Notes under the pieces: model-generated
Told to the model about the DNA's origin: nothing
What the model saw: only the letters and a program-made list of their open reading frames with translations
The model's database searches: none
In this document: one piece after another, positions 1 to 64,000 of the stretch
Numbering within the stretch: the first letter of the stretch is position 1
How the letters are laid out: the number at the start of each line of letters is the position of its first letter
Origin: Streptomyces sp. NBC_01478
Lineage (GTDB): Bacteria > Actinomycetota > Actinomycetes > Streptomycetales > Streptomycetaceae
Assembly: GCF_036227225.1 (NCBI RefSeq)
Contig: NZ_CP109444.1
Location: forward strand, 2,647,501-2,711,500
Direction of reading: 5' to 3'
Length of the DNA stretch: 64,000 nt
Program-made: the position numbers and the translations under genes

Positions 1-1134
1 CGGGTCGACGCCGCGCTCGAAGCGCTTGGACGCCTCGGAGGCCAGCTTGTGGCGGCGGGCCGTGCGCGAGATGGAGAGCGCGTCGAAGTGGGCGGCCTCG
101 ACGACGACCTCGGTGGTGGTGTTCTCGGTGTCGTCGATCTCGGTGTTGGCACCGCCCATGACGCCCGCGAGGCCGATCGGGCCGCGGTCGTCGGTGATCA
201 CCAGGTCCTGGGCGTCCAGCGTGCGCGTGACGCCGTCGAGGGTGACGAGCTTCTCGCCCTGCTCGGCCCGGCGCACGCCGATCGGTCCCTGGACGCGGGA
301 GCGGTCGTAGGCGTGCAGGGGCTGGCCGAGCTCCAGCATCACGTAGTTGGTGATGTCGACGGCGAGCGAGATCGGGCGCATGCCCGCCTTCTGGAGGCGG
401 CGGGTCAGCCAGAGCGGGGAGCGGGCCTCGGGGTCGAGGCCGGTCACCGTGCGGGCGGTGAAGCGGTCGCAGCCCATCGGGTCGGCGACCTGGACCGGGT
501 AGCCGAAGGCGTTCGGCTGCGGTACGTCCAGGAGGGCCGGGTCGCTGAGCGTGAGGCCGTAGGCGGTGGCGGTCTCGCGGGCGACGCCGCGGATCGACAG
601 GGCGTAGCCGCGGTCGGGCGTGACGGCGATGTCGAGGACCTCGTCGACGAGCTGGAGCAGCTCGATCGCGTCGGTGCCGACCTCGTGCTCGGGCGGCAGC
701 ACGATGATGCCGTGCGAGCCGTCGTCGCCCATGCCCAGCTCGTCGCCGGAGCAGATCATGCCGTGCGAGGTCTTGCCGTACGTCTTGCGGGCGGCGATCG
801 CGAAGTCGCCGGGCAGGACGGCACCCGGGAGGACCACGACGACCTTGTCGCCGACGGCGAAGTTGCGGGCGCCGCAGACGATCTCCTGGGGCTCACCGGT
901 GCCGTTGGCCTGGCCGACGTCGACCGTGCAGAAGCGGATGGGCTTCTTGAAGCCCTCCAGCTCCTCGATGGTGAGGACCTTGCCGACGACGAGCGGGCCC
1001 TTGAGGCCGTCGCCCAACTGCTCGACGGTCTCTACCTCGAGGCCGACGGAAATGAGCTTGGCCTGGACGTCGCGGCCGGTCTCCGTCGCCGGCAGGTCGA
1101 CATACTCCCGCAGCCAAGAAAGCGGGACGCGCAT
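1..1134 (-). CDS. pheT: Phenylalanyl-tRNA synthetase beta subunit, 3' part cut by window edge
   Basis: Beta subunit of the cytoplasmic alpha2-beta2 enzyme that charges tRNA-Phe. Read on the minus strand the protein begins [18 protein letters not shown], the usual PheT N-terminus. A tRNA-binding OB (EMAP-type) domain follows at about residues 40-155, then the start of the B3/B4 editing region with [18 protein letters not shown]. Only about the first 378 residues are inside the window and the frame is open to base 1. Its ATG overlaps the pheS TGA (ATGA), so the two subunits are translationally coupled. Identity is clear from sequence and context. Confidence 0.96.
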
Positions 1135-2261
1135 CAGATCTCCATCCCGAACGGCCGGGTGAACCGGACGTCGCCCTCGACGATGTCTCGCATGTCTTCG
1201 ACGCTGTGGCGGAACATCAGCATCCGCTCGATGCCGAACCCGAAGGCGAAACCGCTGTACTTCTCCGGGTCCACACCACAGGCGACGAGCACGCGCGGGT
1301 TGACCATGCCGCAGCCGCCCAGCTCGATCCAGCCCTCGGAGGAGCAGGTACGGCAGGGGCGGTCGGGGTTGCCGACGGACTCGCCCTTGCAGACGTAGCA
1401 GAGCATGTCCATCTCGGCGGACGGCTCGGTGAAGGGGAAGTAGTTCGGCCGCAGCCGGGTCTTCATCTCCGCGCCGAAGAGCGACTGGACCATGTGGTCG
1501 AGCGTGCCCTTGAGGTCGGCCATGGTGAGGCCCTCGTCGATGGCGAGGAGCTCGATCTGGTGGAAGACCGGGGTGTGCGTGGCGTCCAGCTCGTCCGTGC
1601 GGTACACGCGGCCGGGGCACACGATGTAGACCGGCGGCTCGCGGTCCAGTATGGCGCGGGCCTGCACGGGCGAGGTGTGCGTACGGAGCACGACACCCGA
1701 CTCGTCCCCGTCCGTCCCCTTGGGGCCCTGGACGAAGAAGGTGTCCTGCATCTGCCGGGCCGGGTGGTCCGGGGTGAAGTTCAGGGCGTCGAAGTTGAAC
1801 CACTCCGCCTCGACCTCGGGGCCCTCGGCGATCTCGTATCCCATGGACACGAAGACGTCCGCGACCCGCTCCATAAACGTGGTCAGCGGGTGCCGGGCGC
1901 CGGCCGGGACGCGGTCGTACGGCAGGGTGACGTCCACCGCCTCCTCGACCAGGACGCGGGCGTCGCGGTCGGCCTCCAGCTCGGTCTGGCGGGCGGCGAG
2001 TGCCTTGTTGACGGCGCCCCGGGCCTGCCCGACGAGCTTGCCCGCCGCGGCCTTGGCCTGCGGGGGCAGCGCGCCGATCTCGCGGTTGGCGAGGGCGAGC
2101 GGGGAGGTGCCGCCGGTGTGGGCGACCTTGGCCTCCTGGAGCGCGTCGAGGTCACCGGCGGCGGCGAAGGCGGCGAGCGCCTCGTCCCGCACGCGCTCGA
2201 TCTCTTCCGGTTTCAAGGCCTCGACCTCTACAGGGTCGTACGACTTATTCGGTGCCGACAT
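1134..2261 (-). CDS. pheS: Phenylalanyl-tRNA synthetase alpha subunit
   Basis: Catalytic alpha subunit of PheRS, 375 residues. An N-terminal helical tRNA-contacting arm is followed by a class II aminoacylation core with the motif 2 region ([10 protein letters not shown]) and the C-terminal [12 protein letters not shown] motif 3. The frame runs upstream to 2345, but the added residues look unlike protein. The ATG at 2261 gives [20 protein letters not shown], the start I expect for Streptomyces PheS, and has a GGAAG-type ribosome site. It is the first gene of the pheST unit and overlaps pheT by 4 nt. The 150 bp upstream contain a TAGACT-like -10 (near 2363) but no T-box or Phe-rich leader peptide that I can see. 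Confidence 0.96.
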
Positions 2262-2411
2262 CTCTTCCCGTGCTTCCGGTTGGCTGGCGGATGGTCCCCG
2301 TCGACGACTCGGAGACGAATCGTCCACATCGATCGAGGGACGCAAAGGTGCCAGAAGCCGAGTCTAACGGGGGTGAAGTGTGCGAACGCGCCCGTGGGTC
2401 CTCGCTCGGCG

Positions 2412-3539
2412 CTACTGCAGATACGCCGGGGTGCCCACGGGCAACATAAATCGGAACTCGGCGCCGCCGCCGGGGGCGCGGCCGACGGTGATGGTGCCGC
2501 CGTGGGCTTCGACGATGCCCTTGACGATGTACAGCCCAAGGCCGGTGCCGCCGCGCTTGCTGCCCCGCCAGAAGCGGGTGAAGACGCGGTTCATGGACTC
2601 CTCCGGGATGCCTGGGCCCTCGTCGCTGACCGTCACCGAGGTGCCGGTCTCCTCCCCCTCACGGGGCGAGGCCGAGGCCGTGACGTCGATAGTGACGGTT
2701 CCCTCGCCGTGGCGCACCGCATTTTCCAGCAGGTTGCTGAGCACCTGGTCGACTTTGTCGGGGTCGGCCCACAGGTCGGGCAGCGGCTGCTCGACGCGGA
2801 GCAGGAACCGGTCGGCGGTCTGGCCCGCGGCGACGTACGCCTGGATGTGACGGCCGACGGCCGCGCCGATGTCGACGGGCTGGCGGCGCAGTTCGAGCCG
2901 TCCGGAGTCGATGCGGGAGATGTCGAGCAGTTCGGCGATGAGCCGGGTCACGCGGTTGGCGTCGGCGTCGACGGTCTCCAGCATCAGCCGCTTCTGGTCG
3001 TCGGTGAAACGCTCCCACTTGGCCAGCAGGGTCGCGGTGAAGCCCTTGACGGAGGTGAGCGGCGAACGCAGTTCGTGGGCGACGGTCGCGATCAGCTCGG
3101 CGTGGCTGCGCTCGGTGCGGCGACGGGCCTCGGTGTCCCGCAGGGAGACGACGACCCGGCGGACCGGACCGAGGGGTTCCGTGCGGACATAGCGCGCGGT
3201 GACAAGAACCTCATGCCCGCCCGGCAGCAGCAGATTCCGCTCCGGTTGCCGCACCCGGATGGCCAACCCCCCATAGGGATCGGTCAGTTGCCACCACCGG
3301 CGCCCCTCCAGGTCCTCTAACGGAAGGGCCTTCTCCAGCCTCTGCCCAAGGGCGTCGGAGGCGGCTACGGAGGTGATCCGCTCGGCAGCGGCGTTGAAGC
3401 AGATGACATGCCCGTGCTCGTCGGCGATGACCAGGCCGTCGGCCAGTTCGTCGGGGTCGATGCCGAGGTCGTCGTGCCGGGCCTCGGACGGCCGGGGCAC
3501 ACCCCGTGCTCCCGGCGCGCTGCTCGTGCCGACAGTCAT
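2412..3539 (-). CDS. Orphan PAS-domain sensor histidine kinase
   Basis: Soluble histidine kinase of 375 residues. Residues 25-140 form a PAS fold (DGLVIADEHGHVICFNAAAE). The dimerisation/phosphoacceptor helix carries HELRSPLTSVKGF with His155 as predicted phosphate acceptor. The HATPase domain has an N box (NLLENAVRHGEG, from 269), G1 box (DEGPGIP, from 306) and G2 box (GGTGLGLYIVKG, from 330). There is no membrane segment or signal peptide, so sensing is cytoplasmic. No response regulator is adjacent, so its partner is unknown. It lies between the RNA methyltransferase and pheS on the same strand, with 150 bp before pheS. Confidence 0.93.
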   Translation of the reverse strand: MTVGTSSAPGARGVPRPSEARHDDLGIDPDELADGLVIADEHGHVICFNAAAERITSVAASDALGQRLEKALPLEDLEGRRWWQLTDPYGGLAIRVRQPERNLLLPGGHEVLVTARYVRTEPLGPVRRVVVSLRDTEARRRTERSHAELIATVAHELRSPLTSVKGFTATLLAKWERFTDDQKRLMLETVDADANRVTRLIAELLDISRIDSGRLELRRQPVDIGAAVGRHIQAYVAAGQTADRFLLRVEQPLPDLWADPDKVDQVLSNLLENAVRHGEGTVTIDVTASASPREGEETGTSVTVSDEGPGIPEESMNRVFTRFWRGSKRGGTGLGLYIVKGIVEAHGGTITVGRAPGGGAEFRFMLPVGTPAYLQ

Positions 3540-3595
3540 CCCCGTACCCCACCTCTTCTCATACGGCGCAGGTGGCCCCCGAGCTGGTCACCCTA

Positions 3596-4444
3596 CTAGC
3601 TGTGGGTGACGGAGCGGCACCCTCCGGAGGCGCGCTGTGCCCGGGCCGACGCATAGAGACATACGGCGGCGGCGGTGGCGAGGTTCAGGCTCTCGGCCTT
3701 CCCGTGGATCGGAACCCGCACGACGGCGTCCGCGAGCGCGCGGGTCTCCTCCGGAAGCCCCCACGCCTCGTTCCCGAACACCCACGCGGTGGGCCCGCCC
3801 ATGGTGCCCTGGTCCAGCTCGTCGTCGAGGTCGTCCGTCCCGGCCCCGTCGGCGGCGAGGATCCGCACCCCGATCCCCTTGAGCCCGGCCACGGCCTGCT
3901 CGACGGGCACACCGACGGCGACGGGCAGATGGAACAGCGAGCCCACGGAGGCCCGTACGGCCTTCGGGTTGTACAGATCGACAGAAGCATCGGTCAGTAC
4001 GACGGCCTCGGCACCGGCGGCATCGGCGCAGCGCAGGACGGTGCCGGCGTTACCGGGATCGCGCACGTTCGCCAGTACGGCCACAAGCTTGGGCCGGCCC
4101 TTGAGGATCTCCTCGAAGGGGGTGTCGAGAAACCGGCAGACCCCGACCAGCCCCTGCGGAGTGACGGTCGTCGAGATATCGGCGATGACCTGCTCGTCCG
4201 CGAGATGCACCCGGGCACCGGCGTCCCGGGCTTCGCTGACGATGTCCGCGTACCGCTCGGCGGCTTCAACGGTGGCGAACAGTTCGACGAGCGTGTCCTT
4301 GTAGCCAGCGGCCTCCCGCACAGCCTGCGGCCCCTCGGCCAGGAACAGCCGCTCCTTACTCCGGAAGTTCCGCCGCTCAAGCCGCCGAGCGGCGGCAACA
4401 CGAGAGGAACGGGGAGAAATGAGCTCGGGACCGTGAGGGGACAT
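3596..4444 (-). CDS. TrmH/SpoU-family RNA 2'-O-methyltransferase
   Basis: SPOUT methyltransferase predicted to methylate a ribose 2'-OH in rRNA or tRNA with SAM; 282 residues. An N-terminal substrate-binding domain (EGPQAVREA) precedes the catalytic knot. The three family motifs are present: motif 1 NVRDPGNAGTVLRCADAAG, motif 2 VFGNEAWGLPEE, and motif 3 VPIHGKAESLNLATAAAV, which forms the trefoil-knot SAM site. It lies downstream of rplT on the same strand, separated from it by a strong hairpin terminator. Whether the target is 23S rRNA (RlmB/TsnR-like) cannot be told from sequence. Confidence 0.92.
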   Translation of the reverse strand: MSPHGPELISPRSSRVAAARRLERRNFRSKERLFLAEGPQAVREAAGYKDTLVELFATVEAAERYADIVSEARDAGARVHLADEQVIADISTTVTPQGLVGVCRFLDTPFEEILKGRPKLVAVLANVRDPGNAGTVLRCADAAGAEAVVLTDASVDLYNPKAVRASVGSLFHLPVAVGVPVEQAVAGLKGIGVRILAADGAGTDDLDDELDQGTMGGPTAWVFGNEAWGLPEETRALADAVVRVPIHGKAESLNLATAAAVCLYASARAQRASGGCRSVTHS

Positions 4445-4482
4445 TCTCTACTTCACCTTCAAATCGCAGGGCGCCCGGGTTT

Positions 4483-4565
4483 CCCTAGGGGCGCGGGGCT
4501 GTGACATCAGCGGCTCCGCCGCGGGGCGCGACCAGCCACAACGAACCCGCACCCGACAACGAACC
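4483..4565. repeat. Interspersed Streptomyces intergenic repeat, copy A (with insertion)
   Basis: Non-coding repeat with the blocks CCTAGGGGCGCGGGG and GCGACCAGCCACAACG followed by CCCGCACCCG and AACGAACC. The same blocks in the same order occur at 45680-45740. This copy carries about 28 extra bases between the first two blocks. It lies in the tail between the methyltransferase gene and the rplT terminator. Similar intergenic elements are common in Streptomyces; I infer a tail or terminator role. Confidence 0.75.
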
Positions 4566-4583
4566 GAGGCCGGCCCAGCAACA

Positions 4584-4615
4584 AAGGACCCGCAGGCAGA
4601 AACCTGCGGGTCCTT
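4584..4615 (-). terminator. Terminator of the infC-rpmI-rplT operon
   Basis: Perfect 13-bp inverted repeat (AAGGACCCGCAGG and its complement) with a 6-nt loop, 27 bp past the rplT stop codon. There is no long T tract, as is typical in high-GC actinobacteria. Confidence 0.85.
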
Positions 4616-4642
4616 CAAGTCACCGCTCAAGCCAGCGCAGCG

Positions 4643-5026
4643 TCACGCGGCCTTGGGCGCGTTGACGTCACTCGGCAGAGCCTTCTGCGCAACCTCGACC
4701 AGCGCAGCAAACGCACCGGCGTCGTTGACGGCCAGCTCCGCGAGAATCTTGCGGTCGACCTCGATGTTGGCCGCGTTCAGACCCTGGATGAAGCGGTTGT
4801 AGGTGATGCCGTTGGCGCGGGCAGCGGCGTTGATGCGCTGGATCCACAGCCGACGGAAGTCGCCCTTGCGCTTCTTGCGGTCGTTGTAGTTGTAGACCAG
4901 CGAGTGGGTGACCTGCTCCTTGGCCTTGCGGTACAGGCGCGAACGCTGACCGCGGTAGCCGGAGGCGGCTTCGAGAATCGCCCGGCGCTTCTTGTGGGCG
5001 TTGACTGCCCGCTTGACGCGTGCCAC
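4643..5026 (-). CDS. rplT: 50S ribosomal protein L20
   Basis: Early-assembly 23S rRNA-binding protein of the large subunit and, in other bacteria, autogenous repressor of its own operon; 127 residues, the normal length. The highly basic N-terminus ([18 protein letters not shown]) and [22 protein letters not shown] are diagnostic. Although the frame opens further upstream, the GTG at 5026 has an AAGGAG site at good spacing and gives the family N-terminus. Last gene of infC-rpmI-rplT, followed by a strong hairpin. Confidence 0.97.
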
Positions 5027-5046
5027 TTGTTTAACTCCTTGTAGCG

Positions 5047-5129
5047 GGGCCGTGGTTGGACTCACACGGCCCGGAATCGATGGGGTCCCGGTCCAGACGT
5101 ACGGCGCTCAACGGGAGCGCCGCGTACGT
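5047..5129 (-). promoter_or_regulatory. Paired hairpins in the rpmI-rplT spacer
   Basis: Two inverted repeats lie in the 102-bp spacer. The first starts at the rpmI stop codon: arms 5097-5109 and 5115-5129, complementary over ACGTAC and GGCGCTC with a two-base bulge. The second has arms 5047-5054 (GGGCCGTG) and 5065-5072, just upstream of the rplT ribosome site. Because L20 binds structured mRNA to repress this operon in other bacteria, these are candidates for an L20 site or processing signals; that role is inference. Confidence 0.45.
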
Positions 5130-5323
5130 CACTTGCCGAGAAGCTTCTTGATCTTCTTGGCGTCGCCCGGGGCCATCTCGGCGTTGCCGGTGAGGCGACG
5201 CGTCACACGGGACGACTTGTGCTCGAGCAGGTGGCGCTTGCCGGCACGCTCGCGGAGCACCTTGCCGGAGCCGGTGATCTTGAAGCGCTTGCTGGCACCG
5301 CTGTGCGACTTGTTCTTCGGCAT
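5129..5323 (-). CDS. rpmI: 50S ribosomal protein L35
   Basis: Small basic large-subunit protein of 64 residues. [20 protein letters not shown] at the start, with [14 protein letters not shown] in the middle, is the complete L35 signature. It sits between infC (108 bp upstream) and rplT on the same strand, the standard operon order, so L35, L20 and IF3 are made from one transcript. Confidence 0.97.
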
Positions 5324-5431
5324 AGCGCCGTTATCTCCTCGTCGGTGGCGCTCCGGTGCCCGGTCGTGAAACCGGGCACAGGTGGAGCGTCGCTCTTGTT
5401 TCGGTTACATCCCTGGACTGGCGTCCGGGGA

Positions 5432-6157
5432 TCAGGCGTCGGCGCGAGCCTCGGCCGGGGCCTCGACGGTCTCGACCTCGGCGGCGACGTCCTCGTGAGC
5501 GATGTCCTCGCCCTCGATGACCTCACCTTCGACGCCTTCGCCCTCGAAGTCGGACTCCGCGGCGTTCTGCGACTTGCCCGGGTTGGCCTTCGCCTCCGCC
5601 TTGCGAGCCGCCTGGGCCTCACGGGCCTCGGCCATCGCCTCGGTCTTCTTCTTGTGCGGGCCGAGAACCATGATCATGTTTCGGCCGTCCTGCTTCGGGT
5701 TCGACTCGATGAACCCGAGGTCTTCGACGTCCGTGGCGAGACGCTGCAGCAGTCGGTAGCCGAGCTCCGGCCGGGACTGCTCGCGACCACGGAACATGAT
5801 CGTGATCTTGACCTTGTCGCCCTGCTTCAGGAACCGGACGACGTGACCCTTTTTGGTGTCGTAGTCGTGCGGGTCGATCTTCGGCCGGAGCTTCATCTCC
5901 TTGATGACCGTGTGCGCCTGGTTCTTGCGCGCCTCACGGGCCTTCATGGCCGACTCGTACTTGAACTTCCCGTAGTCCATGAGCTTGCAGACCGGCGGAC
6001 GTGCACTCGCCGCGACCTCGACCAGGTCCAGGTCGTACTCCTGCGCAAGCTCAAGGGCCTTGGCAAGCGGAACAATTCCGACCTGCTCGCCGCTCGGACC
6101 GACAAGTCGCACTTCGGGAACGCGAATCCGGTCGTTGATACGGGGCTCGGTGCTGAT
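5432..6157 (-). CDS. infC: Translation initiation factor IF-3, probable AUC start
   Basis: IF-3 binds the 30S subunit, prevents 50S joining and checks start-codon/initiator-tRNA pairing. The core begins [19 protein letters not shown] and continues through [12 protein letters not shown], the linker, and the C-terminal domain with [15 protein letters not shown] poorly conserved acidic tail of about 50 residues is usual in streptomycetes. No ATG, GTG or TTG lies in frame near the family N-terminus; the nearest ATG (6295) would require translation through the leader and its terminator hairpin. An ATC at 6155-6157 follows a strong GAGGAGG site (6162-6168) with a 4-nt gap, so I place the start there. 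E. coli infC likewise uses a near-cognate AUU start, which lets IF-3 repress its own synthesis. First gene of infC-rpmI-rplT. Confidence 0.93.
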
Positions 6158-6521
6158 GGATCCTCCTCGGTTAGCACCACACGGCCATCTGGCGGACGGC
6201 CGCGCTTGTCTTTGGTAGACAGACCTAACCGCACCGGAACACAAAAAATGCCCCGGACGATCACAAGACGGGGCTCCAAAACACTGCCGGAGCACCGCCG
6301 CGATGATCGCGGGGCGCGCTTTCGGGCGACTCCATCGTCCGTACGGAACGATGGCGACCGCCTGACCGGGGTGACCCGCCGTCCGCGAGGACAGTCAGGT
6401 GGGAGATCGGAGCCTCCACTTGTTGGCCGGGCACAACAGTGCCTGGCCGGTCATCACACAAGGTTAGCAGCTCCCCGGGGGTGGTGCGAACCGCCGTACA
6501 CCGGGCCCTATCGTGTGGGGC
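6158..6521 (-). promoter_or_regulatory. infC 5' leader region (no gene)
   Basis: This 364-bp gene-free interval separates infC from the divergent DUF1844 gene. On the minus strand it holds a hairpin at 6425-6448 (9-bp stem with one G-U pair), a terminator hairpin at 6250-6274, and the infC ribosome site. A minus-strand GTG at 6429 could open a frame of about 52 codons whose TGA lies in the loop of that terminator, but it has no clear ribosome site. The arrangement suggests control of infC by attenuation. The infC and DUF1844 promoters must also lie here. Confidence 0.5.
6243..6278 (-). terminator. Intrinsic terminator/attenuator in the infC leader
   Basis: Stem GCCCCG (6269-6274 on the transcript's 5' side) pairs with 6250-6255 across a 13-nt loop and is followed on the minus strand by ATTTTTT, a rare true T tract in such GC-rich DNA. 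It lies about 90 nt upstream of the infC start, so transcripts must read through it. Confidence 0.7.
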
Positions 6522-6893
6522 ATGAGTGACACCCCTGCCGAGTCCCCCAATGTTGACGCCCCCGACTTCGACGCCATGGCCCGCGACATCGCGGAGGTCC
6601 CGGCGGTCGAGGTGATCGTGACGGTCGCCGTCAATCTGATGAGCGCCGCCGCCGTGAAGCTCGGTCTGACCGAGGAGGGCGACAAGTACAAGGACCTGGA
6701 CGAGGCCCGCAAGCTGGTCACCGCCCTGGCCGGACTCCTCGACGCGAGCGCGACCGAGATCAGTTCGTTCCACGCGGCCCCGCTGCGCGACGGCCTGAAG
6801 TCCCTCCAACTGGCGTTCCGCGAGGCGTCCCTCGTCCGCGACGAGCCGGGTCAGGGCCCGGGCGAGAAGTACACGGGCCCGATCTACGGCTAG
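6522..6893 (+). CDS. DUF1844 family protein
   Basis: Acidic cytoplasmic protein of 123 residues with no assigned function. Residues 15-95 match my recollection of DUF1844: DFDAMARDIAEVPAVEVIVT, then a helical stretch with LMSAAAVKLGL and LAGLLDASATE. I chose the ATG at 6522 over one 9 nt upstream because it gives MSDTPAES. A TATCGT -10-like box 10-15 nt upstream suggests a nearly leaderless transcript. It is divergent from infC and convergent with the SseB-domain gene, 4 bp away. A gene of this family next to infC is, as I recall, conserved in Streptomyces. Confidence 0.85.
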   Translation: MSDTPAESPNVDAPDFDAMARDIAEVPAVEVIVTVAVNLMSAAAVKLGLTEEGDKYKDLDEARKLVTALAGLLDASATEISSFHAAPLRDGLKSLQLAFREASLVRDEPGQGPGEKYTGPIYG

Positions 6894-6897
6894 CGGC

Positions 6898-7632
6898 TCA
6901 TCCCGTCCGTACGTACAGGGGCTCGCCCGGAGGCGTCGTCCCGGCCGGCAGAACCGCCAGGTCGAGGCCGCGCACCAGGCGAGCCCTCAGTGTCTCGTCG
7001 GCGGCGAGGCGGCGGGCGACCGCGTGGATGCCGGCGTCGTGCGGCACGGCGGGCTCGAAGACCAGCGCGAGGGTGCCGTCGGCCCGGCCGGGGCCGAGAT
7101 AGGCCCGCAGCACCGCGCCCACGTCGGCGACCACGGCGCGCACCGCCTCCACGACCACCGGGTCGGCGAGCGGGTCCGCACTGGTCCGCCCTTCGGCGAG
7201 GGCCAGCAGCGCGGGCCCCGACAGTTCGAAGGGCACCGGCCCCGCCAGGTCCAGCACCACCGTGTCCGCCTTCTCGTGCGCCGCGGCTTGCAGCGCCTGG
7301 TGCAGCGGTACGGCCACGGGCCGGGCCGCCGGGTCCCAGCGGGCCAGCGAGCCGGTGGACGTGAAGGCGGGCAGCGCGGTGCGGCCGCCGGCCTTCAGGG
7401 TGGGCACGGCCATGTCGCTGGTCTTCTCGCGGCGCAGCCCGTTCTCGTCCTCCTCGACCTCGCCGAGCACGGCCACCACGGGCACGAGCAGCCGGGCGCC
7501 CTTGAGGGCCTCCAGGACGGGTCCCACGGCGGTGCGGTCCGCGCTCCAGGCGGCGAGTGCCGCGCTCAGTCCGGGGTCGGCCGAACCGTCGTCGTCGGAG
7601 TAGCCGGGGTCGGGAATGTTCTTGTTCGCCAC
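6898..7632 (-). CDS. SseB-domain protein
   Basis: Cytoplasmic protein of 244 residues carrying SseB-type segments: KTSDMAVPTLKAGGRTALPA with FTSTGSLARW, then the PVAVPLHQALQAA helix. SseB was named for tolerance to serine in E. coli; its biochemical role is not established and nothing here narrows it. A second domain (residues 160-244) contains a DAGIHAVARRLAADE helix. The frame continues upstream to 8412 antisense to the next gene. The GTG at 7632 (VANKNIPDPGYSDDD) has an AAGG site and fits the codon pattern, so I start there. It is divergent from the serine hydrolase. Confidence 0.82.
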   Translation of the reverse strand: MANKNIPDPGYSDDDGSADPGLSAALAAWSADRTAVGPVLEALKGARLLVPVVAVLGEVEEDENGLRREKTSDMAVPTLKAGGRTALPAFTSTGSLARWDPAARPVAVPLHQALQAAAHEKADTVVLDLAGPVPFELSGPALLALAEGRTSADPLADPVVVEAVRAVVADVGAVLRAYLGPGRADGTLALVFEPAVPHDAGIHAVARRLAADETLRARLVRGLDLAVLPAGTTPPGEPLYVRTG

Positions 7633-7782
7633 GGTGACCGACCTTATCGGGGGGATGCTGCAGGGCTTGTGCGGGTCCCGAAACGCGGAGGACACAGCTT
7701 TCACACGTTTCTCAGACACCGTTGACAGACATCTAACTTCCGTCTCACGTTTCGCACAGTCGCCGCCCCCACCATCGCGGAC

Positions 7783-8784
7783 ATGGAGTCTTCCAGAGCC
7801 GCCCGCCGAAACCACCGCGCGCGTCCCTCCGGGCGCCGTCCGCTGCTCCACATCGCCCTGGCCACCGTGGCCGTCGTGGGCGTCACGGCGGCGGGGACCG
7901 TGTACGTGAAGGCACAGGCCCACTCCGGCCCCGTATCGTCGTCGAAGGCACCGTCGGCCTCGGCGTCGGCATCGGCATCCGGGAGCGGGGAGGCAGCGGT
8001 GGAACCTGTCACCGAGCCGACGGTGGACTACGACGCTCTGCTGGCCACCGCCATGAAGTCGGTGACCCCGACCCGCGCCCAGAAGGTGTCCGTCGCCGTC
8101 CTGGACCTGACCTCCGGCGAGAGCGCCACGTACGGCAGCGCCGCCTTCGACACGGCGAGCATCGTCAAGGTCGACATCCTGGCGACGCTGCTGCTCCAGG
8201 CGCAGGACGCGGGCCGGCGACTGACGGCGACCGAGAAGTCGTACGCCACGACGATGATCGAGAACAGCGACAACAACTCCGCGACGGCGCTGTGGAACAT
8301 CATCGGCACGGCGGACGGGCTCGACACGGCCAACAAGACGTTCGGGCTGACGGGTACCACGGGTGGCGACGGCCCGCTCTGGGGGCTGACCCAGACCACG
8401 GCCGCGGATCAACTCACCCTGCTCCAGCAGGTGTTCGGGGACGACTCGAAGCTGAGCTCGGCCTCGAAGTCGTACATCCAGGGGTTGATGGGGCAGATAG
8501 AGGCGGACCAGCAGTGGGGTGTGTCGGCCGCGGCCGACGGCTCCCAGTGGCGGCTGAAGAACGGCTGGCTGGCGCGGAGCACGACCGGGCTGTGGGACGT
8601 CAACAGCATCGGCCGGGTGACCGGCACGGACGGCGACAAGTACCTGATCGCCGTGCTGTCGAAGGGCAGCACGACACAGACCAAGGGCATCACCCTGATC
8701 GAGGCGGCGGCGAAGGCGGGGGTCGCGGCGTTCGGCAAGAGCGACGGCTCGTCTACGGCGGCCTCGGCGGCGGCGACGGACTGA
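7783..8784 (+). CDS. Exported class A beta-lactamase-like serine hydrolase
   Basis: Secreted or membrane-anchored penicillin-recognising-fold protein of 333 residues. Residues 1-20 are basic and 21-43 form one hydrophobic segment, followed by a Ser/Ala-rich linker (about 50-75). The catalytic region has S-I-V-K at 126-129 (the SxxK nucleophile motif), SDN at 162-164, and LKNGW in the position of the third (KTG-like) motif. The general fold is beta-lactamase2. The altered third motif and the linker suggest a cell-wall hydrolase rather than a true resistance enzyme, but substrate cannot be deduced. Tail to tail with the subtilase gene. Confidence 0.85.
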   Translation: MESSRAARRNHRARPSGRRPLLHIALATVAVVGVTAAGTVYVKAQAHSGPVSSSKAPSASASASASGSGEAAVEPVTEPTVDYDALLATAMKSVTPTRAQKVSVAVLDLTSGESATYGSAAFDTASIVKVDILATLLLQAQDAGRRLTATEKSYATTMIENSDNNSATALWNIIGTADGLDTANKTFGLTGTTGGDGPLWGLTQTTAADQLTLLQQVFGDDSKLSSASKSYIQGLMGQIEADQQWGVSAAADGSQWRLKNGWLARSTTGLWDVNSIGRVTGTDGDKYLIAVLSKGSTTQTKGITLIEAAAKAGVAAFGKSDGSSTAASAAATD

Positions 8785-8829
8785 TACGGGCGCTGCGCCC
8801 GACCGCCCCCCTTCTTTCTCGCTCTTCTC

Positions 8830-8867
8830 TTCAGAAGGGCTCGGGGCTGTTCAGAAGGGCTCGGGGC
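8830..8867. repeat. 18-bp direct repeat duplicating the subtilase stop region
   Basis: TTCAGAAGGGCTCGGGGC occurs at 8830-8847 and 8850-8867. The second copy encodes the C-terminal Pro-Glu-Pro-Phe and stop codon of the minus-strand subtilase; the first is a non-coding duplicate just past it. Confidence 0.85.
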
Positions 8868-10026
8868 GTCGGCGTCGGCCGCGCCACAGGACGACCGCGG
8901 CCACGAGGAGGACTCCGCCGACGCTGCCGGCGAGGGGGCCCGCCCAGTCGGAGGTGTCGCTGTCGGTCTTGGCGGCGTCCGGGCCGGAGCCGAAGTACTT
9001 CTTGCCGTAGGCGGCGGAGCGCAGGCCGGTCGGCTTGAGGCTCGCGGCGGCCTTGATGGCGGCGGCGGGGTCGATGAAGCCGTAGCCGCGGGAGTCGTCG
9101 CGGCCGGCGGCCGGGGGGTTGCGGGCGGTGTCTTCGAGGAGCTTCTTGATCTGGGCCGGGGTGAGCCCCGGGTGGGACGCCTTGATGAGCGCGACGGCGC
9201 CTGACACGAAGGCGGACGCGGCGCTGGTGCCCCAGCCCTCGTAGTACTTGTGGTCGGGGTCGGCGATGACGACGTTGACGCCGGGGGCGCTGACCGTGGC
9301 GTACCAGCGGCGGGTGGAGAAGGAGGCGCGGGTGCCGAAGCGGTCCACGGCGGTCGCGGCGATCACGCCCGGGTAGGCGGCCGGGTAGGAGACGTGGTCG
9401 CCCTTCTCACCGCCGTTGCCGGCCGAGGCGACGACGGCCACGCCCTTCTTCAGGGCGTACTGCACGGCCTCGTCCTCGGCGGGCTCGGGGTGCGCTGAGG
9501 CGGAGTCGTCGCCGAGGGAGAGGTTGATGACGTCGGCGCCGTGGTCGGCGGCCCAACGGATGCCGTCCGCAAGGGCGTTGCCGCGGGTGGTGCGGGCCTT
9601 GGCGCGGGCGGAGTCGCCGTCTTCGAGGATCACGCGGACGGGGAGGATCTTGGCCTCCGGGGCGATGCCGATGACGCCGTCGTCGTCGCCGGGGCCGTGT
9701 CCGTGCCCGGCGATGATGCCGGCCATGGCGGTGCCGTGGCGGGCCCAGGCGCGGTCGCCCGGCTTGGCGCCGAAGCCGACCATGTCCTTGCCGGTCAGGA
9801 CGTTGCCGGTGAGGTCGGGGTGGTCGGCCTCGACGCCGGTGTCGAGGACGGCGACGGTGATGCCCTTGCCCTTGGTGGTCTGCCAGGCCTCCTGGGTGTG
9901 CATGGCGTCCAGGGCCCATTCCTGGGCGCGTATGCCGTCGGCGTGCGCGACGGTGGACGGGACGAGGGCGAGGGAGGCGGCCAGGAGGGCGCTCAGCAGA
10001 CCGGCCCGGCGCACGGTGACGCTCAT
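8851..10026 (-). CDS. Mycosin-like membrane-anchored S8 serine protease
   Basis: Exported subtilisin-type protease of 391 residues. A signal peptide (MSVTVRRAGLLSALLAAS, cleavage near VAHAD at 26-30) precedes the catalytic domain, with Asp62 (VLDTGVEADHP), His97 (RHGTAMAGIIAG), oxyanion Asn204 (SAGNGG) and nucleophile Ser268 (GTSAASAFVSG). A single C-terminal transmembrane helix (AGSVGGVLLVAAVVLW) and a basic tail anchor it with the protease outside. This is the layout of type VII secretion mycosins, but no EccB-E or WxG genes are in the window. Its ATG overlaps the stop of the upstream Pro/Ser-rich gene (ATGA), so the two are translationally coupled and likely act together. Confidence 0.92.
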   Translation of the reverse strand: MSVTVRRAGLLSALLAASLALVPSTVAHADGIRAQEWALDAMHTQEAWQTTKGKGITVAVLDTGVEADHPDLTGNVLTGKDMVGFGAKPGDRAWARHGTAMAGIIAGHGHGPGDDDGVIGIAPEAKILPVRVILEDGDSARAKARTTRGNALADGIRWAADHGADVINLSLGDDSASAHPEPAEDEAVQYALKKGVAVVASAGNGGEKGDHVSYPAAYPGVIAATAVDRFGTRASFSTRRWYATVSAPGVNVVIADPDHKYYEGWGTSAASAFVSGAVALIKASHPGLTPAQIKKLLEDTARNPPAAGRDDSRGYGFIDPAAAIKAAASLKPTGLRSAAYGKKYFGSGPDAAKTDSDTSDWAGPLAGSVGGVLLVAAVVLWRGRRRRPEPF

Positions 10027-13000
10027 GAGGTCTTCTTCTCCGAGGTCTCTGAGGTCGTCGGGGTCTCTGCCGTCTTCGAGGTCTCCGAGGGCGAGTCGAC
10101 GGTCTTGCGCAGGCTCCGCTCGACGCGGTCGGCGAGCCCCTGCGCCTCGTTGCCGAGACCGGCTTGGGCGGGGGCGGTGGTGCCGCCGGAGGTGACGGCC
10201 TCGTCGGCGGGTTCGGGTACGTCGACCGTACGGCCGTCCGCCCAGCCGGAGACGGCGTAGACGACGACGGGGGCGTCGGTGAGGACGGAGACGGTCCACG
10301 AGGCGCGCTGTTTGTCGCCGAAGGCGGCGGCGAGGGTGCCCTTGGCGGCGTACGGGCGGGGCATGAGGTCGGTCCGGTTGCCGAGGTTCTCCTTCTTGAA
10401 CCGGGTGGAGAGGGCGGTCATCGTGGCGGTGTCGGCCTTGGTGAAGAGGATGCCGACGGTGGTGACGTAGCTCTGGGTGGCGTCGGTGTAGGTGGCGCGC
10501 AGGAGCCGCTGGCAGCCGACGGGGGCGAGGACGTCGCGCAGGAGCGGGTCGAAGGCATTGGCGCAGCCGGTGTCCGGGGCGACCGCGATCCGGGTCCAGG
10601 TGCGGTCGGCGCCGCCGGGGCCCGCGCCCTGCCCCTGCACGGTGGGCGGGAAGAGCTGATCGACGGGCACGCTGTGCCACAACTGCCCGGCGGCGGCGAA
10701 CGTACTGGCGCCGCCGTCCACCCCGTCGTCCCCGGTGAGCCAACTCCCGGTCACCGCACCGCCGATGAGCCCGAGACCCAGCACGACACACACGCCGACA
10801 GCGGCGGTACGGGACCGTATCCGCGCCCCCAACGGCCGCGGCCGCACGCGCTCGTCGTACCCCTCGGGCTCCCCGAACGACACAACTGGCCGCCCCTCGC
10901 CGGGGTTCACGGCCGAGGCCCAGGAAAAGGCGGGATCGGGGCTGGAGTTGGCCGGGGGGCGGGGCATCTCGGACGGGGGGCGGGTGGGGGTGCCGGGGGT
11001 GGAGGGGGTCCAGGCGGGGGGTCCAACTGGCTTGCCGGGGGCGGCTGATGACCAGGCGCGGGTGTCGGTGTCGTCGACGGTGGAGCTCTGTGCGGCGGAG
11101 GCGGAGGTGCCGAGGTTGGGTGCGGTGGGGTCGGCAGGGCGGGCGTCGGAGCGGTACGGCTCGGCGGGGTGGGCGTCCGCTGCTCGAGTGTCCGTGGGAT
11201 AGGGCGCGTTGGCACCGGCGGGCGACCACACACCACGGGTGGGCGCGCCGCGGGTGGGATCCGTGAACGACTCGCCTCGCCAAGGGGCATCCGCCCGGAC
11301 CCGATCGCTGGCCTCCGAGGGGGACTCGGGGGCTGGACGGGACGGCGGTGTTGCCGGACGGGCGGGGACTTGGCTCTGCCGGTCGGCCGCCTGGTGCGGG
11401 GGCTCGGTCGCCGGGCGGGGCGGGGTGGTGGTGGGGCCGGGAGGCGTTGCCGCGTGAGAGGAATCCTGGCGGGTCAGGTCGGACGGCTGGCGCGGGGGCT
11501 CGGCTGCGGAGCGGGGCGGAGTGGTGGGGCCGGCGGCGGATGTACCCGGGCGCGTGGGGATATAACGCTGCGGGCCGGACGGCTGGCGCGGAGGCTCGCT
11601 GTCGGGGCGCGGTGGAGTGACCGAACCGGCGGACGTCCCCGGACGGGTAGGCACATAGCCCGGCGGCTTGGACGGCTGGCGCGGAGGCTCGCTGTCAGGG
11701 CGCGGCGGAGCGACCGAACCGGCGGACGTCCCCGGACGGGTAGGCACATAGCCCGGCGAGTCAGACGACTGACGCGGAGGCTCACCCTCAGAACGCGGCG
11801 GAGTAACCGAGCCAGAAGACCCTGCCTCACCAGCAGAATCCGAACCAGGCCCCTCAGACGACCGACGCGCAGGCTCGGCCGCCGGACCGGACGTAGCGGA
11901 AGAACCGGCAGACGTCCCCGGACGAACAGGAACATAACCCGGCGACTCCGACGACCGACGCGAAGCCTCGCCCTCAGAACGCGGCGGACTGACCGAGCCA
12001 GAAGACGCTCCCCCGCGAGCCGAATCCGAACCGATCCCGTCAGACGACCGACGCGCAGGCTCCCCCTCGGGGCGAGGCGGAGTGGCCGAGCCAGAAGACG
12101 CTGCCCGGCGAACAGCGTCCTGACGCAACCCCTCGGGCGCATCGCGTGGCGCTTCGCTCGTCGGGCGCGGTGGAACAGGCGGCACCGGAGGCATCGCCGA
12201 GCCAGCCGAATCCTCACGTGCCCAGTCCGACGCCTCGCTCGGACCCGCACCCACAGAACGCGGCGGGACGGCGGACCCAGAAGGCGCTACCGGACGGCCC
12301 GGGGCATGGCGAAGCCCATCGGGCGACCGACCGGGCCCCTCACCCGCAACGCGCGGCGGGACACCCGGAGCCGGAGGCATCGCCGAACCGACCGAATCCT
12401 CACGCGACCAGTCGGACGCCTCACTCGGACCCCCACCCACAGAACGCGACGGGGTGGCGGGGCCGGGAATGGTCGCCGAGCGGGTCGAGTCCTGACGGGG
12501 CCCGTCGGACGGCTGACGCGGGGCCTCGTTCGCAGGGCGCGGCGCGGTGGCCGGGGCCGAACTGGGTTGCCCCAGCGCTTCGTTGCCACGTGTCGGCGCC
12601 ATTGGGCGGTGAGGCGGCCGGGGTGGGGCAGCACCCGGTGCGGACCCTTCGGAGTTCGCGCGCCGCGGGTCACCGCCGGGCCCGGGCGGGACGTCCGGGA
12701 AGCGTGCCGAGGCCGGCGGAGGAGGTGGGCTCACGGGGTCCGTGGCACGGGGCGAGAAAGGCCGAAGGCCGGGAAAACGCGGCCGGTCGGCGGAGGACGC
12801 CGACGCGGAACCAGCCCCGCCGCGACCGTCGAAGCCATTGGTCGGAGACTCGGCACGGGCATCAAACCCGTCCCCCCGAGACCCGTTCCCCAGAGACACC
12901 GTGCGGGCATCGGCCGCACCGTTCTGCGATGCCGTACGCCCCCCGCTGCCGCCGTCCCACCACCCCGTACTGAACCCGGCTCCCCCGCTCCCACTCCCCG

Positions 13001-13661
13001 CAGGCGCCGTACCGGAACCCGAACCCGACCCGGACCCACGCGACGGCACATCAGATCCCGGCGCGAACGGCTCTCGCCCAGTTCGCGGTACCCCAGCATC
13101 CCCCTCAGCCCGTCGCCCTCTCGCATGGGCGCCCGAAGCAGGCCGCCGCTCCGCCGAACCACCGTTCGTCGACGCACTCGGCATCCCGCGCGCGTTCCAC
13201 GCATCCCACGCGGCCGACGCACCTGAAGTACTCGAAGTACCCGACGCACCAGGCCTGTTCGGCACACCCGGACCGTCCGAAACCGGAGCGCCGCCTCTCA
13301 AAGGGGAACCCGAAGCATCCCCCGAGGCCGAATCCCAAACAGAACCCGAAGCGGAACCTGAAACAGAACCTGATGCGGAACCCGAAGCAGAATCCGAGGC
13401 CGGCCCCCAAGCCGCACCCGAGACCGGCCCCGAAGCAGCACCAGCAGCGGCCCCTGTCGTCCCGGAAGCCCCCGAGGTTCCCGAAGCCCTCGAATTCCCC
13501 CCAGAACCAGAATGCGGTCGGTCCAAGTCCTCGCCCGTTGCATCATCGGACGCCGCCTGCCCCGCAGACTTCGTCACGTTCACCGAGTTCGTCACGTTCG
13601 CCGGGTTTACGGGGTCCGACGAGCCCGGCGGTCCGGGGGCGCGTCGCGCTTCCGTGCTCAT
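10023..13661 (-). CDS. Giant Pro/Ser-rich bitopic membrane protein coupled to the subtilase
   Basis: Protein of 1212 residues, family not recognised. Residues 1 to about 950 are low complexity, rich in Pro, Ser, Gly, Ala, Arg and Glu, and predicted disordered; Ala-Ser-Gly repeats come first, then a central block of degenerate 31-residue repeats (typical pieces TRPGTSAGS and PPRPDSEPPRQPS). One transmembrane helix lies at about 953-975 (VGVCVVLGLGLIGGAVTG). The last 237 residues form an extracytoplasmic domain with two cysteines (TGCANAF and PVGCQRLL) that could form a disulfide, ending in a Ser/Thr/Lys-rich tail. I start at the ATG at 13661, behind a G-rich site; 46 further upstream codons look non-coding. 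The stop overlaps the protease start, suggesting the ectodomain is a partner or substrate of the protease. The size of the disordered cytoplasmic part is unusual. Confidence 0.82.
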   Translation of the reverse strand: MSTEARRAPGPPGSSDPVNPANVTNSVNVTKSAGQAASDDATGEDLDRPHSGSGGNSRASGTSGASGTTGAAAGAASGPVSGAAWGPASDSASGSASGSVSGSASGSVWDSASGDASGSPLRGGAPVSDGPGVPNRPGASGTSSTSGASAAWDAWNARGMPSASTNGGSAERRPASGAHARGRRAEGDAGVPRTGREPFAPGSDVPSRGSGSGSGSGTAPAGSGSGGAGFSTGWWDGGSGGRTASQNGAADARTVSLGNGSRGDGFDARAESPTNGFDGRGGAGSASASSADRPRFPGLRPFSPRATDPVSPPPPPASARFPDVPPGPGGDPRRANSEGSAPGAAPPRPPHRPMAPTRGNEALGQPSSAPATAPRPANEAPRQPSDGPRQDSTRSATIPGPATPSRSVGGGPSEASDWSREDSVGSAMPPAPGVPPRVAGEGPGRSPDGLRHAPGRPVAPSGSAVPPRSVGAGPSEASDWAREDSAGSAMPPVPPVPPRPTSEAPRDAPEGLRQDAVRRAASSGSATPPRPEGEPARRSSDGIGSDSARGGASSGSVSPPRSEGEASRRSSESPGYVPVRPGTSAGSSATSGPAAEPARRSSEGPGSDSAGEAGSSGSVTPPRSEGEPPRQSSDSPGYVPTRPGTSAGSVAPPRPDSEPPRQPSKPPGYVPTRPGTSAGSVTPPRPDSEPPRQPSGPQRYIPTRPGTSAAGPTTPPRSAAEPPRQPSDLTRQDSSHAATPPGPTTTPPRPATEPPHQAADRQSQVPARPATPPSRPAPESPSEASDRVRADAPWRGESFTDPTRGAPTRGVWSPAGANAPYPTDTRAADAHPAEPYRSDARPADPTAPNLGTSASAAQSSTVDDTDTRAWSSAAPGKPVGPPAWTPSTPGTPTRPPSEMPRPPANSSPDPAFSWASAVNPGEGRPVVSFGEPEGYDERVRPRPLGARIRSRTAAVGVCVVLGLGLIGGAVTGSWLTGDDGVDGGASTFAAAGQLWHSVPVDQLFPPTVQGQGAGPGGADRTWTRIAVAPDTGCANAFDPLLRDVLAPVGCQRLLRATYTDATQSYVTTVGILFTKADTATMTALSTRFKKENLGNRTDLMPRPYAAKGTLAAAFGDKQRASWTVSVLTDAPVVVYAVSGWADGRTVDVPEPADEAVTSGGTTAPAQAGLGNEAQGLADRVERSLRKTVDSPSETSKTAETPTTSETSEKKTS
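11381..12600. repeat. 93-bp periodic repeat array inside the Pro/Ser-rich gene
   Basis: The segment GGACGGCTGGCGCGG and its variants recur at about 11481, 11577, 11670, 11763, 11856, 11949, 12042, 12135, 12228, 12321, 12414 and 12507: steps of exactly 93 bp after a first of 96, with another likely unit near 11381-11390. The units starting at 11577 and 11670 are almost identical; flanking ones are increasingly degenerate. The period is 31 codons, so the frame is kept, as expected for an array that grows and shrinks by recombination or slippage. Confidence 0.85.
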
Positions 13662-13980
13662 GCACCCCCCGTTTCCTCGTACCCGGGCCACCGTTTGTCC
13701 GTATGCGGGCCGGCGTACTCCTGCCCGTGCTCGTATACGGACCGGCGTCCGCCCCGCTCTCACCCGGCACGCACACAAAATCAAAGTCGTCCCGAGCACG
13801 CATACCCGCAGCGGCGGACCGCCATCCCGGGCGCGGTCGAACGACCGGCGGCGTTTCCTCCGTGCGTGCGCGTCACTCTACGGGTTGACCCCGCCCGGAC
13901 GGGAACCAGTCCACGCCCCCGGGGCATCTGCCCGGAACGTCCCCCTACCCTGCGGTAATCCTGTCTGGCAGGCTGCGTTC
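13662..13980. other. Divergent intergenic region, no gene seen
   Basis: 319 bp between the minus-strand Pro/Ser-rich gene and the plus-strand deaminase/aldolase gene; it must hold both promoters. The only structure I see is a spaced inverted repeat, GTCCGTAT at 13697-13704 and ATACGGAC at 13735-13742, about 35-80 bp upstream of the minus-strand start, which could be an operator. Confidence 0.5.
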
Positions 13981-15183
13981 ATGACTGCGCGCGCCGCCGA
14001 CCGGGCCCGTTACGACCGGGCCACCGCCCACCTCGACGCCCCCGTCGCAATCGTCGACCTGGACGCCTTCGATGCCAACGCGGACGATCTCGTCCGCCGG
14101 GCCGGCGGCAAGCCGGTCCGGGTCGCGAGCAAGTCCGTCCGTTGTCGAACCCTCCTGGAACGTGTCCTGGCCAGGGACGGCTTCGCGGGCCTGATGTCCT
14201 TCACCCTCGCCGAGTCGCTGTGGCTCGCCCGCTCCGGCTTCGACGACGTCCTGCTCGCCTACCCCTCCGCCGACCACTCCGCCTTCGCCGAACTGACCAG
14301 CGACCCCAAGCTCGCCGCCGCCGTCACCGTGATGATCGACGACCCGGCCCAGCTCAAACTCATCGACGACTCCCGCGACGGCGGCACCGAAGTCGTGCGC
14401 GTCTGCCTGGAGTTGGACACCGCGCTGCGGATGCTCGGCGACCGGGTGCGCATCGGCGCGCTCCGCTCGCCCCTCCGCTCCCCCGCCCAACTCGCCGACA
14501 TCGCAAGGACGGTGTCCCGCCGCCCCGGCTTCAAGGTCGTCGGGATCATGGCCTACGAGGGGCATATCGCCGGTGTCGGTGACTCCGTCGCGGGGCGGCC
14601 CTTCCGTTCTCGCGCGATCCGGCTGATGCAGGCCACCGCCAAGCGCGAACTCGCCGAGCGGCGCGCGGAAGTGGTGCGCGCGGTAAGGGCAGTTGTGCCC
14701 GACCTGGAGTTCGTCAACGGCGGCGGCACCGGCAGTGTCCAGTACACCGCCGCCGAGGACTCCGTGACCGAGATCGCGGCCGGTTCCGGCCTGTACGTGC
14801 CGCGCCTCTTCGACAACTACACGTCGTTCACCGGGCGTCCGTCCGCGCTCTTCGCCCAGCCCGTCGTACGGCGCCCCGGCGTCGGCGTCGTCACCGTCCT
14901 CGGCGGCGGTTACCCCGCCTCCGGTGCCGCCGGTCCCGACCGGCTCCCGGTGCCGTACCTCCCGGAGGGTCTGCGCTACGACCCCCAGGAAGGGCCCGGC
15001 GAGGTGCAGACGCCGCTGCTGGGCTCGCCCGCCGACGATCTGCTCATCGGCGACAAGGTGTGGTTCCGGCACGCCAAGGCCGGTGAACTGTGCGAGCGCT
15101 TCGACGCGTTGCACCTGATCGAGGGCGACCGGGTGACCGCCACCGTCCCCACGTACCGGGGCGAGGGCATGACCTTCCTGTGA
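13981..15183 (+). CDS. PLP-dependent amino acid deaminase/aldolase (alanine racemase-like fold)
   Basis: Fold-type III PLP enzyme of 400 residues. The N-terminal TIM barrel begins with PVAIVDLDAFDANADDLVRR and the PLP-lysine strand KPVRVASKSVRC (Lys near 46). FVNGGGTGSV later binds the cofactor phosphate, and a C-terminal beta domain ends PTYRGEGMTFL. This matches D-threonine aldolase/D-serine dehydratase-like proteins rather than alanine racemase, so the substrate is probably a D-hydroxy amino acid; that is family-based inference. The frame extends upstream but the added part is antisense to the previous gene; the ATG at 13981 gives the expected N-terminus. Monocistronic. Confidence 0.85.
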   Translation: MTARAADRARYDRATAHLDAPVAIVDLDAFDANADDLVRRAGGKPVRVASKSVRCRTLLERVLARDGFAGLMSFTLAESLWLARSGFDDVLLAYPSADHSAFAELTSDPKLAAAVTVMIDDPAQLKLIDDSRDGGTEVVRVCLELDTALRMLGDRVRIGALRSPLRSPAQLADIARTVSRRPGFKVVGIMAYEGHIAGVGDSVAGRPFRSRAIRLMQATAKRELAERRAEVVRAVRAVVPDLEFVNGGGTGSVQYTAAEDSVTEIAAGSGLYVPRLFDNYTSFTGRPSALFAQPVVRRPGVGVVTVLGGGYPASGAAGPDRLPVPYLPEGLRYDPQEGPGEVQTPLLGSPADDLLIGDKVWFRHAKAGELCERFDALHLIEGDRVTATVPTYRGEGMTFL

Positions 15184-15233
15184 CGAGTCACCGGGTCAAC
15201 TGCCCTCACCCCGGCGGGGGTTGAGGGCAGTGC

Positions 15234-16016
15234 TCACATCGGCGTGACGTACGCCCCCGCGATGCCGCCGTCCACCAGGAAGTCCGCCGCGTTGACGAAC
15301 GACGAGTCGTCACTCGCCAGGAACGCGACGGCGGCGGCGATCTCGGTCGCCTCCGCGAAGCGGCCGACCGGGATGTGGACCAGGCGGCGCGCGGCCCGCT
15401 CGGGGTCCTTGGCGAACAGCTCCTGGAGCAGAGGGGTGTTGACCGGGCCCGGGCACAGCGCGTTGACGCGGATGCCCTCGCGGGCGAACTGCACGCCCAG
15501 TTCACGGGACATGGCCAGCACACCGCCCTTGGAGGCGGTGTAGGAGATCTGGGACGTGGCCGCGCCCATCCGCGCCACGAAGGACGCGGTGTTGATGATG
15601 GAGCCCTTGCCCTGGCGGCGCATGTAGGGGATCGCGGCCTTGCAACACAGGTACACGGACGTGAGGTTGACGTCCTGGACGCGCTTCCAGGCCTCCAGGC
15701 CGGTGTCGAGGATGGAGTCGTCGTCGGGCGGTGAGATGCCCGCGTTGTTGAAGGCGATGTCGACGCTGCCGTAGGTGTCGAAGGCCGCCTTGAAGAGCGC
15801 CTCGACCTGCTCGGGGTCGGTGACGTCGACCTTCACGAACAGCCCGCCGACCTCGTCGGCCGCCGCCGTGCCGTGGGTCTCGTCGATGTCGCCGCAGACG
15901 ACGTTGGCCCCCTCGGAGGCGAGCCGGCGCGCGGTGGCGAGACCGATGCCGCTGCCGGCTCCGGTGATGACGGCGGTACGGCCGACGAGTCGCCGGCAAA
16001 CAATCTCTGAGGTCAC
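15234..16016 (-). CDS. Short-chain dehydrogenase/reductase
   Basis: NAD(P)-dependent SDR of 260 residues. The cofactor motif TGAGSGIG is at about 19-26, NNAG at 90-93, and the catalytic set Ser145, Tyr159 and Lys163 (YTASK) is complete; PGPVNTPLL follows. Asp43 after the second strand (CGDIDET) suggests NAD preference. It starts at a GTG overlapping the aldehyde dehydrogenase stop (GTGA). In this cassette it is placed to oxidise the alcohol of a glutamylated amino alcohol such as gamma-glutamylethanolamide before the aldehyde dehydrogenase acts. That step is inference from gene order. Confidence 0.9.
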   Translation of the reverse strand: MTSEIVCRRLVGRTAVITGAGSGIGLATARRLASEGANVVCGDIDETHGTAAADEVGGLFVKVDVTDPEQVEALFKAAFDTYGSVDIAFNNAGISPPDDDSILDTGLEAWKRVQDVNLTSVYLCCKAAIPYMRRQGKGSIINTASFVARMGAATSQISYTASKGGVLAMSRELGVQFAREGIRVNALCPGPVNTPLLQELFAKDPERAARRLVHIPVGRFAEATEIAAAVAFLASDDSSFVNAADFLVDGGIAGAYVTPM

Positions 16017-17443
16017 TGTGCGGGGCCCTCCGTGCTGGTGGAGACGTTGGTGGGGGAGACGTCGCTGATGAAGACGTTCTTGGTTTCGGTGAAGGCGGTG
16101 AGCGCGTCCGGGCCGAGTTCGCGGCCGATCCCCGACTGCTTGAAGCCGCCGAAGGGGGTCCAGTAGCGGACGCTGGAATGCGAGTTGACGGACAGGTTGC
16201 CCGCCCGGACGGCCTTCGAGACGCGCAGGGCGCGGCCGACGTCACGGGTCCAGACGGAGCCGGAGAGGCCGTAGTCGGTGGCGTTGGCGAGGCCGATCGC
16301 CTCCGCCTCGTCCTCGAAGGGGAGCACTACGGCGACGGGGCCGAAGACCTCCTCGACGGCCACGCGTGCGTGCGGGTCGACGCCGGTGACGACGGTGGGC
16401 GGGAACCAGAAGCCGGGGCCCTCGGGCGCCGTGCCGCGGATGCCGTCCAGGTCGGCGGTGACGTACGAACGGACGCGCTCCAGTTGGGCCTTGGAGATCA
16501 GCGGGCCCATGTCCGTCTTCTCGTCGGCCGGGTCGCCGACCGTCACCCCCGCGATCGCGGGGGCGAGGAGGTCCAGGAAGCGGTCGTAGACGGCGCGTTG
16601 GACGAGGATGCGGGTGCGGGCGCAGCAGTCCTGGCCGGAGTTGTCGAGGAAGGCCATCGGAGCCGCTGCGGCGGCCGCCTCGACATCCGCGTCGGCGAAG
16701 ACGATGTTGGGGCTCTTGCCGCCGAGTTCGAGGGTGACGCGCTTGAGGAGTTCCGACCCCTTCGCCAACACCTGTTTGCCTACGGCAGTCGACCCCGTGA
16801 AGACGATTTTCGCGACGCCGGGGTGCTCGACGAGCGCGGTGCCCGCGACCGGGCCGCGGCCGGGCAGCACCTGGAAGAGGCCCTCGGGAAGGCCTGCGTC
16901 CAGAGCGAGTTCGGCCAGTCGGAGTGCGGTGAGCGGGGTCGTCTCGGCCGGCTTGAGGATGACCGCGTTGCCGGCCGCGAGCGCCGGGGCGGTGCCCCAG
17001 GCGGCGATCGGCATGGGGAAGTTCCAGGGCGCGATCACGCCCACCACGCCCAGCGGTTCGAGGATCGTGATGTCGATGCCGCCCGCGACGGGGATTTGAC
17101 GACCCGTCAGCCGCTCCACTCCCCCGGCCGCGTAGTCGAGCAGATCACGGACGTTGCCGGCCTCCCAGCGGGCGTTGCCGACCGTGTGACCGGCCTCGCG
17201 CACCTCCGACTGGGCGAGTTCTTCGAGGTGTTCGTCGACGGCGGTCGCGAAGCGGCGCAGCAGCCGGGCCCGGTCGGCGGGCGGGAGCGCGGCCCACTTC
17301 ACCTGGGCCCGGGCGGCGCGTACGACGGCTGCGTCCACGTCGGCCGCGGTGGCGGCCGGGACGGTGGCGAGGACCTCCTCGGTGGCGGGGTTCAGTACTT
17401 CCAGCACTTCCAGCGGGTGCTCGGCAGGCAAAGCAGTCCTCAC
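16013..17443 (-). CDS. NAD(P)-dependent aldehyde dehydrogenase
   Basis: ALDH-superfamily enzyme of 476 residues: PWNFPMPIAAW, the nucleotide-binding FTGSTAVGK, general base Glu in LELGGKSPNIVF, catalytic cysteine in GQDCCARTR, and the C-terminal PFGGFKQSGIGRELG. It resembles gamma-glutamyl-aminoaldehyde/betaine aldehyde dehydrogenases. I place the start at GTG 17443 (VRTALPAEHPLEVLEV), 28 bp after the glutamine synthetase-like gene; its ribosome site is weak, so a slightly later start is possible. It overlaps the SDR gene by 4 nt. Predicted role: oxidise the aldehyde made from a glutamylated amine to a gamma-glutamyl amino acid. Confidence 0.92.
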   Translation of the reverse strand: MRTALPAEHPLEVLEVLNPATEEVLATVPAATAADVDAAVVRAARAQVKWAALPPADRARLLRRFATAVDEHLEELAQSEVREAGHTVGNARWEAGNVRDLLDYAAGGVERLTGRQIPVAGGIDITILEPLGVVGVIAPWNFPMPIAAWGTAPALAAGNAVILKPAETTPLTALRLAELALDAGLPEGLFQVLPGRGPVAGTALVEHPGVAKIVFTGSTAVGKQVLAKGSELLKRVTLELGGKSPNIVFADADVEAAAAAAPMAFLDNSGQDCCARTRILVQRAVYDRFLDLLAPAIAGVTVGDPADEKTDMGPLISKAQLERVRSYVTADLDGIRGTAPEGPGFWFPPTVVTGVDPHARVAVEEVFGPVAVVLPFEDEAEAIGLANATDYGLSGSVWTRDVGRALRVSKAVRAGNLSVNSHSSVRYWTPFGGFKQSGIGRELGPDALTAFTETKNVFISDVSPTNVSTSTEGPAQ

Positions 17444-17471
17444 AGACGGTCGTCGACAGGCAAAGGGGTCC

Positions 17472-18842
17472 TCACAGACGTTCGAAGGAGCGGCGCAGCT
17501 CCCAGTCGGTGACGGCGGCGTCGAAGGCCTCCAGTTCGACGCGTGCCATGTTGCGGTAGTGCGCGACGACCTCGTCGCCGAAGGCGGCCTTGGCGATCGG
17601 GCTGTTCTCCCACAGCTCGGCGGCCTCGCGGAGGTTGGTGGGGACGTGCGCGTAGTCGCCGCTGTAGGCGTTGCCGACGCAGGCCTCCGGCAGCTCCAGC
17701 TTGTGCTCGATGCCGTAGAGCCCGGCCGCGACGAGCCCCGCCACCGCGAGGTGCGGATTGACGTCCCCGCCGGGCAGCCGGTTCTCGAAGCGCATGGAGC
17801 GGCCGTGGCCGACGACCCGCAGCGCGCAGGTGCGGTTGTCGTACCCCCAGGCGACGGCGGTCGGCGCGAACGAGCCCGGCTGGAACCGCTTGTACGAGTT
17901 GATGTTCGGGGCGTAGAGCAGCGAGAAGTCGCGGAGCGCGGCGAGCTGCCCGGCGAGGAAGTACCGCATGACCTCGGACATGCCACCGGGGTCGTCGGCG
18001 GACCCCGCCATGGCGTTGCCGCCCTCGCCGTCGCCGAGCGAGAGGTGGATGTGGCAGGAGTTGCCCTCGCGCTCGTTGTACTTCGCCATGAAGGTGAGCG
18101 AGACGCCCTCCTGGGAGGCGATCTCCTTGGCGCCGGTCTTGTAGACGGCGTGCTGGTCGCAGGTGACGAGGGCGTCGTCGTAGCGGAAGACGATCTCGTG
18201 CTGCCCCGGGTTGCACTCGCCCTTGGCGGACTCGACGGTCAGGCCGGCGACGGTCATGTCGTTGCGGATCCGGCGCAGCAGCGGCTCGATGCGCCCGGTC
18301 CCCAGCACCGAATAGTCGATGTTGTACTGGTTGGCCGGGGTGAGCCCCTTGTAGCCCGCGTCCCAGGCCTGTTCGTACGTGTCCTTGAACACGATGAACT
18401 CCAGCTCCGTACCGACCTGCGCGGTGAAACCGTGCTCGGCGAGGCGCTCCAGTTGGCGGCGCAGGATCTGGCGGGGTGCGGCGACCACCGGCGATCCGTC
18501 GTTCCAGGCGAGGTCGGCGATGAGCATGGCGGTGCCGTCGTTCCAGGGCACACGGCGGAGGGTGGACAGGTCCGGGTGCATGGCGAAGTCGCCGTAACCA
18601 CGTTCCCAGGAGGACATGGCGTAGCCGTCGACCGTGTTCATCTCGGTGTCGACGGCGAGGAGGTAGTTGCAGCCCTCGGTGCCGTGCTGGAGCACGTCGT
18701 CCAGGAAGAACTGGGCGGCGAACCGCTTGCCCTGGAGCCGCCCTTGCATATCGGGGAAGGCCAGGACAACAGTGTCGATCTCACCACCGGCGACGAGGCG
18801 TTGGAGTTCCTCGACGCTCAGTGGGGGTGTGCGGTCTGCCAC
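17472..18842 (-). CDS. glnA4: GlnA4-type gamma-glutamyl-amine ligase (glutamine synthetase-like)
   Basis: ATP-dependent ligase of the glutamine synthetase fold, 456 residues. The catalytic domain holds the GTELEFIVF glutamate/metal motif, the GECNPGQHEIVF segment, the NSCHIHLSL histidine motif and the ENRLPGGDVNPHLAVAG region. It differs from true GlnA and resembles the GS-like enzymes that glutamylate amines. By context (ALDH, SDR, FadR-type regulator, peptidase C26) it is the orthologue of S. coelicolor GlnA4, reported as gamma-glutamylethanolamide synthetase; other amines are possible. The GTG at 18842 has a GAAGGAGG site, so I prefer it to upstream starts. First gene of the glnA4-ALDH-SDR operon. 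Confidence 0.88.
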   Translation of the reverse strand: MADRTPPLSVEELQRLVAGGEIDTVVLAFPDMQGRLQGKRFAAQFFLDDVLQHGTEGCNYLLAVDTEMNTVDGYAMSSWERGYGDFAMHPDLSTLRRVPWNDGTAMLIADLAWNDGSPVVAAPRQILRRQLERLAEHGFTAQVGTELEFIVFKDTYEQAWDAGYKGLTPANQYNIDYSVLGTGRIEPLLRRIRNDMTVAGLTVESAKGECNPGQHEIVFRYDDALVTCDQHAVYKTGAKEIASQEGVSLTFMAKYNEREGNSCHIHLSLGDGEGGNAMAGSADDPGGMSEVMRYFLAGQLAALRDFSLLYAPNINSYKRFQPGSFAPTAVAWGYDNRTCALRVVGHGRSMRFENRLPGGDVNPHLAVAGLVAAGLYGIEHKLELPEACVGNAYSGDYAHVPTNLREAAELWENSPIAKAAFGDEVVAHYRNMARVELEAFDAAVTDWELRRSFERL

Positions 18843-18927
18843 GGGAAAGCCTCCTTCGGCTTCTACGGTCAGCCGGAAGCCATAAGGTATTGCGGAGAAC
18901 CATTGCTTGGGAAGGGGGTGCCGCCAT
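18843..18927. promoter_or_regulatory. glnA4 / FadR-type regulator divergent promoter
   Basis: 85 bp carry both promoters: TAAGGT reads as a plus-strand -10 and TACCTT as a minus-strand -10 over the same bases near 18882-18887. ATTGC occurs twice, 18 bp apart. This is the obvious place for the adjacent regulator to bind. Confidence 0.5.
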
Positions 18928-19662
18928 ATGTCGCTGGATGCGGAGAACGGGCTTGAGGACCGGTTGACCCCGGTACTGCGGCCGGTGCGGGCGGGCAACG
19001 GATTCGAAGAGGCGCTGGAACAGATACTGCAGGTCGTACGGCTGGGTCTGGTGCCCGGGGGCGAGCGGTTGCCGGCCGAGCGGGAGCTGGCCGAGCGGCT
19101 GGGGATCAGTCGGGTGACACTGCGCGAGGTTCTGAAGGTACTGCAGGACCAGGGCCTGGTGGAGTCCCGGCGCGGACGCTACGGCGGGACGTTCGTGCTG
19201 CCGAAGTCGGACGCCGGCGGCGAGGACGAGCTGCGGCGGCGGATCAGCGCGGTCGACATCGAGGACGTGCTGCGGTTCCGGGAGGTGCTGGAGGTCGGCG
19301 CGACGGGCCTGTGCGCGACGCACGGCCTGAGCGCCGACCAGGCGGGCCGCCTGCGCGACGCCCTCGCCCGCACGCACGACGCCCCGCTCGCCGACTACCG
19401 CCGCCTGGACACGCTTCTCCATCTCACCCTGGCCGAGTTGTGCGGTTCACCGACCCTGACCGCGCAGTACGCGGCGGTACGGGCCACGGTGAACGACCTC
19501 CTCGACTGCATCCCGCTCCTCGTCCGCAACCTGGAGCACTCGCAGCGGCAGCACATCGCGCTGGTGGAGGCGGTACTGGACGGGGACGCGGACGGGGCGC
19601 GGGAGATGATGCGGGAGCACTGCGCGGGGACGGCGGCACTGCTGCGGGGCTTCCTCGCGTGA
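18928..19662 (+). CDS. FadR-subfamily GntR transcriptional regulator
   Basis: DNA-binding repressor of 244 residues. The winged helix at about 25-95 has the GntR signature LPAERELAERLGISRVTLRE. The all-helical FCD ligand domain follows, with metal-ligand-type residues in FREVLEVGATG, LLHLTLAELCG and HSQRQHIALVEAVL, and a final MMREHCAGTAALL helix. It is divergent from glnA4 and upstream of the hydrolase gene, so it probably controls both in response to a glutamylated amine or the free amine. In S. coelicolor the regulator next to glnA4 has, as I recall, been linked to ethanolamine/polyamine use. Start: ATG at 18928 behind GGAAGGGGG. Confidence 0.9.
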   Translation: MSLDAENGLEDRLTPVLRPVRAGNGFEEALEQILQVVRLGLVPGGERLPAERELAERLGISRVTLREVLKVLQDQGLVESRRGRYGGTFVLPKSDAGGEDELRRRISAVDIEDVLRFREVLEVGATGLCATHGLSADQAGRLRDALARTHDAPLADYRRLDTLLHLTLAELCGSPTLTAQYAAVRATVNDLLDCIPLLVRNLEHSQRQHIALVEAVLDGDADGAREMMREHCAGTAALLRGFLA

Positions 19663-19725
19663 CGCGTGGGGCTGTTTAATGGTCTCCGTCGAGTCCATTC
19701 GTTTCCCTCACGGTCGGAGGAGTGC

Positions 19726-20415
19726 ATGGCGGGCAGGCCGCTGATCGGCATCAGTACGTACCTGGAGGCCGAAGCGCGTTGGGGCACATGGCAGTTGGAG
19801 GCGGCGCTGCTCCCGGCCGGCTACCCACGCCTCGTCCAGCGCGCGGGCGGCCTCGCCGCGATGCTGCCGCCGGACGCCCCCGAGCACGCCGCGGCGACCG
19901 TCGCCCGCCTCGACGGCCTGGTGATCGCCGGCGGCCCGGACGTCGAGCCGGTCCGCTACGGCGCGGAGCGCGACCCCCGCACCGGCCCGCCCGCGCTCGC
20001 CCGGGACGCCTGGGAACTCGCCCTGATCGAGGCCGCGTTGGCCGCCGGCATCCCCCTGCTGGGCATCTGCCGGGGCATGCAGCTCCTGAACGTCGCCGTG
20101 GGCGGCACCCTCGTCCAGCACATGGACGGCCACGCGGAGACACCGGGCGTCTTCGGCCACCACAAGGTGAAGCCGGTCCCGGGAACCCTGTACGCGTCTG
20201 CGGTACCCGAGGAGACCTCGGTACCCACCTTCCACCACCAGTCCGTGGACCGCCTGGGCACCGGCCTGACGGTATCGGCCTGGGCCGAGGACGGCACCCC
20301 GGAGGCAATCGAACTCCCCTCCGCGAACTGGGTGTTGGGCGTTCAGTGGCATCCGGAGATGGGCGAGGACCTACGGGTGATGCGAGCACTGACGGAGGCG
20401 GCGACGACTCCCTGA
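19726..20415 (+). CDS. Gamma-glutamyl hydrolase, class I glutamine amidotransferase-like (peptidase C26)
   Basis: PuuD-like hydrolase of 229 residues that releases glutamate from gamma-glutamyl compounds. Catalytic Cys115 lies in LLGICRGMQLL and the His209/Glu211 pair in QWHPEMGED; the oxyanion region is IAGGPDVEP. The ATG at 19726 has GGAGGAG five bases upstream. It lies 63 bp after the FadR-type regulator on the same strand. It fits as the last step of the cassette, splitting for example gamma-glutamylglycine into glutamate and glycine. Substrate is inferred from neighbours. Confidence 0.9.
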   Translation: MAGRPLIGISTYLEAEARWGTWQLEAALLPAGYPRLVQRAGGLAAMLPPDAPEHAAATVARLDGLVIAGGPDVEPVRYGAERDPRTGPPALARDAWELALIEAALAAGIPLLGICRGMQLLNVAVGGTLVQHMDGHAETPGVFGHHKVKPVPGTLYASAVPEETSVPTFHHQSVDRLGTGLTVSAWAEDGTPEAIELPSANWVLGVQWHPEMGEDLRVMRALTEAATTP

Positions 20416-20420
20416 GCAGC

Positions 20421-20870
20421 CTCGCCCTCGAACACCGGGCGGGCCGGGGACGGCACGCTTCCCGTCCCACGAGTCGGGCAGCGCCCCGTGAGTGGCTTCG
20501 CCTTCAAACACCGGACGGGGCAGGGACGGCACACCTCTCGCCCCACCGAGTCAACTGCCCCTAAACGGCCTCACCCTCAAACACCAGGCGGCCCGGGGAC
20601 GACACACTTCCCGACCCACCGAGTCGGACACCGCCCCATGAACGGCCTCGCCCTCAAACACCGGACGGGGCAGGGACGGCACGCCTCCCGACCCACCGAG
20701 TCAGGCGCCACCCCCAAACGGCCTCACCCTCAAACACCAGGCGACCCGAGGACCGCACACTTCCCGACCCACCGAGTCGGACACCCCCCAATGAGCGACC
20801 TCACCCTCGAACACCGGACGGACCAGGGACGGCACACTTCCCGTCCCACCGAGTCGGGTGGTGGGTGGGC
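20421..20870. repeat. Tandem array of six ~76-bp intergenic units
   Basis: Fills the gap between the hydrolase gene and the LysR gene. Each unit has a conserved core CCTC(G/A)CCCTC(A/G)AACACC, then a GC-rich middle, then CCCACCGAGTC. The AACACC hexamer lies at 20431, 20507, 20580, 20657, 20733 and 20810, giving periods of 76, 73, 77, 76 and 77 bp. The first and last units form a 7-bp hairpin (GGGACGG with CCGTCCC). Periods are not multiples of three and the frames crossing the array share nothing with known proteins, so I call it non-coding. The unequal spacers and lack of a short exact repeat rule out CRISPR. Confidence 0.88.
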
Positions 20871-20911
20871 ATAGGTCGGGGGTCTGGGGGCGGAGCCCCC
20901 GGGCGGGGTCG

Positions 20912-21835
20912 TTAACCCCGGGTCAGGGACAGGAGCTCTCGGGCCGGGCCCGTCGGGCGGTGGCCTGTTGGCCAGACCGCTCTCAAGTCCCGGGCCAGGG
21001 AGACGCCTTGCACCGGGATGCGGACCAGGCGCCGCATCGACAGTTCCTCGCCGACCGCCAGTTCGCTCAGGACGGCCGGCCCCGCTCCGCTCACCGCCGA
21101 TGCCTTGACCGCCGTAGTGGAGGACAACTCGATCAACGGGCGGGCCAGACCACCCAACGCCGCGTCCAGCACCTGCCTCGTGCCTGAACCCTTCTCCCGG
21201 AGGATCAGCGGCGTCGACGCCAATTCCTCTGCCGGGACCGGGCGTCGACGCCGGGCCCAGGGATGGGTCGGAGCCGTCACGACGATCAGGTGGTCGTGGG
21301 CGATCACCGTGGAGTCGAGGCCGGGCGGAACCGACAGGCCCTCCACGAAGCCCAGGTCCGCCTCGTCGGACAGCAGCCGCTCCACGACCGTCGTCGAGTT
21401 GCCGGCCAGCAACGACACTGCCGTGTCGGGTCGTTGGGAGCGCAGGGCGAGGAGCCAGCCGGGGAGGAGGTACTCCGCGATGGTCATGCTGGCCGCGACG
21501 CGAAGCCGGGAGTCACGGCGATGCCGTAGCGCCTGAGCACCCGCGTCGAAGGCCGCGGCGGCCTCGACGACCCGCCGGGCCCAGTCCGTGACCAGGGCCC
21601 CCGCGTCGGTCAGACGTGACCCGCGGGGTGAGCGGTCGACCAGGGCCACACCCAGTTGCCGTTCCATGGAGCGGATACGGCTGCTGGCCGCCGGCTGGGT
21701 GATCCCCAGTTCGCGGGCCGCCCCGCCCAGACTCCCGAGCCGGGCCACCGCCAGCAACAGCTCCAGCGCGCCCAGCTCCGGCACCCGGTGCGCGATCGAC
21801 CCCTCCCGCTGATCTTCCACCTCGCCGTTGCTCAT
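20912..21835 (-). CDS. LysR-type transcriptional regulator
   Basis: LTTR of 307 residues. The N-terminal winged helix at 19-80 is clear (LLLAVARLGSLGGAARELGI then TQPAASSRIRSMERQLG); the periplasmic-binding-like effector domain spans about 110-300. It is divergent from the TDT transporter with 70 bp between starts, the classic LTTR arrangement, so it most likely activates that gene. An effector cannot be read from sequence. Confidence 0.92.
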   Translation of the reverse strand: MSNGEVEDQREGSIAHRVPELGALELLLAVARLGSLGGAARELGITQPAASSRIRSMERQLGVALVDRSPRGSRLTDAGALVTDWARRVVEAAAAFDAGAQALRHRRDSRLRVAASMTIAEYLLPGWLLALRSQRPDTAVSLLAGNSTTVVERLLSDEADLGFVEGLSVPPGLDSTVIAHDHLIVVTAPTHPWARRRRPVPAEELASTPLILREKGSGTRQVLDAALGGLARPLIELSSTTAVKASAVSGAGPAVLSELAVGEELSMRRLVRIPVQGVSLARDLRAVWPTGHRPTGPARELLSLTRG

Positions 21836-21905
21836 AAATCCAGTTTATGTCCCCATAGACAGATACTCCCTGGTCGCGTGTCTCAGTCGGCGAGACGGTG
21901 GAGAC

Positions 21906-23015
21906 ATGGTCACCGCAGTTCGTCATCTCGGCCCCAACTGGTACGCCTCCGTCATGGGCACCGCCGTCGTCGCCACGGCCGGCGCCGGGCTCCCCGGCCA
22001 CCTCCCCGGACTGCGCACGGCCTGCACCGCCGTCTGGGCCCTCTCCCTGGCGATGCTCCTGACCCTGCTCGCCGCCCGCATCCTGCACTGGACCCACCAC
22101 CGCGACCAGGCCCGCGCCCACCTCCACGACCCCGCGACGGCCCCGTTCTACGGCTGCCTCGCGATGGCCCTGCTGACCGTGGGCGGCGCGACCCTGGTCG
22201 TCGGCCAGGACTGGATCGGGCTGCGGGCGGCGGTCGTCCTCGACGCCGTGCTGTTCGGGACCGGTACGGCCGTCGGGCTCACGGCGGCCGTGGCCGTCCC
22301 GTACCTGATGGCCGTACGACATCACGTGCACCCTTCCCAGGCGACCCCCGTGTGGCTGCTGCCCGTCGTCGCGCCGATGGTGTCCGCCGCGCTCGGCCCG
22401 CTCCTCGTGCCCCATCTGCCGGCCGGGCAGGCCCGCGAGACCCTGCTCCTCGCGTGCTTCGCGATGTTCGGACTGAGCCTGCTCGCCACACTCCTCATGC
22501 TGCCGCTGGTCTTCGCCCGCCTCGTCGCCGGCGGCCCGCTGCCCCTCGCGCTCACCCCGACGCTGTTCCTGGTCCTGGGTCCGCTGGGTCAGTCCACCAC
22601 CGCCGTCGGCAAGTTCGCGGACTTCGCCCCCGGCGTCGTACCGACCGCGTACGCCCAGGGCTTCACCCTCCTCACCGTCCTCTACGGCGTCCCCGTCATG
22701 GGCTTCGCCCTGCTCTGGTTCGGCCTCGCCACCGCGCACGTCGTCCGCGCCCGGCGCCGGGGCATGGGATTCACGATGACCTGGTGGGCGTTCACCTTCC
22801 CGGTCGGCACCTGCGTCACCGGCGCCGAGTCCCTGTCCCGCCACACCGGCCTCGCCGCCTACGACGGGCTCGCGATCCTCCTCTACGGCGTGCTGGTCGC
22901 CGCCTGGGCCACCGCAGCCGTGCACACGGCGCGCGGTCTGGTCAGCGGTGCGCTGCTCGCAGGGCCGCGCCCAGCACCCGTGGCGCTTCGGCCAGTGACG
23001 GCCCGTACCACGTGA
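21906..23015 (+). CDS. TDT-family (TehA/Mae1-type) membrane transporter
   Basis: Integral membrane protein of 369 residues with about ten hydrophobic helices, beginning HLGPNWYASVMGTAVVATAG, a motif typical of the tellurite-resistance/dicarboxylate transporter family. PLGQSTTAVGKF lies in a later helix. Family members export dicarboxylates, sulfite or conduct anions; which applies here is not visible. The ATG at 21906 leaves a 70-bp promoter interval to the LysR gene. The 3' end overlaps the convergent receptor gene by 74 bp. Confidence 0.88.
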   Translation: MVTAVRHLGPNWYASVMGTAVVATAGAGLPGHLPGLRTACTAVWALSLAMLLTLLAARILHWTHHRDQARAHLHDPATAPFYGCLAMALLTVGGATLVVGQDWIGLRAAVVLDAVLFGTGTAVGLTAAVAVPYLMAVRHHVHPSQATPVWLLPVVAPMVSAALGPLLVPHLPAGQARETLLLACFAMFGLSLLATLLMLPLVFARLVAGGPLPLALTPTLFLVLGPLGQSTTAVGKFADFAPGVVPTAYAQGFTLLTVLYGVPVMGFALLWFGLATAHVVRARRRGMGFTMTWWAFTFPVGTCVTGAESLSRHTGLAAYDGLAILLYGVLVAAWATAAVHTARGLVSGALLAGPRPAPVALRPVTARTT

Positions 23016-23661
23016 GATGCCTGCCGCCGACGAGCGCGCACGGCAGCCCCGCGAAGGCCTCCGGGCCGTCCTCGGCCGTGAAGCGGTAGGGCTCGTCCGG
23101 GAGGACCACCAAGTCCGGGGCCACCGCCCGCAGTTCGCCGACCGAGGCGCGCGGATAGCGCTCGGCGTGCGCCGCGTACGCGTTGTCCACGCCCAGCCGG
23201 GACAGCACGTCGCCCGCGAAGGTGTCCCGGCCCAGCACCATCCAGGGCCGCCGCCAGACGGGCACGACGGCGGTCAACCGGTTTTCGGGGGCCGGGAGTT
23301 GTGCCCACGCCCGCTCGGCTTCGTCCAGCCAGCGGGGTCGTGGCGAGGCTCCGCACGCGGCGAGCACCCGGGCCAGTTCGCGGAACGCCTGTGGGACGTC
23401 ACGCACTTCGGTGACCAGGACCTCGACGCCCGCCTCCCGCAGGGCCGTCAGGTCCGGCTCGCGGTTCTCCTCCTCGTTGGCGATCACCAGGTCGGGGGCG
23501 AGGGCGAGGACCGGGTCGAGCTTCGGGTTCTTGGTGCCGCCGACGCGGGTGACGTCGAGGTCCGGCGGATGGCTGCACCAGTCCGTCGCACCGACCAGAA
23601 CTCCCGGCGCCGATACGGCGATCGCCTCCGTGAGCGACGGCACCAGGGAGACCACGCGCAT
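22942..23661 (-). CDS. Helical-backbone metal/cobalamin receptor-like protein, no signal peptide
   Basis: BtuF/FhuD-type class III substrate-binding fold of 239 residues. The N-terminus MRVVSLVPSLTEAIAVSAPG, then VGATDWCSHPPD and APDLVIANEEEN, is the BtuF-like start, but there is no signal peptide or lipobox, so the protein should stay in the cytoplasm. Family role is binding cobalamin or metal chelates; no permease or ATPase is adjacent. It overlaps the regulator stop by one base (TGATG) and the TDT transporter's 3' end by 74 bp in antisense. The cytoplasmic location makes its function uncertain. Confidence 0.82.
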   Translation of the reverse strand: MRVVSLVPSLTEAIAVSAPGVLVGATDWCSHPPDLDVTRVGGTKNPKLDPVLALAPDLVIANEEENREPDLTALREAGVEVLVTEVRDVPQAFRELARVLAACGASPRPRWLDEAERAWAQLPAPENRLTAVVPVWRRPWMVLGRDTFAGDVLSRLGVDNAYAAHAERYPRASVGELRAVAPDLVVLPDEPYRFTAEDGPEAFAGLPCALVGGRHLTWYGPSLAEAPRVLGAALRAAHR

Positions 23662-24227
23662 CAGCGCTGGCGGTCCTGGACCGCCTCGATGTGCTCGGCC
23701 ACCGCGACCACGACCACCCGGGTGTCCGGCACGGTCGCGCGCCAGCGGTGCCGGACGCCTCCGGTGAGGTACATCGTGTCGCCGCGCACGAGGCGGTACG
23801 CCCGCCCCTCCGCCTCGATCTCGACGGCGCCCTCCGCGACGTACATCAACTCGTCGTTGCGGTGCTGGAATTCACGTCCCGCGTCGTGGTCACCGGTGAA
23901 CTCCGAGGCGTGCAGTTGATGATGGCCCCGGACCAGGGAACGCATCCGGGGTGTGCCGACCGACTCGGGTTCCTCCGCGCGTACGACGTCGACGCTGCAC
24001 GCGGGGTCGGCGGCGGCGAGGAGTTCGACGGCCGTGGTGCGCAGGGCGTCGGCCACCTTCTCCAGGGAGCTTCGGCTGGGGCGGGCCCTGTCGTTCTCGA
24101 CCTGGCTCAGGAAGGGCACCGACAGGCCGCTGCGTTCGGCCACGACGGCGAGGGTCAGAGACAGCGCGCGACGGCGTCGCCGTACGGCCGCACCCACCCG
24201 AAGGGGCTGTTCTTTGTGGTCGCCCAT
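23661..24227 (-). CDS. XRE-cupin transcriptional regulator
   Basis: Regulator of 188 residues: an HTH_3 domain at about 10-65 (VGAAVRRRRRALSLTLAVVA, then ERSGLSVPFLSQVEN) fused to a small cupin at about 105-180 (HDAGREFQHRNDELMYVAEG and RGDTMYLTGGVRHRW). Such proteins sense small ligands in the cupin barrel and control catabolic or efflux genes. AAGGAGGG lies upstream of the ATG. It is coupled to the receptor-like gene, so both probably belong to one regulatory unit. Confidence 0.9.
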   Translation of the reverse strand: MGDHKEQPLRVGAAVRRRRRALSLTLAVVAERSGLSVPFLSQVENDRARPSRSSLEKVADALRTTAVELLAAADPACSVDVVRAEEPESVGTPRMRSLVRGHHQLHASEFTGDHDAGREFQHRNDELMYVAEGAVEIEAEGRAYRLVRGDTMYLTGGVRHRWRATVPDTRVVVVAVAEHIEAVQDRQR

Positions 24228-24563
24228 CGCTCCGGCTCCCTCCTTCGCTCGTCGGTCTGAAGCTGCTTCCGGGACTGTCTCTGACTGATTTCCGAGACTG
24301 CCCCTGATGAGTTGTCTGCACCCTACGCATGTTCGGCAAACCGTTTCATGCGCCTGTCACATCCACGTCACACAGCGTGCGATCGGACCTCACAATTCTG
24401 GCCAGTGCGCGAGGGGCCGCCGACCCTCGATCGGTACGAGAGTTCGTCTCTACTCTTCAATGCGTACGCGGCCGCCTGTGTTCCCGCTCAATCCCGGGGC
24501 CTGATTGCGGGGCTTCGTAGCGCTATGTGGTTGGCCGGATCCTTTTCGTACCTGATCGGGGCA
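24228..24563. other. Intergenic region, no gene seen
   Basis: 336 bp upstream of the XRE-cupin gene up to the ABC operon terminator. It is less GC-rich than its neighbours. On the minus strand GAAACG and TAGGGT 16 bp apart (about 24322-24349) could be the regulator's promoter. The short plus-strand frame beginning at 24307 lacks a ribosome site and family resemblance. I see no tRNA or riboswitch. Confidence 0.4.
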
Positions 24564-24619
24564 GAAAAAGGTGGGCCCCGCCGCACGAAGGGGGGAACGT
24601 GCGGCGGAGCCCACCTCTG
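24564..24619 (-). terminator. Strong terminator of the betaine ABC operon
   Basis: Long inverted repeat whose arms start GGTGGGC and end GCCCACC, with a shared CCGCCGCACG/CGTGCGGCGG core and a 9-10-nt loop. On the minus strand it is followed by TTTTT. It lies 25 bp past the permease-receptor stop codon. Confidence 0.9.
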
Positions 24620-24644
24620 GGGCGGCGGCTGCGGGACTGTCAGG

Positions 24645-26468
24645 TCACCCGGCCGCCTGGCTCTTCTGGTTCTTCGTGACCGGGGCCAACTGGTCGACCA
24701 GGCCCGGGTGTTGCTTCAGCCAGGTGCGGACGGCGGCCTGCTCCTCGCCCTTGCCGGACTTCTGGATCTGCGCCTCCAGACCGGTGAGCTGGGACTCGGT
24801 CATCCCGAAGTCCTTCAGCCACGTGCCGACGTCGGGGTTGTCGGCGGCGAAGCCCTTGCGCGCCACGGTGTGCACGCCGTCGCCCTTGCCCCAGGCGTTC
24901 TTCGGGTCGGTGAGCTTCTTCAGCTTGTAGTCGCTGTACGCCCAGTGCGGCGACCAGAGCGTGACGACGATCGGCTGCTTCTTGGCGTACGCCCGCTTCA
25001 GCTCGGCCAGCATCGCCGGAGTGGAGCCGTCCACGACGTCGTAGGAGCCCTGGAGGCCGTACTCCTTGAGGACCTTGGTCTTGAGGAGGCCCATCATTCC
25101 GGCGCTCGGTTCGATGCCGGTGATCTTGCCGCCGAACTCGGAGGCGTGGGTCTTGAGGTCCGCCAGGGTGTTGACGTCCTTCATGTACGCCGGGACGGTC
25201 AGCTCCAAGGACGTGGAGCCGTACCAACTGCCGATGTCGTCGAGTTGCTTGCCGTACTTCTTCCAGTACTCGGCGTGCGTGGTGGGCAGCCAGGAGTCGG
25301 TCTGGAAGTCGACCTGGCCGGTGGCGAGGCCGGTGTAGAGCGGGCCCGCCGCGTACTGGGTGGTCGTCACCTTGTAGCCGCGTTCCTCCAGGATCTCCTT
25401 CCAGAGGAAGGTGGAGGCGATGCCCTCGTCCCAGGGGATGTAGCCAATGGTGATGTTCTTGCCCTTGCCGACGTCCGTCGCGGAGGTCGCCTTCGTGCCT
25501 GCGGAGGGGCCGAAGACGCCCAGGCCGCCGGCCACCAGTGCGAGGACGACCACGCCGATCACGGCGAAGGCCGGGCGGGGGCGGTAGTTCCAGGGCTTGG
25601 CGCCACCCGCCGCGCGGGCCTTGGCGGCGGCCCTGCGACCGAGCGGGGAGATCTGGGTGCCGAGCGCGCCGGTCATCCGGTCGAGGTAGATCGCGAGGAC
25701 GACGATGCCGACGCCCGCCTCGAAGCCGAAGCCGATGTCGAGCTGGCCGATGGCCTCGTTGACGGCGCCGCCGAGGCCGCCGGTGCCGACCATGCCGGCG
25801 ATGACGACCATCGACAGGCCCAGCATGATGACCTGGTTGACGCCCGCCATGATCGTCGGGAGGGCGAGCGGCAGTTGGACGCGCAGGAGCGTGTCGCGCG
25901 GTGAGGTGCCGAACGCCTCGGCGGCTTCGACGAGTTCGGCGTCGACCTGGCGGATACCCAGCTCGGTCATGCGGACGCCGGGGGCGAGCGCGAAGATCAG
26001 GGTGGCGATGACGCCGGCGGAGGTGCCGAGCCCGAAGAAGAGGATCGCCGGGATCAGCAGCACCATCGACGGCATCGTCTGGAGCAGGTCGAGAGCGGGC
26101 CGTACGACCGCGCTGACCGTCCGGGAGCGGGCCGCCCAGATGCCCAGCGGAATCGAGATCACCAGGGCGATGACGGTCGCCACGAGCACCAGGGCCAGGG
26201 TCGACATGGCCCGGTCCCACAGGTCGAGCGAGTCGATCAGCAGGAACCCGGCGAAGGCCAGGACACCCGCGGCCAGTCCGCGCAGCCACCAGGCGATCAC
26301 CGCGAGGATGCCCGCGAGGAGCAGGGGTTCGGGGGCGGTGAGGACCGCGTTGATGCCGTCGTACATGCCCTCGACGACCGTCTTGATCGCGTCGAAGAGC
26401 CAGGACATGTGGGCGAGGAGCCAGTCGACACCGGAGTCGACCCAGTCGCCGAGCGGGAGCCTAGGCAC
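24645..26468 (-). CDS. Glycine betaine/quaternary amine ABC importer, fused permease and substrate-binding protein
   Basis: Fusion of 607 residues. Residues 1-290 form a ProW-type permease with about seven helices and the EAA loop (EAAEAFGTSPRDTLLRVQLP). A linker and another helix (PAFAVIGVVVLALVAGGLGV, about 300-320) follow, then an extracytoplasmic ProX/OpuAC-type domain starting NITIGYIPWDEGIAS. Its Trp residues (DSWLPTTHAEYW, VTLWSPHWAYSD) fit the aromatic cage for quaternary ammonium. This is the OpuAB-like arrangement with the receptor tethered to the permease. GTG start overlaps the ATPase gene by 8 nt. Predicted osmoprotectant uptake; choline is an alternative ligand. Confidence 0.92.
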   Translation of the reverse strand: MPRLPLGDWVDSGVDWLLAHMSWLFDAIKTVVEGMYDGINAVLTAPEPLLLAGILAVIAWWLRGLAAGVLAFAGFLLIDSLDLWDRAMSTLALVLVATVIALVISIPLGIWAARSRTVSAVVRPALDLLQTMPSMVLLIPAILFFGLGTSAGVIATLIFALAPGVRMTELGIRQVDAELVEAAEAFGTSPRDTLLRVQLPLALPTIMAGVNQVIMLGLSMVVIAGMVGTGGLGGAVNEAIGQLDIGFGFEAGVGIVVLAIYLDRMTGALGTQISPLGRRAAAKARAAGGAKPWNYRPRPAFAVIGVVVLALVAGGLGVFGPSAGTKATSATDVGKGKNITIGYIPWDEGIASTFLWKEILEERGYKVTTTQYAAGPLYTGLATGQVDFQTDSWLPTTHAEYWKKYGKQLDDIGSWYGSTSLELTVPAYMKDVNTLADLKTHASEFGGKITGIEPSAGMMGLLKTKVLKEYGLQGSYDVVDGSTPAMLAELKRAYAKKQPIVVTLWSPHWAYSDYKLKKLTDPKNAWGKGDGVHTVARKGFAADNPDVGTWLKDFGMTESQLTGLEAQIQKSGKGEEQAAVRTWLKQHPGLVDQLAPVTKNQKSQAAG

Positions 26469-27516
26469 GGGCGCTCACCTTCTCCTGCTCCGTGGGCTCG
26501 CCACCGAGGAACGCGACGAGGCGTGCCTGCGGTACGACTCCCACGACCTCGTCGGCCGCGTCGAGCACCGCGACCGGGTGGGTGAGGCGGGCGCTGAGGG
26601 CGCACAGGTCGGTGAAGGGCATGTCCGGGGTGGCGGTCGCGCAGTCGCAGTCGGCCTCGTGGCCGTCGACGCCGGTGTCCATGACGGAGCTCGCGGTCAG
26701 TACCCGGGAGCGGTCGACGTCCTGGATGAAGGAGGCGACGTAGTCGTTCGCGGGGCGGAGCAGGATGTCCTCGGCGGTGCCGGTCTGGACGATGCGGCCG
26801 TCGCGCATGACGGCGATGCGGTCGCCGAGGCGCATGGCCTCGTTGAGGTCGTGGGTGATGAAGACGATGGTCTTCTTCAACGACTTCTGGAGTTCCAGGA
26901 GTTTGTCCTGCATGTCCCGCCGGATCAGCGGGTCGAGCGCGCTGAACGACTCGTCCATGAGGAGCAGATCGGCGTCGGTCGCCAACGCCCTTGCCAGGCC
27001 CACGCGTTGCTGCATACCGCCGGACAGCTCGTCGGGCCAGGAGTCCTCCCAGCCGGCCAGACCGCACAGGGCGAGCGCCTCGTCGGCGCGGGCCTCGCGC
27101 TCGGCGCGGGGCACGCCCTGCACGGCCAGTCCGTAGGCGGCGTTCTCGCGGACGCTGCGGTGCGGGAAGAGCGCGAAGTGCTGGAAGACCATGCTGATCT
27201 TGCGGGCGCGGACCGCGCGCAGCTCGCGGTCGCCGAGCGCGGTCAGGTCCTGGCCGTCGAAGAGGACGCGGCCCGCGGTGGGCTCAAGGAGTCCGTTGAG
27301 CATCCGCAGGAGGGTGGACTTGCCGGAGCCGGACAGGCCCATGACGACGAAGATCTGGCCCGGTGCGACGGAGAAGGAGGCGTCGATCACGGCGGCGGTG
27401 GTGCCCTCGGCGCGCAGTTCCTCCCGGTCGGCTCCTGCGCGGAGCCGTTCGACTGCCTGGTCGGGTCGTCTGCCGAACACCTTGTGCAGGTGTTCGGCTT
27501 CTAGCCTGGCTGACAC
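26461..27516 (-). CDS. Glycine betaine ABC importer ATPase (ProV/OpuAA type)
   Basis: ATP-binding subunit of 351 residues: Walker A GLSGSGKST, Q-loop MVFQHFALFPHRSV, signature LSGGMQQRVGLARAL, Walker B LLLMDESFSALDPL and the H-loop FITHDLNEA. After the ATPase core a C-terminal extension of about 75 residues has CBS-like segments (PVAVLDAADEVVGVV), as in OpuAA/ProV, where they sense ionic strength. An acidic Cys-containing stretch (EADCDCATA) lies between. The GTG at 27516 with GAGAGG upstream removes 28 low-complexity codons. First gene of a two-gene operon with the fused permease-receptor. Confidence 0.93.
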   Translation of the reverse strand: MSARLEAEHLHKVFGRRPDQAVERLRAGADREELRAEGTTAAVIDASFSVAPGQIFVVMGLSGSGKSTLLRMLNGLLEPTAGRVLFDGQDLTALGDRELRAVRARKISMVFQHFALFPHRSVRENAAYGLAVQGVPRAEREARADEALALCGLAGWEDSWPDELSGGMQQRVGLARALATDADLLLMDESFSALDPLIRRDMQDKLLELQKSLKKTIVFITHDLNEAMRLGDRIAVMRDGRIVQTGTAEDILLRPANDYVASFIQDVDRSRVLTASSVMDTGVDGHEADCDCATATPDMPFTDLCALSARLTHPVAVLDAADEVVGVVPQARLVAFLGGEPTEQEKVSARA

Positions 27517-27713
27517 GCGTACCTCTCGATCGGGGGCAGGACATGGTGGCGGGGGCGACGGGCCTGAAGGCCCCTCGGCAGTTGAATGTGCAACCGGCAC
27601 CGCTCCGAGGCCGCGCCTGCCCTCGCTTCACCGACGCAAACACGGAGTGGGCCAGGTCACTCGCGCCGTAGGATCACCGGGGACGTGGCTGTCGGGGACC
27701 GTGGGGGGACGCC

Positions 27714-28082
27714 GTGGAACGACCGGACGACCGTGTGCCGTCGGCATTGCGCTTCAGTACGGAGCTCGTCGCCTGGATCGGTGTGCCCTGGGCCCTCTCC
27801 GGGCACTCGTGGCCGCTGGCCGTGCTGTCGCTGGTGGTGCTGATCGGGCTGCCGAGCGTCTTCACCACTCCGGGTGACAAGGCGCACGTGCTCGTCGCCG
27901 TCCCGGGGTGGGTGACGATCCTCCTCGTGCTGCTCCAGATCGCGGGCGCCCTGGTCGCCGCCTGGTGGATCATGCCGCTGTGGGCCGCCGTCCCGGTGTC
28001 CGTGCTCGCCGTCGCCACCCTGGTCGCGGAACGTCCGCGCTGGACATGGCTGTTGACACTGCCGGCCCGTGCCAGTACGTGA
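27714..28082 (+). CDS. Small integral membrane protein, YrdB/DUF2568 type
   Basis: Membrane protein of 122 residues with four predicted helices: around 15-30, 36-52, 62-82 and 86-104. Segments ALRFSTELVAWIGVPWAL and GLPSVFTTPGDK match the pattern I associate with DUF2568. Function unknown. Starts at GTG 27714 behind a G-rich site. It is on the opposite strand from the ABC operon and 18 bp before the exonuclease gene, so may be cotranscribed with it. Confidence 0.75.
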   Translation: MERPDDRVPSALRFSTELVAWIGVPWALSGHSWPLAVLSLVVLIGLPSVFTTPGDKAHVLVAVPGWVTILLVLLQIAGALVAAWWIMPLWAAVPVSVLAVATLVAERPRWTWLLTLPARAST

Positions 28083-28100
28083 CCGCGGGCGTCGTGCGGC

Positions 28101-29033
28101 ATGATGCGTGACGTGACCGGACGACTGATGCTTCTCGACACCGCCTCGCTCTACTTCCGCGCCTACTTCGGCGTCCCGGAGTCCGTGAAGGCGCCGGACG
28201 GGACGCCGGTGAACGCCGTGCGCGGGCTGCTCGAGTTCATCGACCGGCTGGTGAAGGACCATCGTCCGGACCAGTTGGTGGCGTGCATGGACGCGGACTG
28301 GCGGCCGCAGTGGCGGGTCGACCTGATCCCCACCTACAAGGCGCACCGCGTCGCCGAGGTGCGCGAGAGCGGCCCGGACGCGGAGGAGGTGCCGGACACG
28401 CTCTCCCCGCAGGTGCCGATCATCGAGGCGGTTCTCGACGCGGTCGGCATCGCGCGCGTGGGCGTCGAGCCGTACGAGGCGGACGACGTGATCGGCACGT
28501 TCACCGCGCACGCCAAGGGCCCGGTGGACATCGTCACCGGCGACCGCGACCTGTACCAGCTCGTCGACGACGCCCGTGGCGTCCGCGTGCTGTATCCGAT
28601 CAAGGGCGTCGGCACGCTCCAAGTCACCGACGAGGCGTTCCTGCGCGAGAAGTACGGCGTCGACGGGCGCGGCTACGTGGATCTGGCGCTGCTGCGCGGC
28701 GACCCCAGCGACGGTCTGCCGGGGGTGCCGGGCATCGGCGAGAAGACGGCGGCGAAACTGCTCGCCGAGTTCGGTGACGTGCCCGGGATCATGGCCGCGA
28801 TCGACGACCCCAAGTCCAAGCTGACTCCCTCGCAGCGCAAGCGTCTCGACGAGGCGCGGCCGTATGTCGCGGTCGCGCCCAAGGTCGTACGGGTCGCCGA
28901 CGACGTACCGCTGCCCGACGTCGACCCGGCACTGCCGCACGCCCCGCGTGATCCGGAGCTGGTGGGCGCACTGGCGGAGCGCTGGGGGCTGGGCGGATCA
29001 TTGCAGCGACTGCTCACCACGCTGGGCGCGTAA
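28101..29033 (+). CDS. 5'-3' exonuclease (flap-nuclease fold, Pol I N-domain-like)
   Basis: Stand-alone FEN-type nuclease of 310 residues, acting on 5' flaps or RNA primers. Metal ligands are visible as LMLLDTASLYFRAYF (Asp near 13), EPYEADDVIGTF and VTGDRDLYQLVD. The helix-hairpin-helix GVPGIGEKTAAKLLAEFG binds DNA. Actinobacteria carry such a protein besides DNA polymerase I. The start could be ATG 28101, ATG 28104 or GTG 28113; none has a strong ribosome site. Confidence 0.92.
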   Translation: MMRDVTGRLMLLDTASLYFRAYFGVPESVKAPDGTPVNAVRGLLEFIDRLVKDHRPDQLVACMDADWRPQWRVDLIPTYKAHRVAEVRESGPDAEEVPDTLSPQVPIIEAVLDAVGIARVGVEPYEADDVIGTFTAHAKGPVDIVTGDRDLYQLVDDARGVRVLYPIKGVGTLQVTDEAFLREKYGVDGRGYVDLALLRGDPSDGLPGVPGIGEKTAAKLLAEFGDVPGIMAAIDDPKSKLTPSQRKRLDEARPYVAVAPKVVRVADDVPLPDVDPALPHAPRDPELVGALAERWGLGGSLQRLLTTLGA

Positions 29034-29083
29034 GCATTGTTCTTGCCCTTTCTTTCTTGCCTTTCACAGAGAATGTAGTGCTA

Positions 29084-29101
29084 GCTTAGGTAAGCCTAAG
29101 C
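29084..29101. promoter_or_regulatory. Iron box (IdeR/DmdR-type operator)
   Basis: Palindrome GCTTAGG-4 nt-CCTAAGC, matching the TTAGG...CCTAA pattern bound by DtxR-family iron repressors (DmdR1 in Streptomyces). It lies 21 bp upstream of the siderophore-interacting protein start. Confidence 0.8.
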
Positions 29102-29122
29102 ATGGGAATCTGGGAGGCCGTC

Positions 29123-29968
29123 ATGGCAGAACGTCCGGCACGGAAGCCGCGTAAGCCCCACTCCGCGCAGGTCGTCCGCACCGAACGCCTGACTCCCCAC
29201 ATGCAGCGCGTGGTGCTCGGTGGCGAGGGTCTGGCCGAGTTCGCGGCGGACACCTGCACCGACCACTACGTGAAACTGCTGTTCCCGGCCGGGGGCGCCA
29301 CCTACCCCGAGCCCTTCGACATGGAGCGCATCCGCGCGGAGTTCCCGCGCGAGCAGTGGCCGGTGACCCGCACCTACACCGTGCGCGCCTGGGACTCCGA
29401 GCACCTCGAGATGACCCTGGACTTCGTGATCCACGGCGACGAGGGCCTCGCCGGGCCGTGGGCGACCCGGGTCCAGCCGGGCGAGACCGTCCACTTCATG
29501 GGCCCCGGCGGTGCCTACGCCCCCGACGCGGGCGCCGACTGGCATCTGCTCGCCGGGGACGAGAGCGCGCTGCCGGCGATCGCCCGCGCCCTGGAGTCGC
29601 TGCCCGAGGGCGCCACGGCACACGCCTTCGTGGAGATCTCCGGCCCGGAGGAGGAGCAGAAGATCGACTCCGACATCGAGGTCGTCTGGCTGCACCGCGG
29701 CGACCGTCCCGTCGGCGAGGCGCTCGCCGAGGCCGTACGGGCACTGGAGTTCCCGGAGGGCCGGCTGCACGCGTTCGTGCACGGCGAGGCTGCCTTCGTG
29801 AAAGACCTGCGCGCCCTGCTGCGGGTCGAGTTGGAGATCCCGCGCGAGGACCTGTCGATCTCCGGGTACTGGCGGCTGGGCCACAACGAGGACGGCTGGC
29901 AGGCGTCGAAGCGGGAGTGGAACGCGAAGATCGAAGCGGAGCAGGAGGGCGCTACGGCGGCTGCGTAG
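29123..29968 (+). CDS. Siderophore-interacting protein, FAD-dependent ferric reductase (ViuB type)
   Basis: Cytoplasmic flavoprotein of 281 residues predicted to reduce ferric-siderophores with NAD(P)H. The FAD domain (about 10-130) has RTYTVRAWD, the flavin-binding Arg-x-Tyr-(Thr/Ser) motif; the C-terminal SIP domain has LLAGDESALPAIARALESLP and HAFVHGEAAF with the final SGYWRLGHNEDGW. I start at ATG 29123, which has GGGAGG 5 nt upstream, rather than 29102, which abuts the operator. The iron box shows repression by iron. Monocistronic, followed by a hairpin. Confidence 0.93.
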   Translation: MAERPARKPRKPHSAQVVRTERLTPHMQRVVLGGEGLAEFAADTCTDHYVKLLFPAGGATYPEPFDMERIRAEFPREQWPVTRTYTVRAWDSEHLEMTLDFVIHGDEGLAGPWATRVQPGETVHFMGPGGAYAPDAGADWHLLAGDESALPAIARALESLPEGATAHAFVEISGPEEEQKIDSDIEVVWLHRGDRPVGEALAEAVRALEFPEGRLHAFVHGEAAFVKDLRALLRVELEIPREDLSISGYWRLGHNEDGWQASKREWNAKIEAEQEGATAAA

Positions 29969-29991
29969 CGCCCGGGAGCGGGCTGGGAACA

Positions 29992-30018
29992 GGGGCGGCG
30001 CCTTCGGGGCACCGCCCC
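29992..30018 (+). terminator. Terminator after the siderophore-interacting protein gene
   Basis: GGGGCGG (29992-29998) pairs with CCGCCCC (30012-30018), with an inner GCC/GGC pairing, 23 bp past the stop codon. Confidence 0.7.
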
Positions 30019-30051
30019 TTCGTCATGCGAGCACCGCCCCTTCGTCATGCG
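30010..30051. repeat. 20-bp direct repeat duplicating the terminator's 3' arm
   Basis: CACCGCCCCTTCGTCATGCG occurs at 30010-30029 and 30032-30051. The second copy provides an alternative partner for the GGGGCGG arm. Confidence 0.85.
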
Positions 30052-30146
30052 CCGGGCGCCGATGCGGCCGGAACGGCCCCGGGGGCGTGAGGACTTAGGC
30101 CCGTCACAGACACGGTGGCGTGACGCGGCCGAAACAGCACCTCCCT

Positions 30147-30170
30147 AATTTCTGTCACCCGACAGGAATT
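30147..30170. promoter_or_regulatory. TetR-type operator in front of the APC permease
   Basis: Near-perfect palindrome: AATTTCTGTC, 4 nt, GACAGGAATT (9 of 10 positions paired), 22 bp upstream of the permease GTG. Its left half with flanking bases (CCTAATTTCTGTC) is identical to the palindrome at 38978 before the urea/guanidine operon. TAATTT inside the left arm reads as a -10 box, so a bound repressor would block RNA polymerase. Confidence 0.85.
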
Positions 30171-30192
30171 CGCGCCGAAGGCAGGTGCCGCC

Positions 30193-31761
30193 GTGACCAC
30201 CACAGCCCCCTCCGACCTACGCCCCGACCCGCCCCACTCCTCCGCCGACGACAGCTCCCTCGAGGAGTTCGGCTACCGTCAGGAGCTGCACCGCAGCCTC
30301 GGCCGGTACGCGTCGTTCGCGGCCGGGTTCTCCTTCATCTCCGTACTGACGACCGTCTTCCAGTTCTTCGCCTTCGGGTACGCGTTCGGCGGCGCCGTCT
30401 TCTTCTGGGCCTGGCCGGTGGTACTGGTCGGCCAGTTGCTGGTGGCCGCGTGCTTCGCGGAACTGGCCGCGCGCTACCCGATCTCGGGCGCGATCTACCA
30501 GTGGTCCTCCCGCCTCTCGAACGCGACGTTCGGCTGGTTCGCGGGCTGGATCATGGTGATCGGCCAGATCGTGGTCGTGGCCGCGGCAGCACTGGCCCTC
30601 CAGATGGTCCTGCCGGCGATCTGGTCGGGCTTCCAACTGGTCGGCAGCGACCCGGCGCCCACCTCACCGGACGGCGCGGCCAACGCGGCGGTCCTCGGCG
30701 TGATCCTGCTGGTCCTGACGACGCTGGTGAACATCCTCGACAACCGCGTGATGTCCGTGATCAACCGGGTCGGGGTGACCGCCGAGATCATCGGCGCGAT
30801 CCTGATCGTCGTCCTCCTCCTGACCCACTCCAAGCGCACCCCGAGCATCACCTTCCACACGACCGGCAGCCTGGAGGGCGGCCTGCTCGGCGCACTGCTG
30901 GTGGGCTCGTTCACGGCGGCGTACGTGATGATCGGCTTCGACAGCGCCGGCGAGATGAGCGAGGAGACCCACAACCCGCGCCGCACCGCGCCCCGCACGA
31001 TCCTCACCGCGCTCAGCGCGGCGGGCCTGCTCGGCGGCCTGATCATCCTCGGCGGCCTGCTCGCCGCACCCAGCATGACCGACGGCCACCTGGGCGTCGA
31101 CGGCCTCAGCTACGTCCTGACGAGCAGCCTCGGCGACGGCGTCGGCAAGGCCCTGCTGGCGGACGTGGTGGTGGCGATAGCGGTAGCAACTCTGGCCATC
31201 CAGACGGCAGCCTGCCGCATGCTCTTCTCGATGGCCCGGGACACCCAACTCCCCTTCTCCGCCCGCCTGTCCAAGGTCAACCCCCGCACGGGCATGCCCA
31301 GCGCCCCCGCCATCGTCGTGGGCGTCCTCGCGGCCGCCCTGCTCCTCCTCAACTTCGCCTCCCCGGACGCGTTCCTCGCCATCGGCACCACCTGCATCGT
31401 GATGCTGTACCTGGCGTACGCGATGGTCACGGGCCCCCTCCTGCTCCGCCGCCTGCGCGGCGAGTTCGAGGTGGCCGGCACGGACGAGACGGGCGCACCC
31501 CTGTTCTCCCTGGGCCGCTGGGGCGTCCCGGTCAACGCGCTGGCGCTCGTCTACGGCCTCGTGATGACGGTCAACCTGGCGTGGCCCCGGGCCGCGGTGT
31601 ACGACCCGGCGGGCGGGCACTGGTACTTCCAGTGGTTCACGGTGTTGTTCCTGGTGGTGACGGTGGGGGTCGGACTCGGGTACCGGGCGGTACGGGCAGG
31701 ACGGGGTGACACGGCTCAGGAACCGGCTGCTGCGGAGGCCCTGCCGGAGCCGACTCGGTAG
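30193..31761 (+). CDS. APC-superfamily permease, probable urea/guanidine-regulon uptake system
   Basis: Transporter of 522 residues with about twelve transmembrane helices. The first is preceded by a cytoplasmic segment (LEEFGYRQELHRSLGRYASF) typical of the APA/ACT branch; the unwound helix-1 region is FAAGFSFISVLTTVFQFFAF. IMVIGQIVVVAAAALALQM and MIGFDSAGEMSEETHNPRR, the latter an APC-family signature, follow. The family moves amino acids, choline or amines, so the substrate is not set by sequence. It shares its operator with the carboxylase operon at 39-45.7 kb, suggesting it imports that pathway's substrate. GTG start; ends in its own hairpin terminator. Confidence 0.88.
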   Translation: MTTTAPSDLRPDPPHSSADDSSLEEFGYRQELHRSLGRYASFAAGFSFISVLTTVFQFFAFGYAFGGAVFFWAWPVVLVGQLLVAACFAELAARYPISGAIYQWSSRLSNATFGWFAGWIMVIGQIVVVAAAALALQMVLPAIWSGFQLVGSDPAPTSPDGAANAAVLGVILLVLTTLVNILDNRVMSVINRVGVTAEIIGAILIVVLLLTHSKRTPSITFHTTGSLEGGLLGALLVGSFTAAYVMIGFDSAGEMSEETHNPRRTAPRTILTALSAAGLLGGLIILGGLLAAPSMTDGHLGVDGLSYVLTSSLGDGVGKALLADVVVAIAVATLAIQTAACRMLFSMARDTQLPFSARLSKVNPRTGMPSAPAIVVGVLAAALLLLNFASPDAFLAIGTTCIVMLYLAYAMVTGPLLLRRLRGEFEVAGTDETGAPLFSLGRWGVPVNALALVYGLVMTVNLAWPRAAVYDPAGGHWYFQWFTVLFLVVTVGVGLGYRAVRAGRGDTAQEPAAAEALPEPTR

Positions 31762-31857
31762 CTAACGGAGAGGGGCCGGCGCTTCCTCGCCCCACGGGCC
31801 CGCCGCGCCCCTCTCCGCCCCCGGGCCGACCCCGGCTCGCCGCAGAGCCCCGACTCT

Positions 31858-31890
31858 CCACGGCTTCCTCGGCGCGCGGAAAAGCCGTGG
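31858..31890 (+). terminator. Terminator after the APC permease
   Basis: 9-bp perfect stem, CCACGGCTT (31858-31866) with AAGCCGTGG (31882-31890), loop of 15 nt, 97 bp past the stop codon. Confidence 0.7.
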
Positions 31891-31925
31891 TGGTGCTCCC
31901 CTGAATGGGGAACCCGGAGGCGGCC

Positions 31926-32408
31926 ATGGACAGTTCGCAGCAGCGCGGGTGGAGCAATAGAACTACGTCACACGGCGGCCCTGACCAGCCGCCGCCGGAG
32001 CGCAATCCATGGCGCCGAGTGCCGTGGTGGCTGTACGTCATCGGCGCGTTCACGGTGATCGTGGTGGTCTCCGTCGTCACGAATCCGTCGTCCTCGTCCA
32101 AGCCGTCGCCCTCGGTCACCGTGACGGAGACGGAGACGAAGGTGACGACCGGGCCGACCGTCACCTCCACCAGGACGATCGAAGAGACCGTACCGGCCGA
32201 GCACACGACCGAACCGTCGAAGCCGACCAAACACTCCGTCGAGCCGGCGAAACCGGCCGCGTCCACGGACACCGGATACGCGTACTACAAGGACTGCGAC
32301 GCCGCCCGGGCCGCAGGCGCCGCGCCGCTTCACCGAGGCGACCCCGGGTACCGGTCCGAGCTGGACCGGGACGGAGACGGCGTCGCCTGCGAGCCGTACA
32401 ACGGGTGA
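31926..32408 (+). CDS. Membrane-anchored excalibur calcium-binding protein
   Basis: Protein of 160 residues. A cytoplasmic N-terminus (about 1-33) precedes one transmembrane helix (WWLYVIGAFTVIVVVSVV). A long Thr/Ser/Pro/Glu-rich stalk (about 55-112) follows, then a C-terminal excalibur domain with YAYYKDCDAARAAGAAP and the metal loop DRDGDGVACE. The domain is outside the membrane and probably binds calcium through the Asp-x-Asp-x-Asp-Gly loop; its cellular role is unknown. ATG at 31926 has GGAGG 6 nt upstream. Confidence 0.9.
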   Translation: MDSSQQRGWSNRTTSHGGPDQPPPERNPWRRVPWWLYVIGAFTVIVVVSVVTNPSSSSKPSPSVTVTETETKVTTGPTVTSTRTIEETVPAEHTTEPSKPTKHSVEPAKPAASTDTGYAYYKDCDAARAAGAAPLHRGDPGYRSELDRDGDGVACEPYNG

Positions 32409-32444
32409 CTGCCGCGCCCCACCCACCACCTACCCTTGACCCCA

Positions 32445-33392
32445 ATGACCCGAAAGCGCCGTATCCCGCCCTCCCCCCTCCCCCAACGCGACGGGGTAGA
32501 CCCAGTGCGGGTCCGCCTGCCCCCCGAGGATTCCTGGGCCACCGTGCGTGAGTACCTGGTGGACCGGCTCTCGGGGGCGGGTGACGGCGTCGTCGATCAG
32601 ATGGTGGACGACGGGCTGATCGTCGGGGTGGACGGGAAGTCCGTGGCCGGGAGGTCGTACGAAGCCGGGATGTTCGTGTGGTTCCACCGGGAGCTGCCCG
32701 GTGAGGTCCCGGTGCCCTTTCCCGTGGAGGTCGTGTACCGGGACGAGCACATCGTCGTCGCCGACAAGCCGCACTTCCTCGCCACCACCCCGCGCGGCAG
32801 TCACGTCGTCGAGACGGCACTCGCGCGGCTGCGCAGGGAGTTGGGCATCCCGGCGCTGGGGGCCGCGCACCGGCTCGACCGGCTCACCGCGGGGCTCGTG
32901 CTGTTCACGGTGCGGCCCGAGGAACGGGGCGCGTACCAGGCGCTGTTCCGGGAGAAGCGGGTGCGGAAGGAGTACGAGGCCGTCGCGCCGTACGACTCCG
33001 GGCTCACCCTTCCGACCATCGTGCGTTCCCGGATTCTCAAGGAGCGTGGGGTGATGGCCGCCCGGCAGGTCGAGGGGGAGGTCAACGCCGTCAGCCGGGT
33101 TGAGCTGGTCGAGGAGCGGGGGGGCGGGCTCGCCCGGTACCGGCTGGTGCCCAGTACCGGGCAGACGCATCAACTGCGCGTCCACATGAGCGCGTTGGGC
33201 GTGCCCATCCTCGGCGACCCGCTCTACCCCGTGGTGACCGACCCCGTGCCGGACGGCGACTTCCGGCGGCCGCTCCAACTGCTGGCGCGGGCACTGGAGT
33301 TCACCGATCCGGTCACGGGCGTCGAGCACCGGTTCCGTAGCGGCCGGGTGCTCGAAGCATGGTCCTGCTACGGCGACTGGGCCACTCAGTAG
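32445..33392 (+). CDS. RluA-family RNA pseudouridine synthase
   Basis: Enzyme of 315 residues converting uridine to pseudouridine in rRNA or tRNA. The catalytic Asp lies in HRLDRLTAGLVLF; VVADKPHFLATTP, the KEYEAV strand and TGQTHQLRVHMSALGVPILG are further family motifs. The N-terminal part (about 20-80) resembles an S4-like domain. ATG 32445 is chosen over a TTG at 32436; a TACCCT box about 10 nt upstream suggests a leaderless transcript. The stop overlaps the convergent P450 gene by 7 nt. Confidence 0.9.
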   Translation: MTRKRRIPPSPLPQRDGVDPVRVRLPPEDSWATVREYLVDRLSGAGDGVVDQMVDDGLIVGVDGKSVAGRSYEAGMFVWFHRELPGEVPVPFPVEVVYRDEHIVVADKPHFLATTPRGSHVVETALARLRRELGIPALGAAHRLDRLTAGLVLFTVRPEERGAYQALFREKRVRKEYEAVAPYDSGLTLPTIVRSRILKERGVMAARQVEGEVNAVSRVELVEERGGGLARYRLVPSTGQTHQLRVHMSALGVPILGDPLYPVVTDPVPDGDFRRPLQLLARALEFTDPVTGVEHRFRSGRVLEAWSCYGDWATQ

Positions 33393-34870
33393 CCCCGCCA
33401 CCACCTCAAGAGCCGCTGCCACGCGCCCAGTTGGTGCACCGGCTCCGGCGTCGCCACCGGCTGGGGCGGAGCGGTCGGCTCGGGCACCGGAACCGCCGCC
33501 GGTGTCGGGTCCGGGTCGGGCGTCATGCCGACGTGCCAGGTGTGGCGGGGTTGCGGGACCGCCGCGTGGCCGGGCTTGACCGACACGTCCTGCTTCGGCT
33601 TCGGGGCGAACTGCACCGGGAGTTCCACCAGATGACGGGAGGCGATGGACGCCGTCCAGCTCAACTCGTCCTCGTCGCAGTCGAGTTCGATGTCCGGCAG
33701 CCGCATCAGCAGCGCGTCCACCCCGGTGTCGGCGATGGCGCGGCCGATGTCCTGGCCGGGGCACTCGTGCGGGCCGCCGCCGAAGGCCAGGTGGGAGCGG
33801 TTGCCCATCATGTTGGCCTTGAGGTCGGGGCGTACGCGGGGGTCCACGTTGCCCGGCGCCGGTGCGAAGAGCAGGCCGTCGCCCTTGCGGATGCGCTGGC
33901 CGCCCAACTCCGTGTCCTGCTTGGCGAAGTAGGCGAACACGGTGGAGAACGGCGGCTCGTCCCACAGGGACTGCTCGACCGCCTCCGGCACCGTCATCTG
34001 CCCGCCGTTGAGCTGCGCGCGGAAGCGCGGGTCGGTGATGACCATGCGCAGCGCGTTGGCGAGGAGGTTGGTGGTGGCCTCGTAGGCGGCGAAGAGGACC
34101 AGCCGCAGGTGCTCGCGGACCTCGTCGTCGCTGAGCCCCGCCGGGTGGGCGAGGAGGTGGCTGGTGAAGTCGTCCGCGGGCTGGGCCCGGCGCAGCACGG
34201 TGAGCCGGCTCAGCGCGTCCATGACGTACTGGTGGCTGACGATCGCGGTCGCGGTGCCCTTGAGGGCGTCGCGGGCCGCCTCCACCATCTGCTCGTTGTA
34301 CTCGTCGGCCATGCCGAGGATCTCGCACAGCACGGCCATCGGCAGGTGCTCGCAGAACTGGCCGACGAGTTCCGCGTGCCCCTGTTCGCAGAAGGTGTTG
34401 GCGAGGATCTGGGTGTAGCGGTTGATGTGCCGGCGGATGCCGCGCGGGTCGATGGTCGACATGGCGCCGGTCACCGCGCCGCGCAGCCGCAGGTGTTCGT
34501 CGCCCTCGGCGTGCGAGGCGATGGGCTGCCAGGCGATGTGCGGCATCAGCGGGTGGTCGGGTTTGACCATGCCCTCGCGCAGCGGCGTCCAGATGCGACT
34601 GTCCCGGCTGAACTGCGAGGGCGTGCGCACCATGTGCAGGTTCTCGGTGTGGCCCAGGACGACCCAGATCGGCACGTCGTCGTGGAGCAACACCGGTGCC
34701 ACGGCGCCGTGTTCGGCACGGAGTTTCTCGTAGAGGGCGCCCAGGTCCGCCGCTTCGGGGCCGAACAGCCGGTGCAGTCCCCCGGGCCCCTGGCCGTGTG
34801 CGGGGCAGCCGGGTGGCGGACCGAGCCTGGTGTCGTCCGTATCGGTCGGGGAGTGAGGTTCAGGCGTCAC
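33386..34870 (-). CDS. rarE: Conservon cytochrome P450 lacking ExxR (RarE/CvnE type)
   Basis: P450 of 494 residues. Heme ligand Cys370 lies in FGGGPHECPGQDIG and the I-helix oxygen site in FAAYEATTNL. The K-helix, normally ExxR before the Asp/Glu-Pro-Pro, reads EQSLWDEPP at 299-307, so both Glu and Arg are replaced. This matches the CYP157 family, known to lack ExxR; S. coelicolor CYP157C1 has, as I recall, the same EQSLW. After residue about 430 there is a Pro-rich tail ending WQRLLRWWRGY. Last gene of the kinase-roadblock-DUF742-GTPase-P450 conservon, 52 bp after the GTPase. Substrate unknown. Confidence 0.93.
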   Translation of the reverse strand: MTPEPHSPTDTDDTRLGPPPGCPAHGQGPGGLHRLFGPEAADLGALYEKLRAEHGAVAPVLLHDDVPIWVVLGHTENLHMVRTPSQFSRDSRIWTPLREGMVKPDHPLMPHIAWQPIASHAEGDEHLRLRGAVTGAMSTIDPRGIRRHINRYTQILANTFCEQGHAELVGQFCEHLPMAVLCEILGMADEYNEQMVEAARDALKGTATAIVSHQYVMDALSRLTVLRRAQPADDFTSHLLAHPAGLSDDEVREHLRLVLFAAYEATTNLLANALRMVITDPRFRAQLNGGQMTVPEAVEQSLWDEPPFSTVFAYFAKQDTELGGQRIRKGDGLLFAPAPGNVDPRVRPDLKANMMGNRSHLAFGGGPHECPGQDIGRAIADTGVDALLMRLPDIELDCDEDELSWTASIASRHLVELPVQFAPKPKQDVSVKPGHAAVPQPRHTWHVGMTPDPDPTPAAVPVPEPTAPPQPVATPEPVHQLGAWQRLLRWWRGY

Positions 34871-34922
34871 AGTGATCGCTCCGAATACTGAAGTGGATCC
34901 GGTGTCAGGGGAGTTGGGCGGG

Positions 34923-35543
34923 TCAGGTCAGCGAGCCCGTCATCGCGAGGGAGTGCAGGAAGCGCATCAGGGTCATCAGGACGTCCCGGCTGGAGGCGCG
35001 GCGGCGCGCGTCGCATTCGATGATGGGGATGTCCGGGGACAGGTCGAGCGCCGTACGCAGGTCCTCGATGGGGTAATGGGGGCCGTCCGGGAAGGAGTTG
35101 ACGGCGATCACGAACGGCACCCCGCGCTCCTCCAGCCGTCCTATGACGTCGAAGCTGACTTCGAGGCGCCGGGTGTCGATCAGCACCACCGCGCCGAGGG
35201 CACCCTCGAACAGCCCGTTCCACAGGAACCAGAAGCGTTCCTGGCCCGGGGTGCCGAACAGGTACAGCACCAGTTGGTCGGTGATGCTGATGCGGCCAAA
35301 GTCCATCGCGACGGTGGTGGCCGTCTTGCTCTCCGAGCCGTAGTTGTCGTCGACGCCGACGCCGGCCTGCGTCATGGTCTCCTCGGTGGTCAGCGGCCTG
35401 ATCTCGCTGACCGAACCGACCATGGTCGTCTTGCCGACCCCGAAGCCGCCGACGATCACGATCTTCACCGCGGCCTGGGCCGTGTGCGGGAGATGGTCCT
35501 CGGTCCGCGGACCCGTGATGGTGTCAGAGCTTTTGAAGTCCAT
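34923..35543 (-). CDS. rarD: Conservon small GTPase (CvnD/RarD)
   Basis: MglA/Ras-like GTPase of 206 residues: P-loop GGFGVGKTT with Lys38, a switch I Thr in the TTEETMTQAG region, G3-like FGTPGQERF, and G4-type AVNSF in place of NKxD, as usual in this family. It is the last of the four core conservon proteins and overlaps the DUF742 gene by 20 nt. Homologues in S. coelicolor act as a G-protein-like membrane complex affecting aerial mycelium formation. Confidence 0.93.
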   Translation of the reverse strand: MDFKSSDTITGPRTEDHLPHTAQAAVKIVIVGGFGVGKTTMVGSVSEIRPLTTEETMTQAGVGVDDNYGSESKTATTVAMDFGRISITDQLVLYLFGTPGQERFWFLWNGLFEGALGAVVLIDTRRLEVSFDVIGRLEERGVPFVIAVNSFPDGPHYPIEDLRTALDLSPDIPIIECDARRRASSRDVLMTLMRFLHSLAMTGSLT

Positions 35544-35949
35544 GCATCACCGCTTCGAGGAGGGAACGGTCGGGGAGCGCCTGGCGGACGATCGGGGCGC
35601 GCGCCTGGACCAGTTCGGCCGTCAGCAGCTCGGTGAGCAGGACGGTCACCACGCTGTACGGCAGGTTGAGATAGGCCGACAGCTCGGCCACGGACAGGGG
35701 GGCGATACAGAGCCCGAGCAGCGTCGCCTGTTCGGGGGTGGCCGACTGCGGCGCGTCGGAACGCGCCACGATCAGCGTGACCAGGTCGAGTTCGGCCCGG
35801 TCGCCGTCCTCGGTCGCGCCGGTGAGCACGTACAGCCGCTCCGGGATCTTCCCTTCGCCCTGTTTCCTGGCGGGCTCGCCCGGTTTTTTCGCGGGCTCGG
35901 GCGGCGGTTCTCCCTTGGGATGTCGCCGCTGGCGTTGCGGAGGAGTCAT
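35524..35949 (-). CDS. rarC: Conservon DUF742 protein (CvnC/RarC)
   Basis: Protein of 141 residues. A charged N-terminus (PKGEPPPEPAKKPG) precedes the DUF742 winged-helix-like domain: RLYVLTGATEDGDRAELDLV, then LCIAPLSVAELSAYLNLPYS and LLEAVMHGLQKL. The frame extends upstream over the roadblock gene; the ATG at 35949, overlapping that gene's stop as ATGA, is the natural start. Function within the conservon complex is not defined. Confidence 0.92.
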   Translation of the reverse strand: MTPPQRQRRHPKGEPPPEPAKKPGEPARKQGEGKIPERLYVLTGATEDGDRAELDLVTLIVARSDAPQSATPEQATLLGLCIAPLSVAELSAYLNLPYSVVTVLLTELLTAELVQARAPIVRQALPDRSLLEAVMHGLQKL

Positions 35950-36353
35950 ACGGTCTGCCCGTTGCGCCTCGGCGGGCTGGTGAGGTGGGCGCCGATTCTG
36001 ACGACGAGGTCGCGCATGCGGTTGCTCATCAGGCCGGGTTCGGCGACCACGTCGGACAGGACGGCCAGATAGGCGTTGGCGCCCGCGGCCATCAGATAGA
36101 AGTAGCCGCCGTTGATCTCGATGATGACCATCTTCATCCGGCCGTCGCTGCCCGGGATCTCGGAGGCGACGGCGCCCGCCAGGCTCTGCAGTCCGGCGCA
36201 GGCCGCGGCGACGCGGTCGGCGGCGTCCGGGTCGCCGCCGTAGCGGGCGATGCGCAGCCCGTCGGCGGAGAGCACGACGATCTGCTGGATGCCGGGCACG
36301 CCGTCGGCGAGATCCTTGAGCATCCAGTCGAAGTTGGCGCGCTGCTGGATCAC
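35946..36353 (-). CDS. rarB: Conservon roadblock/LC7 protein (CvnB/RarB)
   Basis: Roadblock/LC7 (MglB-like) protein of 135 residues: FDWMLKDLADGVPGIQQIVV, then VLSADGLRIARYG, and the strand MVIIEINGGYFYLMAAG. Such proteins dimerise and regulate the partner GTPase, here RarD. The GTG start overlaps the kinase stop (GTGA) and its stop overlaps the DUF742 ATG, so expression is tightly coupled. Confidence 0.94.
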   Translation of the reverse strand: MIQQRANFDWMLKDLADGVPGIQQIVVLSADGLRIARYGGDPDAADRVAAACAGLQSLAGAVASEIPGSDGRMKMVIIEINGGYFYLMAAGANAYLAVLSDVVAEPGLMSNRMRDLVVRIGAHLTSPPRRNGQTV

Positions 36354-37936
36354 TTGAGGTCCCCCTCGTCGTCGGCCTCGACACGGGCCGGCTCGGTCTT
36401 CTGGGTGAAAGCGGTCGGGTCCGGGTCACCCTTGAGGCCTTCCATGAACGCCTCGACCCACAGGCCCGGTTCGGGTTCGTCCTTCTTCTCCGGCTCGGGC
36501 TCGGGCGTACCCCAGGCGGAGCGGGCCTCCCGCGCGGCGGCCTCGGCGCGCTCGGCGGCGGCCTGTTCGGCGTACCGCTGGGCGAGCGGGACCTTGACCC
36601 GGCTGCGGCGCTGCGGCAGGCCGCCCGCCGTCCACTCGGTGACCTCGGGAACCTCGTCCTCCATGCTCACCGAGGCCGGGATGCGCGGGCTCGTGGGGCG
36701 GCGCCGCTTGATCGTGCGCTTGGGGCCGTCGACCGCGCCGAGTTCGGCCTTGGGCATGGCGGTGGCGCCGATGCCGTGGGCGAGTCCGGGTGCGGTGCCG
36801 GGGGTGAGCATCTCGCTGGGCACGATGAGGACGGCGCGGACGCCGCCGTAGGCCGAGGCACGCAGCGAGATCTGCATGTTGTACGTCGCGCAGAGCCGGC
36901 CGACGACCTGGAGGCCCAGGCGCGGGCTCTCGCCGAGGTCCTGGAGGTCGGTGCCGGCCTTGGCGCGCTCCAGCATGCCCTCGGCGCGGGCCCGGGACTC
37001 CTCGCTGAGGCTGACGCCGCCGTCCTCGATCTCGATGGCGACGCCGGTCTGCACCTCTACGGCGGTGACGTGGACCTTGGTCTGCGGGGGCGAGTAGCGG
37101 GTGGCGTTGTCGAGGAGTTCGGCCGCCGCGTGGATGACCGGCTCGACGGAGATGCCGCGGATGTTGACCTTGGCGATGGAGTGCAGCTCGATGCGCCGGT
37201 ACTCCAGGATGCGGGACATGGCGCCGCGCAACACGCTGTACAGCGGCACCGGTTCGGGCCACTGGCGGCCGGGGCGGCCACCGCCGAGCACCGAGATGGA
37301 GTCGGCGAGCCGGCCGATCAGCGCGGTGCCGTGGTCGATGCGCAGGAGGTCGTCGAAGACCTCGGGGTTGCGGCCGTGGTCCTCCTCCATCTCCCGGAGT
37401 TCCTTGGCCTGTTGGTGGACGATGGCCTGCACACGGCGGGCGATGCTGACGAAGGAACGCTGCGCGGAGTCACGCATGTTCTCCTCGCGCTGCACGATGT
37501 TGAGCACGGTCCTCAGCAAGTCGCGCTGCGGCTCGGGAAGTTGCCGCCAGTCGGGATCGGCGTCCACGACTTGGCGAATCACCTCTCCGGGGGATTCTCC
37601 GCTGCTGAGCCGGTAGAGCGTGGCGGGCAGGATCTCCTTGCCGAGGCGGACCGTCTCCAGGTTCTGGTCGGCGATCCGCCGTTCCAGATACGCGGTGTGA
37701 CGGTCGTGCTCGGCGCGCAGGTTCCGCAGGTTGCGTCCGCGGCGTACCGCTTCGGCCGCCGTCACGATCACCAGGAGTGTGGCGACGGCGCCGCACCAGC
37801 CGACGGCGATCCGGGCCGGCCCCGCCACCAGGGCGACGGCGGCCCCGGTCGCCGCGGCCATCACTATGGCAGGCGGCAACAGCACGCGCGCGTAGGGAAG
37901 TTCACGGCCACCGGGAGGCGATTGAACACTCACCAT
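36350..37936 (-). CDS. rarA: Conservon membrane histidine kinase-like protein (CvnA/RarA)
   Basis: Protein of 528 residues with two N-terminal transmembrane helices (LLPPAIVMAAATGAAVALVA and CGAVATLLVIVTAAEAV) and a short loop. A coiled helical region follows, then a HATPase domain with AAELLDNATRYSPPQTKV (N box) and EIEDGGVSLSEESRARAEGM. The canonical H box is missing: the helix before the ATPase has SFVSIARRVQAIVHQQAKEL, so autophosphorylation may not occur. A disordered tail of about 110 residues follows. ATG 37936 has AGAGGG upstream and is preferred over the longer frame. First gene of the rar-type operon. Confidence 0.92.
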   Translation of the reverse strand: MVSVQSPPGGRELPYARVLLPPAIVMAAATGAAVALVAGPARIAVGWCGAVATLLVIVTAAEAVRRGRNLRNLRAEHDRHTAYLERRIADQNLETVRLGKEILPATLYRLSSGESPGEVIRQVVDADPDWRQLPEPQRDLLRTVLNIVQREENMRDSAQRSFVSIARRVQAIVHQQAKELREMEEDHGRNPEVFDDLLRIDHGTALIGRLADSISVLGGGRPGRQWPEPVPLYSVLRGAMSRILEYRRIELHSIAKVNIRGISVEPVIHAAAELLDNATRYSPPQTKVHVTAVEVQTGVAIEIEDGGVSLSEESRARAEGMLERAKAGTDLQDLGESPRLGLQVVGRLCATYNMQISLRASAYGGVRAVLIVPSEMLTPGTAPGLAHGIGATAMPKAELGAVDGPKRTIKRRRPTSPRIPASVSMEDEVPEVTEWTAGGLPQRRSRVKVPLAQRYAEQAAAERAEAAAREARSAWGTPEPEPEKKDEPEPGLWVEAFMEGLKGDPDPTAFTQKTEPARVEADDEGDLK

Positions 37937-38200
37937 GTATGCCCTCTGAAGACAGGTCGGCTGGGGGGACGGGGAGAAGCCGGGGGGAGCTTCTGTATCT
38001 TTTGGCATGTTTGGGAACAAGCGCACGAATACAGCCCAACTCGGTGCGCTGCGGGCGAGCTTAGTCCGACCGGATCACCGCTGTGTCATATTCGGCAAGG
38101 CCCTGAAAAGGGACATGCGAGAGGAGTACCCTCAGTCCATTTACACGCTCCGCTTCCATTCGAACACATTGCGTAGCGAAAAATGGACATGCGAAAGTCA

Positions 38201-38218
38201 CTCACCGTAACGGGTGAG
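38201..38218 (-). terminator. Short hairpin after the TetR gene
   Basis: CTCACC (38201-38206) pairs with GGTGAG (38213-38218) with a 6-nt loop, 3 bp past the TetR stop; TTTC follows on the minus strand. The rest of the 284 bp up to the kinase start is comparatively AT-rich, with GGACATGCGA repeated directly at 38111 and 38185. It probably contains the rar promoter. Confidence 0.5.
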
Positions 38219-38220
38219 GT

Positions 38221-38856
38221 TCAGCTTCCGGCGATCCGCAGCGCGGCGTCGGCCGTCGCCTCCGCGAAGGCGGACACGGGCCGCTCCGGGTCGGAACGAT
38301 GGACGAGAATGACGCCCTCGATCAGCCCGAACACCAGATCCGTGCGCAGCTCCAGCTCGCTCTTGGCGAGCGCCCCGCCGGCGGCCGTCGCGGCGAGCAA
38401 CTGCCGGTAGGCGTCCTTGAGTTCGGCGCGTACGGCATGGAAGCCGGCGAAGCGTTCGGCGCGCACCTCGGGCAGCAGATAGAGCCCGCCGAGGTTGTGC
38501 GAACCGCCGCACAGCAGCTCGACGTCGGTACGGCACAGCTCCCACAACCGGCCCTCGGCCGGGGTCGCGTCGTCCGCGAGCAGCTCCCGGGCACAGGCCA
38601 GCGAGGGCGTGACCGTGGACTCCAGGAGGTCCGCGAGCAGCTCCTCCTTGCCGGAGACGTAGTGGTACATCGACGCCTGCCGCATGCCCGCGCGCTCGGC
38701 GACGGCCCGCGTGGTGGTGGCCGCGTAGCCGCGGGTGGTGAACAACTCGGCGGCGGCACGCAGCAGTTCGTCACGCGGGGACAGTCCGCTGTCCGGCCGC
38801 TGATCGGCCCGCGGCCGGCCGACCCGACGGCCCCCCTGCGCACCCGTTGTCCCCAT
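38221..38856 (-). CDS. TetR-family regulator of the urea/guanidine regulon
   Basis: Repressor of 211 residues. HTH at about 25-70: RDELLRAAAELFTTRGYAAT, then TTRAVAERAGMRQASMYHYV with SGKEELLADLL. The C-terminal ligand/dimer domain includes WELCRTDVELLCGGSHN. The frame runs on to 39099, but the ATG at 38856 with a GAGG site is the sensible start. It is divergent from the DUF1989-carboxylase-allophanate hydrolase operon, with a perfect palindrome in the 185 bp between, repeated before the APC permease at 30.1 kb. Simplest model: it represses all three units and is released by urea, guanidine or a derivative. Confidence 0.9.
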   Translation of the reverse strand: MGTTGAQGGRRVGRPRADQRPDSGLSPRDELLRAAAELFTTRGYAATTTRAVAERAGMRQASMYHYVSGKEELLADLLESTVTPSLACARELLADDATPAEGRLWELCRTDVELLCGGSHNLGGLYLLPEVRAERFAGFHAVRAELKDAYRQLLAATAAGGALAKSELELRTDLVFGLIEGVILVHRSDPERPVSAFAEATADAALRIAGS

Positions 38857-38977
38857 GCGTTCGATCCTCGCACACAGCCCCGCACACCGGATGCCCGGCG
38901 AACCACCGGCGATCTTCGTGAGGGCTCGGTAACCGAGCGGCAACACCCGGGCAACTCCGTCGACCCGACCGCCTCCT

Positions 38978-39001
38978 AATTTCTGTCGAGCGACAGAAAT
39001 G
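38978..39001. promoter_or_regulatory. TetR-type operator of the urea/guanidine operon
   Basis: Perfect palindrome ATTTCTGTC, 4 nt (GAGC), GACAGAAAT, 41 bp upstream of the first DUF1989 gene and between it and the TetR gene. The half site CCTAATTTCTGTC is identical to that at the APC permease. TAATTT again overlaps as a possible -10. Confidence 0.88.
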
Positions 39002-39041
39002 TCGTACGACCGAGACGTCCCCGCAGCCGGAGGTCCCCGCG

Positions 39042-39866
39042 ATGGCGACAGCGACCACTTACGGAGCCCGCGCCCATGCCCGCGCCCAGGAGGGCACACG
39101 GGCCGAGTCCATGCCCGTCGTCCCGGCCGCCGACTGGCCGGCCCCGCCCTGCGAGGCGGGCCACCTGGTGTGGGCCGAGACGGTCGCGGGCGGCAACTAC
39201 ACGCACCGCGTCCTGGCCCGCGGCACCGAACTCCGCCTGACCGACCTGCGCGGCGACGCCTGCGCCCATCTGCTCCTGTACGCGGCCGACCGCCCCTGGG
39301 AGCGCCTGAACGTCGCCGACACGGTCAAGGTCCAGTGGAACGCCTACCTCGGCGAGGGCCAGCTCCTCCTCTCCGACCAGGGCCGCGTCCTCGCCTCCCT
39401 GGTCGCCGACACCTCCGGCCGGCACGACGCCCTGTGCGGGACCTCCACCCTCGCCCGCAACACCGAGCGCTACGGCGACGGCACCCCGCAGTCCGACTCC
39501 CCCGCCGGCCGCGAGCTGTTCAAACTGGCCGCCGCCAAGAACGGCCTGGAGCCCCGCGACCTGCCACCGTCCCTCTCCTTCTTCCAGGGCGTCGAGGTCC
39601 GCGACGACGGCTCCCTCGACTTCACCGGCTCGACCGGCCCCGGCGGCAGCGTGACCCTGCGCGCCGAGCAGGACGTGACCGTACTGATCGCGAACGTGCC
39701 CCACCCGGTCGACCCGCGCGACGACTACGTCAGCACCCCGCTGGAGGTGCTGGCCTGGCGCGCCGAGGCCACCGGTCCGGGCGACCCGCTGTGGGAGGCG
39801 ACGCCCGAAGGCCGCCGCGCCTTCCTCAACACCACCGAATTCCTTGCCGCGAGGGGGCTCATATGA
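39042..39866 (+). CDS. DUF1989 urea carboxylase-associated protein 1 / carboxyguanidine deiminase subunit
   Basis: Protein of 274 residues of the DUF1989 family. Core strands include GTELRLTDLRGDACAHLLLY and EGQLLLSDQGRVLASLVADT, with HDALCGTSTLARNTERYGDG. These were long called urea amidolyase-associated proteins; homologues (CgdA/CgdB) are now known to form carboxyguanidine deiminase, which converts carboxyguanidine to allophanate. It is the larger, first-encoded subunit, and lacks the NPCNG cysteine motif of its partner. ATG with AGG upstream; the stop overlaps the next start as ATGA. Confidence 0.87.
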   Translation: MATATTYGARAHARAQEGTRAESMPVVPAADWPAPPCEAGHLVWAETVAGGNYTHRVLARGTELRLTDLRGDACAHLLLYAADRPWERLNVADTVKVQWNAYLGEGQLLLSDQGRVLASLVADTSGRHDALCGTSTLARNTERYGDGTPQSDSPAGRELFKLAAAKNGLEPRDLPPSLSFFQGVEVRDDGSLDFTGSTGPGGSVTLRAEQDVTVLIANVPHPVDPRDDYVSTPLEVLAWRAEATGPGDPLWEATPEGRRAFLNTTEFLAARGLI

Positions 39867-40483
39867 AGACCGCGACCGTCCCGGCGCGCGCCGCCTGGTC
39901 CACCGTCGTCCGCACGGGCGAGACCCTCACCATCACCGACCTGCACGGCAACCAGGCCGTCGACTTCCTCGTCTACGACGCCCACGACACGTCGGTCCGC
40001 TACAGCGCCCCCGACACCATCCACGCCCAGGGCAACCTCTTCCTCACCACCGGCAGCGTGCTGATGTCCAACGAGCACACTCCGCTGATGACCGTCACCG
40101 CCGACGAGGTCGGCCGGCACGACACGGTCGGCGGCGCCTGCTCCAAGGAGTCCAACACCCTGCGCTACGGCCATCACACGTGGTCGCAGCACGCGTGCGT
40201 GGACAACTTCCTCGCCGAGGGCGCCAAGTACGGCCTGGGCAAACGGGACTTGGTCTCCAACATCAACTGGTACATGAACGTGCCGGTCGAGAAGGACGGC
40301 ACCCTCGGCATCGTCGACGGCCTCTCCGCCCCGGGCCTGAAACTGACCCTGCGCGCCGACCGCGACGTCCTGGTCCTGGTCTCCAACTGCCCCCAGATCA
40401 ACAACCCTTGCAACGGCTTCGAGCCGACGGCCGTGGAGATGACGATCGTTGAGGCGGCCGCCGCCCAAGGGGACGCGGCATGA
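39863..40483 (+). CDS. DUF1989 urea carboxylase-associated protein 2 / carboxyguanidine deiminase subunit
   Basis: Protein of 206 residues, paralogous to the previous one: TITDLHGNQAVDFLVYDAHD, then GSVLMSNEHTPLMTV and HDTVGGACSKESNTLRYG. Unlike its partner it has Cys in GGACSKE and again in NCPQINNPCNGFEP, so it may carry the catalytic or metal site of a heteromeric deiminase. The start overlaps the upstream stop and its stop overlaps the carboxylase ATG, which fits stoichiometric synthesis. Confidence 0.87.
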   Translation: MKTATVPARAAWSTVVRTGETLTITDLHGNQAVDFLVYDAHDTSVRYSAPDTIHAQGNLFLTTGSVLMSNEHTPLMTVTADEVGRHDTVGGACSKESNTLRYGHHTWSQHACVDNFLAEGAKYGLGKRDLVSNINWYMNVPVEKDGTLGIVDGLSAPGLKLTLRADRDVLVLVSNCPQINNPCNGFEPTAVEMTIVEAAAAQGDAA

Positions 40484-43400
40484 CCTTCGACACGCTGCTG
40501 ATCGCCAACCGGGGCGAGATCGCCGTCCGCATCATCCGCACCGCCCGCGAACTCGGCCTGCGCACGGTCGCCGTGTACTCCGACGCCGACCGCTCGGCAC
40601 CCCACGTACGGCTCGCCGACGAGGCGGTACGGCTCGGCCCGGCACCGGCCAAAGAGTCGTACCTGGACGCCGACCTGGTGCTCAAGGCGGCGAAGGACAC
40701 CGGCGCGGGCGCGATCCACCCCGGCTACGGCTTCCTCTCCGAGGACGCGGCCTTCGCCCGCCGCTGCGAGGACGCCGGGATCGTGTTCGTCGGCCCGACG
40801 CCCGCCCAACTGGAACTGTTCGGCGCCAAACACACCGCACGGGCGGCAGCCGAAGCGGCGAACGTCCAACTGGCGCCGGGAACCGGCCTGTTGGCAGACC
40901 TGACCGAGGCACTCGCCCAGGCCACGCTCATCGGCTACCCCCTCATGCTCAAGGCGACCGGCGGAGGCGGCGGTATCGGCATGTCGGCATGTCGCTCCGC
41001 CGACGAACTGACCGAGTCCTGGGAGCGGGTGCAGCGCGTAGCCGCCGCCTCCTTCTCCTCGGCCGGTGTCTTCCTGGAACGCCTCGTCGAGCACGCCCGC
41101 CATGTCGAGGTACAGGTCTTCGGCGACGGCGAGGGCAGGGTCGTCACCTTCGGCGACCGCGACTGCTCCCTCCAGCGCCGCAACCAGAAGGTGGTGGAGG
41201 AGGCCCCCGCCCCGGGCCTGCCCGATGCCATCCGCACCCAACTGGCCGCCTCCGCACGCGACTTGTGCGCCTCGGTCGGCTACCGCTCCGCCGGAACCGT
41301 CGAGTTCGTCTACGACGCCGCCCGCGAGGAGGCCTACTTCCTGGAGGTCAACACCCGTCTCCAGGTGGAACATCCGGTCACCGAGGAGATCTACGGCGTC
41401 GACCTGGTCGCCTGGATGCTGCGCCTGGCCCGCGGCGAGACCGACGTCGTGAGCGAACCCGGCACCCCGCGCGGCCACGCCGTCGAGGCCCGCGTCTACG
41501 CCGAGGACCCGTCCCGCGAACACCGGCCCAGCGCGGGCCTGTTGACCCGGGTCGAGTTCCCGCAGGGGGTGCGCGTCGACGGCTGGGTGGAGACGGGCAC
41601 CGAGGTGACGACGTCGTACGACCCGATGCTCGCGAAGGTCATCGCGTACGGCTCCGACCGCGCCCACGCGCTCCAGCGGCTCGACGAGGCGCTGGCCCGC
41701 ACCCGCGTGGACGGCATCGAGACGAACCTCGGCCTGGTCCGGGCGGCGCTCGCGGAGCCGGACTTCCGTACGGCCACCCACTCCACGGCGACCCTCGCCG
41801 GCGTCACCGACCCCACTTCCCGCATCGAGATCGTCGCGGGCGGCACCCTCACCACGGTCCAGGACTGGCCGGGCCGCACCGGCTACTGGCAGGTCGGCGT
41901 GCCTCCGTGCGGCCCGATGGACGACCTCTCCTTCCGCCTCGGCAACCGCGCGCTCGGCAACGAGGAGGGCACGCCCGGCCTCGAATGCACCCTCCAGGGA
42001 CCGACGTTGAGGTTCACCCACGCCACCACCGTGTGCGTGACGGGCGCCCCGGCACCGGTGACGGTCGACGGCACCCCGGTCCCGCAATGGGAGCCGGTGA
42101 CGGTGCCCGCGGGCGCGGTCCTGGAGATCGGCGCCCCGGCCCAACACGGCCTGCGCACCTACGTGTTGTTCGCGGGCGGCCTGGCCGTACCCGCCTTCCT
42201 GGGCAGCGCGAGCACCTTCACCCTGGGCCGCTTCGGCGGCCACGGCGGCCGGGCGCTGCGCACCGGTGACGTCCTGCACGGCGGCACGGTCACCGAGGGC
42301 ACGCCGGTGCCACCCGCCGACCGCCCGGCCCTCGGCGCCGTATGGGAGGTGGCGGCGGTCGAAGGGCCGCACGCGGCACCGGAGTTCTTCACCGAGGACG
42401 ACATCCACGACTTCTACGCGGCCGACTGGAAAGTCCACTTCAACTCGGCGCGCACCGGCGTCCGGCTGGTCGGCCCGAAGCCCCGCTGGGCCCGCACCGA
42501 CGGTGGCGAGGCGGGCCTGCACCCGTCCAACATCCACGACACCCCGTACTCGGTCGGCGCCGTCGACTACACGGGCGACATGCCGGTCCTGCTCGGCCCG
42601 GACGGCCCGTCCCTCGGCGGCTTCGTCTGCCCGGCGACGGTCATCAGCCAAGAGCGCTGGAAACTGGGCCAGTTCAGGCCGGGCGACACGGTCCGCTTCG
42701 TCCCGGTGAACGTCGACGGCTCGCCCCGCCCCGACATCGTGGACGGCGGAATCCTTGCCCGGGACGGAGACGTCACCTTCCGCCGCAGCGGCGACGACAA
42801 CCTCCTGGTCGAATTCGGCCCCATGCAACTGGACTTGGCGCAGCGCATGCGGGTCCACGCCCTGATGGAGGCGGTCGCCGAGGCCGACTTCGAAGGCGTC
42901 ACGGACCTCACCCCCGGCATCCGCTCCCTCCAGATCCAGACGGACCCGACCCGCCTCCCCCAATCCCAACTCCTCACCTCCGTACGGGAGATAGCGGCGG
43001 CACTCCCGCCCACCGACCAACTCATCGTCCCCTCCCGCACGGTCCACCTCCCCCTCTCCTGGGACGACCCGGCCACCCGCGAGGCCATCGCCCGCTATAT
43101 GGCCGGCGTTCGCGACGACGCCCCCTGGTGCCCCTGGAACATCGAGTTCATCCGCCGCGTCAACGGCCTGGACTCGGTCGAGGACGTCTACGGCACGGTC
43201 TTCGACGCCGAATACCTCGTACTCGGCCTGGGAGACGTCTACTTGGGCGCCCCGGTGGCCACACCACTCGACCCCCGACACCGCCTGGTGACGACGAAGT
43301 ACAACCCGGCCCGCACCTGGACGGCCGAGAACTCGGTCGGCATCGGCGGGGCATACCTCTGCATCTACGGCATGGAGGGCCCCGGCGGCTACCAGTTCGT

Positions 43401-43989
43401 GGGCCGTACGACCCAGGTGTGGTCGGGCTGGCAGCAGCGCGGCGCGTTCGAGCAGGGCTCCCCCTGGCTCCTTCGCTTCTTCGACCGCATCAAGTGGTAC
43501 CCGGTGGAGCCGGACGAACTCCTGGAACTCCGGGCCGACATCATCTCCGGCCGCTTCGTCCCGCGCATCGAGGAGGGCACGTTCTCGCTCGCCGAGTACG
43601 AGGCGTTCCTCGCCGAACACGCCGAGTCCATCGGAGAGTTCAGGTCCCGCCAGCAGACCGCGTTCGGCGCGGAACGCGATGCCTGGGAGGCGGCGGGCGA
43701 GTTCACCCGCGCTGAGGCGGCAGCGGCCCCGGCACCACCTCAGGCCGAGGTGACGATCCCGGCGGGCGGCCGCCTGGTGGAGGCCGAATTCGCGGCGTCC
43801 GTCTGGCAGTTGAACGTGGAGCCGGGCGACGAGGTGACGGCCGGCCAACCCCTCCTGGCCCTGGAGGCGATGAAAATGGAATCCAGGGTGCACGCCCCGA
43901 TGGCAGGCGTGGTGACCGAGATCCTGGCCAGGCCGGGCGACCAGGTGGAAGCGGGAACGGCGCTGCTCGTCCTCGCCCCCGCAAGCTGA
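40480..43989 (+). CDS. Biotin-dependent urea/guanidine carboxylase
   Basis: Single-chain carboxylase of 1169 residues. Biotin carboxylase at 1-445 (LIANRGEIAVRIIRTARELG, ATP-grasp loop GGGGIGM, HARHVEVQVFGDG, EVNTRLQVEHPVTEEIYG). The carboxyltransferase region is at about 450-1090, with the AHS1/AHS2-type halves (PGRTGYWQVGVPPCGPMDD; HPSNIHDTPYS). The biotinyl domain at the end has acceptor Lys1132 in LEAMKMESR. Residue 696 is Asp in GAVDYTGD where, as I recall, eukaryotic urea carboxylases have Asn that binds urea; Asp favours guanidine. Product is N-carboxyurea or carboxyguanidine, passed to the neighbours. Needs BirA biotinylation from elsewhere. Confidence 0.94.
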   Translation: MTFDTLLIANRGEIAVRIIRTARELGLRTVAVYSDADRSAPHVRLADEAVRLGPAPAKESYLDADLVLKAAKDTGAGAIHPGYGFLSEDAAFARRCEDAGIVFVGPTPAQLELFGAKHTARAAAEAANVQLAPGTGLLADLTEALAQATLIGYPLMLKATGGGGGIGMSACRSADELTESWERVQRVAAASFSSAGVFLERLVEHARHVEVQVFGDGEGRVVTFGDRDCSLQRRNQKVVEEAPAPGLPDAIRTQLAASARDLCASVGYRSAGTVEFVYDAAREEAYFLEVNTRLQVEHPVTEEIYGVDLVAWMLRLARGETDVVSEPGTPRGHAVEARVYAEDPSREHRPSAGLLTRVEFPQGVRVDGWVETGTEVTTSYDPMLAKVIAYGSDRAHALQRLDEALARTRVDGIETNLGLVRAALAEPDFRTATHSTATLAGVTDPTSRIEIVAGGTLTTVQDWPGRTGYWQVGVPPCGPMDDLSFRLGNRALGNEEGTPGLECTLQGPTLRFTHATTVCVTGAPAPVTVDGTPVPQWEPVTVPAGAVLEIGAPAQHGLRTYVLFAGGLAVPAFLGSASTFTLGRFGGHGGRALRTGDVLHGGTVTEGTPVPPADRPALGAVWEVAAVEGPHAAPEFFTEDDIHDFYAADWKVHFNSARTGVRLVGPKPRWARTDGGEAGLHPSNIHDTPYSVGAVDYTGDMPVLLGPDGPSLGGFVCPATVISQERWKLGQFRPGDTVRFVPVNVDGSPRPDIVDGGILARDGDVTFRRSGDDNLLVEFGPMQLDLAQRMRVHALMEAVAEADFEGVTDLTPGIRSLQIQTDPTRLPQSQLLTSVREIAAALPPTDQLIVPSRTVHLPLSWDDPATREAIARYMAGVRDDAPWCPWNIEFIRRVNGLDSVEDVYGTVFDAEYLVLGLGDVYLGAPVATPLDPRHRLVTTKYNPARTWTAENSVGIGGAYLCIYGMEGPGGYQFVGRTTQVWSGWQQRGAFEQGSPWLLRFFDRIKWYPVEPDELLELRADIISGRFVPRIEEGTFSLAEYEAFLAEHAESIGEFRSRQQTAFGAERDAWEAAGEFTRAEAAAAPAPPQAEVTIPAGGRLVEAEFAASVWQLNVEPGDEVTAGQPLLALEAMKMESRVHAPMAGVVTEILARPGDQVEAGTALLVLAPAS

Positions 43990-44009
43990 ACCGCAAGGAG
44001 CAACAAAAG

Positions 44010-45662
44010 ATGTCGATGACCGTGTCCCGAGTCCGCGCCGCCTACGCCCGCATCGAGGCAGTGGACCGCCCCGAGATCTGGATCGACCTGCGCCCGCAGC
44101 CGGAGGTCGAGCAAGAGGCACAGGCCCTGGACGAACGACTGTCGGCGGGCGAGCAACTCCCGCTCGCGGGCCGCCTGTTCGCGGCGAAGGGCAACATAGA
44201 CGTCCAGGGCCTCCCGACGACGGCGGGCTGCCCGTCGTACGCCTACGAACCGGAGACCGACGCCCCGGTGGTGGCCCGTCTCCGCGCGGCCGGCGCGATC
44301 GTGCTCGGCACGACGAACCTCGACCAGTTCGCCACGGGCCTGGTCGGCACCCGCTCCCCCTACGGCGCGGTCCGCAACGCCCACGACCCGGCGCGGATCA
44401 GCGGCGGCTCCAGCGCCGGTTCGGCCGTCGCCGTGGCCCTGGGCATCGTCGACTTCGCCCTCGGCACGGACACGGCGGGCTCGGGCCGGGTGCCCGCCGC
44501 CTTCAACGGCATCGTCGGCCTCAAGCCCACCAAGGGCCTGGTCCCCACGGAGGGCGTGGTCCCGGCCTGCGCCTCGATCGACTGCGTGACGGTCTTCGCC
44601 CGCACCCTCCCGGAGGCGGAGCAGGCCCTGTCCTTCATGGCCTCTCCACCGGACCGGGACCTCCCGCCCCTCCCCCAGCGCGCGCCGGGCCCGTGGCGCG
44701 TCGCGGTGGCGGCACGGGACGACCTGGGCGAGCTGGACGAGGGCTGGGCGGAGGCGTACGACGCGGCGGTGGAGCGGCTCAGGGGCGCGGGCGCCGAGAT
44801 CCGCACCCTGGACCTCACCCCCTTCACCGAGGCGGCGGCGATGCTCTACCAGGGGGCGTTCGTGGCCGAGCGCTACACAGCGGTAGGAGCCTTTGTCGAC
44901 AAGGCGATCGCATCCGGCTCGGAGGACCTGGACCCCACGGTCGCGGGCATCATCACCCGAGCCCGAGACATCCCGGCCCACCAGTTGTACGCGGACCAGG
45001 ACCGCCTGGACGCCCTACGAGCCCGGGCCCTCGCCGAACTGGCCGACGCGGACGCCCTGTTGCTCCCGACGACCCCGGGTCACCCGACCCTGGCCGAGGT
45101 GGCCGCCGACCCCCTGGGCGCAAACGCCCGCCTGGGCCGCTTCACCAACTCCACGAACCTCTTCGACCTGGCAGCGGTGGCAGTCCCGTCGGGCGAGGTG
45201 AACGGACTCCCCTTCGGCGTGATGCTGATCGGCCCGGCATTCACGGACGACCGCCTGGCGCAGATCTCCCGCGACCTGAACCCGGAGACCTACATCGCCG
45301 TAGTCGGCGCCCACCTGACGGGCCAGCCCCTGAACCCCCAACTCCTGTCCCTGGGAGCTCACTTGGACCGCACGACCACAACGGCCCCGGTCTACCGCCT
45401 ACACACCCTCGCCACGACCCCGCCGAAGCCGGGCTTGGTGCGCGTGGGCGAGGGAGGGGCATCGATCGAGGCAGAAGTATGGCGCCTACCGGCAGAGGGC
45501 TTGGGCCGCCTACTGACCGCACTCCCCCGCCCAATGACCTTGGGCAGCGTGGAGTTGACAGACGGCACAAGCGTCCCGGGCTTCCTCTGCGAGCCAGGTG
45601 CGCTGTCCAACGCCGAGGACATCACAAGCTACGGCGGCTGGCGAAACTACATGAGCTCTTGA
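44010..45662 (+). CDS. atzF: Allophanate hydrolase
   Basis: Amidase-signature enzyme of 550 residues hydrolysing allophanate to ammonia and CO2. The catalytic triad is Lys60 (AAKGNIDVQG), Ser134 (GGSSAGSAV) and Ser158 (TDTAGSGRVPA); the spacings of 74 and 24 equal those of AtzF as I remember. The C-terminal domain at about 430-550 (VVGAHLTGQPLNPQL and FLCEPGALSNAEDIT) is the AtzF/DUR1-type decarboxylating domain. It is the last gene, 20 bp after the carboxylase, with AAGGAG before the ATG. It finishes the pathway whichever nitrogen compound enters. Confidence 0.94.
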   Translation: MSMTVSRVRAAYARIEAVDRPEIWIDLRPQPEVEQEAQALDERLSAGEQLPLAGRLFAAKGNIDVQGLPTTAGCPSYAYEPETDAPVVARLRAAGAIVLGTTNLDQFATGLVGTRSPYGAVRNAHDPARISGGSSAGSAVAVALGIVDFALGTDTAGSGRVPAAFNGIVGLKPTKGLVPTEGVVPACASIDCVTVFARTLPEAEQALSFMASPPDRDLPPLPQRAPGPWRVAVAARDDLGELDEGWAEAYDAAVERLRGAGAEIRTLDLTPFTEAAAMLYQGAFVAERYTAVGAFVDKAIASGSEDLDPTVAGIITRARDIPAHQLYADQDRLDALRARALAELADADALLLPTTPGHPTLAEVAADPLGANARLGRFTNSTNLFDLAAVAVPSGEVNGLPFGVMLIGPAFTDDRLAQISRDLNPETYIAVVGAHLTGQPLNPQLLSLGAHLDRTTTTAPVYRLHTLATTPPKPGLVRVGEGGASIEAEVWRLPAEGLGRLLTALPRPMTLGSVELTDGTSVPGFLCEPGALSNAEDITSYGGWRNYMSS

Positions 45663-45679
45663 GGAACGCAGGGCCCACC

Positions 45680-45740
45680 CCCTAGGGGCGCGGGGAACTG
45701 CGCGACCAGCCACAACGCACCCGCACCCGCCAACGAACCC
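45680..45740. repeat. Interspersed Streptomyces intergenic repeat, copy B
   Basis: Compact form of the repeat at 4483-4565: CCTAGGGGCGCGGGG, a short ACTGCGC, then GCGACCAGCCACAACG and the CCCGCACCCG block. It lies exactly between the convergent atzF and helY stop codons; a GCGC/GCGC hairpin within it could serve as a two-way terminator. Confidence 0.75.
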
Positions 45741-48560
45741 TCACCCCACCGACGAGTAGGCCACAACCCCCCGCAACAACAACTCAACAGCCTTCCGCGC
45801 ATTCTTGGCCACGGTGGACGACGCCTCGCCCCCAGTAACCGGCGCCGCAGCAGAAATCTGCCCCAACACATCGATCACCTGCTTACACCACCGAACAAAG
45901 TCCCCGGCCGGCATCTCAACCTCCCGAAGCACCTCGTCCAACCCCTTCCCACTGGCCCACATATACGCGGCCCAGGCAAACCCGAGATCAGGCTCCCGCT
46001 GCCCGACCCCCTCGGTCTGAGTGATCCGGAAGTCCTCCTCGAGCGCATCGAGCCGCCCCCAGATCCGCACCATCTCCCCCAGCGCGGCCTTCGCCGCACC
46101 GGACGGCACCTTGGGAACCGTCGCATCGTCACTGACCCGCGCCTCGAATACCAACGCCGAGACACACGCGGCGAGTTCGGCAGGAGCAAGCCCCTCCCAG
46201 ACACCCTCCCGCAGACACTCACTGGCCAGCAGATCGAGCTCGCCGTACAGCCGGGCCAGCCGCTTGCCGTGCTCGGTGACCTCGTTGCCCCGCAGATAAC
46301 CGAGTTCGGTCAGCAGCGCGACGATCCGGTCGAAGGTCCGGGCGATCGTGTTCGTCCGCCCCTCGATCCGCCGCTCCAACTGCGTGGTGTCCCGCTGCAG
46401 CCGGTGATACCGCTCGGCCCAACGCGCATGGTCCTCACGGTCGTTGCACCCATGACACGGATGCGCCCGGATCGCCGTACGCAACTGCGCGATCTCGCGG
46501 TCGTCCGCGGCCTGCGAACGCTGCTTGCGGGCCCGCTCCGGCGGAATGTGCCCGGCCTTGGTGCGCAGCGCGGAGGCCAGGTCCCGACGGGACTGCGGGG
46601 AACGGGCGTTGAAGGTCTTCGGGATCCGCATCCGGTCCAACGCCTCGACGGGGACGGGGAAGTCCATCGACGCGAGCCGCTTGACCTGCCGCTCGACGGT
46701 CAGGACCAGCGGCCGCGGCCCGTCGTGCTGCTCGAAGCCGCGATGGCCGTTGGACCGCCCGGCAGGCAGTCCCGGGTCCAACACCAGTGCCAGACCGGCG
46801 TACTTGCCGGTCGGGACATGGATGATGTCCCCCGGCTTGAGCTTCTCCAGCGCGACGGCGGACTCGGCACGCCGTAGCGCCACGCCCTGCCGGGCCAGCT
46901 CGGTCTCGCGGTCCTTGAGCTCACGGCGCAGCCGCATGTAGTCGTCGAAGTCGCCCAAGTGGCAGGTCATGGAGTCCTTGTAGCCCTCCAGGCCCTCCTC
47001 GTTGCGCTGCACCTGCTTCGAGATCCCGACGACCGACCGGTCCGCCTGGAACTGCGCGAAGGACGTCTCCAGCAGCTCCCGCGAACGGTGCCGCCCGAAC
47101 TGGTCGACGAGGTTGACCGCCATGTTGTACGACGGCTTGAAGCTGGAGCGCAGCGGATACGTACGGGTGCCGGCCAGTCCCGCGAGGTGCTCGGGACTGA
47201 TCCCGCGCTGCCACAGCACGACGGCATGGCCCTCGACGTCGATACCTCGGCGCCCGGCCCGACCCGTCAACTGGGTGTACTCGCCGGGGGTGATGTCGGC
47301 ATGCTGCTCGCCGTTCCACTTGACGAGCTTCTCCAACACCACCGAGCGCGCGGGCATGTTGATGCCGAGCGCCAGGGTCTCCGTGGCGAACACGGCCTTG
47401 ACGAGCCCGCGCAGGAACAGCTCCTCCACGACCTCCTTGAACGTCGGCAGCATGCCCGCGTGATGGGCCGCGATCCCGCGCTCCAGGCCTTCCAGCCACT
47501 CGTAGTACCCGAGGACATGCAGGTCCTCGTTCGGAATGGACGCCGTGCGCTCCTCGACGAGCGCGCGCACCTTCTCCCGCGCCTCGTCGTCGTTGAGCCG
47601 CAGCCCGGCGTACAGACACTGCTGTACGGCGGCCTCGCAGGCGGCGCGGCTGAAGATGAAGGTGATGGCGGGCAGCAGGTCTTCGTTGTCCAGCCGCTCG
47701 ATGACCTCGGGGCGTCCCGGGGTCCACACCCGCGAACGCGATCTGCGCTCCCGCTCCCGGTCGGCCTCGCGCATCGCACGGCCGCGTCTGCGGTCCTGGT
47801 ACGACGGGCGCTGCGCCTCCATGCGGGCCAGGCGCGCGAGGTCGGGGTTGACGGCCTTCTTGTTGCCCTCGCCCTCCTCGAACAGGTCGTACATCCGCCG
47901 CCCGGCGAGCACGTGCTGGAACAGCGGCACGGGCCGGTGCTCGGAGACGATCACCTCGGTGTCGCCGCGGACGGTGTCGAGCCAGTCGCCGAACTCCTCG
48001 GCGTTCGACACCGTCGCCGACAGCGAGACCAGGGTCACCGACTCGGGGAGGTGGATGATCACCTCTTCCCATACGGCGCCGCGGAAGCGGTCGGAGAGGT
48101 AGTGCACCTCGTCCATGACCACGTAGCCGAGGCCGAGGAGGGTCTGCGAACCGGCGTACAGCATGTTGCGCAGCACCTCGGTGGTCATGACGACCACCGG
48201 CGCTTCGGAGTTGACGCTGTTGTCGCCGGTGAGCAGGCCGACCTTGTCCGCGCCGTAACGGCGGCACAGGTCGGCGTACTTCTGGTTCGACAGCGCCTTG
48301 ATCGGGGTCGTGTAGAAGCACTTCTTGCCCTGCTGGAGGGCGAGGTGGACGGCGAACTCGCCGACGATCGTCTTGCCGGAGCCGGTGGGCGCCGCGACCA
48401 GCACGCCCTTCCCCGCTTCGAGCGCCTGGCAGGCCTCGATCTGGAAGGGGTCGAGACCGAAGTCGTACATCTCGCGGAAGCCCGCGAGCGCGGTGGCCTG
48501 CTCGGCTGCCCGCAGGCGGGCTGCCGCGTACCGCTCGGCCGGGGAGAGGTCCTCTGTCAT
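45741..48560 (-). CDS. helY: Ski2/Mtr4-like DEVH RNA helicase (HelY)
   Basis: ATP-dependent RNA helicase of 939 residues. Motif I APTGSGKTIVGEF, motif Ia TTPIKALSNQK, motif II VVMDEVHYLSD, motif III SLSATVSN, motif V TETLALGINMPAR and motif VI QLTGRAGRRGID are all present. The C-terminal third has the DSHCT-type domain of Ski2/Mtr4 proteins and an insertion with a Cys-rich HPCHGCNDREDHARW. In mycobacteria helY lies next to tatC as here. Probable role in RNA turnover or rRNA processing. ATG 48560 is the first sensible start (MTEDLSPAERYAAAR). Confidence 0.93.
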   Translation of the reverse strand: MTEDLSPAERYAAARLRAAEQATALAGFREMYDFGLDPFQIEACQALEAGKGVLVAAPTGSGKTIVGEFAVHLALQQGKKCFYTTPIKALSNQKYADLCRRYGADKVGLLTGDNSVNSEAPVVVMTTEVLRNMLYAGSQTLLGLGYVVMDEVHYLSDRFRGAVWEEVIIHLPESVTLVSLSATVSNAEEFGDWLDTVRGDTEVIVSEHRPVPLFQHVLAGRRMYDLFEEGEGNKKAVNPDLARLARMEAQRPSYQDRRRGRAMREADRERERRSRSRVWTPGRPEVIERLDNEDLLPAITFIFSRAACEAAVQQCLYAGLRLNDDEAREKVRALVEERTASIPNEDLHVLGYYEWLEGLERGIAAHHAGMLPTFKEVVEELFLRGLVKAVFATETLALGINMPARSVVLEKLVKWNGEQHADITPGEYTQLTGRAGRRGIDVEGHAVVLWQRGISPEHLAGLAGTRTYPLRSSFKPSYNMAVNLVDQFGRHRSRELLETSFAQFQADRSVVGISKQVQRNEEGLEGYKDSMTCHLGDFDDYMRLRRELKDRETELARQGVALRRAESAVALEKLKPGDIIHVPTGKYAGLALVLDPGLPAGRSNGHRGFEQHDGPRPLVLTVERQVKRLASMDFPVPVEALDRMRIPKTFNARSPQSRRDLASALRTKAGHIPPERARKQRSQAADDREIAQLRTAIRAHPCHGCNDREDHARWAERYHRLQRDTTQLERRIEGRTNTIARTFDRIVALLTELGYLRGNEVTEHGKRLARLYGELDLLASECLREGVWEGLAPAELAACVSALVFEARVSDDATVPKVPSGAAKAALGEMVRIWGRLDALEEDFRITQTEGVGQREPDLGFAWAAYMWASGKGLDEVLREVEMPAGDFVRWCKQVIDVLGQISAAAPVTGGEASSTVAKNARKAVELLLRGVVAYSSVG

Positions 48561-48634
48561 CGTGCTTTCGAGCGTACCGGGCGCCACTGACAACAGGACG
48601 ATCATTATCCGTTCCCACGAGTCCTCCACACACG

Positions 48635-48671
48635 GAGACCGGCCGCCCGCGCTGCGGGAACGGCCGGTCTC
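48635..48671 (-). terminator. Terminator between tatC and helY
   Basis: 11-bp perfect stem, GAGACCGGCCG (48635-48645) with CGGCCGGTCTC (48661-48671), 15-nt loop; 20 bp past the tatC stop. No T tract. Confidence 0.8.
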
Positions 48672-48691
48672 GGCGGAGATCGGGAAGGTGA

Positions 48692-49654
48692 TCAGGTCAC
48701 GTCGTCATAGCCGTTGACCCGGTCGGAACCCGTGCCGCTCGCCTGCTCGGGCAGGGCCGCCCGGCCGGCCGAGACGGTCTCGACGTCGCCGATGTCCTCG
48801 GGGGTGAGGTCCAGGTCCGATGCCTCGTCGTCGCCCGGTCCCGCCGCGTCACGGCGGCGCTTGCGCCGGTCGTTGAGCAGCGAGAAGACGACCGCGCCGA
48901 AGTACAGCACCCAGATCGGCCCGGCCAGGGCCAGCATGGTCAGCGGGTCGGTACTGGGGGTGGCGACGGCCGCGAAGACCGTGATGCCGAGAATCATGGC
49001 GCGCCACCAGCTCAGCATCCGCTTGCCGGTCAGCGCACCCGTGAGGTTGAGCATGATCAGCAGCAGGGGCAGCTCGAACGAGAGGCCGAAGACCAGCACC
49101 ATGCGTGTGACCAGGTCGAGCAGGTCGTCGAGCGGCAGCAGGTTGTTGACGTCCTTGGGCGTGAAGCCGATCAGGACCTGTGCCGTGGTGGGCAGCACCC
49201 GGTAGGCGAAGTAGGCGCCACCGAGGAACAGCGGGACTCCGGTGCCGACGAAGGCGAGCGCGTACTTCTTCTCGTTCTTGTGCAGGCCGGGGGCGACGAA
49301 ACCCCAGAGCTGGTACAGCCAGACCGGGGAGGCCAGGACGACACCGGCCATCAAGGACACCTTCAACGCCAGCGTGAACGGCGTCAGCAGACCGTTGATC
49401 GTGATCTGCGCACACGGCTGGGACGTCTTGGACGCCCTCGACAGCTCCTCGAAGTTCTGGGAGCAACCGACCGAGTGCAACACCGGCTTGGTGATGATGT
49501 TGACGATGTCGTTGTAGAAGAAGGCGGCCACGCAGGTCACCACGATGATGGCGAGCATCGCCTTCGCGAGCCGGTTGCGCAGCTCGCGCAGATGGTCCGC
49601 GAGTGGCATCCGCCCCTCGGGGTCCTTCTCCTTCGTGCGGGCAGACTTAGGCAA
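48692..49654 (-). CDS. tatC: Sec-independent protein translocase TatC
   Basis: Twin-arginine translocase core of 320 residues that binds the RR signal peptide and recruits TatA/TatB. Six helices are seen, with the N-terminal motif MPLADHLRELRNRLAKA, then LWGFVAPGLHKNEKK and SFELPLLLIMLNLTGAL. Two cysteines lie in the first external loop (VGCSQN and QPCAQI). A charged cytoplasmic tail of about 65 residues follows. It starts at TTG 49654 with GAGG upstream; the next in-frame ATG would cut the conserved N-terminus. It lies downstream of tatA; tatB is not in this window. Confidence 0.96.
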   Translation of the reverse strand: MPKSARTKEKDPEGRMPLADHLRELRNRLAKAMLAIIVVTCVAAFFYNDIVNIITKPVLHSVGCSQNFEELSRASKTSQPCAQITINGLLTPFTLALKVSLMAGVVLASPVWLYQLWGFVAPGLHKNEKKYALAFVGTGVPLFLGGAYFAYRVLPTTAQVLIGFTPKDVNNLLPLDDLLDLVTRMVLVFGLSFELPLLLIMLNLTGALTGKRMLSWWRAMILGITVFAAVATPSTDPLTMLALAGPIWVLYFGAVVFSLLNDRRKRRRDAAGPGDDEASDLDLTPEDIGDVETVSAGRAALPEQASGTGSDRVNGYDDVT

Positions 49655-49702
49655 CCCACGTCCTCATCTCGTGCGGCAGGCCGAGGGGGTCCCGGCCCTG
49701 CG

Positions 49703-49984
49703 TCAGCGCTTGGTCGTGTCCGACGGCTCGGTGACGGGACGCGCACTGGTCACGTCGCCGGGAGCTGCCTGGATGGTGCGCTGCACGGACTCGTCGGTGT
49801 TCGGCGGGCCGGCCGGGGCGGGGGTGCTGTTGCCCTCTTCCTTCATCGCCTTGGCTTCGCTCTTCAGGATGCGAGCGGACTTGCCGAGCGAGCGGGCCAT
49901 GTCCGGAAGCTTCTTCGCGCCGAACAGGAGCACGATGACGACGAGGATGAGAATGATCTCGGGAGCTCCGAGCCTTCCGAACAT
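49703..49984 (-). CDS. tatA: Sec-independent protein translocase TatA
   Basis: Pore-forming Tat subunit of 93 residues: one N-terminal helix (PEIILILVVIVLLFGAKKLP) with the FGAKKLP hinge, an amphipathic helix (DMARSLGKSARILKSEAKAM), then a disordered acidic/Thr tail. 48 bp upstream of tatC on the same strand. The leader contains a notable hairpin (50034-50053). Confidence 0.96.
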   Translation of the reverse strand: MFGRLGAPEIILILVVIVLLFGAKKLPDMARSLGKSARILKSEAKAMKEEGNSTPAPAGPPNTDESVQRTIQAAPGDVTSARPVTEPSDTTKR

Positions 49985-50033
49985 AAGTCTTTACCTTCTC
50001 ACCGAGGCGGCTGGGGTGGGGTGCTGTCCGATC

Positions 50034-50053
50034 GGTCGGACATCTGTCCGACC
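50034..50053. promoter_or_regulatory. Palindrome upstream of tatA
   Basis: GGTCGGAC, ATCT, GTCCGACC: an 8-bp perfect inverted repeat 50 bp upstream of the tatA ATG, preceded by a further GTCCGA giving a second overlapping palindrome (50026-50041). Operator or 5'-UTR hairpin; function unknown. Confidence 0.55.
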
Positions 50054-50243
50054 TTCGTGCTGCCAGCGATCGTAACGCTCAGGGGTAAACGCGAGGCAAT
50101 CCCTGTGCGTACTCCCGGTCCGCGCTCCGGGCCTCGTTATCCGGACCGCGATCAGCAGAGTACCCGCCTCCACCGACAACGTGACAGGGCAAAGCGACGC
50201 GAAGCGCATGAGGCGCGCAACTCACACCCAGCCCATATGTGAC

Positions 50244-50438
50244 TCACAGTGCGTCGACGGAACGGGCCGTCGCCACGGCCGCGCGCTCCAGGTCCTCGGC
50301 CGCTCTGTTGATGCGGTGCGCGGCGTCCGCGACCTGGAGTCCGAGCCGCCGCGCCTCCAGGAAGACCCGGACGGCGAGCACGCCGAGCACGGCGAGACCC
50401 AGGAAACCCACAGCTACCGCGACCATCGCCCAGAACAT
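50244..50438 (-). CDS. Small single-pass membrane protein
   Basis: Protein of 64 residues, family not recognised. One N-terminal helix (MFWAMVAVAVGFLGLAVLGV) is followed by an amphipathic helix (ADAAHRINRAAEDLERAAVA) resembling the short helical tails of DUF948-like envelope proteins. It lies between the zinc-ribbon gene and tatA on the same strand, 19 bp after the former. Codon pattern and spacing support it being real; function cannot be stated. Confidence 0.65.
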   Translation of the reverse strand: MFWAMVAVAVGFLGLAVLGVLAVRVFLEARRLGLQVADAAHRINRAAEDLERAAVATARSVDAL

Positions 50439-50457
50439 GGGGCGAGCCTAGACCCTG

Positions 50458-50778
50458 CTACCCGACGGAGGTCAGCCGCAGGGTCCTGACGCCGCCGCCG
50501 GTGAGCAGCTCGACGATCCGCTCGCCCGCGGGCTTGCGGACCGCGGCGCCGCAGTCGGGGCAGGTGAAGGAGTAGAAGGTGGTGCGGCTGGTGGCGCCGA
50601 TGGCGAGGCGCAGGGCGCTCGCCGCGAGTTCGAAGTTGGACCGGCAGTCCGGGCAGCCCGCTCTGAACATCACGGGCACCACGCTCTTCATCCCGGCGAA
50701 CGCGGCGGCCACCGTCATCTCCGGGCCGGCCGAGACACCCTGGGCACCCGGAACACCTGTCGTCGTCGACTCGCTCAC
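50458..50778 (-). CDS. Zinc-ribbon protein of the pafBC-tat region
   Basis: Protein of 106 residues. Two CPDC knuckles (AGCPDCRSNF near 41-50 and FTCPDCGAAV near 72-81) form one four-cysteine zinc ribbon; the C-terminus is a short beta/helix segment (GERIVELLTGGG). The GTG start overlaps the pafC stop (GTGA). Conserved position beside pafC suggests a link with that regulator, but the function is unknown. Confidence 0.8.
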   Translation of the reverse strand: MSESTTTGVPGAQGVSAGPEMTVAAAFAGMKSVVPVMFRAGCPDCRSNFELAASALRLAIGATSRTTFYSFTCPDCGAAVRKPAGERIVELLTGGGVRTLRLTSVG

Positions 50779-51800
50779 AGCCCCTGCTCCTGCCTCTCGT
50801 CAACACCGTGCACTGCGTCAACAACACCCTGCGGGCCGTCGTACGCCGCCAAGGCCTCGCGGGCGGCCCGGCGGGCGCTGTCTGCGAGGTCGCTCGGGGA
50901 GACGATCCGGCCGTCGCGCCCGAGCCGCAGGGCCAGGCGTCTCAGGGACGTCGGGTCGGGGGTGCGCAAGGTAATACGCAGCCCGCCGTCGGGAAGCTCA
51001 TCGGCACTGTCGTGCGGGTAGTACTCGGCGACCCAGCGCCCGCCCGGACCGACCTCGACCACGACCTCCGGGTCCTCGGCGGCGGGCTGCACCAGCGCCT
51101 CCGACAGGTCCCGCAGCTCGATCTCCGGGGGTGCGGACGGCTCGTCGAGGATCTTGATCTCGGCGACCCGGTCGAGGCGGAAGGTGCGGCGCGCCTCGGA
51201 GCGCCGGCACCAGGCCTCCACGTACGTGTGCCCGACGCTGACCAGCCGGATGGGGTCGATCTCGCGCTCGCTCAACTCGTCGCGGGCGGGCGAGTAGTAG
51301 CGGATCCACAGGCGGCGGCGCTCCGAGATCGCGCGGTCGACGTCCGCGAAGACCCCGCCCTCGGACTCGAAGGTCACCGAAAGGCGTGCGCTGGCCCCGG
51401 CCGCCTCACCGGCCGCCGCCTCCAGCTTGGCGTTGGCCCGCAGCAGCGCCTGCCGGTCGCTCTCGCGCAGGCCCGGCAGGGTCGACACGGCACGGGCGGC
51501 CACCAGGAGCGCGGTCGCCTCGTCGGCGGCGAGGCGGAGCGGCTCGGCGACATCGTCCGGGTTGTGCCACCAGATGCGGTCGCCGTCGGTGTCGATGTCG
51601 AGCAGGTCACCACCCCGGAAGCTGGTCCCGCACATGGGCAGTACGTCGAGGTCGGAGACCAGCTCGTCCTCGGTGATCCCGAAGGCACGGGCCACGTCCT
51701 CGATACGTGCCCCGGGGCGCTCCTTCAGATAGGTCACCAGGGAGAGCATCCGCCGGGTCTGGTCGATGGCGTTGACGGGCCTGACCGGTTTGCCTGCCAC
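50775..51800 (-). CDS. pafC: WYL-domain regulator PafC
   Basis: DNA-binding regulator of 341 residues. N-terminal winged helix (RRMLSLVTYLKERPGARIED, with the helix VARAFGITEDELVSDL), central WYL domain at about 165-250 (ISERRRLWIRYYSPARDELS and the VEAWCRRSEARRTFRLDR strand), and a C-terminal WCX domain. With PafB it forms the heterodimer that in mycobacteria activates the LexA-independent DNA-damage response. GTG 51800 is chosen by its GGAAGAG site and the family N-terminus. It lies 19 bp after pafB. Confidence 0.93.
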   Translation of the reverse strand: MAGKPVRPVNAIDQTRRMLSLVTYLKERPGARIEDVARAFGITEDELVSDLDVLPMCGTSFRGGDLLDIDTDGDRIWWHNPDDVAEPLRLAADEATALLVAARAVSTLPGLRESDRQALLRANAKLEAAAGEAAGASARLSVTFESEGGVFADVDRAISERRRLWIRYYSPARDELSEREIDPIRLVSVGHTYVEAWCRRSEARRTFRLDRVAEIKILDEPSAPPEIELRDLSEALVQPAAEDPEVVVEVGPGGRWVAEYYPHDSADELPDGGLRITLRTPDPTSLRRLALRLGRDGRIVSPSDLADSARRAAREALAAYDGPQGVVDAVHGVDERQEQGL

Positions 51801-51819
51801 AGTTCTCTTCCGCTCCCCC

Positions 51820-52773
51820 TCAGCCCTTGGCCACGGCGCGCAGCCGGTCCACCACGTCGGCCCGCAGCTCGGCGGGCTCCAGGACGACGACATCGGGCCC
51901 GAACTCCACCAGCCAGGCGTCCAGCCCGTGGCCGTACGGAATCTCCAACTCGTCCCAGCCGTCCCCGAGTTCCCGAACCGCCGCGGCTTTCGCCCGCAGG
52001 GGGTACCCGGAGCCCGTGCGCAGCCGGATCAGCGCGGAGCGGTCGGCGGTCTCCCCCGCCCAGCTCGCGACGGTCTCGCGCACGGTGACGACGTCGGGGA
52101 TGTCCGCGGTGAACCGCCCGTTGCGCGAGCGCACCTTGCCGGTGATCCGGGAGAGCCGGAAGACCCGCTCGGCCCCGCGGTCCCGGTCCCAGCCGGCGAG
52201 GTACCAGTGGCCGCGCCAGCACTCCAGGGCCCATGGCTCGACGCTGCGGGTCTCGGGGCGGGCGGCGGTGGCCTTGCGGTACTCGAACACGACGGGCCGG
52301 CGGTCGCGGCAGGCCAGCATCAGCGGCTCGAACGACGCCTCGTGCACCGGGATCCGCGGCTCCAGGGCGCCGTGCGGCTCGTACGGGTCGAGGTCCTCGG
52401 GCATCCCGGCCGCGCGCAGCTTCTGCAGCGCGCCGCTGGCCGCGCCGGCGAGCCGGGCCTGCTGCCACACCTTGGCGGCGAGACCGAGGGCCGCGGCCTC
52501 CTCGGCGTCGAGGGTGATCGGAGGGAGGCGGTTGCTGTCGCGGCGGGCGAGATAGCCGACCTCGCCGTCCAGGTTCTCCACCGTCTCGATGACGAGCCCG
52601 AGTTCGCGCAGATCGTCCTTGTCGCGCTCGAACATCCGGTTGAAGGAGTCGTCCGAGCCCGCTTCCAGATAGGCCTCGATGGATTCCCGCAGCTCACGCT
52701 TGCTGAGCGGCCGCCGCGTCCCGAGCAGACACAGCGCGAGGTTCATCAGCCGCTCGGCCTTGGCAATGGCCAT
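51820..52773 (-). CDS. pafB: WYL-domain regulator PafB
   Basis: Partner of PafC, 317 residues. HTH at 1-60 (KAERLMNLALCLLGTRRPLS, then KRELRESIEAYL), WYL domain at about 150-215 (ACRDRRPVVFEYRKATAA and PWALECWRGHWYLAGWDRD), C-terminal WCX domain. The W-Y/F-L-type core and its basic residues are kept. First gene of the pafB-pafC-zinc ribbon unit, starting 131 bp from the FKBP gene's stop. Expected to control DNA-repair genes. Confidence 0.94.
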   Translation of the reverse strand: MAIAKAERLMNLALCLLGTRRPLSKRELRESIEAYLEAGSDDSFNRMFERDKDDLRELGLVIETVENLDGEVGYLARRDSNRLPPITLDAEEAAALGLAAKVWQQARLAGAASGALQKLRAAGMPEDLDPYEPHGALEPRIPVHEASFEPLMLACRDRRPVVFEYRKATAARPETRSVEPWALECWRGHWYLAGWDRDRGAERVFRLSRITGKVRSRNGRFTADIPDVVTVRETVASWAGETADRSALIRLRTGSGYPLRAKAAAVRELGDGWDELEIPYGHGLDAWLVEFGPDVVVLEPAELRADVVDRLRAVAKG

Positions 52774-52835
52774 CGACGCCCTTCGCCTTCCTATGTGCTT
52801 ACGAACGATGACCGTACCGCCCTGCGGTGGCCTGG

Positions 52836-52877
52836 CAAAAGCCGAGGGCCCATGCCCGAGCAGGCATGGGCCCTCGC
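52836..52877 (-). terminator. Terminator after the cytoplasmic FKBP gene
   Basis: 13-bp perfect stem GAGGGCCCATGCC / GGCATGGGCCCTC with a 6-nt loop; TTTT follows on the minus strand. 27 bp past the FKBP stop. Confidence 0.88.
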
Positions 52878-52903
52878 TGATCGGGTCCGGTCGGAACCGG
52901 TGA

Positions 52904-53275
52904 TCAGACGGCGACGAGGTCGACCACGAAGATCAGGGTCTCGCCCGGCTTGATCGCCGGGGTCGGGCTCTGGTTGCCGTAGGCGAGGTGCGCCGGGATG
53001 GTCAACTGGCGACGGCCACCGACCTTCATGCCCTGCACGCCCTTGTCCCAGCCCTTGATGACACGGCCGCCACCGAGCGGGAAGCGGAACGGCTCGCCGC
53101 GGTTCCAGCTCGCGTCGAACTCCTCGCCGGTGCTGAAGGCCACGCCCACGTAGTGGACGGTGACGTTCTGGCCCGCCTGCGCGATCTCGCCGTCCCCCTC
53201 CCACAGGTCCTTGATCTCCAGGTCGGCCGGGGGTGCGCCCTCAGGGAAGTCGATCTCGGGCTTCTCGATGCTCAC
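52904..53275 (-). CDS. Cytoplasmic FKBP-type peptidyl-prolyl isomerase
   Basis: Single FKBP domain protein of 123 residues. GQNVTVHYVGVAFSTGEEFD, FRFPLGGGRVIKGWDKGVQG, IPAHLAYGNQSP and the final ETLIFVVDLVAV are the FKBP fold core and active-site aromatic positions. No signal peptide, so it is cytoplasmic. GTG 53275 with GGAG upstream gives VSIEKPEIDFPEG. It follows the lipoprotein FKBP gene by 96 bp. Confidence 0.93.
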   Translation of the reverse strand: MSIEKPEIDFPEGAPPADLEIKDLWEGDGEIAQAGQNVTVHYVGVAFSTGEEFDASWNRGEPFRFPLGGGRVIKGWDKGVQGMKVGGRRQLTIPAHLAYGNQSPTPAIKPGETLIFVVDLVAV

Positions 53276-53371
53276 GTCTCTAGCTCCTGCTTGTGTACGA
53301 CAAGGCAACGGGAACAGTCTCGCATCCCGGCCGACGTCCCGCGCAGACCAGGCCGTTCACCTGCGGGTGGA

Positions 53372-54385
53372 CTACATCGCCGCCAGGATGTCCACCGAGA
53401 ACACCAGGGTGTCGCCCTTCTTGATGACACCGCCGCTCGGCGGGGTGTCGCCGTAGGCCAGGTCCGCGGGCGCGACGATCATGACGCGGCTGCCGACCTT
53501 CTTGCCGGTGACGCCCTGCGCCAGGCCCTTGACGACCGACTCCATCTGCGAGATCGCGAACTGGCTCAACCGGCCCTGGGAGTACGTCGATTCGAACTCC
53601 TTGCCGGTGCTCCAGACCACGCCCTTGAACTGGCACAGGATCGTATGGGACGCCTTGACGACGGCTCCGTCGCCCTCCAGGACGTAGTTCGCCACCAGCT
53701 TCTTCGGCGGGTCCGCCTTCGGGACGGTGACCGAGGGGGCCTTGCCGTCGGTGTTCGTGCCGACCTTGGGCAGCGCGGAGTCGGACTGTGCGACGGCCTT
53801 GCCCTTGGCGGAGCTCTTGATGTTGAAGGCGTCCTGGACGTCGATCACGAAGACGAGCGTGTCGGTGCCCTTGATGCCCGCCTGGCTGTTGCCCGTCGTG
53901 CCGTACCCCCAGGTCGGCGGGATGGCCATCTCGACGCGGCTGCCGACCTTCCGGCCCGCCAGGCCGTAGCGCCAGCCGTCGATGATGCTGCCCTGGGCGA
54001 GCTGGATGACCAACGGGGTCTTGCGGTCGTAGGAGTTGTCGAACACCTTGGCCGTCGACCAGATCTGGCCCAGGTAGTTGACCTGGACGAAGTCGCCCTC
54101 CGCGACGGCCTTGCCGCCGCCCGCGATCACCGTCTTCACCGCGAGGTCCTTCGACGGATCGCCGGTGCCCTTGGCGACGGTCGGCTTCTCGTCGAACTTC
54201 GTGCCCGCGGTGATCGCCGGCACCGGACCGTCCACCAGCTTCGGCGGCGGAGCGGTCGAGGCCGAGGCCGAGGCGGACGGCGACGGCGACGCGCTGGCCT
54301 TGCTTGAGGAGGAATCGCTGTCACCGCACCCCGCGACCGTCACGAGTCCTGCGGGAACAGCGATGAGAAGGGAGCGTCGGCGCAC
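53372..54385 (-). CDS. Lipoprotein with two FKBP domains
   Basis: Exported prolyl isomerase of 337 residues. Lipobox TVAGC makes Cys20 the acylated residue after a short basic-hydrophobic signal. A Ser/Ala/Thr linker (22-50) follows, then two FKBP domains: one at about 85-190 (GDFVQVNYLGQIWSTAKVF, IPPTWGYGTTGN) and one at about 235-335 (TILCQFKGVVWSTGKEFEST, APADLAYGDTPP). GTG start with GAGG upstream. Predicted foldase at the outer face of the membrane. Next to a cytoplasmic FKBP gene and pafA, matching the S. coelicolor order as I remember it. Confidence 0.92.
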   Translation of the reverse strand: MRRRSLLIAVPAGLVTVAGCGDSDSSSSKASASPSPSASASASTAPPPKLVDGPVPAITAGTKFDEKPTVAKGTGDPSKDLAVKTVIAGGGKAVAEGDFVQVNYLGQIWSTAKVFDNSYDRKTPLVIQLAQGSIIDGWRYGLAGRKVGSRVEMAIPPTWGYGTTGNSQAGIKGTDTLVFVIDVQDAFNIKSSAKGKAVAQSDSALPKVGTNTDGKAPSVTVPKADPPKKLVANYVLEGDGAVVKASHTILCQFKGVVWSTGKEFESTYSQGRLSQFAISQMESVVKGLAQGVTGKKVGSRVMIVAPADLAYGDTPPSGGVIKKGDTLVFSVDILAAM

Positions 54386-54444
54386 GGTGAAGGCCTCGTA
54401 TCGGTCGATCTTGTTGATGGCGTGCGCGCAACTCTACGGCGTGG

Positions 54445-54479
54445 CACGGGCCCCGTACGTGAAACGTACGGGGCCCGTG
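54445..54479 (-). terminator. Terminator after pafA
   Basis: Perfect 16-bp inverted repeat, CACGGGCCCCGTACGT (54445-54460) and its complement (54464-54479), with a 3-nt loop. It lies 48 bp past the pafA stop codon. Confidence 0.88.
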
Positions 54480-54526
54480 TGGCGTACCGAATATGTATCC
54501 GGACGTCGGTATCCGGACGCTTTTGC

Positions 54527-55888
54527 CTACATTCCGGCGATCAGTTTCTCCACCCGGTCGTCCACGGAACGGAACGGGTCCTTGCACAACACGGTGCGCT
54601 GCGCCTGGTCGTTGAGCTTGAGATGGACCCAGTCGACGGTGAAGTCCCGGCGCTGTTCCTGAGCCCTGCGGATGAAGTCGCCGCGCAGCCGGGCCCGAGT
54701 GGTCTGCGGCGGAACGGACTTGCCCTCGAAGATCTTCAAGTCGTTGCAGATCCGGGCGGCTTGGCCCTTCCTCTCGAGGAGGTAGTAGAGCCCTCGGCGA
54801 CGGTGGATGTCGTGGTAGGCGAGGTCGATCTGGGCGACCCGCGGGTGGGACATCGTCATGTTGTGCTTGGCCCGGTACCGCTCGATCAGTTGGTACTTCA
54901 TGACCCAGTCGATCTCGGTGCCGATCCGGTCGAGGTCCTCGGCCTCGATCGCGTCGAGCGTGCGGCCCCACAGTTCGAGGACCTGCTCGACGGTGCCCGT
55001 GCGGATGCCGCGGCGCTCGACGAAGTCCACGGCCTTCTCGTAGTACTCGCGCTGCACCTCGATCGCGGAGGCCTCGCGGCCGCTGGCCAGGCGCACCTTG
55101 CGCCGGCCCGTGATGTCGTGGCTGACCTCGCGGATCGCCCGGATCGGGTTCTCCAGGGTCAGGTCGCGCATCACCGTGCCCGCCTCGATCATGCGCAGCA
55201 CCAGGTCGGTGGCGCCGACCTTGAGCAGCATGGTCGTCTCGGACATGTTCGAGTCGCCCACGATGACGTGGAGACGGCGGTAGCGCTCGGCGTCCGCGTG
55301 CGGTTCGTCCCGGGTGTTGATGATGGGACGGGAACGCGTCGTCGCCGAGGAGACGCCCTCCCAGATGTGCTCGGCGCGCTGGCTGACGCAGTACACGGCG
55401 CCGCGCGGAGTCTGCAGTACCTTGCCCGCGCCGCACAGAAGCTGACGCGTGACCAGGAAGGGGATGAGGATGTCCGCGAGCCGGGAGAACTCGCCGTGCC
55501 GTGCCACCAGGTAGTTCTCGTGGCAGCCGTACGAGTTGCCCGCCGAGTCGGTGTTGTTCTTGAAGAGGTAGACGTCGCCCGCGATTCCCTCCTCGTGCAG
55601 GCGTCGTTCGGCGTCCACCAGGAGTCCTTCGAGAATGCGCTCGCCGGCTTTGTCGTGGGTGACCAGTTCGGTCACGTTGTCACATTCGGGGGTCGCGTAT
55701 TCCGGATGTGAGCCCACGTCGAGATAGAGCCGGGCGCCGTTTCGCAGAAAGACATTGCTGCTGCGGCCCCATGACACGACACGGCGGAAGAGGTACCGAG
55801 CCACTTCGTCGGGAGACAGACGCCGCTGTCCCCTGAACGTACACGTGACGCCGTACTCGTTCTCCAGCCCGAAAATGCGGCGGTCCAT
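54527..55888 (-). CDS. pafA: Pup-protein ligase PafA
   Basis: Glutamine-synthetase-fold ligase of 453 residues that joins the C-terminal Glu of deamidated Pup to substrate lysines, using ATP. The N-terminus [18 protein letters not shown] carries the metal-binding Glu motif; [20 protein letters not shown] and [16 protein letters not shown] follow, then the [20 protein letters not shown] arginine/nucleotide region. It lacks the Dop-specific insertion and is distinct from dop at 60.7 kb. Separated from the FKBP lipoprotein by a strong hairpin. Confidence 0.96.
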
Positions 55889-55897
55889 GACTGAACA

Positions 55898-57151
55898 TTA
55901 CGCCCGATCGCCTGTGCTGAAACGGGGTTCGGCAGCACGGTTTGGATCATTTTCCGATGAAGCCGCAACCACCGCACCCCCGGCGGGAGCTGCGAGGACC
56001 CGTCCGGTGAGGAGCAGGACCAGCAGCGACACGGCCCCCGCGACCCCCGGCACGGCGAACCCCCACAGGGCCCCACCGGCCTGTACGACCGGGCCCGCGA
56101 CGCCCGTTCCGACCGACGCCCCGACGGTGAACGTCGTCACAAGCCACGAGAAAGCCTCGGTGACCGTCCCCTTGGGCGCGTGCCGGTCGACGATGATGAA
56201 GGCGCAGGCGAGAGCGGGCGCGAGGAACACCCCGGCAAGCACGGTGAGCAGCACCATGGCGACCGCGCCCGGCATGAGCGTCAGCGGCAGGTAACACACC
56301 GCCAGCAGCCCCACCAGGACCCGCAGTCGCCGCTCCGGCACCCCGCTCCACTGCCGCGCCCCGTAGACGGTGCCGCCCAGCAGCGCGCCGAGACCGATGG
56401 CCGCCATCAGCCACCCGTACACCACGTCACCGCCGTGCCCGTCCGCGTACGGCACCGACGCGACGGTGATCGACCCGAGCGCCATCCCGACGAACAGGAA
56501 CGCGCCGAGCAGCGCCAGCAGCCCCGGCGAGCGCAGCGCGCCCAGCCAGTGCGCCGCACGCGGAGCCGACCGCCACGCGCGCGAGGGGGGCGACACCACT
56601 ACGGAGAGGGCGCCCAGCACCCCGATGACGTTCAGCACGAGCAGCGCCACGGGGGCGGACCACAGGGACACGAACACCGTCACGAGCAACGGCCCCACGG
56701 TGAACATGACTTCCTGCGCCACCGCGTCCATCGCGTACGCCGTGTGCACCTGCTCCTCCCGGCGCAGCACGGCCGGCCACAGCGCCCGCAGACCGCCCTC
56801 CAGGGGCGGCGCGAAAAGGCCTGCGGCGGCTACGGCGACGTAGGCGAGGGGCAGCGGATCGGTGCCCCGGAGGGCGAACACGGCCATCGAGAGCGCCGAC
56901 AGGACCGCGGCGGGCAACTGCACCCGCGGCTGCCCGTGGACGTCCACCAGGCGCCCGAGGAGGGGCTGCCCGACCGCGTTGGCGATGCCGTACACGGCCG
57001 CCAGTGCCCCCGCGAGGCTGTAGGTGCCGCCCTCCGCGCGGATGAACAGCACGATCGCGATCGCGGCGGTGGCGTTCGGCAACCGTCCCACCAGCGTGCC
57101 CACCAGCAGGCGGGTGGCGTGCCTCGCCCTGAGGATCTCCAGATATCCCAC
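55898..57151 (-). CDS. MFS transporter
   Basis: Major facilitator of 417 residues with about twelve helices. Motif A-like segment GQPLLGRLVDVHGQPRVQLP follows helix 2, and LMAAIGLGALLGGTVYGARQ lies in the second half. It is exporter-like, without a substrate signature. GTG start. It is 9 bp upstream of pafA on the same strand and divergent from a LacI regulator 137 bp away; that regulator probably controls it. It may be cotranscribed with pafA. Confidence 0.9.
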   Translation of the reverse strand: MGYLEILRARHATRLLVGTLVGRLPNATAAIAIVLFIRAEGGTYSLAGALAAVYGIANAVGQPLLGRLVDVHGQPRVQLPAAVLSALSMAVFALRGTDPLPLAYVAVAAAGLFAPPLEGGLRALWPAVLRREEQVHTAYAMDAVAQEVMFTVGPLLVTVFVSLWSAPVALLVLNVIGVLGALSVVVSPPSRAWRSAPRAAHWLGALRSPGLLALLGAFLFVGMALGSITVASVPYADGHGGDVVYGWLMAAIGLGALLGGTVYGARQWSGVPERRLRVLVGLLAVCYLPLTLMPGAVAMVLLTVLAGVFLAPALACAFIIVDRHAPKGTVTEAFSWLVTTFTVGASVGTGVAGPVVQAGGALWGFAVPGVAGAVSLLVLLLTGRVLAAPAGGAVVAASSENDPNRAAEPRFSTGDRA

Positions 57152-57287
57152 GGCCGTCTCCCGCCCTCCCCCTCACCGTCGCGCATGAGGTTTTACGTAT
57201 AACGTCCGCTGTCATACGTACCATGTGCGCTGTCCACGAGTCCATACGGAGTCCCCCGCGGAGTCCTCACCAAGGAGCAGGCCGACG

Positions 57288-58304
57288 GTGGCACCAGCCA
57301 GCACCCGCCCCACGAGCCGCGACGTCGCGCAGGCCGCCGGCGTCTCCCAGGCCGCGGTCTCCCTGGTGCTCGGCGACAAGTGGCGCGGCCGGGTCTCGGC
57401 CACGACCGCCGAGCGCGTCCGCGAGGCCGCCCGCGACCTGGGATACCGCCCCAACCTCGCCGCCCGCAACCTCCGCCTGGGCCGCACCCGTACCGTCCTG
57501 CTCGTGGTCCCGGTGCTGACGACGGAGTTCTTCGCCGGCGTCTACACGGGCGCCGCCCGCGTCGCCGCCGAACACGGCTTCGGCGTCGTCCTCTACCCCT
57601 CCCCCGAAGGCATCGGCCCCGCCCGGGACCCCTTCGCCTCCGCCCAGGCCGCCCTGGACGGCGTGATCGCCTCCTCCATGGCCGCCGACGCCCTCACCGC
57701 GATCCGCGGCGACCAGCTCCCCCTGGTGATGCTCGACAGCGACCCCGAGGGCAGCCTCGGCGCGGCCACCGTCAACCTCGACATCGCCGACGGCATCCGC
57801 CAGGTCGCCGAGCACCTGCTGACCCTGGGCCACCGCCACTTCCTGCACCTGGCCGCCGACGTACCGTCCTGGACCTTCGAGGTACGCGCGCGTGAACTGG
57901 CCGCACGCGTCGGCGCGTTCGAGGGCACGACGGTCCGTACGACCCGCGCCCCCATCTCCATCGAGGGCGCCCTGGCCGCCGCCGAGGCCGCCCTCTCGGA
58001 ACCGGGGTCGCGCGTGACCGCCCTGGTCTGCGACGACGACAAACTCGCCGCCGGCGCCTACAAGGCCGCCCGCCGCCTGGGCCTGCGCATCCCGGACGAC
58101 CTGTCGATCACCGGCCTCGACGACCTCGCCCTCGCCACCGCCCTCGACCCGGAACTGACCACCGTCCGCCTCGACGCGGAGCTCTTCGGAGAACACGGCA
58201 TGCGCGCCCTCCTGGCCGTCCTGGACGGCCGCGTACCGGAAGAGGGCGACATCCCCGTGGAACTGGTCGTCCGAGGCTCTACGGCACCACCAGGCGCCCC
58301 CTGA
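57288..58304 (+). CDS. LacI-family transcriptional regulator
   Basis: Regulator of 338 residues: LacI HTH at about 8-60 (TSRDVAQAAGVSQAAVSLVL with the hinge helix RVREAARDLGYRPNLAARNL) and a periplasmic-binding-like effector domain (TVLLVVPVLTTEFFAGVYTG, DGVIASSM, ITGLDDLALATALDPELTTV). GTG 57288 with AAGGAG is my start; the frame extends 21 codons further up. Divergent from the MFS gene; the spacer has the TACGTATAACGT element near 57193. Effector unknown. Confidence 0.92.
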   Translation: MAPASTRPTSRDVAQAAGVSQAAVSLVLGDKWRGRVSATTAERVREAARDLGYRPNLAARNLRLGRTRTVLLVVPVLTTEFFAGVYTGAARVAAEHGFGVVLYPSPEGIGPARDPFASAQAALDGVIASSMAADALTAIRGDQLPLVMLDSDPEGSLGAATVNLDIADGIRQVAEHLLTLGHRHFLHLAADVPSWTFEVRARELAARVGAFEGTTVRTTRAPISIEGALAAAEAALSEPGSRVTALVCDDDKLAAGAYKAARRLGLRIPDDLSITGLDDLALATALDPELTTVRLDAELFGEHGMRALLAVLDGRVPEEGDIPVELVVRGSTAPPGAP

Positions 58305-58328
58305 GGCCACACCGGCCCCCCGCTACGC

Positions 58329-58363
58329 CGCGCGCCCCGGCCGATGACCGGCCGGGGCGCGCG
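58329..58363. terminator. Bidirectional terminator between the LacI gene and prcA
   Basis: 15-bp perfect stem CGCGCGCCCCGGCCG / CGGCCGGGGCGCGCG with a 5-nt loop, in the 79-bp gap between convergent stop codons. Confidence 0.85.
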
Positions 58364-58383
58364 AGAGGCTGGGTGAGCTCGGC

Positions 58384-59130
58384 TCACTCCTCGTCGTCGG
58401 CGTCGGACTCCTCCGAGGAGGTGTCAGCTCTCCCGCCCTCCAGGAGGCGGGAGAGCTGACGGCCGACGATGCGCTTGAACTTGCGGGCCTGCGGGCGCGT
58501 ACGGTCCAGGACCGCGACCTCCAGGCGCTCTGCGGGGATCTCCCGCTCGCTGCCGTTCGTGTCACGGGACAGGGACTGCACGGCCAGCTTGAGCGCCTCG
58601 GCGAGGGTCATGCCGTCACGGTGACGCTGGTCCAGATAGCTGCTGATCGTCTCGGCGTTGCCCCCGACCGCGACCGAGCCGTGCTCGTCCACGATCGAAC
58701 CGTCGTGCGGCAGCCGATAGATCTGATCGCCGTCCGGCGTATCGCCGACCTCCGCGACGACCAGCTCCACCTCGTACGGCTTCTCGGCCGCGCTGGAGAA
58801 GATCGTGCCGAGCGTCTGGGCGTAGACGTTGGCGAGACCGCGGGCGGTCACATCCGCACGGTCGTAGGTGTAACCGCGCATGTCGGCGTACCTGACGCCG
58901 CCGATCCGCAGGTTCTCGTACTCGTTGTATTTTCCGGCGGCCGCGAACCCGATCCGGTCGTAGATCTCGCTGAACTTGTGCAGCGCACGGGACGGGTTCT
59001 CGCCGACGAAGACAATGCCGTCGGCGAACTGCAGCACGACCAGGCTGCGGCCACGGGCGATGCCCTTGCGGGCGTACTCCGCCCGGTCGGCCATCGCCTG
59101 CTGGGGTGAGACATAGAACGGCGTCGACAC
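58384..59130 (-). CDS. prcA: Proteasome alpha subunit
   Basis: Non-catalytic outer-ring subunit of the 20S proteasome, 248 residues. The N-terminal gating helix ([20 protein letters not shown]) and [20 protein letters not shown] are typical of PrcA; FDLxY-like residues are absent, as usual in actinobacteria. The C-terminal tail is acidic. GTG start. A 15-bp inverted repeat lies in the coding region of the tail. It is 70 bp after prcB on the same strand. Confidence 0.96.
58423..58460. repeat. 15-bp inverted repeat inside the prcA 3' coding end
   Basis: GTCAGCTCTCCCGCC (58423-58437) and its exact complement (58446-58460) with an 8-nt loop, in the region encoding [10 protein letters not shown] of PrcA, about 40 bp before its stop. 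Confidence 0.85.
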
Positions 59131-59200
59131 CGGTATCCGTCCCTCTCTTTAAAGTTCCGTCGAAGTCGGTGGATCACCTTGGATGAGAACGGACCCTCGG

Positions 59201-60046
59201 TCAGAGCAGCGCGGCGCGCGGGCCGTCGGGCTGCTGCAGTCGCCGCTCCAGGATCGAGCGGGCGATCTCGGAGGACTCGTCGTCGGTGAGCCGGCGGAAG
59301 CCGTCCTCGGTGATCACGGTGACGATCGGGTAGATCCGGCGGGCGACATCGGGACCACCGGTCGCCGAGTCGTCGTCGGCCGCGTCGTAGAGCGCCTGGA
59401 CCACCAGGGTCGTGGCCTCGGCCTCGGTCAACTGGTCGTGGAAGAGCTTCTTCATGGCGCCCCGCGCGAACACCGAACCGGAACCGGTGGCCGCGTAGCC
59501 GAGCTCCTGGGAACGGCCGCCCGTCACGTCGTAGGAGAAGATGCGGCCGATGCCGCGGTCCACGTCGAAACCGGCGAAGAGCGGGACCACGGCGAGGCCC
59601 TGCATGGCCATGCCGAGGTTGGAACGGATCATCGTGGACAGTCGGTTCGCCTTGCCCTCCAGGGAGAGTTGGGCGCCTTCGACCTTCTCGAAGTGCTCCA
59701 GCTCCAACTGGAAGAGCTTGACCATCTCGACGGCGAGTCCGGCGGTGCCGGCGATGCCGACGGCCGAGTACTCGTCCGCGGGGAACACCTTCTCGATGTC
59801 CCGCTGCGCGATGACATTGCCCATGGTGGCCCGGCGGTCACCGGCGAGCACCACGCCACCGGGGAACGTGACGGCGACGATCGTCGTGCCGTGCGGGGCC
59901 TCGATGACGCCCTGGGTGGGCGGCAGTTGCCGGTTGCCCGGGAGCATCGCCGGCTGGTGGTCTGCGAGGAAGTCCATGAAGGACGACGACCCGGGCGTCA
60001 GGAAGGCAGATGGCAGACGCCCGGTGCTACGAGTGTTGGCTTCCAC
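59201..60046 (-). CDS. prcB: Proteasome beta subunit (catalytic)
   Basis: Threonine protease of the inner proteasome rings, 281 residues. A propeptide of 53 residues ends at His-Gly; the mature N-terminal Thr54 starts [20 protein letters not shown], with the catalytic Asp and Lys (GDRRATMGN, where Arg/Lys is positioned as in PrcB) downstream. Autocleavage before Thr54 activates the enzyme. GTG 60046 has GGAAGG upstream. The first 49 bp overlap the 3' end of the endonuclease VII-like ORF in another frame. Confidence 0.95.
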
Positions 60047-60324
60047 GAGGATCCTTCCAAGTAGGCGGCAGCCCGACGAACAGCGTCGGGATCATCTCCC
60101 AACTTGCCGATGGCCGAATTGCAGTTGAAGCACAGTACGCCACGGACCCTACCCGTCTCGTGGCAGTGATCCACATGAATGGCGGAGGCATTCCCGGGCC
60201 GCTCCGAACAGGGCCGGCGCTCCCGAAATCGCACGCGATTCGTGCGCTCGAATACGAAGACTGCGCGCGGCTTGGACTCGCCGCACCGCACGCAGCACTT
60301 CAGCTTCGACTCGCCCGCCACCAC
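59998..60324 (-). CDS. Endonuclease VII-like HNH protein within the proteasome operon
   Basis: Protein of 108 residues. The C-terminal half has the recombination endonuclease VII signature [20 protein letters not shown] and [18 protein letters not shown]. The first zinc pair may be CVRC near residue 11; the usual second knuckle before the DHxH motif is reduced to one Cys (RPCSERPG), so zinc binding could be altered. GTG start 60324. It overlaps prcB by 49 bp and lies 38 bp after pup. As I recall a gene here is conserved in Streptomyces. No phage genes surround it, so a chromosomal role is likely but unknown. Confidence 0.78.
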
Positions 60325-60362
60325 GCCACTCCGTTCACCTTCGAAGCGAAGGGTGGAGCGGC

Positions 60363-60581
60363 CTACTGGCCGCCCTTCTGGACGAAGGAGCGCACGAAGT
60401 CCTCGGCGTTCTCCTCGAGGACGTCGTCGATCTCGTCCAGAACCGAGTCGACATCGTCGCTCAGCTTCTCGTGGCGCTCCTTGAGGTCGTCGGTCGCCTG
60501 AGCTTCCTCGACCTGCTCCTCGACCTCCTCCGTGGAGCGCGTCGCCTTCTGCTGTCCGCCGCCGGTGTCCTTGGTCGCCAT
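60363..60581 (-). CDS. pup: Prokaryotic ubiquitin-like protein Pup
   Basis: Disordered tag protein of 72 residues: MATKDTGGGQQKATRSTEEV at the start, two acidic helical stretches that bind the ATPase coiled coil (EEVEEQVEEAQATDDLKERH and DDVDSVLDEIDDVLEENAED), then FVRSFVQKGGQ. The terminal Gln means it must be deamidated by Dop before PafA can use it. The ATG at 60581 gives the normal N-terminus. Confidence 0.97.
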   Translation of the reverse strand: MATKDTGGGQQKATRSTEEVEEQVEEAQATDDLKERHEKLSDDVDSVLDEIDDVLEENAEDFVRSFVQKGGQ

Positions 60582-60736
60582 AACCCTCACCCCGCTCGGT
60601 TCGACGTTCTTGATCAGACCCTACAAGCAGGGTCCGACATCGGCCCCGCAGTTCCTACAACGTACGGCGGCCACCTCGATGATTCCCGGCCACCGGACAT
60701 TCCACCCTGTCCGGCGCCCGGAACCCGAGGGTCCTG

Positions 60737-62248
60737 TCAGCCGCCCGACAGGACCCTGACCAGGTCTTCCGCCGTACGACAGCGGTCAAGGAGCTCCTTG
60801 ACGTGATTACGCGTTCCGCGAAGCGGTTCCAGGGTTGGGACCCGCTGGAGCGAGTCCCGGCCCGGGAGGTCGAAGATCACGGAGTCCCAGGAGGCCGCCG
60901 CGACGTCGTCGGCGTACTGCTCCAGGCAGCGTCCGCGGAAGTACGCGCGCGTGTCCTCCGGAGGCGTCGTACGCGCCCGCTCGACCGTGTCCTCGTCCAA
61001 CAGGCGCTTGATGCGGCCGCGGGCCACCAGGCGGTTGTAGAGGCCCTTCTCGGCCCGTACGTCCGCGTACTGGAGGTCGACCAACTGCAGCCGGGCCGCG
61101 TCCCAGTCGAGGCCGTCACGGCGCCGGTAGCCCTCCATGAGCTCCCGCTTGGCGACCCAGTCCAGTTCGCCGGCCAGGCTCATCGGGTCGTTCTCCAGAC
61201 GGTTGAGCGTGTCCTCCCAGCGGGCCAGGACGTCCTTGGTCTGGTCGTCCGCGTCGGAGCCGTAGCGCTCCTCGACGTATTTGCGGGACAGCTCGAAGTA
61301 CTCCATCTGAAGCTGGACCGCGGTGAGGGTCCGGCCGCTGCGGAGGGTGACCAGGCGCTTGAGGGTGGGGTCGTGGGAGACCTGGTGGAGGGTGCGGACC
61401 GGCTGGTCCACGGCCAGGTCGACAGCGATGAAGCCGTCCTCGATCATGGAGAGGACCAGCGCGGTCGTGCCGAGTTTGAGGTAGGTCGAGATCTCGGAGA
61501 GGTTCGCGTCGCCGATGATCACGTGCAGCCTGCGGTACTTCTCGGCGTCCGCGTGCGGTTCGTCGCGGGTGTTGATGATCGGGCGCTTGAGGGTGGTCTC
61601 CAGACCGACCTCGACCTCGAAGTAGTCGGCGCGCTGGCTGAGCTGGAAGCCGTGCTCGTGCCCGTCCTGGCCGATGCCGACGCGGCCCGCTCCGGTGACG
61701 ACCTGCCGGGAGACGAAGAAGGGCGTCAGGTGGCGCACGATGTCCGAGAAGGGGGTCTCCCGCTTCATCAGGTAGTTCTCGTGCGTGCCGTACGAGGCGC
61801 CCTTGTTGTCGGTGTTGTTCTTGTAGAGGTGGATCGGCTGGGCGCCCGGGAGTTGGGCCGCGCGCTCGGCGGCCTCCGCCATGATGCGCTCGCCGGCCTT
61901 GTCCCACAGGACGGCGTCCATGGGGTTGGTTACTTCCGGGGAGCTGTACTCCGGGTGTGCGTGGTCGACGTAGAGCCGTGCGCCGTTGGTGAGGATGACA
62001 TTGGCGAGGCCGATGTCCTCGTCGGTGAGCTGGCTGGAGTCGGCGGCCTCCCGGGCGAGGTCGAAGCCTCGCGCGTCCCGCAGCGGATTCTCCTCCTCGA
62101 AGTCCCAGCGGGCCCGCCGGGCCCGGTGCATCGCCGCCGCGTAGGCGTTGACGATCTGGGACGAGGTGAGCATGGCATTGGCGTTGGGGTGGCCGGGGAC
62201 GGAGATCCCGTACTCCGTCTCGATGCCCATTACTCGCCGTACGGTCAT
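60737..62248 (-). CDS. dop: Deamidase/depupylase of Pup (Dop)
   Basis: Paralogue of PafA, 503 residues, same fold, converting the Pup C-terminal Gln to Glu and removing Pup from proteins. The N-terminus [20 protein letters not shown] with [17 protein letters not shown] is Dop-type and continues into an insertion (about 40-75) that PafA lacks. [35 protein letters not shown] and [20 protein letters not shown] match PafA's active-site segments. Upstream of pup by 155 bp on the same strand. Confidence 0.96.
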
Positions 62249-62450
62249 GCGGCCCTCCTTGCCCGGCGGCGCCCTCGGTCGGGGGCACCGCTCAAGTACC
62301 GCTGGCGCTCCGGTGCGTGTGCGGTGCCCGTCCCCGCACTGCGCGACTCGGCGGTACCGAAGAGCCTAGAACGGCTTTGCGCTGGTGGGGAGATCATTTG
62401 CGTCATTGCCTCGCGCGCCCCTTGTTGCGGTCATGGCCTGAAAAGCAGTC

Positions 62451-62483
62451 GGCTGCGGGTACCCGCCGTGGGCACCCGCAGCC
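62451..62483 (-). terminator. Terminator after the proteasomal ATPase gene
   Basis: 10-bp perfect stem GGCTGCGGGT / ACCCGCAGCC with a 13-nt loop, 10 bp past the ATPase stop; TTTT follows about 6 nt later on the minus strand. Confidence 0.8.
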
Positions 62484-62493
62484 GCCCTGTTCT

Positions 62494-64000
62494 TTACAGG
62501 TACTGACCGGTGTTCGCCACCGTGTCGATGGAGCGTCCGGTGTCCGCGCCCTGCTTCCCGGTGATGAGCGTACGGATGTAGACGATCCGTTCGCCCTTCT
62601 TTCCGGAGATCCGGGCCCAGTCGTCGGGGTTGGTGGTGTTGGGCAGGTCCTCGTTCTCCTTGAACTCGTCCACGCACGCCTGGAGGAGGTGCGAGACGCG
62701 GATGCCCTTCTGCTTCTGGTCGAGGAAGTCCTTGATGGCCATCTTCTTGGCCCGGCCCACGATGTTCTCGATCATGGCGCCGGAGTTGAAGTCCTTGAAG
62801 TAGAGGACTTCCTTGTCACCGTTGGCGTAGGTGACCTCCAGGAAGCGGTTCTCCTCGGATTCCGTGTACATGTGTTCCACTGCCGTCTGGATCATGCTCT
62901 GGACGGTGGTGGTCTTGTCGCCGTTGTGCTCGCCGACGTCGTCGGGGTGGAGCGGGAGGCGCTCGGTGAGGTACTTGGCGAAGATGTCCTTGGCGGCCTC
63001 GGCGTCGGGACGCTCGATCTTGATCTTCACGTCCAGGCGGCCGGGGCGCAGGATGGCGGGGTCGATCATGTCCTCGCGGTTCGAGGCGCCGATGACGACC
63101 ACGTTCTGCAGGCCTTCCACACCGTCGATCTCGGCGAGGAGCTGGGGGACGATGGTGTTCTCCACGTCCGAGCTGACACCGGAACCGCGGGTGCGGAAGA
63201 GGGACTCCATCTCGTCGAAGAAGACGATGACGGGGGTGCCCTCGCTGGCCTTCTCACGAGCACGCTGGAAGACCAGGCGGATCTGCCGCTCGGTCTCACC
63301 GACGTACTTGTTGAGGAGCTCGGGACCCTTGATGTTGAGGAAGAAGCTCTTGCCGGTGGCCTGGCCGGTGACCTCGGCGACCTTTTTGGCCAGCGAGTTG
63401 GCGACGGCCTTGGCGATGAGCGTCTTTCCGCATCCGGGAGGCCCGTACAGCAGGACGCCCTTGGGCGGCCGCAGTTCGTGCTCCTTGAAGAGGTCGGGGT
63501 AGAGGTACGGCAGTTCGACCGCGTCGCGGATCATCTCGATCTGGCCGCCCAGACCGCCGATCTGCTCGTAGCCGATGTCGGGGACCTCTTCGAGGACGAG
63601 CTCCTCGACCTCGCTCTTCGGGACGATCTCGTAGACGTAGCCGGATCGGGGTTCGAGCAGCAGGGCGTCGCCGGGGCGGATGGTGATGTCCAGCAGCGGC
63701 TCGGCGAGCCGCACCACCCGCTCCTCGTCGGTGTGCCCCACCACGAGGGCGCGTTCGCCGTCCTCAAGGATCTCCTTGAGGGTGACGATGTCGCCGACGC
63801 GCTCGTACTCCATGGCCTCGACCACGTTGAGCGCTTCGTTGAGCATTACTTCCTGGCCGCGGCGGAGCTCTTCGAGTTCCACGCTTGGGCTGACGTTCAC
63901 CCGGAGTTTGCGACCGCCGGTGAAGATGTCCGCTGTGCCGTCCTCGTTGGCCACGAGGAAGACACCGAAGCCGGCCGGCGGCTGTGCGAGCCGGTCGACT
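62494..64000 (-). CDS. arc: Proteasomal AAA+ ATPase (ARC/Mpa), 5' end outside window
   Basis: Hexameric unfoldase that binds pupylated proteins and feeds them into the 20S core. The window holds the C-terminal 500 or so residues; the frame is still open at base 64000, upstream of the first internal Met. Oligonucleotide-binding interdomains (about the first 120 visible residues) are followed by the AAA module: Walker [16 protein letters not shown], Walker [13 protein letters not shown], second region of homology RPGRLDVKI. The C-terminus Gln-Tyr-Leu is the docking tail that opens the PrcA gate. The coiled coil lies outside the window. Confidence 0.96.

Follow-up and report, generated by a model that had tools for sequence, protein, structure and literature searches.

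The 64-kb stretch of Streptomyces DNA analysed here (the window) holds a permease gene whose promoter lies 8.8 kb from an operon of probable guanidine-degrading enzymes. The permease gene (30193..31761, + strand) encodes an APC-superfamily protein (PF13520, E 5.6e-39), a putative guanidine importer, whose best family match is TIGR03428, 'permease, urea carboxylase system' (E 2.4e-197); at 656.5 bits, against a curated cut-off of 740.45 bits, the protein may work like such a permease without counting as a member of the family. The operon, also on the + strand, begins with two DUF1989 genes (PF09347), UAAP1 (39042..39866; TIGR03425 above cut-off) and UAAP2 (39863..40483; TIGR03424 above cut-off), predicted to encode carboxyguanidine deiminase-type subunits. 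These are followed by a biotin-dependent carboxylase (40480..43989; TIGR02712 above cut-off) and an allophanate hydrolase with amidase and AH_C domains (44010..45662; PF01425 and PF21986; TIGR02713 above cut-off). Divergent from the operon lies a predicted TetR-family repressor gene (38221..38856, - strand; PF00440, E 1.2e-15).

The best solved relative of this repressor is 5e57, 'Transcription regulator AmtR' (E 2.1e-36). Six PDB sequences match it at E≤1e-20: 5e57, 5mqq and 6gy3 are named AmtR, and 5dxz, 5dy0 and 5dy1, titled 'TetR family transcriptional regulator', we take to be C. glutamicum AmtR. The core CTGTC-N4-GACAG stands before the target genes in the window, and Petridis 2016 is said to give this string as the consensus for M. 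smegmatis AmtR. The data note of that study (PMC5137332) gives no motif, and the motif string of the 2016 paper was not found in the open literature searched. Judged by its TetR-type HTH, its closest kinship and this core, the gene is an AmtR, and we refer to it as amtR.

The pattern AATTTCTGTC-N4-GACAGRAAT occurs twice in the window, once per promoter, giving predicted AmtR operators at 30147..30170, before the permease, and at 38978..39001, between amtR and UAAP1. At 30147-30169 and 38978-39000 the sequence AATTTCTGTCNNNNGACAGRAAT is matched with 0 mismatches, and 100 dinucleotide-preserving shuffles yielded 0 sites, so that none is expected by chance. The original prediction had placed an operator at these two positions, with an identical half-site and no third copy, and all three points were borne out. 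The half-site CCTAATTTCTGTC is common to both operators, whose N4 centres are unlike (ACCC versus GAGC), and in the whole genome of 12,124,816 bases these are the only sites matching ATTTCTGTC-N4-GACAGAAAT with at most one mismatch (1 and 0, respectively). The next-best match in a whole-genome search allowing up to 3 mismatches, at 6814348, was rejected as a third operator as it is asymmetric and carries 3 mismatches, and therefore the absence of a third copy holds in practice. Counted to the start codons that we chose, the permease operator is 22 bp from the permease GTG (30193) and the operon operator 40 bp from the UAAP1 ATG (39042).

Both operators are entered by a TAATTT sequence (30146..30151 and 38977..38982, + strand), conserved in the flanks of orthologs, which is a likely -10 element; no consensus -35 was seen by eye at the promoters. 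Just upstream, GlnR-type arrays advance in 11-bp steps, with the 5-mers GTGAG-GGCCC-GACAC-GTGAC-GAAAC before the permease (30087..30136, + strand) and GTGAG-GTAAC-GCAAC-GCAAC-GACCC before the operon (38918..38966, + strand). Each array contains a predicted GlnR box, GTGAC-n6-GAAACA (30120-30136) and GTAAC-n6-GCAACA (38929-38945), fitting the motif Gn2AC-n6-GnAACA (PMC3662644). The stricter GTNAC-n6-GNAAC occurs only three times on both strands of the 64 kb (15309, 30120 and 38929), and recurs in 31 of 44 permease ortholog promoters (28 of these in register) and, in register, in 37 of 46 UAAP1 ortholog promoters. Upstream of the operator the two promoters agree at 30 of 61 bases, compared with a maximum of 26 when one is shifted by 1 to 30 bases.

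Among 199 genomes of the genus, our own included, 50 carry the operator at ≤2 mismatches, whereas a backwards-read control motif matched in one genome only (G034). The operator is present in all 46 genomes with a close operon versus 4 of the 153 without (G046, G054, G074 and G138), and at the loci examined it lies upstream of 44/44 permease and 46/46 UAAP1 orthologs, its two-fold symmetry being kept while the N4 centre varies. The original prediction, which would have fallen had relatives with both genes lacked the site, thus withstood this comparison. Its statement that the permease has no other link to its neighbours did not: of 40 fetched Streptomyces loci with both operators, 11 have them 2.4-4.0 kb apart, the permease adjoining amtR in nine of these (about 1.8 kb separates the two genes in the remaining pair), and the operon starts with the permease in five Streptomyces genomes that have diverged further and in many loci of the Rhodococcus type. 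In the five diverged Streptomyces systems TACCTGTC-N4-GACAGGTA precedes the permease (5/5). Individual exceptions were also seen, with G044 having amtR, operator and operon and no permease at E≤1e-80, and G138 having permease and operator, amtR and UAAP1 not being found.

Beyond the genus, we collected 80 Mycobacteriales loci and left 22 without operon genes out of the counts. In all 58 remaining AmtR loci the core is found within 1 mismatch ≤400 bp upstream of the operon (9 exact, 39 as CTATC-N4-GACAG and 10 only as CTGTC-N4-GARAG), so that 48 have CTRTC-N4-GACAG before the operon and the remaining 10 a weaker half-match; elsewhere there are 18 such stretches in 886,060 bases. In G096, and likewise in six Mycobacteriales loci, the permease's slot behind the same operator is taken by a PF00474 sodium:solute symporter. 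When the phylum was searched with UAAP1, the threshold of E≤1e-60 proved too strict to widen the picture, reaching 7 of 296 genomes; two loci from this search (L231 and L232) were included in later comparisons.

These data bear on whether the palindrome, instead of serving AmtR, could be part of the core promoter or a target for some other regulator. Such a reading would suit the overlap with the likely -10, as well as 14 genomes in which an AmtR of 66-79% identity is kept although the operon is absent; 11 of these genomes have no TTCTGTC-N4-GACAGAA at ≤1 mismatch. We nevertheless consider it highly improbable, given that the symmetry persists around a varying centre, that in Streptomyces and Mycobacteriales alike the core accompanies amtR and the operon, and that AmtR bound the M. 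smegmatis permease promoter in EMSA (PMC4222082). The orphan-AmtR genomes were also considered as a refutation of shared control and dropped, because the operon is absent in all 14 and the comparison concerns relatives with both genes. Three of them (G046, G054 and G073) have one 1-mismatch site each, none beside amtR; the single sites of G046 and G054 sit in homologous DNA.

We therefore favour AmtR as the regulator at both promoters and, with good though not complete confidence, propose a circuit in which a guanidine importer and the guanidine carboxylase pathway are repressed by AmtR and activated by GlnR. Counting against it are the permease score below cut-off, the exceptions G044 and G138, the 14 orphan-AmtR genomes, the 10 weaker Mycobacteriales sites and the absence, by eye, of a consensus -35. 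An AmtR dimer would bind the palindrome CTGTC-N4-GACAG at both promoters and, because the operator overlaps the likely -10 TAATTT, would block transcription of the APC permease and of the UAAP1-UAAP2-carboxylase-allophanate hydrolase operon. GlnR would bind the 11-bp-periodic arrays, which lie immediately upstream and in matching register at the two promoters, and activate transcription under nitrogen shortage; guanidine would then be taken up and converted via carboxyguanidine and allophanate to ammonia. The conserved pair of sites supports the original proposal of a single TetR-type regulon joining the permease to the DUF1989/carboxylase operon, which had the regulator's family right and missed its AmtR identity and the GlnR-type boxes.

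The same shared operator argues that the permease imports the substrate of the pathway, as first suggested. The further claim that sequence family alone could not give this assignment was not supported, since TIGR03428 is the best match, even if below cut-off, and since a 2013 paper had already put the permease in a predicted S. avermitilis AmtR regulon (PMC4222082).

As for the substrate, an Asp of the carboxylase aligns with position 1330 of the K. lactis enzyme and Asp919 with 1584 (alignment to 3va7/5i8i, positions counted by hand), the pair of residues expected of a guanidine carboxylase. Asp rather than Asn at 1330 is the published criterion; the K. lactis enzyme has Asn there, and Asp occupies the position in 101/101 fetched loci whose carboxylase match reaches the region. 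Background on guanidine, its importers, the Asp criterion and C. glutamicum AmtR comes from PMC11410670, PMC12186494, PMC10704036 and PMC4617892. The same regulon could alternatively serve urea, which urea carboxylase and allophanate hydrolase would break down. This is what TIGR02712 (urea carboxylase) and TIGR03428 imply by their names, and what mycobacterial papers that call MSMEG_2187 a urea amidolyase would have (PMC4222082, PMC3662644). We regard this as quite unlikely because of the Asp pair; moreover, the two deiminase-type subunits would presumably be needless for urea, the genome encodes a separate urease, and urea had no effect on M. smegmatis AmtR binding (PMC4222082).

Another possibility is that AmtR acts at both promoters and that the permease imports a different nitrogen source, whether an amino acid or some guanidino compound (arginine, for example), sharing control only through general nitrogen scavenging. 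Its nearest solved relatives are indeed transporters of amino acids, in several cases cationic ones. This seems to us unlikely, however, as the genome has no more than two sites, the permease is the leading gene of the operon in relatives, and an unrelated symporter can occupy its slot. APC permeases are, in addition, the predicted guanidine importers of ammonia oxidisers, and one of them was guanidine-induced along with guanidinase in one of two treatment plants, the other not reaching significance.

More tentatively, AmtR outside Corynebacterium may itself sense guanidine or carboxylated guanidine, the ligand releasing it from CTGTC-N4-GACAG so that a repressor stands in the place of a riboswitch; we think this possible, but doubtful. 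A hint is that the regulon consists of importer and guanidine enzymes alone. M. smegmatis AmtR was released neither by urea nor by amino acids, and that account does not mention guanidine as an effector tried (PMC4222082). Each of D111, E130 and E180 is present in 146 of the 147 AmtRs compared, whereas the PII-controlled C. glutamicum AmtR has, by eye, E, I and M at these positions; the residues would fit a putative cation pocket, and salt bridges would explain them too. No papers naming both 'AmtR' and 'guanidine carboxylase' were found in the open literature searched. Riboswitch control of the regulon was rejected, as Rfam gave no guanidine riboswitch in the window or nine related loci (the window's sole match at gathering thresholds is Scr1601). 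Across 24 whole genomes, guanidine-I was found in none at E≤0.001 and guanidine-III in 18, of which 16 passed the cut-off; the guanidine-III match of our own genome is 1.9 Mb distant, preceding a small gene that resembles an SMR exporter by eye, and therefore does not sit at the AmtR regulon.

Cis-regulatory evidence across a genus thus ties an isolated-looking permease to probable guanidine use, and suggests that an actinobacterial 'urea' regulon is a guanidine regulon. With one repressor site at two promoters, importer and enzymes could switch on together to supply nitrogen. The signal to which AmtR responds, neither urea nor amino acids having worked, becomes directly testable, and if AmtR does bind guanidine it would be a protein counterpart of the guanidine riboswitches.

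Taking the AmtR structures to be those of C. glutamicum, the window protein is homologous to the TetR-family nitrogen repressor of that species, which differs in regulating >30 genes and in being released by a PII protein. All enzymes of the guanidine carboxylase pathway (CgdAB, guanidine carboxylase and allophanate hydrolase) have counterparts in the window, as does the Asp pair; reviewed enterobacteria, in contrast, combine guanidine-I/-II riboswitches with an ABC importer. A close parallel is M. smegmatis (targets MSMEG_2184-2189), which likewise has an AmtR-type repressor, permease, carboxylase and allophanate hydrolase with GlnR above them, and two unknown frames beside the carboxylase. 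There AmtR (MSMEG_4300) binds at the promoter of the permease, transcripts of permease, carboxylase and hydrolase go up when amtR is lost, and GlnR is needed for nitrogen control of the regulon (PMC4222082); amtR, however, lies elsewhere in that genome, and the literature frames the regulon as urea metabolism. In S. avermitilis, an AmtR regulon (sav6697, 6698, 6701 and 6709) was predicted in 2013 to unite amtR with genes for a permease, a urea carboxylase and an amidase, with amtR in opposite direction and the permease elsewhere, as here; that prediction used co-occurrence and gene order, and its section gives no operator, GlnR box or guanidine assignment (PMC4222082). The circuit as such was already known, from demonstration in M. 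smegmatis and from the prediction in S. avermitilis, and the permease had been indicated by TIGR03428. What appears newer is the assignment to guanidine, the pair of promoters in matching register, and the replacement of the permease by a sodium:solute symporter behind the same operator.

The two palindromes CTGTC-N4-GACAG, at 30147-30170 upstream of the APC permease gene (30193-31761, + strand) and at 38978-39001 between amtR, the TetR gene (38221-38856, - strand), and the UAAP1-UAAP2-carboxylase-allophanate hydrolase operon (39042-45662, + strand), were located where the original prediction had placed them. Its claim that there is no third copy also held, as a scan of the 12.1-Mb genome with one mismatch allowed returns this pair and no other; sequence shuffles gave zero palindromes of this type. 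At up to two mismatches the site occurs in 50 of 199 genomes of the genus (own genome included), among which are all 46 genomes encoding a UAAP1 ortholog of at least 76% identity, as judged by cross-matching both lists by hand. Beyond these 46, sites were found in G046, G054 and G074 (single sites, close operon absent) and in G138, upstream of a permease. An asymmetric element, ATTTCTGTC-TCAG-GAYGGAAAC, with a fixed centre, is present 5' of a lipoprotein-like frame in the own genome (G000:C1:6814348; fetched as L003:1501-1522) and occurs also in genomes G024 and G121 (loci L124, L125); it is probably not an AmtR site.

In order to examine operator position, 74 stretches were fetched, the majority around the TetR gene and some around sites from the genus survey, with genes marked by tblastn matches and up to three mismatches allowed in the operator. 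Counting the window with the fetched loci, the operator lay near the start of 44/44 permease orthologs (43 of them from fetched loci, among which L118, L119 and L120 had been chosen for fetching by their site) and of 46/46 UAAP1 orthologs (45 of them from fetched loci). A permease of at least 70% identity is found in 45 genomes, the 45th being a partial copy in G096, outside the fetched set. The right arm of the permease-type site is mostly GACAGGAA, most operon-type sites are perfectly palindromic, and the N4 centre varies among orthologs. By eye, a second, partly decayed operator-like copy adjoins the permease operator in L118, L119, L127, L129 and L139, which suggests local duplication of the site.

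The TetR protein of the window carries a TetR_N domain. Among solved structures it is closest to 5e57 ('Transcription regulator AmtR', E 2.1e-36), presumably M. smegmatis AmtR, and to further entries, presumably C. glutamicum AmtR. The 5e57 sequence was used as query to retrieve mycobacterial AmtR loci; the 80 best out of 162 were considered, and by title each of the 80 belongs to Mycobacteriales. Permease, symporter or UAAP1 genes were present in the fetched stretch of 58 of these 80, and in 58/58 the 400 bp preceding such a gene contain CTGTC-N4-GACAG at up to one mismatch; elsewhere in the loci there were 18 similar stretches in 886,060 bases. Within the same 58 (from the best 80 of 162), 9 sites are exact, 39 read CTATC-N4-GACAG, and in the remaining 10 loci the sole match is CTGTC-N4-GARAG, which is a second site close to UAAP1.

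Against the proposed regulon stand G044, in which a permease search at E<=1e-80 returned none, and G138, a fragmented assembly with permease and operator in which amtR and UAAP1 were not found. Furthermore, 14 genomes lacking the operon encode an AmtR ortholog of 66-79% identity (L085, L089-L100, L107) whose recognition helix resembles that of the window protein, and the site at up to one mismatch is absent from 11 of them. The orphan amtR of L089 adjoins a DSHCT/DEAD-box helicase gene. Residues D111, E130 and E180 are each conserved in 146/147 AmtRs, operon-linked and orphan, whereas C. glutamicum AmtR has E, I and M at these positions; possibly they form a cation pocket or salt bridges.

Aligned without gaps over the 61 bases upstream of the operator, the two promoters agree at 30 positions; controls shifted by 1 to 30 bases agree at no more than 26 (best shift, 11 bases). 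Both contain 5-mers at 11-bp steps, the first being GTGAG, and at each promoter the final repeat ends 10 bp 5' of a TAATTT that extends into the operator. The candidate GlnR boxes GTGAC-n6-GAAACA and GTAAC-n6-GCAACA match the motif Gn2AC-n6-GnAACA given in PMC3662644 and in a table of PMC10704036. Taking the two strands together, the window has three copies of the strict form GTNAC-n6-GNAAC, two at these promoters and the third at 15309. It was also found in 31/44 permease promoters, 28 of these in register, and in 37/46 operon promoters, all in register. In M. smegmatis, according to PMC4222082, the same genes are under AmtR repression and nitrogen control requires GlnR, while urea and amino acids had no effect on AmtR.

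Many Rhodococcus loci have the order amtR, permease-UAAP1-UAAP2-carboxylase, with the site 5' of the permease, and in five Streptomyces genomes with diverged UAAP1 (57-59%) and AmtR (41-45%) the permease is immediately 5' of UAAP1, preceded in 5/5 by TACCTGTC-N4-GACAGGTA. Because the permease heads the operon in both groups, its separate promoter in the window looks like the split of an older single operon. Of the 40 fetched Streptomyces loci that have both operators, 11 have them 2.4-4.0 kb apart and 29 have them 8.2-13.0 kb apart. The block between permease and amtR in the window (32430-38026), with HATPase, DUF742, ATP/GTP-binding and P450-like frames on the - strand, is presumably a conservon. 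Its frames match in 31 loci (29 wide-spaced and two without a permease in the fetched stretch), and the 11 compact loci gave no match. This comparison shows only a conserved DNA block, given that three of four query frames are antisense to likely genes.

The second operator of G096 precedes not an APC permease but a sodium:solute symporter (L103:5213-6757; PF00474, E 4e-26). Six Mycobacteriales loci (L196, L201, L204, L209, L216 and L219) have a relative of this symporter, at 54-68% identity, placed between amtR and UAAP1; it is oriented along the operon in five and opposite in L216. PF00474 membership was checked for three of the seven symporters. Since one operator precedes two unrelated transporter families, these sequences argue that the slot behind it would serve import of the pathway substrate. 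Another contig of G096 carries an incomplete permease of closer kinship together with an AmtR fragment, so the symporter locus of this genome may reflect a mixed assembly; the Mycobacteriales loci are independent of G096.

Regarding the substrate, the window carboxylase has Asp in place of Asn1330 of the K. lactis enzyme (VDYTGD vs INFTGD) and Asp (residue 919) at the 1584 position. Asp at 1584 is described as required in guanidine carboxylases and Asp at 1330 as distinguishing them from urea carboxylases (PMC11410670). The 1330-region motif was recovered, after exclusion of three frame matches in other proteins, from 102 fetched loci (47 Streptomyces, 54 Mycobacteriales and L231), all with Asp; Asp was likewise present in 101/101 loci whose carboxylase match covers the region, out of 112 with any carboxylase match. 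UAAP1 and UAAP2 form a pair of DUF1989 proteins, a family to which carboxyguanidine deiminase belongs, and the genome also encodes urease (PF00449, two strong matches and one weak). On the basis of the Asp pair, the DUF1989 pair and the separate urease, the regulon is read as one of putative guanidine uptake and breakdown. A point against this reading is that the window permease falls below the TIGR03428 cut-off. A guanidine-III riboswitch lies elsewhere in the genome (G000:C1:4609344-4609420, L255), before a small gene that by eye resembles an SMR exporter and has an interrupted reading frame in the own strain. In the window, the Scr1601 small RNA (RF02830; 6243-6455, - strand, 175.8 bits) was the only Rfam match at gathering thresholds.

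No open-access paper was found that mentions 'AmtR' and 'guanidine carboxylase' together; 'guanidine carboxylase' and 'Streptomyces' do co-occur, in four. As the search covered mainly open-access literature, the guanidine reading may already be in print elsewhere. The regulon itself dates from a 2013 proposal based on ten actinobacteria, including S. avermitilis, where the permease is 'located elsewhere', and was tested in M. smegmatis (PMC4222082); the regulon of the window is therefore a case of the already known AmtR regulon.
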